The notes beneath the pieces are model-generated. The model did no database searches. It was not told the DNA's origin and saw nothing but the letters and a program-made list of their open reading frames with translations. A DNA stretch of 64,000 nucleotides from Phytopythium helicoides (Eukaryota > Oomycota > Peronosporomycetes > Pythiales > Pythiaceae): the NCBI GenBank assembly GCA_024867545.1, contig JANFNE010000025.1, positions 682,001-746,000 on the forward strand, read 5' to 3'. Every line of letters starts with the position of its first letter. Position 1 is the first letter of the stretch. The translations under genes were made by a program, and so were the position numbers. Below, piece after piece: positions 1 through 64,000 of the stretch.

Positions 1-756
1 GCGCTTCGGAAGATAATTGGAACCGGTCGGACCGACTCAAATACCGATGGAGTTTCGCTGGTGTATACGGCTGTAAATGCAGCAACGAAAGCTCTTGACA
101 AAGACAGCAGTGGCTGGATTACAACTGAAGAATTTGTTGGTTGGATTCTACCCACACGCGACCTCGAGGAAATTATTGGCCTCATACGCAGGTGCTGGGG
201 GCGTAAGCTGCGCCAATCACAAGCACCTCGACCAGACTTTTTGGGATCTAATTTTGCAGAGAATCTGTACGATCAATTTGATTCCGATGGAAATGGATTT
301 CTTGCGCGCCGTGAACTACAGATTGGCTTACACTCGGTTCTTGCTCTTGACCTATCGAGTAGCGAGGTTGAGACGCTTGTTGCAGCCTATGATACTGATG
401 GTGATGGATGCTGGAGTCGCCATGAGTTTATTGAGTTTGCTCAAGATTTAGCATCCCTTGATGCAATAAAATCGGTGGTTATTCCAAATGCCATGACAAC
501 GAAATCAAATCTTGAAAAAGAAGACATTGATTACTTTGATCAAAAAGCAGACAAAGCAATGAGTTTAACTCCTTCCGATGCGTCATCAAACGAGGACTAC
601 TCGGTACGATCGTCTCCATCAGCTGGTATATCAAACGATGCGGCTTCTGAAGCTTACAGTTCTTCTTTCCAAGAGTCAAGTCCATCGAGATCTTTGGTAG
701 CCCAGTCAAGAGATCAAGCGCCTGGTGTTCACTACGATGATGATTTCGAAGAGTAA
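1..756 (+). CDS. EF-hand calcium-binding protein, 5' partial
   Basis: The frame is open from base 1 to a TAA at 754-756, so the start lies upstream of the window and only 251 residues are visible. Three EF-hand loops are readable: DKDSSGWITTEEF, DSDGNGFLARREL and DTDGDGCWSRHEF. The last two have canonical acidic positions for Ca2+; the first is plausible. The final 90 or so residues are rich in Ser, Asp and Glu and look disordered. Seen: the loops and the open frame. Inferred: a cytosolic Ca2+ sensor or an EF-hand module at the end of a larger protein. No kinase or membrane segment is visible in the part present. The stop lies 57 bp from the end of the convergent transporter gene. Confidence 0.85.
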   Translation, partial: ALRKIIGTGRTDSNTDGVSLVYTAVNAATKALDKDSSGWITTEEFVGWILPTRDLEEIIGLIRRCWGRKLRQSQAPRPDFLGSNFAENLYDQFDSDGNGFLARRELQIGLHSVLALDLSSSEVETLVAAYDTDGDGCWSRHEFIEFAQDLASLDAIKSVVIPNAMTTKSNLEKEDIDYFDQKADKAMSLTPSDASSNEDYSVRSSPSAGISNDAASEAYSSSFQESSPSRSLVAQSRDQAPGVHYDDDFEE

Positions 757-813
757 ACGTGCTCTCAACTATGACGAAAGCAGTGCAAAACTAAATTTTC
801 ATTGTCTTGCAGC

Positions 814-2437
814 TTATATTTGAACAAGACGCGTGTATTCGTTGGGCTTGCCTTTGTCGACGTTCTCGTTGCTCTTAAAGGCCATGACCGTATGGTCATC
901 ATGCCCGTTGTGCACAGTCGAGACCAGCGCATATAGAAGCAGCGTCGGAAGGCCAAGTAGGGCGATCGGGGCGGTATAATCGCCATCAAGAGATGTCTGC
1001 GTCCACGGATTGATAACATAGTTCAACAATCCAAATGTAAATGAGACAACCGCGAGGAATGCCTGAAGTGTGCCGTAGAGCTCCGGAGGGAAGCACATCA
1101 CTGTCGTTAAAAACACAAGAGATAGTTAGCGTTTTGTTAGGGCGATCCATACCACTGAGACTTACTGATATACGCGAACTGTAGTGCATAGAGGCAAGCC
1201 TGAGCCATAGCGTAGACGATAAAGGTCAGCGCTTGAGCAGCCAGAGATGGCACTAGCATCATCATGGCGAAAATCTGAGTGAGCCCAAGACACGCAACGA
1301 ACACGAGCTTGAACCCAAAATGATCGATGGCGTATCCGATCACAGGAGAGTACAAAAATGTCCCGTTGACGAGCATAGGATACAACACGTCGGTGAACAG
1401 CCTTGCTTCTTGTACATTGTCGCCAGCGAGCCGATTCAAAAGACTGGGAAGGGCACCGCCTGCAAATGCAAACAGCAATGAAATCCATCCGAAGAAAACT
1501 GCGAAGAACCACAGGTCACGACGATTCATCAACTGGATCTTGAGCGCATCGAGCAAACCGTGAGGTGGCTACGCGTAGACAGAGCAGCATATTTGTTAGT
1601 CGACTAGTCGATACTTGTACTACTACAGCACCATAATGCAAAAGGAGAACACACGTGAATATGAGGCTTTTCAAGCCTGAATCCGGGGATCACAAGGAAA
1701 TCTGACGGAGCCACCACGTTGTTGGTGGGAAAGAGCAGGAAACACACGCAGGTGCACGCGAGAACGATGATTCTGATTAATGCCAGCGACGGAGTTAGCT
1801 TGGAGAAGCACACGCCCATCATGCACGCAAAAAAAGAAGCGCACCCATAGCTCGCGAAGAAGTCCTTGCGCGTGGTGAGGCCGTCAAATTGTAGCAGCAT
1901 GTATATGTAACCGGAGCAATTGAAGAGACTAGAGAGCACACTGCACACAAAACCTTGGACGCTGTAGAGCTGGAGTATTTGGAATGCGGCCAGGTACGAC
2001 CCCATTCCGCCAGCGCCAATCAACGCGTATCCAGCAATAATCAGCGAACCCGTGCCGTCCTTTGAGTCACCCATCGCTAGCGCAGCGTTTCCTAACGCTG
2101 ACAATACCAAGCCAACCAGCACAGTGACGCGAGGGCCGAGGACGTCCAGCGTGACTCCAAACATCGCGTTGGCGGCGCTGAGGCACAGGAAGCTGGTCGA
2201 GAACACGTACTGCAGCCGGATCTCTTGCGCCGCGCAGATAACCTCCCCCGGCCGGTGTTCACTCTCAACCACGTCGTCTTGGCCGCACAGCTCCGACCAC
2301 TGCCGTTCCCTCACCAGCGTCGAGTACACTGGTCCAAACCTGCGCTCAGCATTCACCTGTTCAGCCTCGGCCTCCTCCACCCAGCGATCTCCCCCTCTCG
2401 GCCTCCTCACCCAAGGATGAGCCCTCCAGACGTGCAC
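814..2437 (-). CDS. Major facilitator superfamily transporter (SLC43-like), 5' end disrupted
   Basis: Three exons read on the minus strand: about 2339-1655, 1568-1166 and 1100-814, joined by GT-AG introns of 86 and 65 bp that keep frame. Hydrophobic segments alternate with short loops. The pattern FGPVYSTLVRERQWSELC followed by ICAAQEIRL and GVTLDVLGPR resembles the TM1-TM2 region of SLC43/FMP42-type MFS carriers. A normal first exon with the start of TM1 is missing. The frame stays open upstream to an ATG at 2437, inside the left inverted-repeat arm, which would give a chimeric N-terminus; alternatively an acceptor-like CAG ends at 2340 and exon 1 is lost or elsewhere. The C-terminus is polar and probably cytosolic. 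Substrate unknown, amino acids by family analogy. Confidence 0.7.
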
Positions 2438-2814
2438 AACACGAGCAGCGCCGAGAGCGCGAACATGAGCTCCTTGGGCACCTCGACGCCGTCGTCGGCC
2501 TCCTCGTGGCCCTGCGGCGGCCGTAGCTCGTCCGCGCTCGCGTCCTCAGCCTCCGCGTCGCCCACAGCCGGCCCCTGCGCGTCCCACGGCCCCCACGCAG
2601 CCGCCAAGGCGCCCGCAGCCGCGCGCAGGCCGCCGACGTCGCTGGCGCTGCGCACGGGCGGGCGCCGCGCGGAGACCTGGAGGCCGCTGCGCGCGTGGCG
2701 CAGAGCCGGGCCCGCGGTGGGCGGCGCGTCGGCCGAGGCGAAGCGCACGCGCGGGTAGTCGCCGCGCAGGCCGCGGGCCTCGGCCATGCGCAGCGCCACG
2801 AACCGCTGCGGCAT
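2407..2814 (-). CDS. Small C-terminally anchored protein of unknown function, left-arm copy
   Basis: ATG at 2814 opens a 135-residue frame ending at 2407. The N-terminal half is Arg- and Ala-rich, the middle is acidic, and the protein ends in one hydrophobic segment (ELMFALSALLVLCTSGGLIL) right before the stop, the layout of a tail-anchored membrane protein. The start was chosen because the mirror copy at 9652-10059 keeps exactly the same 135-residue frame although the surrounding DNA differs; only about three residues differ (P/L in the middle, EEA/EAP before the anchor). I do not recognise the family. It is divergent from the VTVHEFG-domain gene in the same arm, about 1.3 kb away. Conservation of the frame in both arms is the main support that it is real. 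Confidence 0.6.
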   Translation of the reverse strand: MPQRFVALRMAEARGLRGDYPRVRFASADAPPTAGPALRHARSGLQVSARRPPVRSASDVGGLRAAAGALAAAWGPWDAQGPAVGDAEAEDASADELRPPQGHEEADDGVEVPKELMFALSALLVLCTSGGLILG

Positions 2815-4153
2815 GGCGGCGAGGCGAGGCGAGGCGAGGCGAGATGGGGTGTGGCGGCGGCGCGGGGGCCAGTATTGGGGGTGGTTGCCGTGCGTGCGGG
2901 GGGTGACGCGCCGGCGCTGGCGGGCGTACGGCACGGTACAGTACGTGCTCGAGTCGAGTCGAGTCGAGTCGGCGCTGCTTCGACTGATGCGGGTGGCGAG
3001 CGCCTGCGGGAACTGATGCGCGCGCTGTTTCGAATGGATGCCGGCGCGGGTGGGACAGCCGTGCAGTGCGGAGATACGACCTGCCACAAACAATATCCAA
3101 GCGAAACGTTGCCGCGGAGGGACGCGACGTACCGTACCTTTCCGTGCCACTGTTGTCGCGTCGACGGTTCAAGCCGCCCGCGAAGCGCCACGGACACAGA
3201 CAGATCGACTCGATCCTTTCGTCCGCGCTACGCTGTCTCGTGAGCTGTCTGAGACAGCATACCACACCCGCTGACACGCAAAGAGTGGACGTCGGTGGAG
3301 CCATCCGTTTCCACAGGTTCCGTCGTCGACGCACGCGGTCTCGCATCCATTCTCACAGGTTCCGAATCCACACCCTGACTGACGACGCGAGCAAAATGGT
3401 CGGCCACACTACTGTACATACATACTGTCGCGACGTATGGACCGGCGAGCACTACCCGGCCCAACTGGCCCTACCGTAGATTCCCAACGCCGCGCCGGGC
3501 CGCGCGTGCACTGCTGCCGTATCGATAGTACCGTCGCCTCGCACAGCTCGCCCTCCAGCAGCGAGCTGTACGCTGCGCACGACCGTACCGTATCGGATAG
3601 TGCGCCGTCTTCAACCAACTGCGTTTCTTCTCCTCGCTCGCGCGCCTCAGCCTCAGCGCAGCTTGCGAAACCGCGCAGGCAGGCAGGCAGGCAGGACGGT
3701 GGGCGGACGGACGGCGGGCGGGTGGGCCGGCTGGTGGCAGCAGCCAAGCCAAGCCAAGGAGGTTCTGTCAAGCCGTGCGTCGTTTCGAAGGGCGGACGAG
3801 CGTCCGCTAAAACCTCGCCTCGTCCGCCAGAACCTCGCCATTCCGAGCGTACCCCCAGCCCGTCCGCCGCCGTACCGTAGACCAGCGTATGTACATCCAG
3901 TGTACGCAGGGGACCGAGGAGCCTTTCGTTGAGCGCACAGGCGTGAGTGAGGTCCTCGCGGCGCCGGCGACTGTCGCTCGCCCATTCCGTCATTCGGCCT
4001 CCCCCGAGCCAGCAGCGACACGCAGAGCTCCAGCCGCAGCCGCAGCCTCGAGCTCCGCGCCCCACCAGCACTAGCACTAGCAGCAGCCGCAGCCGCAGCA
4101 GTAGCTGCTCGCCACCCGCATCAGCCGCCTCCGCAGCGCCAGCGCACTCGCCA
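2815..4153. other. Divergent intergenic region of left arm
   Basis: This stretch of 1.34 kb lies between two divergent genes. It holds tandem pentamers (GGCGA around 2820-2845 and TCGAG around 2948-2970), a GCAG tetranucleotide run near 3680-3700 and a motif at 3274-3293 related to the element at 14173. Long frames here run antisense to each other and have no ATG-to-stop unit conserved between arms, so I call no gene. Confidence 0.6.
3274..3293 (+). promoter_or_regulatory. Degenerate copy of the ACAAACGC-AAGAGTGGACG element
   Basis: The sequence ACACGCAAAGAGTGGACGTC shares the AAGAGTGGACG core with the element at 14173-14197. It lies between the two divergent genes of the arm and is kept exactly in the mirror arm (9179-9198). 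A regulatory role is inferred only from recurrence upstream of genes. Confidence 0.3.
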
Positions 4154-4828
4154 ATGACGCAGCGCCCCGCCGGCTGCGAGAGCTGCGGCGGCCACTGCGC
4201 CCAGGACGCCGCCGAGCGCGCGGCGGCCCGACAGGCCCCGCTGCTCTGCGCCGCCTGCCAGCTTGAAGACGACGCCGACATGTACTGCGACGAGGCGCTG
4301 GACGACGCCAGCCAGCTGCAGCAGCAGCAGCAGCAGCACCGGCAGCAACATGACCTCCAACTACAAGAAGAGCAGCAGCAACTGCAACAGCAGACGACCG
4401 CGCCAGCCATGCCAGGCCGGAAGCGCGTGCGCTGGTCCACCATCACGGTGCACGAGTTCGGCGTGGCGCTGGGCGGCTCGGCCGTGTCCAACAAGGGCGG
4501 CCCGTCCATCGGGCTCGCCGACGCCCCCGAGTTCACCTGGACCACCAAGGTGGGCGAGATGGCCGAGTGCAGCGAGGGCGTGCACCGGTTCTCGCCGGCG
4601 CAGCGCGTGCGCCTGCTGCAGGCCGCCGGCGTCTCGGACGGCATGATCGAGCGCCACGCTAAGGAGGCGAGCATCATCCTGGGCTCGCGCCGGAGAACCT
4701 TCCTGGAGGACCTGGCGGAGGAGCGCAAGGAGAAGTCACTCAAGCGCAACGCCGAGCAGGCGACGCTGGAGCGGCCGTGCGCCGTTGCGCTGCGGCGTCC
4801 GCGGATGATCCCGGCCAACTACGTCTAG
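4154..4828 (+). CDS. VTVHEFG/GGPSIGLA-domain protein, copy 1 (left arm)
   Basis: The 224-residue frame starts at the ATG at 4154. An upstream in-frame GTG at 3947 is less likely because the stretch between is low-complexity and varies in length in the other arm. Layout: a Cys-rich N-terminus (CESCGGHC and CAAC, possible metal ligands), a Gln-rich stretch of about 45 residues, then the core KRVRWSTITVHEFGVALGG followed by GGPSIGLADAPEFTW, then a second block RVRLLQAAGVSDGMIERHA and SRRRTFLEDL, ending in a basic helix. The protein is identical at all 224 positions to copy 2 in the right arm. The first block resembles the N-terminal domain of metazoan CSRNP nuclear proteins (VTVYYF...GGxSLGMA) and GDNP/GxP motif proteins of diatoms; both are memory-based and unverified. 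A nuclear or protein-binding role is inference. Confidence 0.75.
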   Translation: MTQRPAGCESCGGHCAQDAAERAAARQAPLLCAACQLEDDADMYCDEALDDASQLQQQQQQHRQQHDLQLQEEQQQLQQQTTAPAMPGRKRVRWSTITVHEFGVALGGSAVSNKGGPSIGLADAPEFTWTTKVGEMAECSEGVHRFSPAQRVRLLQAAGVSDGMIERHAKEASIILGSRRRTFLEDLAEERKEKSLKRNAEQATLERPCAVALRRPRMIPANYV

Positions 4829-5647
4829 GCTAGCGATCATTGCCAGCCAGCTCCACCAGCTCCACAAACTATTTTGAAGACGGCCGCCGCGACCTATCCC
4901 TGGCAGGTCGCCACGCAACGCTGCGGGTCGGATCGGAGCGGCCTGCGCAGCACCTCGCCAACGGACCAGGGGCGCGATCTAAGTTATTCGAGCGAGCGAG
5001 CGCGTGAGGAGCTTCGTCCTCGTCCTCGCCCTCGCCATTTCAGTCGGAAGTCCGCTCACCCGCCCACACGGATGCAAGGGTGGGTGGTTATGAAAAACTA
5101 GAGACCGAGACCAGTCGGTGGTCTGCACGCCAAACGGAAGGAATGAAATATACATGCCATTGATAGTTGCGTTGCCCATCGGAGGCTCCTTTTGCACGGG
5201 TTGATGTTGTCGACGATCGCATGAGCTCGAACACCTACTGTCAAACCACCACTCGCAAAGCAGATCGCGGGCTCTGATCACGCTGACTACTCTTTCCTGC
5301 ATCAACGGGCTGATCTGCTCTATCCAAACTCATTTTCTCAGTGTTATTCGTGGCAACAAAGTCCACGCTCGCGTTGCAGTGGAGGCTAGCGACGATGACG
5401 GCGGCGGTGTGCCGTCGGTGTCATTGCCATGTGCGGCTGGCAGAGCGCGTCGGCGCGGATGCGCTTCGTCCAGTGCTCCCATCTGGGCACAGGCGCTCCC
5501 TGCACCTTGCACGCAAGAAGGCCAAAAAGCTGGAAGCTGGTAGCTCGCCCAGCGCTGGCTGTAGCTCCGCACCTCAACTCGCAACGCGGCGATGAGACGA
5601 CTGGATTTCAGTCGCAGCGCGATCTGTGCGGTGGTGCACAGTTGGGC

Positions 5648-6823
5648 AGTGGTGCGAGTCAGATTGATGTGATTTGAAGGTGCTCCTTGTGTTGTGTGGA
5701 TGATTCCCCCGTTTTGGCATGTATTTAGCCTAGCATGCGTGATACAAGGATCGTCGAGCAACTCGAACAGCAGCTCGGCTGCTGAATCATTCGTGGATGT
5801 TGGTGTGTGCCGGGGGTATCCCCCCTCTGCGCGGACCTCCCACCCACCGTCCATTGCGCTCGACTTAGTCGACTAGCATTCTGTATGGTCTCTCTCCACT
5901 CAGATTACTTTTGCAGCAGAGCATTGCCACGCAGTCGTCATGACCGCGGAATGAAACTTTGGCTATTGCGCTCGGCAAGCAAGTAGGAACACTCACGCAC
6001 CAGCCACAACAGCACCTGATGCGGTGGTAGGACGCCACGCATTTTAAACTGCTGCGCACTCGACTGCAGCGCTCTCGACTCCTCTGCTGCTATTCGCGTC
6101 GTCGCCACAGATTGGCGTCATGCCATGTCTATGAAAATCATGCGACGTGTGGTCACTAGTGTCCACTAAGCGGACGAATGGGAGCTTAGGATTTCAGCCC
6201 CGTCAAGCTTCGGTCGCCCGCCATACAAACGTTCAGAGCGTCGATCGTGGTGGCGTGAAGGCTTGCGACGCCACGCATCATCCTCCATCCTTGTGAATTT
6301 TGCGTCGGGAACTTCGGCTGCGGCAGAAGCGGCCATGCTTGGGGGCGGCATGATATCGTATCCAGAGGTGACTCGATAGTACTAGCTCGGCGTGGCTAGC
6401 ACCGCTGACGAGCTGATATGCTGGAGAACAAAAAGTGTATCTCACGAATATTTGGGTGGGCGAAGAACCATCTACATGGCTGACTCGATGCCGTTGATTC
6501 TCTGCTGGAAACGAGCATCTCCATCCCGGCGAGGCAGCTGCTCTCGTTGTAGACGACCGGCGACATGGCTGCATTCAATAGCAACGCACAGCAGTCCAAG
6601 AGCTCCGATGGGTGTTCAAGTGACAAACCTGAAAGTCTCAAAAACGCAGTAGCATGAGATCAATGTAGTGCACGGACTTTGATGTAGGAGCGGCCTCTAC
6701 GGGGGATACCTAGGGCACACGGCATCACGCATTTCGGCACCTGATGACGCGGTTCGACTGGTACCTCTTCATGTATACGACGTGAAACACATGACGCCGC
6801 AATTCGGTCAAGCTTCCATGCCA
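5648..6823. other. Unique spacer between inverted-repeat arms
   Basis: The spacer is 1176 bp and has no match to the arms. It contains short frames only, none with recognisable motifs or a convincing start, and a CATACAAACG match at 6222. I see no promoter-gene unit, tRNA or element ends. Confidence 0.6.
6222..6236 (+). promoter_or_regulatory. Partial CATACAAACG element in spacer
   Basis: CATACAAACGTTCAG matches the first ten bases of the element at 14173 (CATACAAACGCCAAG). There is no clear gene next to it. It is listed only because the ten-base core recurs in the window. Confidence 0.2.
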
Positions 6824-7647
6824 GCCCAACTGTGCACCACCTTACAGATCGCGCTGCGACTGAAATCCAGTCGTCTCATCGCCGCGTTGCGAGTTGAGGT
6901 GCGGAGCTACAGCCAGCGCGGGCGAGCTACCAGCTTCCAGCTTTTTGGCCTTCTTGCGTGCAAGGTGCAGGGAGCGCCTGTGCCCAGATGGGAGCACTGG
7001 ACGAAGCGCATCCGCGCCGACGCGCTCTGCCAGCCGCACATGGCAATGACACCGACGGCACACTGCCGCCGTCATCGTCGCCACCCCCCACTGCAACGCG
7101 AGCGTGGACTTTGTTGCCACGAATAACACTGAGAAAATGAGTTTGGATAGAGCAGATCAGCCCGTTGATGCAGGAAAGAGTAGTCAGCGTGATCAGAGCC
7201 CGCGATCTGCTTTGCGAGTGGTTTGACTGTGGTCGCCTGAGGTGTTCAAGCTCATGCGATCGTCGACAACATCAACCCGTGCAAAAGGAGCCTCCGATGG
7301 GCAACTCAACTATCAATGGCATGTATATTTCATTCCTTCCGTTTGGCGTGCAGACCACCGACTGGTCTCGGTCTCTAGTTTTTCATAACCACCCACCCTT
7401 GCATCCGTGTGGGCGGGTGAGCGGACTTCCGACTGAAATGGCGAGGGCGAGGACGAGGACGAAGCTCCTCACGCGCTCGCTCGCTCGAATAACTTAGATC
7501 GCGCCCCTGGTCCGCTGGCGAGGTGCTGCGCAGGCCGCTCCGATCCGACCCGCAGCGTTGCGTGGCGACCTGCCAGGGATAGGTCGCGGCGGCCGTCTTC
7601 AAAATAGTTTGTGGAGCTGGTGGAGCTGGCTGGCAATGATCGCTAGC

Positions 7648-8322
7648 CTAGACGTAGTTGGCCGGGATCATCCGCGGACGCCGCAGCGCAACGGCGCACG
7701 GCCGCTCCAGCGTCGCCTGCTCGGCGTTGCGCTTGAGTGACTTCTCCTTGCGCTCCTCCGCCAGGTCCTCCAGGAAGGTTCTCCGGCGCGAGCCCAGGAT
7801 GATGCTCGCCTCCTTAGCGTGGCGCTCGATCATGCCGTCCGAGACGCCGGCGGCCTGCAGCAGGCGCACGCGCTGCGCCGGCGAGAACCGGTGCACGCCC
7901 TCGCTGCACTCGGCCATCTCGCCCACCTTGGTGGTCCAGGTGAACTCGGGGGCGTCGGCGAGCCCGATGGACGGGCCGCCCTTGTTGGACACGGCCGAGC
8001 CGCCCAGCGCCACGCCGAACTCGTGCACCGTGATGGTGGACCAGCGCACGCGCTTCCGGCCTGGCATGGCTGGCGCGGTCGTCTGCTGTTGCAGTTGCTG
8101 CTGCTCTTCTTGTAGTTGGAGGTCATGTTGCTGCCGGTGCTGCTGCTGCTGCTGCTGCAGCTGGCTGGCGTCGTCCAGCGCCTCGTCGCAGTACATGTCG
8201 GCGTCGTCTTCAAGCTGGCAGGCGGCGCAGAGCAGCGGGGCCTGTCGGGCCGCCGCGCGCTCGGCGGCGTCCTGGGCGCAGTGGCCGCCGCAGCTCTCGC
8301 AGCCGGCGGGGCGCTGCGTCAT
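7648..8322 (-). CDS. VTVHEFG/GGPSIGLA-domain protein, copy 2 (right arm)
   Basis: ATG at 8322, stop ending at 7648, 224 residues, identical residue for residue to copy 1 at 4154-4828. It has the same domain order: Cys-rich start, Gln-rich stretch, STITVHEFGV core, second RVRLLQAAGVSDGM block, basic tail. The upstream Ser-coding AGC tract (8371-8405) differs in length from the left arm, which supports placing the start at 8322 rather than further out. Complete protein identity beside more divergent flanks suggests recent duplication with homogenisation by gene conversion or purifying selection. It is convergent with copy 1 across the palindrome centre. Function unknown, see copy 1. Confidence 0.75.
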   Translation of the reverse strand: MTQRPAGCESCGGHCAQDAAERAAARQAPLLCAACQLEDDADMYCDEALDDASQLQQQQQQHRQQHDLQLQEEQQQLQQQTTAPAMPGRKRVRWSTITVHEFGVALGGSAVSNKGGPSIGLADAPEFTWTTKVGEMAECSEGVHRFSPAQRVRLLQAAGVSDGMIERHAKEASIILGSRRRTFLEDLAEERKEKSLKRNAEQATLERPCAVALRRPRMIPANYV

Positions 8323-9651
8323 TGGCGAGTGCGCTGGCGCTGCGGAGGCGGCTGATGCGGGTGGCGAGCGGCTGCTGCTGCTGCTGCTAGTGCTGCTGCT
8401 AGTGCTGGTGGGGCGCGGAGCTCGAGGCTGCGGCTGCGGCTGGAGCTCTGCGTGTCGCTGCTGGCTCGGGGGAGGCCGAATGACGGAATGGGCGAGCGAC
8501 AGTCGCCGGCGCCGCGAGGACCTCACTCACGCCTGTGCGCTCAACGAAAGGCTCCTCGGTCCCCTGCGTACACTGGATGTACATACGCTGGTCTACGGTA
8601 CGGCGGCGGACGGGCTGGGGGTACGCTCGGAACGGCGAGGTTCTGGCGGATGAGGCGAGGTTTTAGCGGACGCTCGTCCGCCCTTCGAAACGACGCAGGC
8701 ACGGCTTGACAGAACCTTGGCTTGGCTTGGCTGCTGCCACCAGCCGGCCCACCCGCCCGCCCGCCTGCCTGCCTGCCTGCCTGCCTGCGCGGTTTCGCAA
8801 GCTGCGCCGAAGCTGAGCGGAGCTGAGGCACACGAGCGAGGAGAAGAAACGCAGTTGGTTGAAGACGGCGCATTACGGTACGGCCGTACTCGCTCCAGAG
8901 GAGTGCTGAGAGGCTTCGGTACTACGATAGCAGTGCACGCACGGAGCGGCGTTGGGAATCTACGGTAGGGCCAGTGGGGCTGTGGTGCTCGCCGGTACTC
9001 TCACCTGTCCATACGTCGCGACAGTGTTACTGCTGTAGTATCGCGCGTCCTGTGTGGCCGACCATTTTGCTCGCGTCGTCGGTCAGTCAGTCAGCCGGTG
9101 TGGATTCGGAACCTGCGAGAGTGGATGCGAGACCTGCGTGCGTCGACGACGGAACCTCTGGAAACGGATGGCTCCACCGACGTCCACTCTTTGCGTGTCA
9201 GCGGGTGTGGTATGCTGTCTCGGACAGCGCACGAGACAGCGTAAAACGGACGAAAGGATCGAGTCGATCTGTCTGTGTCCGTGGCGCTTCGCGGGCGGCT
9301 TGAACCGTCGACGCGACAACAGTGGCACGGAAAGGTACGGTACGGCGCGTCACTCCGCGGCAACGTTTCGCTTGGATATTGTTTGTGGCAGGTCATATCC
9401 CCCCACTATTCCAGTGTCCTGCGCGATCTAGCATCCATTCGAAACAGCGCGCGCATCAGTTCCCGCAGGCGCTCGCCACCCGCATCAGCCGAAGCAGCGC
9501 AGCGCTGATCAACTCGAGCATCTACAGTACCATGCCGTGTACCGTGCCGTACGCCCGCCAGCGCCGGCGCGTCACCCCCCACACGCACTACAACCGCCCC
9601 CAATACTGGCCCCCGCGCCGCCGCCACACCCCATCTCGCCTCGCCGCCGCC
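8323..9651. other. Divergent intergenic region of right arm
   Basis: This is the mirror of 2815-4153. It holds a CCTG tetranucleotide run near 8762-8790, the conserved 20-mer at 9179-9198 and the most divergent part of the arm (8870-9030). No gene is supported. Confidence 0.55.
9179..9198 (-). promoter_or_regulatory. Mirror copy of the AAGAGTGGACG element
   Basis: The exact reverse complement of 3274-3293, kept although neighbouring sequence in the arms has diverged. This is consistent with constraint, but one site is weak evidence. Confidence 0.3.
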
Positions 9652-10059
9652 ATGCCGCAGCGGTTCGTGGCGCTGCGCATGGCTGAGGCCCGCGGCCTGC
9701 GCGGCGACTACCCGCGCGTGCGCTTCGCCTCGGCCGACGCGCCGCCGACCGCTGGCCTGGCTCTGCGCCACGCGCGCAGCGGCCTCCAGGTCTCCGCGCG
9801 ACGCCCGCCCGTGCGCAGCGCCAGCGACGTCGGCGGCCTGCGCGCGGCTGCGGGCGCCTTGGCGGCTGCGTGGGGGCCGTGGGACGCGCAGGGGCCGGCT
9901 GTGGGCGACGCGGAGGCCGAGGACGCGAGCGCGGACGAGCTGCGGCCGCCGCAGGGCCACGAGGCGCCCGACGACGGCGTCGAGGTGCCCAAGGAGCTCA
10001 TGTTCGCGCTCTCGGCGCTGCTCGTGCTGTGCACGTCCGGAGGGCTCATCCTTGGGTGA
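9652..10059 (+). CDS. Small C-terminally anchored protein of unknown function, right-arm copy
   Basis: ATG at 9652, TGA at 10057-10059, 135 residues. It has the same layout as 2407-2814: basic Ala/Arg-rich N-terminus, acidic middle (DAEAEDASADE), then PKELM and a single C-terminal hydrophobic helix ending at the stop. Three residues differ from the left copy. The stop and the length are kept in both arms, while a second overlapping frame through this 3' end is closed here by TAG at 10083-10085 (TGG in the left arm). No family recognised. Post-translational insertion into a membrane through the tail is an inference from the layout. Confidence 0.6.
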   Translation: MPQRFVALRMAEARGLRGDYPRVRFASADAPPTAGLALRHARSGLQVSARRPPVRSASDVGGLRAAAGALAAAWGPWDAQGPAVGDAEAEDASADELRPPQGHEAPDDGVEVPKELMFALSALLVLCTSGGLILG

Positions 10060-10751
10060 GGAGGCCGAGAGGGGGAGATCGCTAGGTGGAGGAGGCCGAG
10101 CGTCTGTGCCGAGTGCCTGTGCTCTCAAGACAGCTCCAATTGGTGGGTTTGCATGATCCTTTGAAGATGGCCATGCTTCAATACCCGCTGCTGCGGTGCG
10201 TTGTGGCTGAGCTGAGCCATGGCCGTCAGTCGTCTACTGCGAGTGCAGCTGGGTTCATCGTCGAGATAGGATGGCTACTCCGAGCACTGCAAGTGTCGAC
10301 ATGGAGTCACCCATGCAAATTTCGCCGCTCAAAAATTCGGCGAGATACTTTCGCCATCTCATGTTACAGCATGCTCTGCGAACGCCAAAGCCACAGCACT
10401 ACGTTATCGCCATGTACTTGCAGATAACAGCTCTGCTTCTGCCGCCGGCCAACGTTCTTCTCCCCCCAGCGCAATATTCTCCTGGGTCGGTGGATGCGGC
10501 GAGCCGGACGTCGCAAGCTCCGTGTTGTAGCCACGCTCCAATGGGAGCGTTTGTATGAGGGGCGGACTGCAATGGCTCGTTCGATTCGCCCCGTCTCTGT
10601 CTCCATTCGTCCACTCAGTGGACATAAGTGTTCGCACGTCACAGATTATCACCGATTGTTTGCATCATCATGCCTCGCGTCGCATGTCAAGCCAAACGCT
10701 ATATGTGGGCCACATACTGGCGAGCTGGTGTCCCCCCTTGGATCGCTCATC
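10060..10751. other. Intergenic region upstream of symporter
   Basis: This region contains the outer end of the right arm (to 10100), then unique sequence. A CATACAAACGC match lies on the minus strand at 10547-10557. A 95-residue frame at 10271-10558 has no recognisable features and I do not call it. Confidence 0.5.
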
Positions 10752-12962
10752 ATGACCGCCACGGAGGACTCGCCAGGAATGGCGGCGCCTTTCTCGGCGA
10801 CGAGCCTCGGCACGCTGGACCTGGTGCTCTGCGGCGGGTACCTGCTCTCTGTGCTGTTCGTGGGGCTCTTCTTCACGTTCAAGGAGCGCCGCGATCGCGA
10901 GAGGTTCCGCCGAGAAAGAGCGGTCAAGGCTGCTCGCGGCAGCGCCAAGAAGGACAGCCACGCCGACGAGATATTGGAAGAGTACTACCTGGGCGGCCGA
11001 CGGATCCCGTGGTGGGCGCTTGCGGTCGCGGACGTGAGCTCGTACATTGACATCTCCGGGACCATGATCAACACGGCGCTGGTGTACGCGCTCGGCGTGC
11101 AGGGCATGTACATCGAGATCCGCGGCGGGCTGTGCCTCTTCCTGGCCTTCCAGCTCGCATACACGGGCAAGCTCTCGCGCAGGTGCCCCGTCAAGACGCG
11201 GGGAGAGTGGTGAGTGCGTGTCTGTGGCATGGATGGATGATGGTTGTGGGTTGACGAGCTTCTCAACCTGTCGCAGGATCAAGTTCAGATTTGGAGATCG
11301 ACGAGAAGCGGTGCTCTTGCGCACGACGATCGCAATCACATCCATGACGAGTGGGATTCTTGCAGTGACCTACTTTGCTGTCGGTGGCGGTATGTGCCAT
11401 GCTGGGCTACTTCGTGGAGCCAACTTGCGTTCTGACAGTTTCGTTGTGCAGGCAAGTTTTTCACCGAGTTTGTAGATATCCCCGCGTGGCTTGGTCTTCC
11501 ATCCGAGTTTTGGGCTGCAGGACTTCTCATGGTTGTTGCACTTGCCTACACGGTTGCTTCGGGATTCACGACCTGTTGTGTACACGGACGTCTACCAGAG
11601 CTTCTTCATCTTTGCGTCGTTCATCATCGTCGCTTGCATGGGTGCTGGCGTCGCCCTGCCTGAACATTTTCCCGTGTTTTTGCCACTCAAGAATGGCGAC
11701 GGGAGTAAGGATCTGGTGCAGTTCAATACGACCCGCACGTCGTGGGTATCTGCGGTTCCTTCAGGCCACCTGCATCTTCCTGAAGAGGCGACCGTACTCG
11801 ATGTACAATTCGTTCGGGCTGGTCATTGGCACGTATTTGGTGCTCCAGACTATGCGATCTGCCTCAGGCCCAGGCGGTTCTGGTCTCCAGACAGTGTTGG
11901 CCACCAAGTCAGAGCGTGAGGTGAGATCGCAGACGTTCCTTGCCATGGTTCTCCTCGGACTGCGATGGGCGTTCAGCGGTGGCGTGGCAGTGCTCGCCGT
12001 CACTACTCGCTCACCAGCAAGGGGGGCGACACAACAAGTGTACCCATCGACCCGGAGCGCGTGGTGCCAATCGTGATTGACAAGATGCTGCCAACAGGCG
12101 TGAAGGGCTTTGTACTTGCGGCACTCCTCGCAGCAGCGTTGACGACGTTTGACACGACGATCAACGCAGCATCATCCTACTGGGCCGTTGATATCTATCA
12201 GGCGCTGCTGAATCCGAAAGCCACGGAGAGGCAACTGCTGTGGCATGCGCGAGTGTCGACGTTCGGGGTCATGCTCGCCGGTCTATTGCTGTCGTTGGAT
12301 GTGACCACCATCAACCGGATCTGGGGTTTCATGACAATTGCGCTCGCTGGTGGACTGATCTGGCCATTCTTCCTTAGCTGGTACTGGTCTCGCTTCAACG
12401 CCGTAAGCTGCCTTGCTGGCGTCGCTGCTGGATTCATTGCCGCGTTTGCTGTCTTCATGTGAGTTCAAGTAAAGCACATAGATCGTCTCAAAACTAACGA
12501 ACTGTATTGATGCCTTACAGCTTCGACCCACAGTTTGAGGAGCTTTCTGCGTTCCTTGTGACGTCGACAGCCTCGATGGTAGCGAGCTTGGTCGTGTGCG
12601 CCATCACCAAACCACCGTCCGAGCAGATTCTGCGCCGATTCTTCCGCTATGCACGGCCGCCGGGTCTCTGGGGACGCATCAAGCATGCGTGCTTCCCTCA
12701 AGATGCGATCCACGACATTGATCGCGAGAACCGCGCGGACTTGTATTGCACCGGCCTCATCGCCGCCACTCAGCTGGCGCTCTACCTGCTCGCCGTGAGT
12801 GCTGTGGCGCGTGCGTGGGTCCAGTCCGTCGTGCTGCTCGCTGTGGTATGCCTGGCGTCGCCTGTCATCTACTTCAAGTGGTTCCTGAAGCTGCAGGACA
12901 GGCCGGTCGGACTGCTGCTCGCGCAGGACGACATGACCGCCCAGCTCCTTCCACAGGTGTAG
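10752..12962 (+). CDS. Sodium:solute symporter (SSS family), frame broken three times
   Basis: Exons are 10752-11209, 11277-11389, 11452-12458 and 12521-12962 with GT-AG introns of 67, 62 and 62 bp; all junctions keep phase. The start ATG at 10752 precedes TM1 (LDLVLCGGYLLSVLFVGLFF). SSS hallmarks include EYYLGGRRIPWWALAVADVS, then ASGF, VVYTDVYQSFFIF, SGPGGSGLQTVLAT and the ALLAAALTTFDTTINAASS segment. The third exon needs single-base corrections near 11574 (extra T), 11792 (extra C) and 12000 (missing base) for the protein to stay in register, yet the residues on either side are well conserved. A Na+-coupled plasma-membrane carrier; substrate not predictable. Either a young pseudogene or, more likely given similar breaks elsewhere, assembly errors. 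Confidence 0.8.
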
Positions 12963-14332
12963 GCTCGAATCAATCTTCTTCGACATCAAGTTGCAGTGCA
13001 GTGCTGGTGCAGTTGTCTTGGGTCATGAAAGCAGGCACACAGGCGCAGGCAGGCATGAGCCGTTTCGGCCGAACGCTGGCGCCACCACGACAGACCTGCA
13101 GTGGAAAGTCCGACGCGAGCGTTTCCTGCGCTCCATGCAGGTTGTTGTAGCCATTGGCGAGGTGATGACCACCAGGCGCCGCCATTTGGTAGAAAAGATG
13201 CCCGTGGAAGCGAGCCGGCTCGGTGCAGCGCTCCTCGCCATAACGGCCGCCTCGATCACGCAGCAGAGCTCAAGATCCGTGCACCGGCCCGAGGTCGTGC
13301 GATCGCGTCGCGCTTCAAAAGGCACAGTCCATCGTGCATACTCAAGTGCATACATTGCAGGCGTAGGTAATGGCGCTTCAAGTCTGTCTGCCAAGCCCGG
13401 TAGCGGACGAGCAGCTACGACACCATGCCCGAGAGTCGGACGAGACGGCGCTCGATAGAATCAGCCGCTGGCCTCGCGCGGTCGTGCTCGGTCTCTGCTG
13501 GTGAATGGGGCGGAACTGGCGATCGCGGGCGTGGCGAGGCGAGTGCTCTGCGATGAAGCGAGCGCGGCAACGCCACGACGCGACTCGCTCACTCACACAG
13601 GAGCGGAAGTTTCGTGGATCGCGAGGAAACCTCTCCAAAGCGCTTCGAGGCTGGCGGCGTTAGTACTATCCGGATATGGCACCACCAGCCCCGGCAAGGC
13701 TGAGATCGTGCGCAAATCTTGCAAAATTAGCGGCCGCCAAATCGAGCTGCCGCCTCAGCAATGGGCGAGAATCCGTTGATTCGGATGGCTGCTCCTGGAT
13801 GCCAGGCGACACGTGTGTGTGTGTTTAGCTTGGAGGAGGGGCCATCTCGCGGCTCGATCAAACCGTTGCAATCCAGCCGGGTTTCCAGCAAGTGGTCCCA
13901 CTGCCGCGGGCGTTCCGAGGCAGGAACTGATATCCGAACGCCTTCCATGCGTGTCATGGCTTGCCAGGAAGTAGCCCGAGTGCAGTGCAAGGGAGGCAGA
14001 GCGTAGCGTGGAGCACCAGTTCGGTACGTTCATGCCGCCTCTCAGCCGCAAGCCTCCAAGCTGCTCCGTACATGCAGGTCGCCGTCGTCGTCGTATCATC
14101 TGGCCGACTGGAAACCGAGCGATCCGCCACGACTTGAGCGGACGTCCACTGTGACACGGAAAAGCATTCCCCATACAAACGCCAAGAGTGGACGCCATAC
14201 GGTACAAACAGATCCACTGTGCAGCTCCACCATCCCAAAAAAAGCAGGCGGGCCGGCAGGGCCGTCGGCGGGCGCACAGAGCAAAACTCTTCGAGCCGCA
14301 CACGCCACCTCCGGACCTTCCAAGCCTCCGCC
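12963..14332. other. Intergenic region, no supported gene
   Basis: This stretch of 1.37 kb follows the symporter. It contains a short GT run near 13810 and the promoter-like element at 14173. Frames here lack motifs and overlap on both strands. Nothing else seen. Confidence 0.55.
14173..14197 (+). promoter_or_regulatory. CATACAAACGCCAAG-type element upstream of copy 3
   Basis: CATACAAACGCCAAG runs into AGTGGACGCC about 160 bp upstream of the ATG at 14333. A 20-base stretch of it matches 22583-22602 with one mismatch, the first 15 bases recur at 37233-37247 on the other strand, and the AAGAGTGGACG part recurs in both palindrome arms. Regulatory role inferred from recurrence. Confidence 0.4.
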
Positions 14333-14858
14333 ATGGCGCCCAAGGAGATGGCGAGTGACGCCATGGACCTGCAGCATCCCCAGCATCCCAGCAGCAGCAG
14401 CAGCAGCAGCAGCCCCAGCAGCGGCCCAAGAAGCGGCTGCGGTGGTCCACCATCACGGTGCACGAGTTCGGCGTCGGGCTGGGCGGCAGCTCCGTGCCTG
14501 GCAAGGGCGGCCCGTCCATCGGGCTCGCCGACGCGCCAGAGTTCACCGTGGACGACCTAAGGTGGGCGAGATGGCCGAGCGCAGCGAGGGCATCCACCGG
14601 TTCTCGCCCGAGGAGCGCGTGCGCCTGCTGCAAGCCGCCGGCGTCTCGGACGGCATGATCCTGCGCTTCTCGCGAGAGACCAACATCATCCTCGGCTCGC
14701 GGCGGCGCACGCTCGTCGAGGACATTGCCGAGCAGAAGAAGAGCGCCAGGAAGCGCAAGGCCGGCGCCGTCGCGCTCGCGACGCCCCCGACCATGCACGA
14801 GCGCCCGTGCCCGGGCTTCCTCAACCGGCCCCACATGATCCCGCCCAACGTGGTATGA
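14333..14858 (+). pseudogene. VTVHEFG/GGPSIGLA-domain gene, copy 3, two frame breaks
   Basis: The ATG at 14333 opens MAPKEMASDAMDLQH, but this frame runs into a poly-Ser reading of the CAG/AGC tract. The conserved core (LRWSTITVHEFGVGLGG, GGPSIGLADAPEFTVDD) is in a different frame that has no ATG of its own. After an extra base near 14557 the rest (KVGEMAERSEGIHRFSPEERVR to NRPHMIPPNVV) is in the third frame, ending at 14858. DNA identity to copies 1 and 2 is high over the core. The two breaks fall in a trinucleotide repeat and at a single inserted base. It could be a decayed copy or a sequencing artefact. Confidence 0.6.
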
Positions 14859-16432
14859 CCGCTGAGTCATGAAGCTGAGCCCCGCCCGCAAGTGTATTGT
14901 AAGATGCCGCCGCGACGGCCCCACACCGCCCCCGAGACCCCGCAGCCCTCCCGACGAGCCGTAGATTATGATGCCGAGTTATTTAATGCCCGCCGCCACG
15001 CGCAGGCGATAACTTATAGGTAGTGCAGCGGCCCTCGCGTCGACGCAGACAGCGCTGCAGTAGACGACGCACCGAGGCGCCAAGTGCCCCCACGTGTCGA
15101 CACTAAAGAAATGCACGAGCACTTTCATCCTCTCAATGCCCCTTCATACTGTGCAGCCAGCGCAACGACTACGAATCCATGTCACAATCAACGAACAGCT
15201 ACAAAAGCTGCAGAGGGAGCGTCATGAGACCACCACGCGACCCCAACTGCTAGCAATTGGGCAGCGCAACGCCGAGCCAATTGGCCGCACGTGCAGGAAG
15301 ACGACGCGTCGTCGAGGGAAGCGAGACAGCATGAAGGGGGCAGCATTGCCATGCCGTGGGTGGAGCCACCCGGCCCACAGGTGGCGAGCCGGGTCGGGTT
15401 TTTGGCTGGAGGGACGCGCTCGTTGAACCCAATTTAACTGGTCGCCTAATGTTGTTTTTTGTATGAGATTAGTCGCACCGGGTCGGGTTTTGAGCCCGTG
15501 ACGCTTGACGCGGCCTGCAAACCCGGGTTGAAGCTGCGGAGCGTTCTATTTTCACTTGGCAAAGTGTAGGTAAGCACAGATGGTACCACTTGGCACTCAT
15601 CGCGTCACCGACCGTGCACGGCGCTGTCACAGCTTCACACAGGAATCAGTTGGCAGGCGCTGCCCAGCGCAAGGCACGCTTGCACATCGAGCGCAAAGCT
15701 CATGGAGGCGAGCGGAGCAAGCAGGCAGGGTTGCTGCAGAGCTACGCGGCTAGGACAGCAGCTCCCTCGAGTCTTTCATGGCGAGCGATGGCGGTCGAGT
15801 CATGTCCACATGAACCCGTGGCGCTCGCTGGATCATGTCGACGCGCTGGCATGTTGGCTGCACAAACAAGCGGTGGCTGATACACCGCATCACGACAACA
15901 GCCAGTTGAGATGATGTCTGCCCCTGCCTGCTCCGCACTCGCCGTTGCCGAAGCCGTTCGACTCGACGAGCGTCCAGTTTCGGATATGCGTCCGCTGAGC
16001 TCCGCCTCCCCCTGCCGCCACACGCCTCACTGCGCTGGAGCTCTCTGCTCATCTTGCTGCTCGCCTGCTCCCCACTCGCTCGCCATCTCCAGCGCTCGGC
16101 AGCATTCTGGTGACGCTGGGGTTGCGCGTGACAAGGAGGTCTCTACGGGCTCGTCTGCCTGCAAGAGGCTAGGGGTTGGCCCATAAGCCTAGCCCTGTGG
16201 CGGACATCCGCAGGGGGACGACACTTTGAGCTCCGCGGGATCACCAACTCAGCTCACTTGCGAAATGTATGGCAAGTGTTCGCTGGTGCGAGCGGCTGTC
16301 GTGACTGGCGCGCGATGAGGAGGAGGGAGGGAAAAGAAGGGAGCGCCAGGGGAGTGGTGGGTATGCTGGGCCTTCATCACCGGCGCTAGGGCCGGCCCCA
16401 GTCCGCCTTCCCGCCTCCCCCTCCCCCCCGCC
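14859..16432. other. Intergenic region, no supported gene
   Basis: This stretch of 1.57 kb holds a repeated GGGTCGGGTTTT word at 15391-15402 and 15480-15491 and nothing else of note. Frames are short, overlapping and featureless. I see no RNA gene or element. Confidence 0.55.
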
Positions 16433-16738
16433 ATGGCCAAGTCCGTCAGCTTCTCGACCGTCACCGTGTACGAGTTCGGCGTCGGCATGGGCGGCAGCGC
16501 CGTGCCGAGGCGCGGTGGGCCGTCCGTGGGGCTCGCCGCCAAGCCGCAGAGCGTGTGGACGACCCAACTGGACGCGAGCGAGAAGCGCAAGCGAGCCAAG
16601 CGCGTGCGCTGGTTCAAGCCCACCGAGCGCGTCGCCATGCTCGAGAAGGCCGGCTTCAGCGAGCGCCGCATCCTGCGCATGCTCATGGAGAGCTCGCGCA
16701 TCGCCCAGTCGCGCCGGCTGAGCCTGCGAACGGCTTGA
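16433..16738 (+). CDS. VTVYEFG/GGPSVGLA-domain protein, copy 4 (short form)
   Basis: ATG at 16433 directly starts the domain: MAKSVSFSTVTVYEFGVGMG, then GGSAVPRRGGPSVGLAAKP, a short basic linker (KRKRAKRVRW), then FKPTERVAMLEKAGFSERRI and a MESSRIAQSRRLSL tail; 101 residues, no Gln-rich or Cys-rich N-terminus. It shows the minimal unit of the family: two conserved blocks joined by a basic stretch containing RVRW. It is convergent with copy 5, 56 bp between stops, and nearly identical to it over the first block. A nuclear localisation through the basic linker is an inference. Confidence 0.7.
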   Translation: MAKSVSFSTVTVYEFGVGMGGSAVPRRGGPSVGLAAKPQSVWTTQLDASEKRKRAKRVRWFKPTERVAMLEKAGFSERRILRMLMESSRIAQSRRLSLRTA

Positions 16739-16794
16739 GATGCGAGTGGTGAACGAACGTGTACTTTATTGCCGGCGGTCGACAGCGGCCGTGA

Positions 16795-17283
16795 CTACAA
16801 TAGGATCGGCATCGCCCGAGTAAATAGCTCTCCGCGTCTCTCTCTCTCTCTCTCTCTTGGCTTGCGCTGTAGCCCTAGATGGCGCGTCGGGGAGGCTGAC
16901 ACGGCGACGCTCAGGCGGCGCGACATGGCAATGTCGGAGCTCTCCAGCATCATGCGCTCGATCTGCTGCGCGCTGCAGCCGGCCTTCTCGAGCATGGCGA
17001 CGCGCTCCAGCGGCTTGAGCCAGCGCACGCGCTTGGCTCGCTTGGGCTTCTTGCGCGGCTTCTCCTCGGTCTCGTCCGCGGCGCGCGCGCGCTTCTTGGC
17101 CCTGCGCTTCTCGTGCGCGCGCACGGCGTCCAGCGACACGCTCCACACGCTCTGCGGCTTGGCGGCGAGCCCCACAGACGGCCCTCCGCGCCTCGGCACG
17201 GCGCTGCCGCCCAGCGCCACGCCGAACTCGTACACGGTGACGGTCGACCAGCGCACGGTCTTGTCGTGGGCCGCTCTCCTCAT
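16795..17283 (-). CDS. VTVYEFG/GGPSVGLA-domain protein, copy 5
   Basis: ATG at 17283, stop ending at 16795, 162 residues. It begins MRRAAHDKTVRWSTVTVYEF, keeps the GGSAVPRRGGPSVGLAAKP block, then has a long Lys/Arg/Glu-rich insert (about 45 residues with KKRARAADETEEKPRKKPK) before KRVRWLKPLERVAMLEKAG and MLESSDIAMSRRLSV. The C-terminal 30 residues are unlike copy 4. The strong DNA match to copy 4 in the first block, in opposite orientation, indicates a second, smaller inverted duplication. Function unknown. Confidence 0.7.
   Translation of the reverse strand: MRRAAHDKTVRWSTVTVYEFGVALGGSAVPRRGGPSVGLAAKPQSVWSVSLDAVRAHEKRRAKKRARAADETEEKPRKKPKRAKRVRWLKPLERVAMLEKAGCSAQQIERMMLESSDIAMSRRLSVAVSASPTRHLGLQRKPRERERERRGELFTRAMPILL
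16836..16858. repeat. CT dinucleotide microsatellite
   Basis: An uninterrupted run of about ten CT units (TCTCTC...) lies within the 3' coding end of copy 5, where it reads as alternating Arg/Glu on the minus strand. Confidence 0.8.
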
Positions 17284-17518
17284 GGCGCTGCTGGCGGGGC
17301 CGCGAGCTCGAAAGTGACGCGCCGCTTTGCGCTCGGCGGGGAGCCGTCACGTCGCAACTGTCTCCGCCACGCGCTCGCGCCGCCCATTGCGTACAGGAAG
17401 GGCTCCAGGGGGAGGTACCACAAAAAAGTGGCGTGCATGATGTTTCCACTGCACGTCGGATCGGAGCTGCCAGCTCTTCTCCCTACTGTAACGGCTTAGT
17501 ATCCGGGGCGACAGAGGG

Positions 17519-18776
17519 ATGGAGCAGCCGGCGGCCAAGCGACGGCGCCTGGCTGAGCGCAAGCGCGTGGGCGACTATGAGCGCCGAGAGGAGATCGGCC
17601 ACGGCACGTACGGCACCGTCTATCTGGGCGTCCGCCGCGCCTCGAGCGACCGCGTCGCCATCAAGAAGGTGCTGGCGCCGCGCGCCGCCGCGCTCAAGGA
17701 GGCGAAACTGCTCGAGAAATGCAGAGGCGCCGAGCATGTCGTGCAGGTGGGCTGCTGCTGCTGTAGGGGGTGGCATGATGGCTCCTGCACATCCGAGCTG
17801 ACCGTCGGTCCGCCTGCAGATGCTAGAGGTGGTCGAGCAGAAGGACAAGGTCTTCCTGGTGCTCGAGTTCATGGACAGCGACCTGGAGAACGTGGTCGGC
17901 AGCCACGCGCAGGATGACGAGGACGCAGCAGCGCGAGCGGATCGACCGGAGCTGCCTATTGCACACGTCAAGACCTACCTCAGGATGCTACTGCGAGGCG
18001 TCAAGGAGCTGCATGACCGGGGAATCCTCCACCGAGACCTGAAACCCAACAACCTGCTCATCTCGAGCGCCACTGGCGTCGCCAAGATCACGGACTTTGG
18101 CATGGCGACGCTCATCGACGTACACGACGACGAAAAGGACCAGACGGAGAGAGCCAAGCGGTCGCTACAGGTTGTCACACGTGCCTACCGCGACCCGCAG
18201 CTCTTCTTTGGCGACGAGCACTACGGACTCGAGGTCGACATCTGGTCGGTCGGCTGCATCTTTGCGGAAATGCTGCTACGCCGCGTGTACTGCGACGGCG
18301 CATCCGACATCGACCAGCTTAGCAAGATTTTCACGGCGCTCGGGTCTCCGACCGAGAATGGCTGGGAAGGCGCGAGCAAGCTGCCATTCTACCTGAAGTT
18401 CAAGGACACGAACCCGACGCCGCTGGCCGAGCAGTTTCCCATGCTCACACCTGCTGGAGTGGACCTCCTGAGCAAGCTGCTGACGCTAGATCCCAAGAAG
18501 CGCATCTCGGCGAGGGATGCGCTCGACCACGAGTTCTTTACAGAGGAACCTCTTCCTGTCGATCCGAAAGAGCTCGTCGTCAGCGCAGCGCCGGACCTAG
18601 CAGCAGCAGCAACTGAGGAGACTGGTGATAGTCCAGTTGCCGATCGACCCGCAGAGACCAGCAGCAATCCAGCTCCCGAGTCTGCGCAGGAACAGCAGGG
18701 ATGGGCGAACAAGGCGACGACGACGACGAGGCCAACGACGATGGCAACAACAGCGACAGCGACGGCGGGTTTGTGA
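17519..18776 (+). CDS. CDK7-like (CMGC) protein kinase with altered APE motif
   Basis: Exons 17519-17746 and 17820-18776 (intron 73 bp, EHVVQ joined to MLEVVEQ) give 394 residues. Kinase motifs: Gly loop GHGTYGTVYLG, AIKKV lysine, catalytic ILHRDLKPNNLLI, DFG in KITDFGMA, and DIWSVGCIFAEML. The stretch from LQVVTRAYRDPQLFFGD through SDIDQLSKIFTALGSPTENG to LPFYLKFK follows CDK7/CAK more closely than other CDKs. Where CDKs have WYRAPE this protein has AYRDPQ, so the conserved APE glutamate is Gln. The activation loop is longer than usual. A Ser/Ala/Thr-rich tail of about 80 residues follows the kinase. Role in CDK activation or TFIIH is family inference only. It is convergent with the bL33m gene. 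Confidence 0.8.
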
Positions 18777-18911
18777 TCAAGGGCCGTCGCTTGGTGTAGA
18801 ACGAGTCATACTCTAGAGGCAATCACATTAGACGAGAACCAACCACGCTGCGCTCTGCCGTGTTTCAACGCGACCCCTAGCTGCTCGTGCGCTACCGCGA
18901 ATCCCGCGCGC

Positions 18912-19309
18912 TTAGCCCTTCTTGATTTTGGTCTCGTTAAAAATCACGTGCTGGCGGACGATCGGGTCGTACTGCGAGCGAGACAACGACCGGTCACCGT
19001 CAGCCTCGTCCTCACCCGGGGGAGACCCCCACCACCACAACTGCGACACGACGCGCACCTTGCGCAGCGACAACTTGCGCGTCACGTTGCGCGGGTTCTT
19101 GGTCGTCGTGTAGAAGAACCTGCGAGGGCAGCAGTCGGTCAGCGCCGCCCGTGCGTTTTGTCGACGTTCGACGAGGCGCCGAGCGCTCACCCCGTGCCCG
19201 CGGCGCTCAGCATCTTGATGACCACGTTCTTGGCCTTTCCCTGCGCGCAGACGGCCGTCAGGCTCCCTCAGGCCCCAGCAAACGCAGCGGCAGCGCGCAC
19301 CTTCGCCAT
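18912..19309 (-). CDS. MRPL33: Mitochondrial large-subunit ribosomal protein bL33m
   Basis: Four exons on minus: 19309-19301, 19240-19191, 19119-19059 and 18971-18912, separated by GT-AG introns of 60, 71 and 87 bp. They sum to 180 nt, 59 residues: MAKGKAKNVVIKMLSAAGTG, then FFYTTTKNPRNVTRKLSLRK, then YDPIVRQHVIFNETKIKKG. This matches bacterial L33 along its whole length (SSAGTGxFYTTTKN, YDPxVRxHVIYKEAKIK). The first exon is only three codons (M-A-K). The zinc-binding Cys residues found in some L33 forms are absent, as in the Cys-free type. Start and splice sites were chosen because only this combination reconstitutes the family. A mitochondrial location is inferred for a eukaryotic nuclear bL33; no long presequence is seen. 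Confidence 0.9.
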
Positions 19310-19638
19310 GGTCGCCGCTCGATCCGGTCGAATGTGCGTCGCCACTCACCCACCGCTTCATCACTATCTTGTGATTGGTGAAAACTATGACATTGAGCCT
19401 CGTTGATTGGTGGAAATAGGACATTTCTAGCAGCGCTGCTGTACCCATCTTTGCGCTGTAGGATACAGCGCAGCGCATGACCGACCTTGAAGCCATGACA
19501 GTGTGCGCAAATAGCTCGTCATGAGCTCTTGCCCTCTAATTATACGCTTCGAGTACGTGCATCGCGTGTCAGCCGTTGTCTGTTTGTCCATGAGTAGCTT
19601 CGGAGAGGCTTCAGACCGCAGACAGCGCCGCCTTCGCC
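19310..19638. other. Shared upstream region of bL33m and MAPKKK-like genes
   Basis: These 329 bp separate two divergent starts (19309 minus, 19639 plus). It contains ATTGGTGGAAAT- and GTGATTGGTG-like CCAAT-type words (19370-19415). No gene seen. Confidence 0.5.
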
Positions 19639-21586
19639 ATGACGACAGCGGACGTGGGGCAGCTCTCACCTCGGTCTCTGGAGCACCATGACGAGGATGA
19701 AAGCAACACTTCCTCGCCTTCATCATCTCCTCATCGCGAAGACACCAACTGCAATCAACGCGTGCTTGGAACGGAGCAACAGCAACGAGGGCCGGCCAAA
19801 TCGGAGCGCAAGTGGGTGCGCAAAGAGAAAATTGGCCAAGGGTGCGTCTTCTCTCCGTGATGCCGCCTTGGCAATTGCAGCTCACTTCAACTTGAAACAT
19901 GCTGCTACAGGGCACAGGGATGTGTGTATCGGTGCATCGAAGTCGCAACGAACCGAGAAGCTGCCTGTAAGGTCATCCTTTTGCGGGATCTATCGGCGAC
20001 CGAGGTGACTGCTATCAAGCGCGAGGTCGCAACGATCAAGAAGCTCAAGCACCCGCGACTGGTCAAGTATTGGCGAGCGACGGAGGTCCCGCGCAAAAGA
20101 CTCAGCATCTACATGGAGTTCGTCGCGGGTGGAGCGCTCAGCAGTCGGTTGAGGCGGGAGGGTGCACTCCCCATGGACCTTGTCAAACGGTTCACACGGC
20201 AGCTGTGCGAGGCACTCGGGTTCTTGCACCAGAAGGGCATGGCGCACCGTGACATCAAGTGCGCAAACGTGTTCCTCACATCCAACGACCAGCACGCGGA
20301 TATCAAACTTGGTGACTTTGGGGCATTGAAGGAGACCGGATGCGCTTCGTTGGTCGGTGGACTTAAAGGAACGCCGCACTGGATGGCTCCAGAGGTGATT
20401 CGAGGCGGACCGCCTGCTCCATCGGATGAAGATGAAGACGGAAAAGAGAGTTGGTGGTTCCGAGCAGATGTGTGGAGCTTGGGCTGCGCAACACTCGAAA
20501 TGCTGACGGGCCATGCGCCGTGGAGGCAGTACAGCAATCCGCACACAGCCATGTACCAAATCGTAGTGAGCAATAACACGCCAGCGATCCCAGGCTGACG
20601 CATCGGATGAGGTAAGCCTTGGGTTGGTATAGAATTGGGAAACTTCAAGGTAGACATCTAACGACACGAGATTGGTGGGCTTCAGACTGCATCGTTTTTG
20701 CATCGATGTCTGCAACGCGATCCACAGCAACGCGCAACAATCGCCGAATTGCTTGCTCATCCGTTCTTGTGTGAATCCGCATGCACCGGCAAAGACGGCG
20801 AGTCTGCTACTGCTCACGACACAGAACCTGAAATGTCGCCGACTACAAGAAATGGGGACGACGCATCTCCGATTCCAGCAGTCGAAGTATCGAAGGCGAA
20901 GCGCTCAAAGTATCCCCGTGGTAAGGATGGCATTGCCGAGCAAGACAACCCGGTTCAACAGCAGCACGTGTCTTCGGCTAAAATTGTATCGCCAAAAGCC
21001 AAGGCTCCATCTCGCATTCCTCGGTAAGGCGTTTGTCATTCACAGCAGTTGCTGGGTTGCACTCACAAAATTCACGTCTGTTCTCAGGCTTCGGCAACTC
21101 CAACCAGTCAAGATGAAAGTCGTGCGAGTAGCTTTATCACCAGCTCAGGCATCAGAAACAACGATCATGTCGACAGCGATCGCAGCGAGGAAGCTGGAGC
21201 ATCCAAAAGAGGGAATCTACAGAGGATGTGACTCCAAACGGAAAGCTTCCACGACTTGTGGTTGGCACAGCAGCTGTAGCAAGAAGCGTGATTTTGCGAT
21301 CCCCAAGGTCTCGCTGCTTTCTCCGAGCCCACAAGATGTTGGCGCAGCCGCTCCAGGAAAACCTGCCGTTGCGGCACGCCGAGTAGCACGAACAATTCTC
21401 CCCATTACCGCCAAGACGGGCGATGACGGCTCCCCCAGCACAAATGTCGATCGACAGCAACAACTCCATGGAAGGAAGGGGACACGGCAGTCTCACGACT
21501 CAAACTTCCTCCGCTGCGTGCAGCTTCGGCGTCATCTTGCCGCTGAAATGCGCACACAAAACTCGCCGATAATTGTCTCGAATTGA
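19639..21586 (+). CDS. MAPKKK/STE11-like protein kinase
   Basis: Exons 19639-19841, 19911-20611, 20686-21023 and 21088-21586, introns of 69, 74 and 64 bp. After an acidic Ser-rich N-terminus the kinase domain opens with the Gly loop GQGAQGCVYRC formed across the first junction. Further motifs: EAACKVILL lysine, KHPRLVKYW, MAHRDIKCANVFL, LGDFGALKE, GLKGTPHWMAPEV, DVWSLGCATLEMLTG, all typical of STE11/MEKK kinases. The second exon needs one base removed near 20593 (GG) for IP-ADASDE to continue into the third exon; otherwise it stops at 20598. The tail of about 270 residues is basic and low complexity, its frame after 21088 set only by splice phase, so the exact C-terminus is uncertain. Confidence 0.75.
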
Positions 21587-21746
21587 AATGCTCGTGGAAT
21601 AAATACAACACCATACCGTGGCGGAAGCAATGCCATGCTCACGATGGCAGCTGGCAGCAGCGCTTTCATCGAGCTGAGCTCGACGATTCGGCACGTTCTG
21701 GAACTGATCGCCTCACAGCTAAAGAGTACCCTAACACAATATGAAT

Positions 21747-22570
21747 CTATCCTAGCATCACTACACGAGATGGTGCGCGAGGTGGTCGCGGCATGTAGTC
21801 GTCTTCGCTTACAGTCGTGTCGTCGCTGCTTGTATCTTCGTGCACGAACTTGGTGCTGTAATGACTCCCGCTAAAGGATCGGGCTTTGCGTCGACCCAGG
21901 CCTGGCACCGTCTTGTGCGCGATTTCGTTCCATGGAATCACGATCGATGCGCAGGACACGAGGAAGAGCACGACGAGGAGCGCGTTTGACGACATGTTGG
22001 CCACGATAGAGCTCTCAGGATCCACTGGGCACAGTTGAACGAGGCCTCGCAGTACGCGAGTCCAAACGTCACGATGCAATTGACTGCGCGGTGGGAGAAG
22101 CGGTACGGCAGCGCCGAGTCGGACATGTACCGCAGCAGCAGCACCTCGACGACTTCGTAGTACGCCGTGGTCGCGATCATGGGCAGCAGCAGCTTGGCGT
22201 TGGAGCCCGACGCTCCATGCAGCGTCCCAGACACGGCGCCGAGCGTCGCGCCCCACACGAACACGCGGCCCCACAGCAGCAGCACGAGCATCACGCGGCG
22301 GTCGCGGCGCCTGGAGAACGCGGCGGGGAACGCGGCGGGGAACGCGGCGGGGAAGTCGGCGCGCCACTCGCCAGCGACTTCGGCCGAGAGCAGCGAGACC
22401 GACGCGTAGACGACGGCGCGAAGCTGCAGAGCCGGAGACAGCAGCGCCGCCCAGGCCGCGGCGAGCGCGAGCACTGTGAGCACGCGCGCGAGCAGCAGCA
22501 GGCGCAGGATCTCGAGCGAGAGCACGGTGGCGGCCAGCAGCACGAGCGCGGGCAGCAGCGAGGCGGCCAT
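21747..22570 (-). CDS. Polytopic membrane protein of unknown function
   Basis: ATG at 22570 opens with two long hydrophobic stretches (LPALVLLAATVLSLEILRLL and VLTVLALAAAWAALL). Further helices follow (LVLLLWGRVFVWGATLGAV, LLLPMIATTAYYEVVEVLLL, AVNCIVTFGLAYCE), giving about five or six TM segments. The frame shifts by one base near 22025-22033, after which another helix (NALLVVLFLVSCASIVI) and a Ser/Asp-rich cytosolic tail reach the stop at 21747. Residues PAAFPAAFPAAF are encoded by a 12-bp tandem repeat. I do not recognise the family. The promoter side carries the ATACAAACGCCAAG element 12 bp upstream of the ATG. Confidence 0.6.
22316..22354. repeat. Three-unit 12-bp tandem repeat
   Basis: The unit GAACGCGGCGGG is repeated three times in direct tandem inside the membrane-protein gene. 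It adds FPAA units to a loop. In-frame length means copy-number change would not break the frame. Confidence 0.85.
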
Positions 22571-23144
22571 CGTCCTTTCTCGATACAAACGCCAAGTGTG
22601 GAGGCCCCAAGGTGGCGAGCGAGCAGAATACCCTGCGATAGGGAATGGTCGATCGTGAATCATGCGATTTGGTAGGGATATGAAGTTGGGAGGGCGAGCG
22701 AGCTGACTTGTTCCGCGCTGTGGACTGAAAACACTGGTTGCAGACGCCCTTTTAGTTCCTTTAGTACCGAGGCTGGCCAGGATGTCCGGGGTTCGATCAG
22801 GAAGGAAGCCAGGCTTCCAGCTTCCGCCAAACCCCTCAGCGACCGCGAAAGTAGAGACGGACGGCCGCGTGGGGCGAGAGCGGTCGATGGATTTCACTCG
22901 GCGCTGGTCTCACGGCGTGAGTCGCGGCTGGACACACGGCCGAACCAGACAGCGAAAGCATGCCAGAAGGCAGTGCTGCCCCCGCGACTTGTCGACGTCT
23001 GTCACGCCGCACTGTTTTATAAAGGTTCAATATGGTAATGAATCCATACTGGGATAAAAAATAGAGATACCATAACTAAAGAACCTATCTAAAAAAGCAG
23101 GCAGAAGAGTAGCATCCTCTTCCGCGGCGCGTGGCTTGGTTTCA
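22571..23144. other. Divergent intergenic region
   Basis: These 574 bp separate the membrane-protein and PDZ genes. The only feature is the 20-mer element at 22583-22602; the rest shows no gene or RNA. An AT-rich segment at 23020-23100 lies just upstream of the PDZ gene. Confidence 0.5.
22583..22602 (+). promoter_or_regulatory. ATACAAACGCCAAGTGTGGA element
   Basis: Differs by one base from ATACAAACGCCAAGAGTGGA at 14174-14193. It lies just upstream of the minus-strand ATG at 22570. A 19-of-20 match between two unrelated intergenic regions is unlikely by chance, so a shared regulatory site or transcribed leader element is plausible. Confidence 0.45.
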
Positions 23145-24874
23145 CTATGTCTGGTGGCCCTCCGCCAAAACCCGAGTGAGGCCGCCAAGGAAGCCGCTGC
23201 TCAGTTGCGGAAGAACGCCGCGGCGCCAGCGTCTCGAGCCCCCGCAGGCGCCATGAGCGAGTCGGCCGCGCTGCAGCAGGCAGGGCACGGAGCGCGACGT
23301 GCTGCTGGACGAGCGCCGCATGTACGTGGTCGAGTGGCAGGACGGCGCCGTCTTCGGCTTCACCGTCACGCCCGTCAAGTCGGACCGCGGCACGGTGCTC
23401 TGCCTGGCGCGCCGCACGACCGCGCAGGCCAACCTCTTCGCCGCCGGGCTGCAGGACGTTGTGCCTGGCGACATGCTCATCGCGATCGGAGACGAGAAGG
23501 TCTACCACCTCGGCGCCGAGAACGCCACCAAGTACCTGCGCTCCGTCAAGAAGCCCGTGCGGCTCACCATGCAGCTCTCGCCCTACGGCGCAGCGGCGCA
23601 GGACGTGCCTGCGCTCGCGCCGAATGAATACCACTACGTGTGGGAGTCGGGACCGCTCGGCATCGTGCTCACGACGGACCCCGACTCGAAGCTCCCGGTC
23701 GTCAAGCGGCTCACGGGCAAGGCGGACAACCCCGTGCTCGAGCGCGACGTGAGCGTCGGAGACGAGCTAGTGTATGTCAACGAGATGCTCACGCGCGACT
23801 ACAGCATCGCCAAGATCATCGATATCATCAAGGACCTGCCCAAGCCCATCACGCTGCGCTTCCGCAAGCCCGTGGCCGACAACATGCAGGTTACGGTGCC
23901 AGAGCTGGCAGAGGACGAGTACGACTTTTTGTGGGACGTCGGTCCGCTGGGCCTCGTCGTCGGTACCAGCAGGGAGGGCTTGCCGTTCGTGCGCTCCTTC
24001 ACGGGCAAGGGTACGTCGCGCCAGCTTGCGCTCGTACAGGAGAGCGACGAGATTGTCATGGTGAACGACCGCTCCGCCAAGGAAATGGGTTTCACGGAGA
24101 CTATGAACTATATTATGAATGTGCCCAAGCCTGCAGTCATCCGCTTCCGCCGGCGACCGCATAACCAGCGCCTCAGCGCGGGCAGTACCTCGAGCAACGG
24201 CAGCAACCGTGCCGCCGGCGTGGCGCCGCTGTCTCCCACCTCGCAGATGGCAAGTCTCGCCATCGGCAGCAACTCGCCGTCTCGTCGGACTTCAGCAGCT
24301 TCGCAGGGCGATCGCAGCCGCGCTTCGTCAGGCGCCCCCAATAATATTTTGGGATACCGCGGCACCCGAACCGGCAGCAACGCCGCTGCAGTTCTCGCCA
24401 GGCATCACAACAGCATGCAGTCGCCGGGCCTGCCTCCTAACCTCTCGCTGCCTCCAAACGCCGCCATGCCTCCGCAGCATCCTCCGCTCCAGATGGACGA
24501 CCTGGCGTTCAGCATGGGCAAGTCACCCGGGCAGCAGCAGCAGCCGAGTCGTGTAAGCCAGCCTGCGACGCCTCAGATGCAGTTCGAAGACGAGTTCTTC
24601 GAGATCGACACGCAGGCATACTACCAGATCCAGTGGACCGACGGTCCGTTCGGATTCACTGTGCGTGAGGCGCACACGAAAGCGCGGCGCCGTGCTGCTC
24701 ATCACCAAGCGAACCGGCCGCGAGACGTGCAAGGGTCTTCGGCGCGTGGCCGTCGGCGATATCCTCATCAAGATTGGCGACAAGGACGTGACCGAGCTGG
24801 GCTTTGAACGTGCGACGCTGCACCTCCGCAACGCCCCCAAGCCCGTGATCTTGACGTTCCAGGCAATCGACTAA
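23145..24874 (+). CDS. Four-PDZ-repeat scaffold-like protein
   Basis: ATG at 23145 (MSGGPPPKP) is followed by four related modules of about 80 residues. Module starts are RRMYVVEWQDGAVFGFTV, NEYHYVWESGPLGIVL, DEYDFLWDVGPLGLVV and QAYYQIQWTDGPFGFTV. Each has a GPLG/GPFG carboxylate-binding-like loop, a VGD(E/I)-L-V-VN middle and a KP-hydrophobic-RF end, as in PDZ domains. A Ser/Pro/Gln-rich linker of about 160 residues separates the third and fourth. Three single extra bases (near 23173 CCC, 23285 GGG and 24682 G) must be discounted to read it as one protein of about 575 residues. No catalytic domain or membrane segment; a cytosolic scaffold is inferred. Confidence 0.75.
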
Positions 24875-25450
24875 CTCGGACGGAAGAGGACGAAAAGGTG
24901 AAGAAGAAGAAGAGAGAGAGGAGGTTAGAGTGTCGAGTGCCTGCCGGCCGAGCGAACGGCGACGCCATTGCGTCGATGACGGAGACCCGCACGAGCGGCG
25001 TGACGAACTGCGCTCGTAGTCTAGCTGGACAGGCCCGGGTAGGAACCGCAACACCCGTTGCCGTCTATAAACCACGCAGGTGAACGTTGTCCTCATGACG
25101 TACTTCCGTTTGCTCTGGTAGCCATTGTGTATCCATCCACCTGCACCATGTCAGCTCTGGTGGATTCTCATTGTGTATCCATGAGCATGTCAGCCTGAGT
25201 GGATTCTCTATCTCTAAGCTTATATCCAGAACCCAAAAATACGCCTCCCAACCGCAAGCGCTCGACGTCATAAGGTCGCTCGGACGTTGCGATAACTGAA
25301 GCAGCGGCAACCTCCCCCGCCTCCCCCCGCTGCTCTGAGGTCCGTGGCGTACCGTAGCCGCGCTCTGGGCGGCCCATGCGACGCTGACGCACTCCCGCAT
25401 TCTTCCTTTACGTTCTTCGCCAGGTCCCGCGTCCGAGTCTGCACGTCACC
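24875..25450. other. Intergenic region upstream of CaMK-like gene
   Basis: These 576 bp contain a near-direct repeat of GTGGATTCTC and GTGTATCCAT words (25126-25210) and an initiator-like CGCATTCTTCCTTTACG at 25397-25413, 38 bp before the ATG. Nothing else seen. Confidence 0.45.
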
Positions 25451-26638
<1,188 letters not shown>

Positions 26639-26996
26639 TTGAATCTTGGGTGCACCAAAACTGGAGTTAGGGAAGTGCAGGTGACGAGTCATTGAGCTCG
26701 CGCGGTACCTTCAGTTGGATGCGAGTATCATCTCCCAGCGATTATGCTTAAAGTATATAATAGCGAGCTTTCCTCAAAATAAGTGTTGCAGTTCGGTCTC
26801 GTCAAGATATCCTTCGAGATCACTGGCTAGCATGGTTCTTTTGCACTAGTCCGTATGGGTATGAATTGAGAGCCCAGCCCAGATGGAGGCTGAGATGAGA
26901 AACCAGAAAAATATCAATGCAATAGCGGTTGTCGAAAAGAATAGATCATCAATGGCATTTATCATAGGCCCTCGACCATCATGCGAGCCAGTCTAG
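26639..26996. other. Convergent 3' intergenic region
   Basis: These 358 bp separate convergent stops at 26638 and 26997. AT-rich with TATATAATA at 26754-26762, typical of a 3' region with cleavage signals. No gene seen. Confidence 0.5.
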
Positions 26997-27638
26997 TTAG
27001 TAGTAGTAGACGCCTGCCTTGACCATGGCACTGGCGTACCGAGTCTCCTCGCAACTCTTGGTAGGTCGGCGTTCCGTGATTATGGTTGGCGCACGCCAAC
27101 CAAGGGTCTGGGAGTCCGTCACGGGAACCAGTATTTTTTGTTGTGGGTCACGTGTCATTCTCGTGTGCTTGGCTAGTTGAGCACGCATCTCCAAGTTGGA
27201 GACAAATTCGCGCGACGTGACAGCGTCCTTGAGATATCCTTTCTGCGCATTTATTGCCTCTCGCTCCCCCGACACTTTACAGGCACGGTCCATGGCATTC
27301 AGGAAAGTTTCTAACGACAGTGTAGCACTACCACAAGCAGCGCACTCGTGCTCCGCAATCTCCCGTGCAGCTTTCGGGATGTTGTCAACTCCGTCCGGGC
27401 ATTTGTACAGCGTGCGAAGCACATCGGCAATCCGATCCATTGCGATGGTTGCAACACTCTGCTGGTCGCGCGCTGCTGCAGCCTCTTCCTCGCTCTCCGA
27501 AAACAGCGAGAAGCCAGGGCGCCACGTGCGCATGAACGCGTCCTGGAAATCGGCGCGATCGAACGCGTGCAGCGGCGTCTCCTTGACGACCTCGAACGGG
27601 CTCTGCGAGCCCAGCCCCGTCAGCCCGAAGAACGCCAT
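26997..27638 (-). CDS. Uncharacterised protein, possibly axonemal
   Basis: The start at 27638 (MAFFGLTGLGSQSPFEVVKE) was chosen over the in-frame ATG at 27707 because an initiator-like TCCATTCCGAG lies between them; 213 residues. No transmembrane segment. The C-terminal quarter is striking: ILVPVTDSQTLGW followed by ERRPTKSCEETRYASAMVKA and GVYYY at the very end. This short Tyr/Arg-rich style recalls small ciliary microtubule-associated proteins, and the window also holds two dynein heavy chains, but I cannot name the family. The middle (LSLETFLNAMDRA) could be a degenerate EF-hand helix. Single exon, no frame break. Convergent with the CaMK gene and divergent from NDUFA2 (247 bp apart). Confidence 0.65.
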   Translation of the reverse strand: MAFFGLTGLGSQSPFEVVKETPLHAFDRADFQDAFMRTWRPGFSLFSESEEEAAAARDQQSVATIAMDRIADVLRTLYKCPDGVDNIPKAAREIAEHECAACGSATLSLETFLNAMDRACKVSGEREAINAQKGYLKDAVTSREFVSNLEMRAQLAKHTRMTRDPQQKILVPVTDSQTLGWRAPTIITERRPTKSCEETRYASAMVKAGVYYY

Positions 27639-27885
27639 GGCACTTGCTGTCTCTGCTCGCTCGGAATGGATATTGGCACTTGCAGCGCATCGCTCCAGCA
27701 CCTGCATCTACGATGGTATCCGTCCAAATTTACCCTCTGCTCGTCCTCGATCCAAGTTCAACGTGATAGGGTCTGACAGGTAAAAGTCCCAAAATTGAAA
27801 CAATGACCTCCTCCCTCGAGCGGCTGAGCGGCGCCCTCCCCTTTGCAAGTGTGTGGCGACAACAAGGAGCGAGGAACCGACCGAC

Positions 27886-28504
27886 ATGAGCTGGCGCGCG
27901 CAGATCTCCCGCCACGTCCGCGAGCTGCGCTTCGTGGCCTGCGACTCCTCGCAGAGCAGCCAGGGCCTGCGGTGCGTCCGTGGCTTTCCGACGAGCCCTC
28001 TGCGGGCGAAAACGGCCGCGTGGCTGACGAGAAACGTGCGATTATGTGCTGTGGCTTGCTGTCCGGTGGTGCAGCACGTTCTTCCGCAAGAACTACGCCG
28101 AGCTCAAGATGCTCAACCCCAACACGCCCTTCGTGTACCGCGAGGCCGAGGAGATGGAGCCCTTCGTCTACGCCCGCTTTGGTACGGCGCGTGTTGCGAG
28201 TCGTTGGCGTGATTGCCGCGTTCCTGACCGACGTGCATGGCCATGAACGACAGACTGGGGCGTGGAGAAGCAGGTGTTCGTGCCCAACAAGTCGGACAAG
28301 GAGATCCTGGACATCGTCAAGGGCCTCGTGCAGCACGGCGAGACGCTGCCCAAGTCGTCCGAGAGCGACGTGATCCTGGCGCCCGCCATCATCTCGGCCG
28401 AGAAGGGCGAGAGCGCCTACGAGCCCATCAACCTGTCGTGGGACGGCGTCACGATCCGCCGCAACCCGGACTTCGACGTCCCGCTCGAGCAGGCCAAGGC
28501 CTAA
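27886..28504 (+). CDS. NDUFA2: NADH dehydrogenase (complex I) subunit NDUFA2/B8
   Basis: Exons 27886-27971, 28075-28181 and 28254-28504 (introns 103 and 72 bp) encode 147 residues. The thioredoxin-fold CI-B8 domain is readable: MSWRAQISRHVRELRF, SSQSSQGLR, FFRKNYAELKMLNPNTPF, YREAEEMEPFVYARF and DWGVEKQVFVPNKSDKEI. This follows NDUFA2 (REIRIHLC..SPGSQGVRDFI..RY.ELK..NP..P). The protein is about 45 residues longer than the usual 99, with a C-terminal tail containing YEPINLSWDGVTIRRNPDFD. It acts as an accessory subunit of the mitochondrial complex I matrix arm. The first codon choice is supported by the domain starting at once. Confidence 0.9.
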
Positions 28505-28781
28505 GTGGGGCCGACAGGTGGCTCGAAGCGGCCGCCCCGTAATTACAGAGAAGAGGGCAACGTGATAACGACCAACAACGAGCGACGATGTGAATGAGAG
28601 CTGCTCTAGTCGATGTCTCTTGAAGTAGTTGTTCATTGGGAAGGATCGAGACATGGGCGAGGGCATTGAGTGCACCTCTCCCGCTGGGCTAGTACAATTC
28701 ACATCGGCTCGCACACAGGGCGGAGAGCACAGGCCCTGGACACGGAGACACATACAGAACCACTCACTGCAGGAGCAAGGT

Positions 28782-29982
28782 TCACTTGGGCATGATCTCG
28801 GGGGCGACCTCGGGGATCCCGACGGCTTCGTCCTCGCCGCGTCCGCTGCGGATGGCGCGTAGCACGCGCTCTTGCTCACTCGTGTGGTGCTCCAGGTCGT
28901 CCAGATACAGGCTGTACGTCTCGATAAGACCCTGCCGGATGCGGAACGGCAGGAAGCTGATGATCGGCTCCGTAAGCAGCACGGCATCAAGCTCCAGCGG
29001 CACACTCTCCTGCACATGGCAATGTCAAGGTCAATACCGCTTTATAAACACGACGAGTCACAAGAACAGCGCGTACGAGGAAGGAAGCCGTGCCGGTGAG
29101 CCAGATGATGAGCGCGACCGAAGCGTGGGAAATCGTGGCGACGACGCTACTCCACGACAACTCCATCACGTGGCGGAACCGGAGGATATAGTAGATGTAC
29201 TTGGCAGTGCCCACACCAATGTACCCGAAGCCCAACAGCAGCAGTCCTGCGATCGCCGCCACCAGATCAGGTTCACGTCCCCACCGTGGCAAGTACATCC
29301 CACAGAAATACTACTCACCGGCGCCACTGAGCTGCGCGCCGCGGTGATGCTCTTGGGCGTACATGGCAACTCCGACGCCCGACGAGAGCACGCCGTTTCT
29401 CGCCCAGTTGAGGTACGAGCCCTCGTTGCTGAAGCGCAGAGACTGCATGTACATCACGCAGCGATCATCCGAATCAGCCTCCCGCAACAGCGCCATCTCC
29501 TTGTAGCAGCCTTACCAGCGCATTGCGAAGGCGGTGGGTCTGGTCAGCAGCGACGGCGGCCGCATCGTCCTTGACGGTGCCGGCCTTCTTGCGCGCGGCG
29601 TGAAAGGCGTCTTCAGCCACTCGTTAGCACCCACCGACCAGCTCTGCACGGGGGCGACAGACCACCAACCAGAAGCCTTGGTCCGCTTGACGCGCGCGAG
29701 CCGCGCCACGCGCGCTCCCCCCAGCGCGAGCAGCCCCGTGGCGCGCGCGCGCCTGCTGGTCCGGCGGCAGGAGCTCTTGGCCGCCACCTCGGCGACTGCG
29801 GGCGGCGTCGTCGCCGTCGCCGGCGGCTGCGGCCCCGTCGACTTCCAGCGCAGCGCGGCGGGCGGGCGGCCGAGCGAGGGCCAGGCCGGCGGCTGACGCA
29901 CCGCCGTCATGACGTGGCGCGCGCCCACGCTGCCGCCCAGCGCGCCGCCCGGCCGGCGCACCAGCGCGAGCAGCAGACTCAT
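28782..29982 (-). CDS. Mitochondrial membrane protein with DUF202/YidH-like segment
   Basis: Exons on minus: 29982-29670, 29610-29319, 29246-29077 and 29009-28782, introns of 59, 72 and 67 bp. The first exon begins MSLLLALVRRPGGALGG with many Arg, Ser and Ala and few acids, as in a mitochondrial presequence. Downstream, RFSNEGSYLNWARNGVLSSG and GLLLLGFGYIGVG resemble DUF202 (NERTFLAWxRTxLALxxxG). Two further hydrophobic stretches include ALIIWLTGTASFL and IISFLPFRI. One extra base (CC at 29499-29500, plus strand) separates VRLLQ from EMALLREADS. The C-terminus has the acidic stretch ERVLRAIRSGRGEDE. Inner-membrane location is inferred. Confidence 0.6.
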
Positions 29983-30133
29983 GTCGACCGCAGGTGGCTG
30001 GGGAGGGAGTTGAATATCAACCACATCGGGATCGGCAAGCGACGCTTCTCTACAACATTGATATACGCACCGCCATACAGCATCCAAGTTGTTCTTTGGC
30101 GGGAAAAGCCATCGGCTCAAACGGCAAGCGGCC
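29983..30133. promoter_or_regulatory. Short bidirectional promoter region
   Basis: 151 bp separate the divergent starts at 29982 (minus) and 30134 (plus). No TATA box; the only supported point is that both genes must share it. Confidence 0.45.
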
Positions 30134-32656
30134 ATGCGGGCGCTCTCGGCCTTCCTGCGGCGCGAGCTGCTGGCGCTGCTGGGCGACGACGCCGACAGCG
30201 AGCAGAGCGAGGACAGCGAGTCGCAGCCGTGGAGCGAGCCGTCGCAGCGGCCGCAGCCCGGAGACGCGCCGCGCGTCGTGCTGGGCGGCAAGACCGACTC
30301 GGCCGCGCAGACGCTCGTGCTGGTCGACAGCGCGCACTGCATGACGGCCGTCGTGCCCGTGCGCGTCGGCGGACGCGCTGCGCGCCAAGCTCAACTTCCA
30401 GTCGCTCGGCCGCCTCAACGGCAGCGTGATCCGCGTCGACAAGTACAGGTTCGTGACGCGCGACCGCTGTCTGCAGAGCGACCAGCTCGCCCCCAGCGCG
30501 CGCGCCAACTGGTGCGCGTCCGTGTCGCTCGCGTCATCCACCAGGCGCCAGCAGCGCGTGTATCTGTGGGTAAGGAAGGTGTTGCGCGTCCGCGCCCAGA
30601 GGTGGCGTAGAGCTAATGCTGCTTTGGCAGGTTGAAGAGCTCAGCGTGCTGCATGAAAGTGAGCTGGCGGTGAAGCAACGCCCCGACGCGATCGAAGACG
30701 CAGCGGTTCTAGAAAAGCTGAATGCGCTGAATGACAGCGAACTTGAGATGCGGCTTTCGATCAGACAGAAGCTACCCCCACTTGCTGCAAACCCTTCACC
30801 CGAGCTCCCCGCAGCGGTTTGATGATAGCAACCCGTTGACAGACGCCGACTGCATCATTCCAGATGAACAGGAGCGCGAGCTTGACGAGCAGGACGGGTG
30901 GGGTGCACCAAGTGCGACAGACTCCAATCCTCTACCAACAGACTCGCAGTTGATCGCTGAGAATGGGCCAGTCTCCATGTCTGAGTCGCAAGAGCCCTCT
31001 CAATCACTCTCCGACACTGAACGAGCCGAGCTTGGTGTAGTTGACGTGGTGGAAGAGGTAGAGCGGGACCCTGAAACACCGCCTGCCCGTTCATCATCAA
31101 GGCGATCTCGCGCAATACGCTCAGGATCCAAAGCCAAGTCCCCAGACAAAGCGTCTGTGGGCAAACAAAGCAGCTCTGAGACTGAGGATGAGTTTGAAGG
31201 CCACCAAAGCCCTCGCGGAGCCAACATAAGCAAATCCAATGAGGAAGTCGACGCTGGATCAGTGAATGAACCCATTGATCTCACTGGCGATGATGACGAC
31301 TCTGAAGCGACACCCAATTTCATGTATGATGACCCGGAGCTGTTCACACAAGCTCCAGATGGGGAGTCTCAACTATTAGACCAAACTCAAGATGTGAAGT
31401 GGTCCCAAGTTGAGCGTGAAAGAGACCAAGGCGACGAAGATCTTCCGCTTCACACTCAACTAATTGAGATGAGGAGGAGACTGAGGATGTTAACTTCATG
31501 ACGGCGATGCAGGACTCAGAAGAGCGCCATGTAGGTGGTGAAGGAGAGTTGGAATCTGAGGATACTCCCGCCAATCCCTCCGGCCCTTCAGATCGAGTCC
31601 CAGAACCGGCTTCTGATGAGACCAACAACATCTCTGACAGAGAAGCAGATGAACCCGATCGAAACAAAGGCACCAGCCCAGAGCCTTGTGCCCAGCAATG
31701 AGCACCAAACCCAGACGACTCGTGCTGGTGACAGCGGGGATTCGCGCCAGTCTCGAGGACTGGTTGGGAGTTTTTTCAGGCGCCTTCCGTCGCTCTTTGG
31801 TATCGGTTCTTCGCCTGCCAAATCCCAACTTGATCAGGCTCCGAAGTCACCTCCACGGTCTCCAAAGAACTCATCTCCTAGCACCAATCAGTCCGAAGTA
31901 GAGACTCAGGTCACTCCACCCGAAGAAGGTAGCAACTCCTTGGCAGACTTTGAGCAGTCCTCCAGTGTTGCAGTTGGCGACGATGTTGACATGTGGCAAA
32001 CGCAGGCCCCTGATACGGTTGATGAAGGTGCATTGTCACCAGTCGACCACTCCTTTGAATTCAACCCTGGCTACGATGAAGAAGACGAAGAGGATGATTG
32101 GAATGGGAACGGTGCGACTACCACGCCAGGAGGCGCAAGTAAAGAGACCTCATCTTCGTCAGCTGGCGGGTACCAGGCAGCCGTTGAACCCGCTCACGTG
32201 CCTGACACGGACGAGCACTCCGAAATGGCTGCAAGTGGATCAGTCTGGGCTCCATCACAATATCAGACCCCTCCTTCTCAAGGCAAAAAACGAGCACGAG
32301 CTACTGCTAATTCTCCTGAGCGCTCCGACCAAACACCACGTTCTCCGGCACCATCGACGCGATCTATGCGGGCGATACCATCGCTTGCACACCAGCACCA
32401 TCCAGAAAGTGAGGAGCAGAAGGAAAACGATAGTCCAGTTACGCCCAAGCGCCGACGAGTAGATGGTGCACCCCGTGCAGATATTTCTACAGCTAACCTC
32501 GCAACCTCCCGTGTCAACCTCGCACTGCAAGTTGGCATATCATCGGTCGCAGACGAGGGACACGGAGGACCACTTCGCCCGTCCAAGCGCTATGAATCAC
32601 TCTTTCCGCCGCTGAATATGGATCGGATAAAGTGGATGATCTCTCAAAGGCGCTAA
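30134..32656 (+). CDS. TPP1/ACD-like OB-fold protein with long disordered tail
   Basis: Exon 1 30134-30569, exon 2 30631-32656 (intron 61 bp). The N-terminal 200 residues look like the TPP1 (ACD) telomere OB-fold: MRALSAFLRRELLALLGD, TLVLVDSAHCMTAVVPVRV, LRAKLNFQSLGRLNGSVIRV, then RVYLW joined to VEELSVLHESEL. Human TPP1 has the same order (xxLVSDGTHSVRCLVT, GxLLLLQ, FYLQVDRFSLL). The remaining 600 or so residues are Ser/Asp/Glu/Pro-rich, with an acidic PIDLTGDDDD motif like a SUMO-interacting motif and PSKRYESLFPPLNMDRIKWM at the end. About four single-base corrections (near 30371, 30808, 31470 and 31692) are needed to join the frames. Telomere function is inference from fold pattern only. 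Confidence 0.55.
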
Positions 32657-32852
32657 ATAAAGAGAAAATCACATCCATTGGACCTGCAGTTAATCCATGC
32701 TCGCTTCACTCACTTTCACGCTCTCTACGTCTTCGCACGTCTGTGCTTCAGATCGTACCCACGCACTTTCAAACTCACACACGCACACACGCACACATGC
32801 ACAAGACAACCGCGAAGTCAATAGTCAGACATTCGGGCGCCACTGCCAGCCA
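32657..32852. other. Convergent 3' region with CA/CACG repeat
   Basis: 196 bp between convergent stops, including an imperfect ACAC(G/A)C run at 32776-32802. No gene. Confidence 0.5.
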
Positions 32853-33849
32853 CTAGCTCAGGGGATAGCACAGACGGAAGAGAAAGCCGTCCGAGTGCAT
32901 GCCATTCAGCATCTTCCCCCAGGCCTTGATGAACTCGTCGTACGCTTCTTGCTCGATGCACACGAATATGATCTTGGTGCACCAGCGAGTCTTGCAGCGG
33001 ATCATGTCTCGCACTGCTCGGACAGCTATCGGCGCCGCGTCCTTGTATTGGTATCCCTTCAGCCCCGTGGAGATCGACGCTACCGCCGCGCACGTCACAT
33101 CGTTGTGGTCAATCGCCCATAGCGCATCCACGTAAGTCTTGTAGAGTAGCTCGGCGGAATTGTTCTCCCGTCCGTACGGACCGACACAGTGCACGAGTAG
33201 GTTGACGCCGCTGTTGAAGCCCACGGTTGACATGACCGTCCCAGGCTCTGCATTCCTCCCGTCCCGCCCGAGACTCTTGACAGCTTTGTCGAGTGCGGGT
33301 CCAGCTCGCACGTGGACGCGACCCGCGACGCCTCTGCGCGGATCTCGGAAGTTGGTCGATGTGGGAAACACGAGGCAGTCGACCTTGTGTCCGCCGACGC
33401 TGTTGATGTTGCCCAAGTCGCCCTTGACGACCCCGACGCAGTCGCGGAAGGTGTCGCACTGGCGGCGGAGGTTGACGTAGTTGACGAGGTCGTAGCAGTC
33501 GAAGCGCAGCTTCATGGGCATGGTGCTGATGGCTGGGTGGATGCCCCCCGCCGCTCCACGCCACGGGGCAGTCCGCCAGCATGAAGCGCGACCACATGGG
33601 CTGGCGCAGCAGCATCGCGGCACCCGAGCGGCAGATCTCCACGGCCTTGCACAGCGCGTACACGGCGTCGGCGGGCAGTAGCGGCAGCAGCAGCCCCAGC
33701 AGCTGCGGCTGCTGCAGGAACACGCTCGCGAGCGCCGGCCGCGCCTGGTGCAGCAGCTCGCGCGTGGCTGCGCGCGTGAGGCGTCTGGGGAGGAAGCAGG
33801 GCGTCGCCAGCATGTCGGAGTCGCTGCCGCGCTTGCGGGGTTTTGCCAT
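32853..33849 (-). CDS. F-box-like plus macro-domain protein
   Basis: ATG at 33849 (MAKPRKRGSDSDMLATP). Residues 40-100 read LLGLLLPLLPADAVYALCKA and SGAAMLLRQPMWSRFML, an F-box-like pattern. After a single extra base in a six-C run at 33544-33549 (plus strand) the frame continues as KLRFDCYDLVNYVNLRRQ and then a macro domain: VGVVKGDLGNINSVGGHKVD, CLVFPTSTNF, HVRAGPALDKAV, NLLVHCVGPYG, CAAVASISTGLKGYQYKDAA and KIIFVC. The GD, substrate-loop GP and SISTG elements fit ADP-ribose-binding macro domains. About 331 residues. It may link ubiquitin ligase recruitment with ADP-ribose recognition, which is inference. Divergent from the S28 peptidase with 105 bp between starts. Confidence 0.75.
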
Positions 33850-33954
33850 CTGCGCCCGCGAGCAGCGCTTTCCCGGCCCCGGCGTTGAAGATCGCCACCG
33901 CTTTTCACAATTTCCGGATTTCCCCAGAGGGGGAGGAGAAAGATCGTCGGCGAG
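33850..33954. promoter_or_regulatory. Bidirectional promoter with CACAATTTCC element
   Basis: 105 bp separate two divergent starts. CACAATTTCC at 33906-33915 resembles the downstream part (CAWTTT) of the published oomycete core promoter and lies 40 bp before the plus-strand ATG. Assignment to one gene is inferred. Confidence 0.4.
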
Positions 33955-35629
33955 ATGCGCCTTCGGCTCGCGCTGCTGCTGGCGCTCGTGGCGACGCTCG
34001 GCGCCCATGCGGCCGACCTGCTGCCCTCCCACGCGCGCGGCGGCCGCCTGTGGTCCATGCTGGAGGCCGAGAACGCCATGCTCTTCACGGCGGTGGGCGA
34101 GGCGCAGTGGTTCACGCAGCGCGTCGACCACTTCGCCGACAACGGCGCCACCTTCCAGCAGCGCTTCTACGAAGTGGACGCGTTCTGGCGCAAGCCCGAC
34201 GGGCCCGTGATCCTCAGCATCGGCGGGGAAGGATCGCTCGACCGCGCGCCGCAGGGATTCATCCAGCTGCTGGCCCAGCGCTTCGGCGCCAAGGTGAGCG
34301 CGCGAGTTTGCCGCTGGGAGGGGCAGGATGGGAGGAGATGACGGGCTTGAGCGGCAGATCCTGGCGCTGGAGCATCGGTTCTACGGACAGAGCATCCCGA
34401 ATGGCCACTTCTCGACCGACAACTACCGCTTCCTCACGGTGCAGCAAGCGCTCGCGGACCTCGCCTACTTCCGCGACTCGTACCAGCGCGAGCAGCTCGG
34501 CGGCGGCAACAACAAGTGGATCGCGATAGGAGGGTCCTACCCTGGCGCGCTCTCGGCGTGGTTTCGCGTCGCCTACCCGAACGTGACGGTCGCAGCGCTT
34601 GCGTCCTCAGGTGTTGTGCTGCCAGTCTACGCGTTCCACGAGTTCGACGAGCAGGTCGCGCTTTCGGCAGGCAAGGAGTGTGCTGATGTGCTGCGCAAGA
34701 CGACGCGAGCGCTCGAGCATGAGCTTGCGAATGGTAACGGCACGAGGGTGCGGCGGCTGTTTGGCTCAAGGACGGACATGGACGAAGCCGACTTTTTCTA
34801 TATGGCGGCCGACTCGGCGGCGATGGCTGTGCAGTACGGTCACAAGAATGTGCTGTGCGACCACATGACCGGAGCGGCGAAGCTGGGGTGGTCCCTCGTC
34901 GACGCGTTCGCCGAGTTCACTGTCGACATGTACGGCCGTGACTTTGGAAGCAAGTGCTTCTACGACACCAAGTGCCTCGCCACCATGCCCGCTTCGGCTG
35001 GCGACGACCTCTCTTGGCGCTGGCAAAAGTGCTCGCAGCTCGCGTACTTCCAGGTCGCACCGTCGAAGGGCAGTCTTCGATCATCAACTGTCGACCTTGA
35101 GTACCATGAGCGTCAGTGTCATGCCGTGTTTGGTGATGTGGTGAATCCTTCCAAGGGAGTCAAAGAAATCACGGAGCTTTACGGAGGCGACCATCCCCAC
35201 GGACACAAGATTTTCTTCTCGAATGGCGCCGATGATCCATGGCAGCGCGCATCGGTGGTTAAAACGCTTGTTCCTGATGATGAGGTGGCCAACCTCGCAG
35301 TTTGCGACTTGTGCGGCCACTGTGGAGACCTCGGAGGCAACCCGAACGTGCCCGAACCGCTCAAGAAGCAGCGTCAAGAAATCATCGACTACCTCACCAA
35401 GTGGATCGAGGCTGATGCCACATCGGAGACGGTACTCCAGCAGCTGGAAGAGGCTGAAATGGTGAAAACTTCTGCCAGCGAGGTGTCTATGGACGTCCAC
35501 CGCTCGTCGCCACTGGTGCTCGTGCCCATCGTGTTTGCTTTTGCTGCACTCGTCGTGGTGCTGCACGCCGACCTGGTGGTCCGCGACGCGCCAACGTATC
35601 GCCAAATCCCCACAGCTTACGATCCATAA
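33955..35629 (+). CDS. Serine peptidase family S28 (prolyl carboxypeptidase-like)
   Basis: Exons 33955-34293 and 34358-35629 (intron 64 bp) give 536 residues without frame breaks. It starts with a signal peptide (MRLRLALLLALVATLGAHA). Family motifs: QWFTQRVDHF, PVILSIGGEG, ALEHRFYGQS and the nucleophile in WIAIGGSYPGALSAWFR. Asp is expected in FFSNGADDPWQ and His in LCGHCGDLGG. One C-terminal hydrophobic segment (LVLVPIVFAFAALVVVLHAD) precedes a short basic-polar tail, so the enzyme is probably anchored at a membrane with the catalytic domain outside or in a lysosome-like lumen. Cleavage after proline is the family activity. Confidence 0.92.
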
Positions 35630-35828
35630 TCTGCGGGTATGACCCAATTCTCGAAGAGCAAGTGGAAGGGAATGGAAGCGTGCCGTGAACTAAGTACAAA
35701 AGCGTGTTTGTGCCTGCACATTCCATGTAGTTTCCTATTTTCATTTATCGCCACTTAGCGAAAGATGCAATCCCTTCTCCAGGGCTGTCTAAAGATGCAC
35801 AAACGTCCCAAGCCGACAGATAATAAAG

Positions 35829-37019
35829 CTAGACGGTCTGGGTCGGGCCAGCTGGCCGCGCAGGAGTAGCCGCGGTCGCTTGGTTCATCTCCTTGGTCGA
35901 GATGTAGGCGTAGGCAACACCACCGACGGTAACGACGGCGATACCAAGCAGCTTTTGCGCGGTCACGGTGTCGTTATTGATAATAATGGACATGGCGATA
36001 ACCACGATCTGCTTCATATTGCCGCACACGGTCAGCGTGACCGGCGACGTGACCTTGTTGGCGTAGAAGCTCGTGATGTTGAGCAGGAAACTGATCATAC
36101 CAGTGACAAGGAACCAGAACGCTGCCTCGGGCACGACTTCCCAGTTGTTGGCGAGAGTCCTGTGCTCACCACTCATGAAGAGCGTGATGAAACACCAGAG
36201 CGCAGACAACGGCGCCTGGTGCAGGATCAAATCCACGGGGTGCAGCTTCAGGTCGCCGCTGAGGAACTTGTTGGACAGCACGGCCTTGAGTCCCGCGAAG
36301 ATGATGGCGACGACGGTGATGAAGAAGCCGAAGATTGTGGCCGAGTTGTCGCCCGTGCACGCGAGGTAGACGCCGTAAGCGACGGGGATGAGGGACAGCT
36401 TGCGCTTGGTCGAGTAGGTTTTGCCGAGGATGAGCATGCTGAGCACGACCACGACGCCGGGCACGAGCGCGCGCATGACCTGGTTGAAGGAGATCGATAC
36501 GAGTCCGAGGCTCCAGTTGCCCGTGATGATGTTGCTGACGAAGATGAAGGAGAAGTAGACCATGAGCGACTTTTGCCCGGGCTTGAGCTGCTTGCGCTCG
36601 ACGCCGCGGTACACGTGGATGTACAGGAAGGCGCCGAGCGTGTTGCAGAGCATGTGCACGAAGGTAAGCGTCACGGGCAGGCGCAGCGCGCTGAGCGCCT
36701 TTTTGTTCCAGAACGTGACGCTGATGTTCTGGAAGAACCACATACTGAGCCAGAAGACCACGGTCGTCTTGCTCACGTACGTCGTCTTGGGCTCGGGCTT
36801 CTTGCCCTTCTTGCCCTTCTCCAGCTCGTCCGCGTCGCCCTCCAGGTCCGCGGCCGCCACCTTCTTGCCGCTCTTGGCGCCGTCGCCCATGAGCGCCGCC
36901 GTCTCGCTCACGTCCTCGTCCGCGTCGTTGATCACCAGCGTCGTGTCCTTGTCGTCGCCCAGCGGGTCGCCGCTCGACAGCGCGCGCGAGCGCTGCGACG
37001 CCAGCTTGTCCAGCGCCAT
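35829..37019 (-). CDS. TPT/nucleotide-sugar transporter (SLC35-like)
   Basis: ATG at 37019 (MALDKLASQRSRALSSGD) to stop ending at 35829, 396 residues, single exon. An upstream in-frame ATG at 37268 is disfavoured because that stretch contains the CATACAAACGCCAAG element and Pro-rich filler. The N-terminal 110 residues are acidic and polar. Then come about ten helices of the drug/metabolite transporter fold: TVVFWLSMWFFQNISVTFWN, LTFVHMLCNTLGAFLYI, LGLVSISFNQVMRAL, LIPVAYGVYLACTGD, FGFFITVVAIIFAGLKAVLS, and the end motif KQIVVIAMSIIINND with LLGIAVVTVGGVAYAY. Golgi or ER sugar-nucleotide or phosphate-ester exchange is family inference; the substrate is not predictable. Confidence 0.85.
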   Translation of the reverse strand: MALDKLASQRSRALSSGDPLGDDKDTTLVINDADEDVSETAALMGDGAKSGKKVAAADLEGDADELEKGKKGKKPEPKTTYVSKTTVVFWLSMWFFQNISVTFWNKKALSALRLPVTLTFVHMLCNTLGAFLYIHVYRGVERKQLKPGQKSLMVYFSFIFVSNIITGNWSLGLVSISFNQVMRALVPGVVVVLSMLILGKTYSTKRKLSLIPVAYGVYLACTGDNSATIFGFFITVVAIIFAGLKAVLSNKFLSGDLKLHPVDLILHQAPLSALWCFITLFMSGEHRTLANNWEVVPEAAFWFLVTGMISFLLNITSFYANKVTSPVTLTVCGNMKQIVVIAMSIIINNDTVTAQKLLGIAVVTVGGVAYAYISTKEMNQATAATPARPAGPTQTV

Positions 37020-37849
37020 GAGCTGTAGGTCGACGGGGTCAGGCGGCTGCTGTGGAGGCTCAGGCGCTCGCTGGACGGCCACGTCGCCACGGCGAGGGGA
37101 GCTGCCGGGGTCGAGGGGGACTGCCGAAGTGATCGTTTGGGAAGAGCTCTCCAAAACGCGACGACACGCTCTTTGTATGGGCGGTTCGTAACCGGTAGGG
37201 ATGAGATATCGATCTATGGGTGGGCCGATTGTCTTGGCGTTTGTATGCCACGTGCTGAATTTCAACACACGCGGAAGAAATCAAAATCGACTAAAAAGGT
37301 GTGCTACGTGCAATGCGGTGGATTTGCTGCCGACGCAACACGCTCCGTGGGTTATTTTCCGCCGCGAGACGCTGCAGTGGCTGGTGGTTTCTCCTGTACG
37401 CGAGCTTGAAGCGGCAAGATACCGCGTTGCAGCGATCTTCAAGCGCTATCAATAGCCAGTCGCGTCCATTTTCGAACGGTATCCGCCAACGTAGCAAGAT
37501 AAGAACGTCCGATACCAACTTCATACCCGACGTCTGGCCACTACTGAAAAAGGTGCCTGGAAGGTCGCACGAAGGTAACGTCACTCGGGCGACACGCCCA
37601 ATCCTTGCCAGCGCGCCGCTGGCAGCAAGCGCCAAAGCAAAGGCGGAACGCCCCGCGGAGAAAGGACGCCCGCGCGGTCGCTACGCGGCCTCCTGCGCTC
37701 CCTGCGGACCCCAGAGCAGCGCGGTGCGCGACTGTCGAGAGCAAGCGCCTCCTGCTGTCGCTGGGCGAGCGGTCGTAGCGCTCCCCTCGGTTTCTGGCGC
37801 GCGCGCGGCGGATCCGGCCGCGAGTCGACGCCGAGCGGCTTCGGCGGGT
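37020..37849. other. Divergent intergenic region
   Basis: These 830 bp lie between divergent starts. It contains the CATACAAACGCCAAG element (minus) at 37233-37247. No gene supported. Confidence 0.5.
37233..37247 (-). promoter_or_regulatory. CATACAAACGCCAAG element
   Basis: On the minus strand it reads CATACAAACGCCAAG, identical over 15 bases to 14173-14187. It lies 214 bp upstream of the transporter ATG, in the same orientation relative to that gene as the 14173 copy is to its gene. Confidence 0.45.
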
Positions 37850-40800
37850 ATGGAGACGTTCGGGAAGAACATTCTGCTGGTGCGTGGCGCGGTTGAGGAG
37901 CTGCGAGGCGCGTGGGGTGGGTAGAGGGCTGACGGGAACTCTGCGACCCGCGAGCAGGCGGGCGAGCTCATCGCCGAGCGCTGGAAGGTCGGCGAGAAGA
38001 TCGGCGAGGTGCGAGCGCGAGCGGAGTGACTGCCGGGCTGGGCGGTGATGCTGACGCTCGAGGTGTGGATGCAGGGCACGTTTAGCCAAATATACTCGGC
38101 GTACTCGATCGAGGACGGCAGCCGCGTGGCCGTCAAGGTGGAGGCGCCGAGCTCGCTCAAGCCCGTGCTCGAGTGGGAGAGCCTCATCCTCAAGAGCCTG
38201 CAGGACTGCCCGCACGTTTGCCGATACTACTACCACGGGTGCGTGTAGATTTCTCCTGTTCGTTCGTTTTTGTTGATCAGACTTTTGACGGGAGAAACTT
38301 GTTATAGCAAGCATGCCGAGGGCACCGTCCTCGTGATGGAGTTGCTGGGAGATAGTATGTCGGTGCTTCGACAGTCACCTGAGGCTATCCATGGCGTTCC
38401 CATCCCTCGCTGCGTCTCGGTCGGGCTCGAGGTACTGCCACCAAGGCTCTTTTGACGTGAGATTGCGCCGCAATTCACCATTCCAACTCTTGTATTGATC
38501 GTGCAGATGCTCGACTGCATTGAAGCATTTCATCGACACGGCTACGTGCATCGTGATATCAAGGCGTCCAACTTTGCACTCAGCAGACCTGACAAGTCTT
38601 CGCGGCCGCAGAGGTACTACATTATTGACTTCGGGCTGTCGCGGCAGCACCTGGACGAGAACAGAAAAGTCATCCCGGCGCGTTCAAGCGCCGAATTCCG
38701 TGGTACTTCCATGTACGCGTCTCTAAGCTCGCACCGGCGCCAAGAGCTCGGGCCCAAGGATGATCTGTGGTCGTGGTTCTTTTTGGTGATGGATTTTATG
38801 CGCGGAGAACTGCCTTGGGCGGCTGACGCGCAGCTCAAGAATCGAGCGATCGTGCTGGGGTTGAAGGAATACTATACAGAGAAGTCACCAGAAATGCTAG
38901 TCGAAGGTCTTCAGGGTGGTGCCCATCTGCTGGATATCATGAAATACTTACAAGGGCTTAATTATGAGGACATGCCCGATTACAAGCGTATCGCATCGCT
39001 TCTTCGAAGAGTAGCGTCGGACCCCCCGATCGACAGTGAAAGTGATGGACAGCGAGCTGACCAACAACAACAAGAGCCACAAGATAGCCCCGAAGACATC
39101 GCAAACGCTTCTGACCTTGCAGCACGATGTGAAGAGCTTGAATCCGATCGCGAGCGTGCTTTGTTATGGGCAGCGAAAGCCCAAGAAGTGCTTGATTCTG
39201 CTGCTCCCAAGGCTGTCGTCGATTTTGTGCTCGAGGTACGATGTAATCGTCTGTGCTCGCCTTCTATTACATTTTGCTAACAGAGTCACTCTATGCAAAA
39301 CAACAATCAGATTGCCACCAAGTACAACACATTTTTCTGTGTCCCGGATCTTGACCCTGCTGAGCGATTACGAGTGCAAGAGGTCGTGTTCAAGCTTGAG
39401 CAATCTCAGCGCGATGCAAACAGCGTGGTTGCCCCACCTGTAATCCAGAGCTTTGTGAAGAGACGGCAGTCAGAGCAAAAGTCCCGTAGTGATGCGCTGC
39501 GTCGACGACGCGAGCGCGACCTGCAAGTGCGTCGAACCTTAGAAAAGCAGAGCGCATTCCGTGTGAGCGTCCCGCAGCAGGTCGAGTCTCCCACGGACAA
39601 TGCGAGCACTGGGACTCCACCGATGGCTTCAACCAAACAAGCCGATACAAGTGGGAAAGGACCTGTCCACTCAGATAGCTCGATGGAAATGTCGGACGGT
39701 GAAGCCACTCCGTCTCAGTCAGCTCAACCTCCAAGCAACGCGCCAAGTCAAGTTCAAGCAGTTACAAGTGCACCCGCAGTTCCTCTAGCCCCAGCAGTTC
39801 GCCCGCCGCTTCCTCCTGCTTTCGTGCGACCAGGGGGTGTACCGCCACGTCCCCCGCCGCCTCCTGGCCCTGCTTTCCGAATGAACGGAGGTGCTGTGCC
39901 ACCAATGCCACCTCCACCTCCACATTTGTTTGGCCAACTAATGCGTGGGCAGCCTCCTCCGATGCCTGGAGTTCCACTAGCCGGCGGTGTTCCGAGTGGA
40001 CCACCTGTGGCGCCACACTTGGCTCAACAAGCAACCCGTGGCCGATCTGATTCGAATGGCAGTGACCAAAACAATACTGCGATGCCAAGCGGTCAGTTTC
40101 CGCGCGGACCGCCACCTCACATTCTCCAGCAAGTGCGCCGTGGTCGTTCGGATTCAAACGGTAGTGATCGCAACAGTAGTCGTGGCCACGATTCTCACCG
40201 GGGAAGCCGTGATTACAGCAGAGATGATCGCCCCGATCGCGATGACGAAGACGGTCGTCGAACTTTAGGCGCAATGGCCGCGATGACCGTGACGAATCCT
40301 CGCGTGGTCGCTACCGAGATGAAGATGAGTATCGCGGAGACAGTCGAGCATACCGAGAGGTGAGGAGCGCGGTTACGTAGATAAGCGCAGTTACCGCGAC
40401 AAACAAGGCGACTACGACGAGCGACCTCGCCACGCTGAACGTGCGCGCCAGGACGATCGTATCCGCGAGGATGAACGCGAATACCAGAGCGAGCGTGGAT
40501 ACCAGAGCACGCGTGCTCGTGTGGACAAGCGTGAATATGAAGACGATCGTTCTCGCCCTGAAGAGCGCGGTTATCACGACAAGGGCCGCTACAAAGAAGA
40601 CCGCGGTGATGACAACGAGCGCGGTTACCAGGAGGAGCGTGGATATCGGGAGAGCCGAAAGTATGCGGCTGAGCGTGGGTATGAGCGAGACGAGCGTGGA
40701 TACGAGCGAGAAGATCGCGGCTATGAGCGAGACGAGCCTGGTCACCAAGACGAGCCACGGTACCGGAAAGAGCGCAAGTACGTTGACGAGCCCAACGACG

Positions 40801-41429
40801 AGGAGGGACGCCGGTACCAGGCGGAGCGCCGGTACGAGGAAAAGCGATCCCGCTATGAAGAGCGGGCTCGTGAGGACGAGCGTACCCGTGACGATGAAGG
40901 CGACTACTATGACAAGCGTAGCCAGCGCAGTTACTCGGATGAGCGCAGTAAGCGCAGCTACCCAGATGAACGCAGCTACTACGATGACCGCGGAAAATAC
41001 GACGAGCGCAGCCAGCACGACGAGCAGGTACGGTACAGCGAGCGTGGCTATGACGAGTACGAAGATCATAGTCGTTACGACGACCGGAGCCAACGCGGTG
41101 AGGAGCGCAGTCGCAGCGATAAGCGCAAGCGGTCCCGCTCGCGCTCTGTTTCCAGCGATCGCGGCCGAAGCTCGCGTCGCCACCACCACTCTCGTTCGGC
41201 GTCGTCTGGTTCCCGCTCCCGCTCTCGATCCGAGTCGCGGTCGCCGTCTCATCACCGGTCATCTTCACGTCATGGACGTCGGTCCAGTCGTGACTACCGT
41301 GAGAGCTCACACTCTCACTCTCGCCACCGCTCCCGCTCGTCGTCGCGCTCTCGGTCGGCTTCCAGCTCGCGTTCATCTCGCCACCACGCGTCGCACCACG
41401 ACCGCAAGCGGCGCGAGTCTCGCCGTTAG
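37850..41429 (+). CDS. CK1/TTBK-like kinase with proline-rich and SR/RE-rich tail
   Basis: Exons 37850-37879, 37958-38008, 38075-38238, 38308-38431, 38507-39235 and 39284-41429; all junctions keep phase. The kinase is CK1-like: ERWKVGEKIGE plus GTFSQIYSA, VAVKVEAPS, GYVHRDIKASNFAL, YYIIDFGLSRQ, EFRGTSMYASLSSHRRQELG and DDLWSWFFLVMDFM, closest to the TTBK branch. After the kinase come a coiled coil with RRRRERDLQVRR, a Pro-rich region (PPPPPGP, PPMPPPPPH), NGSD repeats, a long ERGYERDERGYEREDRGY-type repeat zone and a classic SR domain ending in RKRRESRR. Two single-base shifts near 40263 and 40361 separate parts of the tail. The tail suggests association with splicing factors, an inference. 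Total about 1080 residues. Confidence 0.75.
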
Positions 41430-41623
41430 CTGCCCCTCTCGCCGTGTAGAAGTAGTGGGCCGGCGCAGTAGCCAGCGCCAGCGCCCAGGAGGAGCGCACC
41501 ACATCTGCAAACAGGAACCCTCCCCACCTCCAATTGTCATTGATAGTTGCCTTTCTGTACCCATGTCGTCAATGTCGCGCGAAGGTCGCCCAACATTTGA
41601 GTTTTATTTTTTTTGGCGCGCTC

Positions 41624-41638
41624 GCTCATTTACGCGGG
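41624..41638 (+). promoter_or_regulatory. Oomycete-type initiator (GCTCATT)
   Basis: GCTCATTTACGCGGG matches the GCTCATTYYNC start of the oomycete Inr consensus and lies 54 bp before the ATG at 41684. It is the best core-promoter match I found in the window. Confidence 0.5.
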
Positions 41639-41683
41639 AAAAAGGCCTCGCCATCGTTCCTGCGGGTCATTTCCGTCGCCGCC

Positions 41684-42684
41684 ATGGGCTCCGCGTACGT
41701 GGACCCGCTGTTCGAGTTCGACGCGCCGCAGCGCTTCGTGGACCTGGCAGCCGCCGCCTCCAGGCGCCACGACCCGCGCGCGCGCGACGCCTGGTTCGAC
41801 GCGCCGCACGACGCGCACGCGCAGCCCAGCGCCGAGCTGGCACGTGAGCTGGCGGCCGCGCTCGAGCGCCAGCAAAAGCAGCGGGAGCAGCTCAAGCTCA
41901 GGGAGCAGCACAAGCAGCGGGAGCACCTCAAGCTCAGGGAGCACCTCAAGCAAACGGAGCAGCGGTCGCCAGGGTCGGAGAAGGAGAACCGCGACGAGCG
42001 CGCGCGCGGCGGCAGGTGCGAGAGCTTGGGGTGGTGAGGGAGGAGGAAGAGGCTGATGAGTGGGCTGTTGGCAGGACGGGCACGGCGCGAGGCAAGTTCG
42101 TGTCGCTCCGAGACGCGCGTAGTAAGCAGCGGCCATTCGAGGCGGCGCGCGCCAGGGCGGCTGCGGCCAAGGAGGAGGGGAAGAAGAGGCTGACCAAGAG
42201 CCCAGAGGCGGTGGGGAAGAAGCGGACTGACGCAGCAGCGAGCGTGACGGAGAGGGAGAGGAAGCCGCTGGGCAGGTTGGGCGGCGAGGACAAGCAGAAG
42301 CAGTTGAAGAAACCTCAGCAGCAGAAAAAGCAGCAGGAGAAGCAGCAGAGGGCTAAACGGCCACGCACAGACGTCGAGAGCGGGATGAGCGACGAGCTGA
42401 AGGAACTGCTGGCGCGCCATAACAAGAAGATCAAGGCCGCGAGACACACGTACGAGCCGCCTCGCCACACGATTCGCGACGTCAGAATGGTAAGGATAAG
42501 TGCAGCGCTTGGGGGTCGAGTGGAGATGACGAACTAATTCCATCTTGTATCGCCCTCTGCGCAGTGGGAGCGCGAAACCAAGCAGTCGTACTACGAGATG
42601 AACGCGCAGGAGCGACAGCGCGCCAACGAAGAGATCGCCGAGTGGTTGAAGGAGCGGCGAGTGGCTCAACTGGCCCAAAACTAG
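41684..42684 (+). CDS. TPX2-like protein (Aurora-binding-type N-terminus)
   Basis: Exons 41684-42015, 42075-42489 and 42565-42684 (introns 59 and 75 bp), 288 residues, no frame break. The N-terminus reads FEFDAPQRFVDLAAA and, after a short spacer, DAWFD, resembling the Aurora-A-binding motif of TPX2 (YDAPSDFINF...DSWF). The middle is a Lys/Glu/Gln-rich helix. The C-terminus has ELLARHNKKIKAARHTYEPP, RHTIRDVRM, WERETKQSYYEMNAQERQRA and ends EEIAEWLKERR. It is much shorter than animal TPX2 (about 750). A spindle or Aurora regulator role is inference from the motif pair. Preceded by a GCTCATT initiator and convergent with the dynein gene, 62 bp apart. Confidence 0.55.
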
Positions 42685-42746
42685 GCAACCTAACGCGTCT
42701 ATTTATTTAGCTGACATGTTCAAACAGACAGTGTTTTTGATTCCTA

Positions 42747-45700
42747 TTACGTATCAAGCATACACAGCATTGCACATCCTCGACGAATCCAGTGATCTGG
42801 ACTCTTGTCGGTCGGCACGTCCAGCGCCACCACAAAGTTTGTGGAGTGTCCCGTCGTAGACAGCGTGCCAGCGCGGACTGAGGTCTTGTACAGCGGACAC
42901 TCATATACATCAATGGGCTTGTACTCCTCTTTCTTCATTGGCTTCAGCCAGATAACAGGCATTCGGTCGAAGAGTTCACCAGGTATCGACTCCGCCATCA
43001 TCATGGCATTCCGATCATACCGGGCACCTTCCATGAAGAGCCCGTAGATGTAAACGCCAAACGCGGGTGGCACACGGTAGGACTCTTTATCGCGCGAAGT
43101 GATCTCACACGAGACGACTAGCGCATCGATGGCGATTTTTTTGTCGCGAGAGTATGCCTGCTTCACTGCCGTCATGAAGCCCTGAGGGAAGAAAAAGCCT
43201 GACAGCCAAAAAGTTAGAGGTGGGCCGTTTACAAGCCAATCGTGGGTGAACGCAATGCGAGCGAAGAAATCCTCTATCCACGACGCTAGGGGCTTCAAGC
43301 ACGGATATCCAGCGTCTTCCCACTCCCTAGGGATCTGTTGGATCAAGAACCCGTTGTACATCTTTTCGAGCGGGCCAGACATGACAACCAGTCCTTTGAT
43401 GGCGCGCTTGAGTGATTCCAGCGTTGATTTCATGACTTTGATGAGCACGTTGAACCGATCATCTCCTGCGACAGAAACACACCTAGAGAGTTCCGACTGC
43501 CTCCTGCTGCTTCCTGGAACGTCGATGCATGTGCCATACTCTCAGCAAAGAGCTCCGGCATGCGCTCCTGAATGGACATCACCATATCCATGACAATTGA
43601 GTCGTTGCTTTGGGCGGCGGAGCCTCCGCCACTATCTCCTCCCCCTCCGCCCCCTCCAAGCATCCGAAGAATTGTTCCTAGCAGTTGGCCTGTTTCTTTC
43701 TGCTGGAATGTAATGTCTGCATTCGCGTGCAGCCCGAAAATGTCCGGTGCGTCGACTGTTGGTAAAGTGGTCACGTAGTCTCGTACAGCAGTGAGAGTTC
43801 CTTCAGGTGGTGCGAAGTACACGTTTGAAGACGTAAACCGATAGTCGTCATCCATGACCGCAGGACAGAAGAGCTTGCGCATAATGCTGGAGTTTGTGCG
43901 CTTGTCCCAACGATCGTGATGCGTCCGCCGTACGAAATGTCAGCCACCATAACGTTGAGCGTTACATACGGGCACCGTATCCTGCTCTTCGAGGTACAGC
44001 CGCACTTGTTGCATTCCGGTCTTGAGGTCGCTGTTCATCCACTCGTACGGATGTTCCAGCCAACGGCGCCAAACTTTCGTCGCTCGAGGCAAACAGCGTT
44101 GTAGAAGGCTAACGCGAACAGTAGTTTTTTATACTCCCGTGCCTTTGTGCAACCCTCAAAGTCGGCCTCTTTCATGTCAAGGAATGTGCGTCCCAGGTTT
44201 GCCTTGATGCCTTTTGGTGGTTCGTTGGTAATCTTGATACCGTTCTGCAGAATTGGCACAGGGAAGCGTGGACTCGGCATGCTCGTAAGCCACAACCGAA
44301 ATTCAGGATGCGTCTCCTCAGTCTGGGCTTGCTCCAGGATTTGCTCTAAGCGACCTAGCCATGAGACGGCAAGATGGCAGTTCTGCAAACACACCCAGTC
44401 GCCAGTTTCCTTAGCTTGCTTCATAAGCGCCTCAGCGATAGGTCCCTGACCCTGACCGAGCGAAATAATTTTGAGCCCTGAGCCTTCTTTTCCTTCCTGC
44501 TTTGCAAGTTCGAGCAGGTAGTCGTTGATATCAGCGCCAGGGGAGAGCACAAAGATGAGCGGTGTCTCGGGCTTTGAATCGCGGTAACAACCAGCGAGAT
44601 CAAAAGGAGGCGACTCTGTGAAAATTGGCCCCAGCTCACGCCCGACAAACTCTCGTGTTCCAAATACCAGCATCTCCTCTCGAAAAATGCGCAGTACTAG
44701 CAGTCGCTGGAAGTTTGTGAGTGTCGTCTCCCATGGATCTGGCAACTTCTCTTCGTGTGGAAGGTCTGAAAGAACCATAGCCCGCTTCCATGGCTCCGGG
44801 TGGGCCACAACATGCTCAGCTATCGAAGCGTACACCGGCGAGACCTCACGCATACCTAACAAAGTTTTCCAAACACGGTCCGAGAACCACAGGGGCCGTG
44901 TGAGCCCGCAGGATGCAGCCAAAGCTGCTTGTGCTGCCGCGCTGCGTTTGTCGCCCACGAGGAAGAAAGCCCACTCGGCAGCCTGAAATAGAGCCGCGCT
45001 GCAGAAGAATGTTGGCAGCTATCATGAACGCATAAACGATTTTGTCCTTCTCAAATAATCCGCGACACACGTTGACGAACATTGAGAGCGTGATATCATC
45101 CATGAGTATCTGGAGCCGCTCTTCTAGAACGTCCGACCTTGTTGAGTTTTCCAATCGCATGACAAACAACTTCTGGTAGAACTGAAGTGAGTACTGGTAC
45201 ATGGGGTCTACGAGTGCTAGACTTGCAATGGCAAAATAGATGATGGAGCCCCGACGGCCACGCATCGGTATCCCTCACGGGTACGATCAATTTCAGTCGA
45301 CGTTGTCTCTGCCTCCGCCATACGCGTCTTGATAGCTGACGATGTCACCTTACTATGTGCGAGCGTCTCAATTAGCTCTTCGTCATCAAGGATGTTGCCC
45401 TGCGAGTTCTCCAGCATGTACAAAATCTTGTCCTCGATTTCTTTGAGCTGCTTTTTGTCAGCGGCAATATTGACAGTCAGCTCGTTTTTCTTCTGCTCTA
45501 AGTCTGGACGCTCGCTACGCACAACATCAACGAGCAGTTGGTCTTCGAGCCCTGTGAGTGTGACCGTGAAGTTGATAACTGTCACTTTAATGCAAATTTC
45601 TGGCATATAGTGAGGATTCGCGAGCTTTCGTTGTGATGTAGAACCGGAAGCTGTCACTGTACGGCACGTCACTGTCACCCAGGTGGAGCAACAGCTGGCC

Positions 45701-48700
45701 GCCACGCTTGAAAACCTGCTTCAATAGGACTGGCTCGAGCGATGGATCCAAATCCTCCTCAACATTCTCCAGCAGAACCGGCGCACCATAGCGAATAGCA
45801 TTCTCTAAGGTACGCAAAAAGTCTTTTTGTGAGAGCTTGATGATTTGGAGTGACCCTGCAGCTTTGTACATGTTCTTGATCCACTTATTGGCTTGGCTCT
45901 GTGGGTCTATCATGAGCGGCCATCGACGCCCCATGGTAGTGAATAAACCGTTTTCTATTGAGAACGTGTCGGCAGGCAAACCCATAATATTCCACTCCCG
46001 AACTACCACTGGGTCAGCAAGCACACGCTGGAACGAAAACTGGTTGTCCACTGGCAGGCCACTGTCCTTGCAGAAGGAGACCCATTGTTGCTGCAGCTCA
46101 TGCCTAAACTCTGCTGTAAAAGGACCGAGGTACGCAATGCACCCGGCCGAAAGGATCATATCACCTACTAAATTGATCATATCTCTCGCGAGACCCTCTG
46201 CGCACTCTTTCCATCTGCCTTGTTCTTCACCAAGCGAATCAATCAGCTTTTCAGCTCGCAGCAATTGTGCCTGCGTTTTTTGTGTCTGCTTCTCGAGGTC
46301 GATTTTCTTCTGCTGCGCTTCTTCTAGAGTGCGTTTGAGATCAGCAACCTTCTTGAGGACCTCGCGGAGACCAGCTTGCTTTACGTCTAATTTGGCTTGC
46401 TCCTCTTCGAGTCGCTGCTCTGCAGGCCTTGAGATTCTCTTTCTTTGGGGCAATGTTTTTGGCGACTGTGTCATACGTGTACATTGCGCGAGCCCACATG
46501 CAAAGTGATGTGGCAGCTGTAGAGATTGTACTGAGAGTCTCTGGAGTAAACTCCTCATCAGCCATGAACTTGGCAAGTTGCTTGATTGTTTTGGGAGGAA
46601 TGTTGTCCTTGTCATACTCCTTGAGCTTGTCGAGAAATTTCATATCATTTAGTAGTTTCTTAGCTTCGTTCCACTCTTGCTTAACACCAAACAAGAGACA
46701 CACAGCATTCATGGTGACACCGACAAGTCTTGGAGGGTTTGTGAATGTCTTTAGAACCGTAATGTCGTCTTTCTTTAGCTGAGACAAGGCCTTAATAGCA
46801 GCATAGTAGGCAGGCATCGCTTCATCAAGGTCTTTCTGACAGTCATCTTTGATCACCTTGACTTCATCTGCAATTTTGTTCGCAGCTTCTACATCGGCCT
46901 GAATGATTTGCTGCTGTTTGTCAGCTTCAGCTTGATCTTTTGCCACCTGCGTGAGAAGAATCGAAGTATCCTCTTGAGCCTTGATGAGCACAGGCTGCAA
47001 ATCTGTCAAAGACGACTTCAGGTTCCCGACGATCTCTTCGGTCTCGGTCAATTTCTTAAGACCGCCACGATACCGAGCTTCTTTGACACGTACAAGATGT
47101 CGGTGGTTGCGTAGCATATCCACATATAGCTTGATGAGCTCCAGGTAGCTTGTTGGTGTAGTATAGTTACGCCGCTTTAGCTGATTGTAGAATCTCGTCG
47201 TAGCATCCTCAACACTTCGATGAATAGTCACCGCCATAGTGCACAGTGTATCAACGTTCTTCTCAATACCGAGCTCATCAGCATTAGCAGCGAAAAATCT
47301 CTTCGCCACAGAGTTGAGAGCATCCTCGGGCCATGCGTTGAACCAATCAATCGTGCAGCAGTTGACGAGCGACGGGAACATGCGGCACCGGTTGCGGAAC
47401 CCTGCACCAATAGGGTGAAAATGCAAGTACGACATGCAAGTTCTCCCGTACAAGTGTCACGTAATACTGGAGAATGTCTTCACGTGTGACTTTTCCTACT
47501 TGCTGTGCCAACGGCCGAACCATACCAACAATCTTTTCTGTCTCGTCCGTCGCAAACAGATTTGGAACCTCGCCTGTGTTGAGAACATTGTTGATGTCTT
47601 CAAGAAACGACTCGTGAACAATTTGCGCGTCAGAGAACAAAAATGTGACTGGTTTGTTTTCGGCTCCTGCAGCCATGAGGATCTTTTTGAGATCTTCATG
47701 AAACTCGTTTGCGCCATAACCGCGGGTGATTTCAATCGAGAAACACTTGTAGTCAGCCATAAAGGCGGCCAAACGTGTCAGACTTTGTCTGCCCGAGCCT
47801 CCTACACCAACAAGCAGTGCGTTTCCGCGAGGCTGACTTAGAACTCGGCAAATGCGTGAGATGTGATGCATGGCGTCGTTGAAGAACACGAGATGCATTT
47901 GGCTTGGGAAGGTGATGTTGTACTCTTCCAAGTACTCCATGAGCAATGCGTTGAGCTGTACCAAGTCTTCTACTGGTCGATACGATTTGTTTTCTCGGGT
48001 CAAGTAGTCCCCATAGAGCAAGTTCTCAAACTTCTCTGGAGGCCATGATACCTTGACGTGCTCCATAAGCAGCTCTGAGCATGCCCGGTTAAACCACGCG
48101 CGGTCATCTGCATCCACCAAACGATCACGGAACACACGTGCTTCCTCGTGTAGCCACAGCTGAAGTAGCCCGTCCTCGTTCGGTACATTTTCCTTTTTTA
48201 CCATCAGTACGCCTTGAAAAACCTTTGATAGGTCCCGCAAGTTGAAGGTATAGTGCGACTTGGACGGTGTTGGTAGCATTTCTATCTCCACTTTCTGATA
48301 GAGTGCAACGGATGCATTGACTATTGGAACGGCCTGTTTGAGCTATGGCTGGTAGCTCAAATCCAAGAAAACCGCCCAAGATGGAAGAAAAGATACGCTT
48401 CATGACGTCACCCGATAAATTCGGAATCCAAACCATGTGGAAGTGACGAAGCAGGCGCGGTGTGACTTCGCTTCGCCCACCACCCGGCGGTGCGCACGCT
48501 GCCGCAAACACAACATCTTTAACGTTCTTGAAGAACATTTTTGATGTATCGTAAAACCCTCCCTGGTCGATAACTTGTCGCAGCAGCTCATTTGGTGGTT
48601 GCGCACCGTAAATTTCGAGAGCAGGCATATTAAGATCGTCGACGAAGAACAGCATACGCTTTCCGGTCGGTGGTCCCAGGAGATTCTTACGCTTTTTTTC

Positions 48701-51700
48701 GAGCTTGAGCTCAAATTGTTCGTTCAGGTTGCGAGGTTTGGTTTGCGCCGAGTAGCTCATTGTAGTTGAGATGCAAGAATCCGTTTTGGACATGTCATCC
48801 AGGAACGATTGAATGATAACTGATTTGCCTACGCCAGTTTCACCACTATACAACACATGATGATCTGAAAGCAGCAACTTCTCAAGCAGATAGCGGAAAC
48901 GAGTAGTGTCTTGTGTCGGTACAACCATGCTAAAGTAAGAAGCACCAGGGACGAAATTGAACTTGGGAGTCTTTTCAACCCAAGACACCCAACGACCAGT
49001 TGTTTCGTCGATCACCACATCGTAAACATTCGTGACTGCATTGGAAGCTCCGTCAGCGTCAATCAAGTCGCGGAACTGACCCATGCAAAAATCATTGAAC
49101 TTGCCACGTGACGAATCATCGATATTGGCACCTACAGACCAGGTCACCGCGAACACGAAGTACATTTTCAATAGTGCACCAAGGTCAGGTGACCGTATCT
49201 TTAACTTGCGCTGCTCCATTCGCGAGACAAGATGCAAGAAGGTTTAGGCATGCTTGCATTAAGTTTGCGTTGTTGCTCGGTACCTTCTCCTTGCAATGAG
49301 CTCGAACAAAGGTGATAGCGACGGGAACATGGGTCTCCACAAGGGACAATACCATGTCACCCATCTCCGGTGCAGATAAAATTGTATCAAGCGTGGTAAC
49401 GCGCCAAGTCCGAGCTAGTGATGTCATCCCAACGTGCACTTGTTCCATGTACACCATGCCGCAGCGACTGACGGTTGCAGGGGATGCTACTCGAAGATCT
49501 TGAACCTCGAACATCATGTGCAAGGTGTGTGGCAGCTTGATGCGTTCACTATTGGATAGACACAGTGTCTTGTTGTCGTCCAGGACCTGTATTCATGTTC
49601 TCAATCCACACTGCATCGACTGGTCCATCAAAGATAACCCAATTGCGGTGGTCGGACTCTGCAGCCTCCGTTACACACTGCCGTACGAGCTTGGGCACCA
49701 ATCCATCTGTCCACTCATTGGTCATGAGATTAAACTCGCCATAAAGCTGTCCAGCAGAGATCGACTTGGGATTTAGGATGAGGCGCTGGACCTGCTTATA
49801 GAATCCATCGCGGTCAACAACTCCGTCCTCGTTGAGCTGTGTAAGTGCCCGCGCCAAAATATAGCAATTCGTGCTCTTGCCACTCCCTGCCTCACCTACA
49901 AGCATCATGCCATGTCGCACAAGTTGTGTTTCGTGAACCTGGATTGCCTTGGTGATAAAAGACGGAACTTGTTGCAAGTGTAGAACATCGAGTTGTTTTT
50001 CTATAGCCTTTTGGAGCAGACCGTAGTCAACAAAGGGCACAACAACTCCCGGAAAGAGATCTGCAATAATCCCACGAAACAGTGGCAGATCCTGCTCAAG
50101 GAATTTCGGCACATTACTGTCGCGCATAGCCCGGATAAGTAACAAGGTCCTCGTGCATGTCGGGCTCCTTGCGTTTTAGCTGACCGGCAGCCACAAGCAC
50201 AGACTTGACAGCACGCATGCCAAAATCATAATGGTCTTGTTTCGATAGCTGCTCGCTCGAAAGTGAGTATAATTGTGTCATTTTGTTTGATAGAGGCAAT
50301 GCATTTGCAAACCCTTCGGAAAAGAGAACAATCTCAGCGATCAGCCGGTAATCCGGAACCATCATTGCGACAGGTCGGAATAACGCCTTCAGGTTGTCAG
50401 GAAGCTCCGTTCGTCCAGCATATCCAGGGTTCATGGTGATGAAGACGCCAAATCCCTGTATTTAGACGAATCATTTTACCTTCAAACTCAAACTGATCGA
50501 CATCTGCAATGATCGCTTGCTGAATGCAGAGCACTTGCTGTGCAATGACAGACAATACCTCAATATCGATGCGATTGAACTCATCAAAGCAAGCCCAAGC
50601 GCCAGCCTGAGCAAGCCCAGAGAAGAATCGTCCCATAATCTTGTAATCCAAACCGTCAGAACAGTTAAAAACAACGCATTGGACCGCCAGCGCTTTAGCA
50701 AGATCCTTCGTTGTTTCAGTTTTGCCGGTTCCTGCAGGCCCAGCTGGAGCGCCTCCAAGTCTGAGGTGGAGGGCGCCAGTGAGCGTCATGTAACAAATAT
50801 CTGTAAGAGGGGTAATGACAAGCCGTGGAGAGTTCCAAGATACTCATAACCGTATATAAACCGGGTATTGGTCTGGCGAGCGACAAAGTTCTTGATATCA
50901 TCTTCCCAGTAGTAACGAAGCTGCCGAGTCCATTCAAAGTCGCTAAGCGACGAAACCTTGCTTTCCTTGAGCGACCGTACCACGTCTCGAGCATGGACAT
51001 CGATCGTAATAATCGCTCCCATAAGAATTCGTTGCAGCTTGTTTAGTTGGCCGCGAACAAGCTGCACCATTCCGTCAATCTGCTTTAGGGAGAACTGCAA
51101 AAAGCCATCAATGGCGTGTGGGTCACTACCGTTTTCAACCTGCGCAATCGACTCTGTGACGTTCCGCGTCCAAAATACTTGGTCAACGAGAATCACGACT
51201 TGAGCTGAAAAGCCGAAGAGCCAGTCTTTTCTGTCGATCGCATCCTCAACGGGGTAGTTCGTCAACGCCTTCACTCCATCTTCGTATAGACTTGCTCGCA
51301 TCGCCTTCTCAACCTCCACTAACCAGGTCTCGACTGGCCCTTGAGCAGTAACAATGTTTGGAAAATCGACAATCTCGCCTTCACCGCTTATCATAGCGTT
51401 TACAATATTGCTGGCTGCACCAGTTTTTGTGTTTGCAGCAGAATCATCAAACCTAATACTTTTCATTGCGTCGAAACACTTGCCGAGATGAGGCTGTACA
51501 GCTCGCGGATCACGAGTCTGCGACAGGATCTCGAGCAGCTCGTCGTTGGAAAGAAAGTAAAAGCGCGGGAACGCCATTCGCTTGGTTTCCAGATAGTCTT
51601 CGAGTGATTTCTGGATCTCCTCAAGAATTTTATTTGACATTCGAAATTGATCTAGTAGCTCAGGGCCGCTCTCAACAGACCGAATAACACTTGGATCCGT

Positions 51701-54700
51701 GTTGGTGCGCATCATGACTGTCTTCCAGTTCTTGTCCACAAGCGCAAACTTCTGGGCTTCCACAGGAAGCTGCTTCTGGATATCTTCGGCACAAAAAATA
51801 GTTTCGAGATACATCCAACCACGCTGACAAGTTATCCATTCATCCAACGTCTCCGAAAGCATTGAAAGCCGTTTGTTCCAGCGATCGACATCATCTTTCA
51901 CTCCCATAATGAACCGTGAGCCCATCATAGTTTGCAGTGTAACTTGATTGTCTTCTAGAAGAGTCAGGATGTCCTCAAGTCCGCCGAGGATAAACACATC
52001 CTTTTGCTCTCGGTGATTGAGACACACAAACTGCATCTGATCCCACCCGTGTTTGATTTTCATGAGTGAAGCCTCAATCTGTGCTTCACCAGATGCAGCT
52101 GCGGAGACTTCGCCGATTAAGTCTTTCATGTCAAGAACATCGTATGCAATCAAATTCTCGAGGGTGAACACAATTCCTGGATACCATGGCTGGCGAAGTG
52201 CCTTGAAGATTTTCTCCCAGTGCCGATCCTTCATCGCAGGATTGCCAAGCTCCAAGATGGTTGGGATCTTTAGCTTGAAGTCAGCTGTTCGATCTTTTAA
52301 CACCGCGGTTACATCGTTGCTCAGCTTTTTGTGAAGAGCATACGCGTCCTTAAATGCGACAGCCACATCTTTCGACAACTCTTCGGCGTTCACCTCGACA
52401 AAAGGACTAGTCATGGCAGCGTTGAACGTCGTGTTCCACTTTTCGACAGCTAGCCAGAGAGATTCAACTGTACTAAAATAATCTTGTGACGCTTGCAGAT
52501 TGAGATATTTGAATGCTGTGAGATTGAACAATGACTGGTACTCGGTGTATTGTTTTGAAAGTTCATCGAGCTGAGCAAGCCGCTGTTTCACGGCATCCAA
52601 TTCACTTTTCACTTGAGCCGGATTCTCGAATTGAGTAGCATCAATGAACAAGCCGGTCTGCAATTGGCTATTTAATTGTAGCACCTGCTCATCAAGCCTT
52701 TGGATGTTAGAGTCAAGCTGCTGTGTCATTTCTTCCAAGCGACTTTGAATGAAGGCGTCGACGGCTTCCGTTTCGTCGCGATAGCTTTCCTGAACACTTC
52801 GTAAATCGTCAAGCTGCACCATATCCTCTGACGAAATACGAACACCATAGGTACTCAACAGTCTGTAAAGCTCGTCGACAACGTTCGTATTCTTCAGCAA
52901 AGCTTTCTGTTTGCTCTTCAATCCTTGGACACGTTCGACGTGTGCTGCAAACTCCTTGAGGTGCTGTGGCCGTTGAAGCAAAGCTTGAATGCGTTGCTTG
53001 TATTCGATGAGTTGATTCTTGCAGCGTGATCGAGCAAGCTCCTTAACAAGACCTTTCATAGCATCGAGCTTCGCAGTTGTCATAGGAATCAAAGTTTGTT
53101 TGAGCTTTCGGCTTTCGACGTGAAGGATCCCAATCGTCTGCCCAGCACGCATCTTCTCAAGCTCTTTCTCCCACGTACTGATCTGTAGCATATCAGCTTT
53201 CAGCGTTGTGACTGTGTGGGCTCGCTGCGAGTACTCGTCAAAGTCCCACTCCTTGTCGTACTCGTAAATGGGCCGCACACTGTCGAATATTTTTACGTAT
53301 TCGGCTGCTTCAGCGTAATCATTGATGATTTTTGCAACCAGATCCTTGCGAATCTGAAGGAACTCGTTACTTCCCGATATGGTCGCTCCCACGTGAGGTG
53401 GATCCGCAACGCTGTTACCAACGTACGGAGCAAATGGCCGCAAATAAAGCACCCTGGAGACCGAATTCACGGTACTCACGATATCATCTGTCATCGCAAC
53501 GACGATATGCTGAATCTGCTCGCTTGTCGGCGCAAATATAGTACAATTTTCGCCAAAATTAATGGTCGTCTCAAATAGTCCTGTCTTCCGTGGGACTTTA
53601 TTCAGCTCAGTCAGAAATTCGGCGCAGCTTTGCACGGCAAGAATAACGAGGCTCTCAACACCGACGTAATCAACAAGTCGAATAAAGTCTGCTATCATTC
53701 CCGCTTCTTCAGCTGCACGCCGGAAGAGCTTTTTGCGCTCCAGCTGCTCGGACTTGATTGCAACAATCGACTTCATCTTCTCCTGCCCGTTTCCGGAGCT
53801 TGATCCAGTGTAGGTGTCGGACAAGAAATCCTCTTGCGGATCCGATACTTTTGTCAAATTCTTGATATCAAGACAGAGCTTTTGTATGATAGCTTGGAAC
53901 TTTTCGATGCACACCTCAAACTGTTTGGAGCCCTCACCCCGTTTAGTTGCCTGATATTCAACAAAAGCCGTACTTTCGTAAGTCTTCTGCGCCTTTAAGT
54001 CGAGTAAAACGACACTCATGAGTTCTGTGCTAACCACTTTTTTGATCTGAAGTAGCGGGCTACAAAAACTCTCACGACCCAGGAACAGCCCCACCTGAAG
54101 CTTTTTGCGCTGGCGGCAATACAGCTTGTAGCGGACGTTATCTCTCCAGAGTGAGAAGGTTTTGTTGACTAGGTAGTGCCTGAAGAATCGAAGCGTAGTC
54201 AAAATATTAAAAAGCGTGGACTGCCGCATCCATTCTGCCAAAGCAATAAATTCCGATGGATTTCCGGGGCTGATGTGCACCAGTCCGCTGGATGACATCG
54301 TGAAATGTTCTTGGGCGATATCGTCTGGGTTGATCACGACAAGATCATACGGACGGAATGTGATCCCTGTGTCCGCACGGTTTAGATGGACGAACTTGAC
54401 CTCGCTATCAGCCCCATTCTTAGCGAAAAAGGCGATTGCGTCTTCGCCTGTTTTCAAGAAGCTGGTGGCAGACGCTGCTGCGGACTCCTCAGCCACGTTT
54501 GCTTCTGCCACTTTAGACACCCCAGTGGTCGGATCGATTTGCTCAACAAACAAGCTTGGACGGCGTTCTTGATTGTGAGAGTGGGTGTCGTCGAGTGAAC
54601 CGTAGCCATCCGCTTCGTCGCGCCTACCTTCCGGTGCTAGCGCCCCCAGTGACTCTCGAAGAAACTTGCGTGGTGACGGCTCTCGCCCAGCTGCAGGAGG

Positions 54701-55195
54701 CGACGAATTTGCTCCTACTCCTCGCGATTCAGCCTCTGCACCATTTGCCCCTCGTTTCGTCTCCAAGGAGATTCTCGCTGGGTGGGCACTTGGATCTGGC
54801 GCTCTTGTAGCTTCCGATTTGGATTGTCGGACCACAGGGCTCCCTGTTCGTAATGGTTTCTTTTTCTCTGGACTTCGATACGTGCCTGGAAACACAGGAA
54901 CCTTCCTGGGAGATGTGTACTCTGTCGAGGTCGTGAACATAAATCGATGCGGGGTGTCAACAAGTGATGTAATTGGCGATGCTGTCATTGAGATTGCCTG
55001 CATTGGCTTGTTGGATGGCAGCGTCGAGCCGAACCCGCTACCTCCGTCAAACTCGAACGCCTGGTCAACAGATAGCTCGAACCTGGGTCTCGTGGCAGCA
55101 GGAGCATGCACGTCAGGACGGGCTGGTGAAGCCGCTCCATCAGGGACTCTTCGAGCTGGCCTCGTAGGCTTCCGTTTAGTTAGCGACGAGTCCAT
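42747..55195 (-). CDS. Axonemal inner-arm dynein heavy chain (DNAH3/7/12 type)
   Basis: ATG at 55195; the last stop ends at 42747, about 4150 residues and apparently intronless. The first 1460 residues (to 50830) form one frame: disordered start, tail and linker. Then the motor: AAA1 [18 protein letters not shown] with FDEFNRI (about 50730-50590), AAA2 GEAGSGKST (49890), AAA3 [10 protein letters not shown] (48830), AAA4 [10 protein letters not shown] (47810), the coiled-coil stalk around [20 protein letters not shown] (46700), AAA5, AAA6 with [11 protein letters not shown] and [14 protein letters not shown], and a C-terminal domain with [16 protein letters not shown] and [10 protein letters not shown]. 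About 15 single-base shifts between 43460 and 50826 interrupt the motor frame; none lies in the tail. It powers flagellar beating of zoospores (family knowledge). Length and single-head features fit the DNAH3/7/12 group. Confidence 0.9.
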
Positions 55196-55621
55196 GACCA
55201 GAGCGGCAGCCCTCGCGTCCAGGAGATAGCACTGCCACAGGCGCGACGGAGGGCTCTTCCAAACGCTGTAGGGTACACGTCTCGCTGCTGGACTTGCAAA
55301 GGGTCGTTTTCCCAAATTGACCGCAGTGGTGACAGGTCGCAAGCATTGGGTCGTTGCAGTGGTGCATGAGCCGGCGAAACTGTTGACACAACACCCAGGG
55401 TGCTGTATCTTCGACACAGTGCTTTTGCCAAGACCGAATTCCATACGGCGTCACCAAAATAAATCGCACGGTGTCATGGCGAATCAACCAACCGCGTAAC
55501 GCGATCCTTGTCTCCCGCCTCATTGACGCAGATAGATCTCACCTCTGACCAACACAACCGCTGCCATCTACATGCACTAGTGAAGTAAGTACTGTAACGT
55601 GAACTTGATTCTCCATCTCGG
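55196..55621. other. Upstream region of dynein gene
   Basis: These 426 bp lie between the dynein start and the end of the bromodomain gene, both minus. Short frames only; no gene or clear initiator seen. Confidence 0.5.
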
Positions 55622-56279
55622 TTAGCCGGTGGCCTCGGCCCCGTACTGCCTGCGCAAGGCGATCTTGTCGCGGTTGAAGCGCGCGACGAACGAGTCTCGC
55701 TTCCACCTCGCGACCATGCGCGCGTCCTTGGCCTCCTGTATCAAGCGCGCCTGCGCTTGCTGCTCGACGACCTTGATCCAGTCCGTCGAGGCCTCCTGAT
55801 CCATCCATCCAACAGCTCAGGTGAGTCACCAGTGGCAAGCAACCATAACCTGAGGGGCATCTCGACCTCGGAGAAGGCTGCGTCCCACTCGGCGAGCGCC
55901 ACGTCCATGAGTCTCCTTGCCATGTTCCTGCACGTTGGTCGGTCACACTATCGTGAGTCTCGTCCCCCTCGGCAGCGCCTCACGCCTCGAGAGCAGCCAC
56001 GCACGCGACCGACTGCTCGCTCGTGTCGTCCTTGTTGAACTCGATGGCGTTCTGGAACATGAGCACCAGGTCCGCGCGGTAGCCCTCCGGCGCGTCGTAC
56101 TCGCCGCCGCCGAGCTTGCGCGCCATGGTGCGGAAGTCCATCGGGTGCGTGATCACGTCAAAGTACGTCGGCACGTTCAGCGCCACTGGGTCCACAGGCT
56201 CCAGGAACGGCCACGCGAGCGCGTGGGCCGTCAGCTTCTCGTGCAGCAGCACGCAGCGCAGCCGCTCGGCGTCGTCCAT
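55622..56279 (-). CDS. Small single-bromodomain protein
   Basis: Exons 56279-56005, 55927-55867 and 55795-55622 (introns 77 and 71 bp), 169 residues. The bromodomain fills the first exon: AWPFLEPVDPVALNVPTYFD, VITHPMDFRTMARKL, GYRADLVLMFQNAIEFNKDD, with NMARRLMDVALAEW completing helix C in the second exon. The acetyl-lysine Asn is at FNKDD. The last exon is a basic helix (RMVARWKRDSFVARFNRDKI). No PHD, ET or acetyltransferase domain, so this is far shorter than BET or GCN5 proteins. A chromatin reader subunit is inferred. It shares 163 bp of promoter with the divergent ARM/coiled-coil gene. Confidence 0.85.
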
Positions 56280-56442
56280 GACCGCGAGTCGCGCGTGGCA
56301 CGTCTCGTCCTCAACCGGTACCTACATGTCCAAGAGCTACGGGGTGTGGCCCACACCAGAGACCGAAATAGGTACATTGCGAGCTGCTCCTTTCGCACTT
56401 CAACTTGGAGCTGCTGCTGGTTTGGAGCGCTGCTGGTTCGAG
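56280..56442. promoter_or_regulatory. Bidirectional promoter region
   Basis: 163 bp between divergent starts at 56279 and 56443. TCCTTTCGCACTTCAACTT at 56389-56407 is a weak initiator-like pyrimidine stretch before the plus-strand gene. Confidence 0.35.
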
Positions 56443-59400
56443 ATGGACGTGCTGCTGGGTCGGTTGGAGGAGCTTGGAGGAGGAGGTGAGGGCGGGAAGC
56501 TGCGGGAGGATGAAGTGGCGGAGGCGACAATGCTTTGGCGCACCCTCGAGGTGCTTGTGGCGTCGCTCAACCCGCGGGAGATGCGAGTCGGTGAAAAGCC
56601 ATTCAGCAAACTGCTGGATTGCGCTCGACAAGTCGTCGACTACCCTGATCGATGGACGCTCGCTGTGAGTGCTGCTCCGGCTGGTCAGACTTCCAGCGAG
56701 GATCGAGCGGGTGTTTTCGTGTTTGCCGTCCGCGTCGTCGCCAAGATCGCAGCAAGAGGAAGTCGAGAGCGAGAAGCTCTCGTCGCCGGCGGGATTCTGT
56801 CGGCGATCAAACGAGCACTTTTGACTCATCTGCGGCAAGACTCAAACGTGGTTGCTGCTGTCCTGAGCGTGTTTTGGGCTGTTGCAACTGACGCCACTAT
56901 GCCCCACGATCTGGAGGTGTCACGTTTAGTCTTGGATGCCATGGAGACCCACCATCGCGATTTGGGGGTTCAGATTAGTGGGATAAAGCTGCTCCAAATA
57001 TTTGCGAAAGATCCACGGTGCACGCGCCATTTCACGACTCCGAGAGGACTCCCAACTGTTCTCGACTCGATGAGAAGCCACTCGGACGATCTAGCAATCG
57101 CAATGAGTGGATTGGACATCATTGAAGCGATTTGGGAGACCACTGTTCATAGCTCTTCAGAGGATGCCTCACGAGAAGCGCTACTTGAAGATGTTATCGT
57201 CACCTCAACTACGATAATGACGTCACACGCTCATATTGATCGAGTCATATCTCCGGGACTGAGGCTTCTTCAGAGGTACCGTACCAGCTTTGTTTATAAA
57301 ACTCAGAGGCAAGGAAAAATCACTGACACGTGCTGTACTCGTTAGCATTGTCAATAACTTTCCAAGCGCACGAGTATCCCTTGCATCTACTAGCGTGTGG
57401 GAGCTTGCTGGCCTTGCTCTCGATGCACCAAGCGACGATGCTGCCCGGGTTTTCGCAGATTTACTGACAGATATTCTTGGCGATTTAGTTTGTATCGAGG
57501 CATTGAGGCAGGGACGAAAGTCAGCGCGTTTGTCACTCGGAAGGCTTCGATCGCGGTACGATAGTTCTCACTAAAAAAAAAAGAGCATACATTTAACAAC
57601 TTTAGGTAACCGTAGCCGCCAGATTCTTGAAGACAAGCTGATGGCTGCTAGCCCTACGCGCCTCAAGCCAAATGATCTTCGTGCGGAAGCTGTCGTTCGT
57701 GCTTTGATGAGTGCTGTCAATGAATCGGATGCGACGTTACCGATTGCTTCCACAGAGGATATATCTACCCCTTTACCTTTCGTAACAAGCTGTACCGAGA
57801 GCGACATATCAGCACCAGCTCAGCCAATGTGTCACAAATTACCCTTAGAAGAAAGGTCAAGTGACGTTTGCGGAGACCCATTTAGAGAATTGAGTGATCG
57901 TATTGCGAGCAACGTGACACTAGTGTCTCCTTCATGTTCTCCTAAATTTTACGGGTTCCTTGATGAGACTTTAAGCGAACGTGAATCGCCACTTAGCGAC
58001 CCAGCGCCTTACGATGCAGTGTCAAGGTCACCTCAGTCATCAGGCCAAATTGAATATTGTAACAAGATGCCTAGCGATTCTGAAACAATATCGCGAATGG
58101 ATTTTCCTTCAATTAAGAGGATTGATGAGAGACTGTTCTCAAAGAAGGAGCTTCAACGACGGATTGTGAATGATGCATCAGTATCGATGCAATGGAAAGA
58201 CCAATATGAGTCCGTATCCATTGACTATAGAATTCTACTTGAATCCTATCACGCACTTGAAGAGAAACTCCATGTAGCTTTGCGTCGAGCTGAAGAGCAA
58301 ACAAATCTGCTCTCAATCCAAGCAAATCGCTTGAAGCACCAGTCCCAAGTACACCAGCAAGTTCTTCATCGAGTGCGGACTCTAGAGGGTGAGCTGATTG
58401 CAGTGAGAAAACAGTATCTGGTGGAGCATGAGCTCCGGGTTGCAGAGGCAACACAGTCAGAGAAAATGTCTTTGACTCTACACGAAGCTACCCAAGAAAT
58501 CAAACTCCTGAACTCACAAAAGATTAGTACATCTCGTGAGCTATTTGAGAAAGATAGGCAGCGGATAGACTATCAGTCAAGAGCATCCGAAATCAAGCAG
58601 ATGAAGCAGAAGCTCGAGCTTGAGCGCGATGAAGCTTTTGTGGCAATGCAAGTTATGAGACAAGAGAAGGTAGGATCGATCGATTTGTCTTGATATTAAG
58701 CGTGTGGAGAAATGCTAACGCCTCGTTTCCAAGCTTGATTTAGTTGCACGCCTAGAGGAATGCAGAAGAGAAGGTATTGAGGCTCTTGCGATGCGAGAAG
58801 AAGATTCAGATGCTGTAAAACCGAGGGTCTTTAGCGAAGTTCTTCGATTGGCATCGCCACGAACAGGCATGCTGACCTCAACAATTGACGGTATCGGCAA
58901 CTACAGATCAGTCCGCACGGAAGAAAGGATGAATAACGGCAGCTTGCCAGTGGGTAATTCAGTTTTCCACGGAGTCAACTCGCTCGAAATACTAGCTGGA
59001 AGTGACCTATCTACTCCGACAATGGTTGACCGTGACGAAATCGGTAAGGTTGTATTGTTGACTCTTTTAGCCTGGGTTGTGCGACCCATATTAACGTTGT
59101 GCATCGCAAACAGAGCGCTGCTTAAGAGATGTGTTTGAGTCATTAGGCGCATCTTCAGACGGCAGCGGAGTTCATATCGCTACTGTTCGACGATTCTTTC
59201 TGGATAGTGGTCTTGCTCAACCTCCAGCAGTGTCCTCGGCTGATGTAGACGTCATTTTAGCAAAAGTGCTTGCGTCGACGAGTGAAACCATGAAAAAGAC
59301 GATAGCACGAAAAGACTACGGATTTGCCCAAGTAACACCACCACCACGATTGGATGTTCGCAAATACCGCTTCTTTGACCAAGATTCGTTCAATGAGGCA

Positions 59401-60348
59401 GTAACAATAGTTGGCATGAAACGGTTTCCAAGGTTCGACCTCTTTCGAGCCCTACAGAATGTTGTCACGTTGTATTTGATCCCCTATCGCCGCCAATACC
59501 GTTCCCGAAGCAACAGCGCAGCAATTGGAGCTCCGCCATCGACGAAATCGGTTTGGACAGCCAGCGGCCCAGCGTCTCATCGACCAATGTCGATGTATGT
59601 TGGTAGTCCCAACTTGACAGGAAGCGGTATCACTCCAATTACTGCTTGTGGGTCCATAATGAGATCAATTTTGACAGGGCTAGCCCTGCATATTGGTCGC
59701 GGAAACGACCATCAGCAGCTGTCATTTGCCGGTGATGCATCTGAAATCCGGTTTCATTCTAATTCCTCCAGCAGCAGTAACAACAACAACAATTACAACA
59801 ATAACAATCGCAATTATGGTGAAAACTGTGGCCCCGGGGCAAAGAAAAAACGGGAGGACATTATCTACTCCATGCTGGAAATGCACGAAATACTCAGTCG
59901 AGAACAAAAACCAATTGTTGCTTTGGTTGAGTTTTATGGTTCTGTTCACCACACCTCACCAGCAAACGAGCTGTTTGGACTAGGGTTTGACCTTGTACTT
60001 AACTTTGCCATGGATTTCGAGATCATTCCTTCCTTCATGGATAGAGTGAGTCTAAAACACTTATATTCTGAAGTAGCGAGCTACATTAAATCCTACTTTG
60101 CGCTACAGAAGAAGATACCGTTTGTGGCGGATACAGAGACACTTAAAAAGGCTGCCTTCTTGCTCGTACTGGCCCGACTCGCAATAGAGCTCTTCTCTGC
60201 GAAGATTGACTTCGAGACACCCGAGCGTCAGATCACTGCGTTGTTGCAGTGGATTGATAACTCTGTGGGGCGCGAGAAGATAATGAGAAAAGCTTCCTTG
60301 CCCGTCGTGATCAAGTTTTCGCGAAAGCTTTATACGCCTAATGCATAG
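56443..60348 (+). CDS. ARM-like repeat and coiled-coil protein, unknown function
   Basis: Exons 56443-57275, 57346-57555, 57616-58669, 58734-59043 and 59114-60348, all introns 60-70 bp and phase-consistent, giving 1213 residues with no frame break. Residues 1-350 are helical with ARM/HEAT-like repeats (VVAAVLSVFWAVATD, LGVQISGIKLLQIFAKDPR, LAIAMSGLDIIEAIWE). A Ser-rich linker follows, then a coiled coil (SMQWKDQYESVSIDYRILLE to QMKQKLELERDEAF). A C-terminal domain of about 400 residues has a Ser/Asn microsatellite loop and a conserved-looking end (ALVEFYGSVHHTSPANELFG, FALQKKIPFVADTETLKK). I do not recognise the family. The second intron's acceptor could be TTTAG or the following GTAG; only the latter keeps the frame. 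Confidence 0.75.
59760..59815. repeat. AGC/AAC trinucleotide tract in coding sequence
   Basis: A run of AGC/AGT and AAC/AAT codons encodes five Ser and about ten Asn with one Tyr inside the ARM/coiled-coil gene. Length change in multiples of three would be tolerated. Confidence 0.8.
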
Positions 60349-60394
60349 TATGCTGTATGAATGCAACTGTATAATGGACTCCAGTAGCTAAAAG

Positions 60395-63300
60395 CTAGAT
60401 AAACTTGGCGCGAAGTCTTGCTCCAGCTAGTATAAGCTGATCAGTAGAAGTTCCCGTCAGAATGGAAATGAATGCTTCAGGTGGGCACGAGTTGTCTGAT
60501 ACCATAAAGCTGCGATATATGGGGCAATGAAATGTGTTACGATACGACTCACTGGTGTTTCCAACTACGAGTGAGTTGCATCTGCCCCCTGGCTCATCTT
60601 GTGACAGTGTGCAGGTAGCTCTTACTTCAAGGATTACGGGTACTCCATGCGAAACAGCCCGAAACTCTTGTGAAAGTTTTGTGCCCACCTGATCTGATGC
60701 CTTACTTTGTTCTTCTCTTTTCGTGATTGGCCTTGTGATCTGTTGGGAAACCTCCAACTGCAAAATTCCTTCAGCAACCACCCCACCAATATAGATACAA
60801 GTTGGCGTTGAGATTAGTGCTGATTCTTCAGTTTCACGATGGAGTTTGAACACGCGAAGACATTTGGATCCATTGCTACAGTACGAGGCAGCTGTTATTC
60901 GCGATAAATGTTGATGAACTGCGTCCAGAACACTCTGCATACAACAGTTCAGTTTTAAAAACGAGCATTATATAAAATAATAAGAATAAGCTGCGTACCT
61001 CAATATTACAAAAGTGATTGAGGGGAATTGCAACGGGGGGATGGGTGTCAAGCCATCTCGAAATGCTTTGTACTCGCTCAACCAAATGAGTATGCAGAGT
61101 TTTTAAATTCACCTTTGATGGGCTGAAGATTGAGGAAAAGAGAGATTTCCTCCAAGTAGGAGGAACTCCAGATGACAAAAGTTTGTTCACTAGTGACTGA
61201 GACTCCGGATCCAGCGGCTGAGCTCGCATAACAACCTGCGAAATGAGCCAAATACGTACACATTAGACAATTACCCAAAGCCCGGCAGAAGGAGTTGAAA
61301 CCACGCACTCTATGTACAGTACTAATGTCATGAAGAATATTTTGAGCGGCGCTTTGCAGCAAACCGAGCTCGTTCTGCATTAAACTTTGAAGCGGGTCGC
61401 TGGCAGATACAATATTTGTTTCGAACTCGCGTGGTATCGCAAGATCGGTAATGTCGGCTTTCAGGGCAGCTAAACCTTCAAGCAGATCAGGAAACGATAT
61501 GTTTCTTTCGACAAAGTCAACGTTGAAAAGAGCCTTCAATTTCGACCACCGAACTCCTGCCATCTCCGAGTGGGTACTTTCCATTACAACTTGAGCAATG
61601 GCTTTTGCTAATTCGGGATGAGCATGCGTTTCTAGGTCATAGGAGCTGAGGCCTAAAACTGTTTCATATTCCGCTGACCAATGTTCAAGCAATTGAAGTG
61701 CATCCGATACATTCGCCTCATCAAACACATGGACGACTTGCATTGTCTTAGATACTTGCGGGGCATTGATATATTTCTTTTCGCTGGTCATTGTAGAGCT
61801 GAACACGACTTGAAAGCAAGCCTCGATCAAATTTCTGGTGAATTCATCGGATAATTTTACGGCGTATACATTTTGGATGATCGACTTCAAACGACCAAGA
61901 TTACAAAGGCAAGCTGCGTTTGTGCTGGCGACTTCAGGATTACTTTCAAGAGTGATAGACTTGGGTTCTAGTGTTTGTAATTGAAGAGTTGGAATAACTG
62001 TCTGAACCACTTCAATTAGGTCACTGTCGGAATATGTGTCGTGAGCTTGATTCCACATCCCAAAAGGGAATCCATTTTTACTGGAAATAACTGCATGAAA
62101 AACGCCAACGCGAACGAGCAGACGCTGGCTTTTTTCAGGAAGAGAATCAGCATCTTTGCCAACTGTGGCTAAGATAACCCGTACTGCACGCTCAAGCGTG
62201 CGCTTCAGAGCAAAACGACTCGAGCCCAAGGTAACGTATGCTCCAATAAGATTAGAGTTGTGGCCACCTGCGTATGCGGATTCATCCGTCATTTGAGGGC
62301 GTGCAACTGATGAGCAAATCGCAGAGTTTTGGATTAAGGCTACCCATAATCGAAAGTCGGGGTGAAACCGCTGTCCCTGGAGGAGTTGATGGAGCTGCTG
62401 CAAGAACATCGGTCTATGCACTGAGGGTAGATGACGCAAAACCACCCAGAGACCTTTGTTTGCGGCAATTAATACCCGCTTCTTTAACTTCGCCCAGTGA
62501 TTTAGTGCCATTAGATCAACACTGCCTCCATCAACAACTGCCTTTGAATTGTTCGCTACTTCACCCACAAGTGTCACTATATCAATCTGCGGTGCTGATG
62601 CGATAACAACAATTGGGGCACCTGAGTTGGTATAAGTCTGCAAAATATGCGTCAGTGCATCCACCCCATCACACTTCGCTCTAATATGATTGATTTGCCT
62701 AGGTATTAGTGAGGTTCGAGGCAAACTGACCTCCATAGTTTCCAATTCTGTTGCTCCACTAGTCTCATTCTCGTCGCTTACGTATTGGCTTGTTGGGTTT
62801 TCATCGAGGTGAAGGACAATGAATCGTTCAAGCTCGGTGACGAAGCTAGTTTCATCGAGAGCTACTCGAATGCACAGTCTGAGCAATGGGTCGTCGGGAC
62901 CTTCATATCCGGGGGCACAATCACGCGACGATGCGGACATCTTATTATTTATTGAAGAAACGACATGGTACAAAGAAGACCGTTCGTTACCAGTACTTCG
63001 GGAGCAAAAGTTATGTGCAATAAAATGCTGGAGTGAAGGTGATTCATCTGCGATAAAGCATAGGATTTGCCACTGTCGCTTGCTGACATCATCTGGACGA
63101 TGCTTCAGAAACTTTGTGTTTGCCAACTTGGCGGACACTACGTTTTCAGTGCACGCCACCGCTGCTAGAAGGCGCAACAACAAACCGTGTGTTGAGTTAC
63201 TACTGCGAACCAAAGATCCAGCGGCTCGCAGCTGAAATCTACCTCCTCGGCTATTAGCTGCGTTAGACTCCTCGTCTCGAATTCGAGCCGTAGCACGGCG

Positions 63301-64000
63301 TTGGTACAAATAAAATGCTAGGATGAAGTCGAATTTAATCCTATCCTCGTCTTGAAAAAAGTGATACACAAACCCGCGAGCGTCAGACGTGAAGATCGAT
63401 GTGATTAATCCTGAATTGTGGCCAAGGCCACCAATTTCCAGGGCTCGAGTTAAGCTGCTCCAGACCCACTCAACGGAGAGTGTAATGTCTTTCCAACATC
63501 GAGGGTAATGTGTTGCGTGCTGCATCCATATCCTCATGTCACGCCACGCTTGTGCAATATCAACGCATCGTCCAACCAGTGTACAATAAGGTTCTAATTG
63601 ACAGAAATGATGTTGCATCTTTGCCTCTGACTCTGCTCGTCGTTTTTCTTGTATATTAAGGGTAGCTCGGTTTTCAACCACTTTAAGAGACTTTGGAGCG
63701 TCGATGCATACGTCAGCAGCTGACGTTGTTGACAAAAAGTATAATAAATCGCTCTCGATGATCGATACTTGCTCTTCTGCAACTCGGATATCTCTCCGCA
63801 ATGCGTGAAGCTCAGTAAGAGCTTGTGACCTTCCACCCGCCTCGAGAATGGTCTGCCAGCATGTCTGCTCAATAAATGCTGATGTCAACTCAAATGGAAT
63901 AATACAAAGCTGGCTCTGGTAGATTGCCATCCAATCGGGGATTGAGGCTGAGAGCGAATAGATGAAAAATACTTGACAGTTGCAGCTGAGGAACTCAAAC
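60395..64000 (-). CDS. Divergent dynein heavy chain, C-terminal part (5' partial)
   Basis: The frame is open at the right edge of the window and runs to 61309, then exons 61235-60999 and 60933-60395 follow (introns 73 and 65 bp). It covers the end of the stalk onward. The segment with ALRRDIRVAEEQVSIIESDL aligns in order with the dynein post-stalk helix ([20 protein letters not shown] in the other gene). AAA6 shows GAPIVVIASAPQIDIVTLVG and RFHPDFRLWVALIQNS. The C-terminal domain has GVPPTWRKSLFSS, CIYIGGVVAEGILQLE, VPVILEVRA and FHCPIYRSFMVS. Many hallmark residues are changed (no [10 protein letters not shown]), so it is a highly diverged member. Axonemal or intraflagellar role cannot be decided; the AAA1 P-loop is outside the window. 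Confidence 0.75.

Follow-up and report, generated by a model that had tools for sequence, protein, structure and literature searches.

Gene family and window

The question raised by this locus is whether a set of short, related genes of the oomycete Phytopythium helicoides belongs to a known protein family, and what its products may do. The window, meaning the whole stretch of DNA analysed, comprised 64,000 nt (GCA_024867545.1, contig JANFNE010000025.1, positions 682,001-746,000 of the forward strand). Five members proposed in a preliminary description, at positions 4154, 7648, 14333, 16433 and 16795, were all found in place and have two conserved segments, blocks 1 and 2, in common. Relative to the protein encoded at 16795, the other three of the four intact proteins showed 74, 44 and 44% identity. 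Similarity searches yielded 211 relatives (113 at E<=0.01 and 109 at E<=1, 11 of the latter being already among the 113), so that homologues exist outside the locus and chance is excluded as the source of the block 1/block 2 family. Every match with an organism name was from an oomycete, in a search that reached only relatives sharing short exact words. The same genome contains one further clear member on another contig (C14).

Duplication and age of the groups

The genes were assigned to groups A to D. Group C is represented by two copies and group D by an interrupted gene:

2366-5647, plus strand: inverted duplication with group C, left arm
4154-4828, plus strand: group C copy 1, 224 aa, with a Cys/Gln-rich N-terminal extension (open reading frame; tree)
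4421-4435, plus strand: K-R-V-R-W, predicted PP1-docking (RVxF) motif of copy 4154 (sequence; motif counts)
4436-4519, plus strand: block 1 of copy 4154, STITVHEF...GGPSIGLA (HHalign, groups C and D alone against CSRNP)
4589-4696, plus strand: block 2 of copy 4154, FSPAQRVRLLQAAGVS...SRRR (sequence comparison)
6824-10100, minus strand: inverted duplication with group C, right arm
7648-8322, minus strand: group C copy 2, same protein as 4154 (open reading frame)
8041-8055, minus strand: K-R-V-R-W of copy 7648 (sequence)
14333-14858, plus strand: group D gene with interrupted reading frame (tblastn: P0131 in three pieces, P0202 in two)
14431-14445, plus strand: K-R-L-R-W of the group D gene, RVxF-like with L replacing V (sequence)

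The two group C copies, situated on the arms of the inverted duplication, showed 0 differences over 675 nt and encode identical proteins; the low-complexity extensions noted earlier are real in this group. In the group D gene, P0131 matched positions 14333-14386, 14422-14547 and 14559-14852 in three different frames.

By tree and similarity searches, the four groups are old paralogues found in Phytophthora, downy mildews and Pythium-like genera, and the similar order of locus tags in several genera suggests a conserved gene cluster. The earlier picture of local expansion and rapid copy-number change is not supported as a general account and holds in the window only for the group C pair, which alone among these genes looks young; the remaining genes are old paralogues. 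The tree was built without the interrupted 14333 gene and without 7 of 216 rows that lacked the full core. It rests on few columns and has open forks at 115 of 200 inner branches, and group D is the remainder of one of its sides, without support as a clade.

Homology to animal CSRNP_N

Groups A and B are represented by a convergent gene pair:

16433-16738, plus strand: group B gene, 101 aa (open reading frame; tree; CSRNP_N 24.9 bits, cut-off 27)
16439-16453, plus strand: K-S-V-S-F, predicted RVxF motif of group B (CSRNP_N profile columns 4-8)
16601-16717, plus strand: block 2 of group B, with R-V-R-W at its start (open reading frame; comparison)
16795-17283, minus strand: group A gene, 162 aa, convergent with group B (open reading frame; tree; CSRNP_N 29.8 bits)
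16915-17031, minus strand: block 2 of group A, predicted to form a pair of helices (residues 91-100 and 105-130)
17164-17247, minus strand: block 1 of group A (CSRNP_N match; HHalign)
17248-17262, minus strand: K-T-V-R-W, predicted RVxF motif of group A (CSRNP_N profile columns 4-8)

PMC10138878 describes the CSRNP family as one conserved among metazoans. The suggestion that block 1 resembles its N-terminal domain (PF16019) was borne out by the protein encoded at 16795, which reached 29.8 bits against a Pfam cut-off of 27 (E 7.3e-7); that at 16433 stayed below it (24.9 bits), and those at 4154 and 7648 gave no match alone. When 3 window proteins and 59 of the 211 relatives were combined in an alignment of 62 rows (A2), CSRNP_N matched 28 of them at E<=0.001. 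HMM-HMM comparison of these 62 rows with 22 of 120 fetched CSRNPs, performed with HHalign, gave 94.4% (E 8.9e-8), with a gapless block 1, its initial K/R-x-V-x-[FW] pentamer included, that matched the CSRNP block VTVYYF...VPSQGG..LGM; groups C and D alone still gave 90.6%.

Block 2 also matches CSRNP_N, which goes beyond the initial claim for block 1. It corresponds to the CSRNP segment R..LLR.AGV...E...IR.SRE that precedes the Cys cluster: compared alone with the CSRNP region after block 1, it scored 26.9, a value reached by 0 of 150 column shuffles (maximum 18.4; reversed 10.2). With the 27 rows of groups C and D alone, the scores were 31.3 for block 1 (shuffles at most 15.2) and 29.6 for block 2 (at most 17.9), with 0 of 100 shuffles reaching either. 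Homology of the oomycete proteins to animal CSRNP_N over both blocks, in the same order, is well supported by these sequence comparisons. Since 11 of 113 relatives already carry a precomputed PF16019 assignment in public databases, the bare resemblance is not new; new here are the block 2 match, the absence of the Cys cluster and the proposed docking.

Cysteine cluster and structure models

The oomycete block 2 ends at the point where the animal Cys cluster starts. C[GS]CxC was present in 114 of 120 CSRNPs, whereas neither C.C.C nor at least 6 Cys in the last 80 aa was found in any of the 211 relatives. Metazoan CSRNPs (CSRNP1-3/Axud1) accordingly differ from the oomycete proteins in having a Cys-rich region with 10 positionally conserved Cys, and further in a C-terminal transactivation domain, which the window proteins (101-224 aa), ending soon after block 2, lack as judged by length only. 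The oomycete genes, moreover, are several and clustered.

AlphaFold2 predicted the same order of elements (strand, strand, long helix, helix pair) for the 16795 protein and a mollusc CSRNP, the mollusc model being weak (mean pLDDT 58.6). In the 16795 model, the pentamer at the start of block 1 adjoins a strand of the folded unit (residues 1-20, mean pLDDT 79-88), and block 2 was modelled with high confidence (residues 91-120, mean pLDDT 91-97).

Predicted PP1 docking

The pentamer reads K-x-V-R-W, and the same profile columns hold K/R-x-V-x-F in animal CSRNPs, the PP1-docking (RVxF) consensus, with Trp for Phe in nearly all oomycete proteins. Judged by match start positions, it lies on columns 4-8 in 16795, 16433 and a CSRNP_N domain, and pieces starting after it lost 4.1 bits (28.9 to 24.8) and 8.3 bits (24.9 to 16.6) of CSRNP_N score. 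Counted at any position, a strict RVxF motif was present in 174 of the 211 relatives (mean of shuffled sequences 3.9). It was also found in 45 of 59 CSRNPs holding block 1 (shuffled mean 1.7), in 45 of 45 at the place of the pentamer, these counts referring to CSRNPs listed at up to 384 aa, without the C-terminal halves of full-length CSRNPs. Looser matches such as RIEF were additionally present in 22 of the 59; in a first count of 57 CSRNPs, 9 had the looser form only and 3 neither. At the block 1 position, 173 of 215 rows were strict, 1 was looser, 4 were incomplete and 37 were neither, having L for V and falling mostly on the group D side. Window groups A, B and C match the strict motif and the group D gene does not; in group D, PP1 docking may have been lost or weakened.

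GADD34 is an RVxF-type PP1 regulatory subunit, and docking motifs of this type are usually disordered. The oomycete proteins resemble such subunits in that a strict docking motif is followed by a beta-prone stretch, and differ in that the motif lies beside a predicted folded core and that most of group D carries L instead of V. NIPP1 and ZAP, both named in PMC2587467, also belong to this type. That study chose GKKRVRWADLE to displace PP1, on the prediction that no other peptide would be better suited as a high-affinity PP1 ligand; R-K-R-V-R-W of group C is very near it. CSRNP3 is reported to bind PP1 via an RVxF motif, the excerpted report leaving the position of the mutated RVxF unspecified, and PPP1R72 is given as another name of CSRNP2 in PMC6482147. 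The statement that the family has no described function stands for the oomycete proteins within the literature searched, but PP1 binding is reported for an animal CSRNP.

Function and alternative explanations

Taken together, it appears likely that the genes encode a Cys-less kind of CSRNP that docks on PP1. The small oomycete proteins correspond to the CSRNP N-terminal core, blocks 1 and 2, minus the cysteine cluster. The pentamer would dock on the RVxF groove of PP1, the strand after it (VTVYEF) would extend along PP1, and the helix pair of block 2 might hold a substrate or regulator, or block PP1. They would serve PP1 as targeting or inhibitory subunits, perhaps in the nucleus, and the second R-V-R-W before block 2 in groups A and B could strengthen docking.

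An unlikely alternative is that CSRNPs and the oomycete proteins share a small folded domain for protein-protein interaction, in which the fold requires K-x-V-x-W and any likeness of this pentamer to RVxF is incidental. The predicted strands around block 1, the confident model of block 2, the conservation of all of block 1 beyond the pentamer and its retention in the 37 rows with L for V are consistent with such a domain, but strict PP1 consensus matches far exceed those in shuffled sequences, and CSRNP3 is reported to bind PP1 by RVxF.

Less probable still is a sequence-specific nuclear DNA-binding regulator like animal CSRNPs, close to the regulator family envisaged in the preliminary description. 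Mouse CSRNP1-3 are described in PMC1950078 as nuclear proteins that select AGAGTG and have a transactivation domain; the DNA-binding part of CSRNP is unmapped, and the 16433 and 16795 proteins are very basic (pI 11.8 and 11.5). Against this, the group C protein, with a pI of 6.1, is not basic, the 4 proteins labelled homeobox in UniRef have no homeobox match, and the Cys cluster is missing. As an apparent PP1-docking site is kept and the cysteine-rich part is absent, the proteins are probably phosphatase partners rather than DNA-binding factors.

A secreted, host-acting effector that borrowed the RVxF motif is highly improbable: relative P0020 bears the UniRef label 'RxLR effector candidate', but the three distinct intact window proteins have no strongly hydrophobic N-terminus (best 10-residue mean 1.25-1.67), a hydropathy of 2.0 is reached in the first 40 residues by 5 of 211 relatives, and the hydropathy and motif scan found no signal peptide followed by RxLR in the window proteins, whose sole RxLR match falls inside block 2.

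For the CSRNPs themselves, whose molecular action is unsettled, a core that exists without the cysteine part as a conserved multigene family in oomycetes sets the two protein halves apart and suggests docking on PP1 as the activity in common. Tentatively, and at somewhat less than an even chance, docking of the block 1/block 2 core on PP1 could be the ancestral CSRNP function, older than the animal Cys-rich part, with oomycetes having kept the core alone and multiplied it into a conserved four-gene cluster of dedicated PP1 subunits. Some 200 oomycete proteins, mostly hypothetical, uncharacterized or nameless, gain a concrete functional hypothesis. PP1 itself is encoded in the same genome, its last exon matching PP1-beta at E 1.2e-111 and PP1-alpha at E 2.7e-105.

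Family members and their relatives

Five genes of the family lie in the window, and sequence comparison confirmed the preliminary description in that conserved blocks 1 and 2 are both present in all of them (groups A to E are paralogous groups of the tree).

Family genes in the window
4154-4828, plus strand: group C gene, 224-aa protein
7648-8322, minus strand: group C gene, same 224-aa protein
14333-14858: group D gene, reading frame broken; match to relative P0131 in three pieces in three frames
16433-16738, plus strand: group B gene, 101 aa; convergent neighbour of the 16795 gene
16795-17283, minus strand: group A gene, 162 aa; convergent neighbour of the 16433 gene

The pieces of the 14333 gene most resemble group D in sequence (98% to P0131 over 42 residues), and the match of the gene to relative P0202 fell into two pieces; it is a pseudogene or the product of a sequencing error. 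Intact relatives exist elsewhere. The genome (49 Mb, 100 contigs) contains a sixth member, L012, on contig C14; searches of the whole genome with two of the proteins yielded no further clear members, all other places having E-values of 0.0196 or worse.

Protein searches, which reach relatives with shared 5-residue words and similar length, retrieved 113 relatives at E<=0.01 and 109 at E<=1 (11 in both, 211 in total). All relatives bearing an organism name, which many do not, were from oomycetes (Phytophthora, Nothophytophthora, Peronospora, Plasmopara, Bremia, Hyaloperonospora, Peronosclerospora, Pythium, Globisporangium and Albugo). No described function for the oomycete proteins was found in the literature searched. 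The public names of members P0020, P0172, P0187, P0188, P0190 and P0206 appear wrong, those in doubt including 'RxLR effector candidate', 'GTPase-activating protein GYP5' and 'Homeobox domain-containing'; a Pfam check of four relatives labelled homeobox found no homeobox domain.

Homology to animal CSRNPs

The proteins are almost certainly homologous to CSRNP, and the likeness of block 1 to CSRNP_N proposed in the preliminary description was borne out. The 16795 protein exceeded the Pfam CSRNP_N cut-off of 27 bits (29.8 bits, E 7.3e-7), that of 16433 came near it from below (24.9 bits) and that of 4154 gave no CSRNP_N match. Precomputed PF16019 annotations were present on 11 of the 113 relatives from the E<=0.01 search, and the UniRef names of relatives P0034 and P0137 refer to the CSRNP N-terminus. 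In a diverse set of 62 rows (three window proteins and 59 of the 211 relatives), 28 matched CSRNP_N at E<=0.001. CSRNPs were sampled as the best 120 of 415 proteins at E<=0.01, using a CSRNP domain sequence as bait. HMM-HMM comparison of 22 of these 120 with the 62 oomycete rows gave a match (94.4%, E 8.9e-8) that was gap-free in block 1. Block 2 alone, compared with all CSRNP sequence after block 1, scored 26.9; none of 150 column shuffles exceeded 18.4, and the reversed version scored 10.2. The probability from hhalign itself was just 57%, or 79% when the comparison was confined to the short segment. Block 2 aligns to the CSRNP segment R..LLR.AGV...SRE, directly before the Cys cluster. Groups C and D by themselves reproduced both block matches.

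Animal CSRNPs carry a Cys cluster after the block 2 segment (C[GS]CxC in 114 of the 120 fetched, the best of 415), whereas C.C.C occurred in none of the 211 oomycete relatives. AlphaFold2 models of 16795 (mean pLDDT 78.3) and a Lottia CSRNP (58.6, a weak model) share the order of elements. Since both blocks match CSRNP, the Cys cluster is missing and the element order is alike, the oomycete protein is a CSRNP_N core that ends before the Cys cluster. With the core features of CSRNP present and the Cys-region feature absent, the family is thus a Cys-less relative of CSRNP and no full CSRNP.

Predicted docking to PP1

The protein core starts with K-x-V-x-[WF], which, judging by where the matches start, falls on Pfam CSRNP_N columns 4-8 and adjoins the predicted folded unit; a CSRNP domain has K-R-V-H-F at these columns. 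The strict RVxF consensus used, [HKR][ACHKMNQRSTV]V[CHKNQRST][FW], is reportedly that of Meiselbach 2006. At the pentamer place, 173 of 215 rows had the strict motif, one a looser form and 37 L for V (as in most of group D); four were cut short. Anywhere in the protein, it was observed in 174 of 211 relatives versus an average of 3.9 of 211 in shuffled proteins. Among the 120 CSRNPs (best of 415), a first count left 63 without recognisable block 1, the other 57 comprising 45 strict, nine looser and three neither; a slightly wider block 1 pattern covered 59, with all 45 strict matches at the pentamer place and a looser match elsewhere too in 22.

The genome also encodes PP1. The last exon of this gene aligns to PP1-beta (E 1.2e-111) and PP1-alpha (E 2.7e-105) and holds a long stretch identical to PP1-alpha, which by residue numbering contains most of the RVxF groove. 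Judged from sequence, the family proteins probably dock PP1 by the pentamer. In 16433, 16795, L012 and relatives, a second strict match (e.g. K-R-V-R-W) directly precedes block 2, and 105 of 215 rows hold two, possibly for two-point docking. Among animal CSRNPs, CSRNP3 is reported to bind PP1 through an RVxF motif, and CSRNP2 is also called PPP1R72 (PMC6482147). GKKRVRWADLE is predicted as the most suitable high-affinity PP1 peptide (PMC2587467); the 4154 protein has the similar R-K-R-V-R-W-S-T.

Paralogous groups and gene order

The tree, taking in 209 of 216 rows, has two sides (support 100 each), one of 98 rows (groups C, D) and one of 111 (A, B, E). Group C (57 rows, support 88) holds 4154/7648, which join relatives P0114 and P0118 (support 94); group B (32 rows, 96) holds 16433, nearest to P0089 (95); group A (32 rows, 93) holds 16795, nearest to P0001 (95); and group E (21 rows, 89) holds the C14 gene. 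Group D is the rest of its side, without resolution as a clade. Gene order, read only from locus tags in search listings and from tree groups, suggests that the groups form one cluster across species.

Order of groups by locus tag
Phytopythium helicoides, window: C, C, D, B, A
Consistent with this order in either direction:
Pythium insidiosum: 005642 C, 005644 D, 005645 B, 005646 A/E side
Pythium oligandrum: 011565 C, 011567 D, 011568 A/E side
Phytophthora capsici: 001263 C, 001267 D, 001268 B, 001269 A; extra copies 001254, 001255
Phytophthora pseudosyringae: 014412 C, 014415 B, 014416 A
Phytophthora cinnamomi: 15721 A, 15722 B, 15728 C
Globisporangium polare: 7439 C, 7441 D, 7442 B, 7443 group not placed
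Not fitting:
Phytophthora infestans: 08538 A, 08539 D, 08542 C, 08547 B
[Pythium] brassicae: 009733 B, 009740 D, 009741 group not placed

In Plasmopara halstedii, at least two group C genes bear tags that belong to a single contig, and some copy-number change therefore occurs. The local expansion first proposed is not supported as a recent burst, the groups being common to many genera in tree and tags; within the window it applies to the C pair alone.

Inverted duplication and neighbouring features

Within the window, only the group C pair looks young. It lies in an inverted duplication with arms at 2366-5647 and 6824-10100, about 1.2 kb apart. Outside the gene, the arms show 120 differences over 2537 aligned sites; inside it there are none in 675 sites, against an expectation of about 32, a pattern suggestive of gene conversion or of an assembly effect. 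Close to their outer ends, the two arms carry similar ORFs (2407-2814 and 9532-10059). A sodium:solute symporter piece (11965-12462; PF00474, E 2e-16) lies between the C and D genes, a protein kinase (17820-18776; PF00069, E 3.8e-40) adjoins the group A gene, and dynein heavy chain regions occupy 50789-55444 and 61081-63930 (PF08393, E 5.2e-133; PF03028, E 1.9e-4, below its cut-off).
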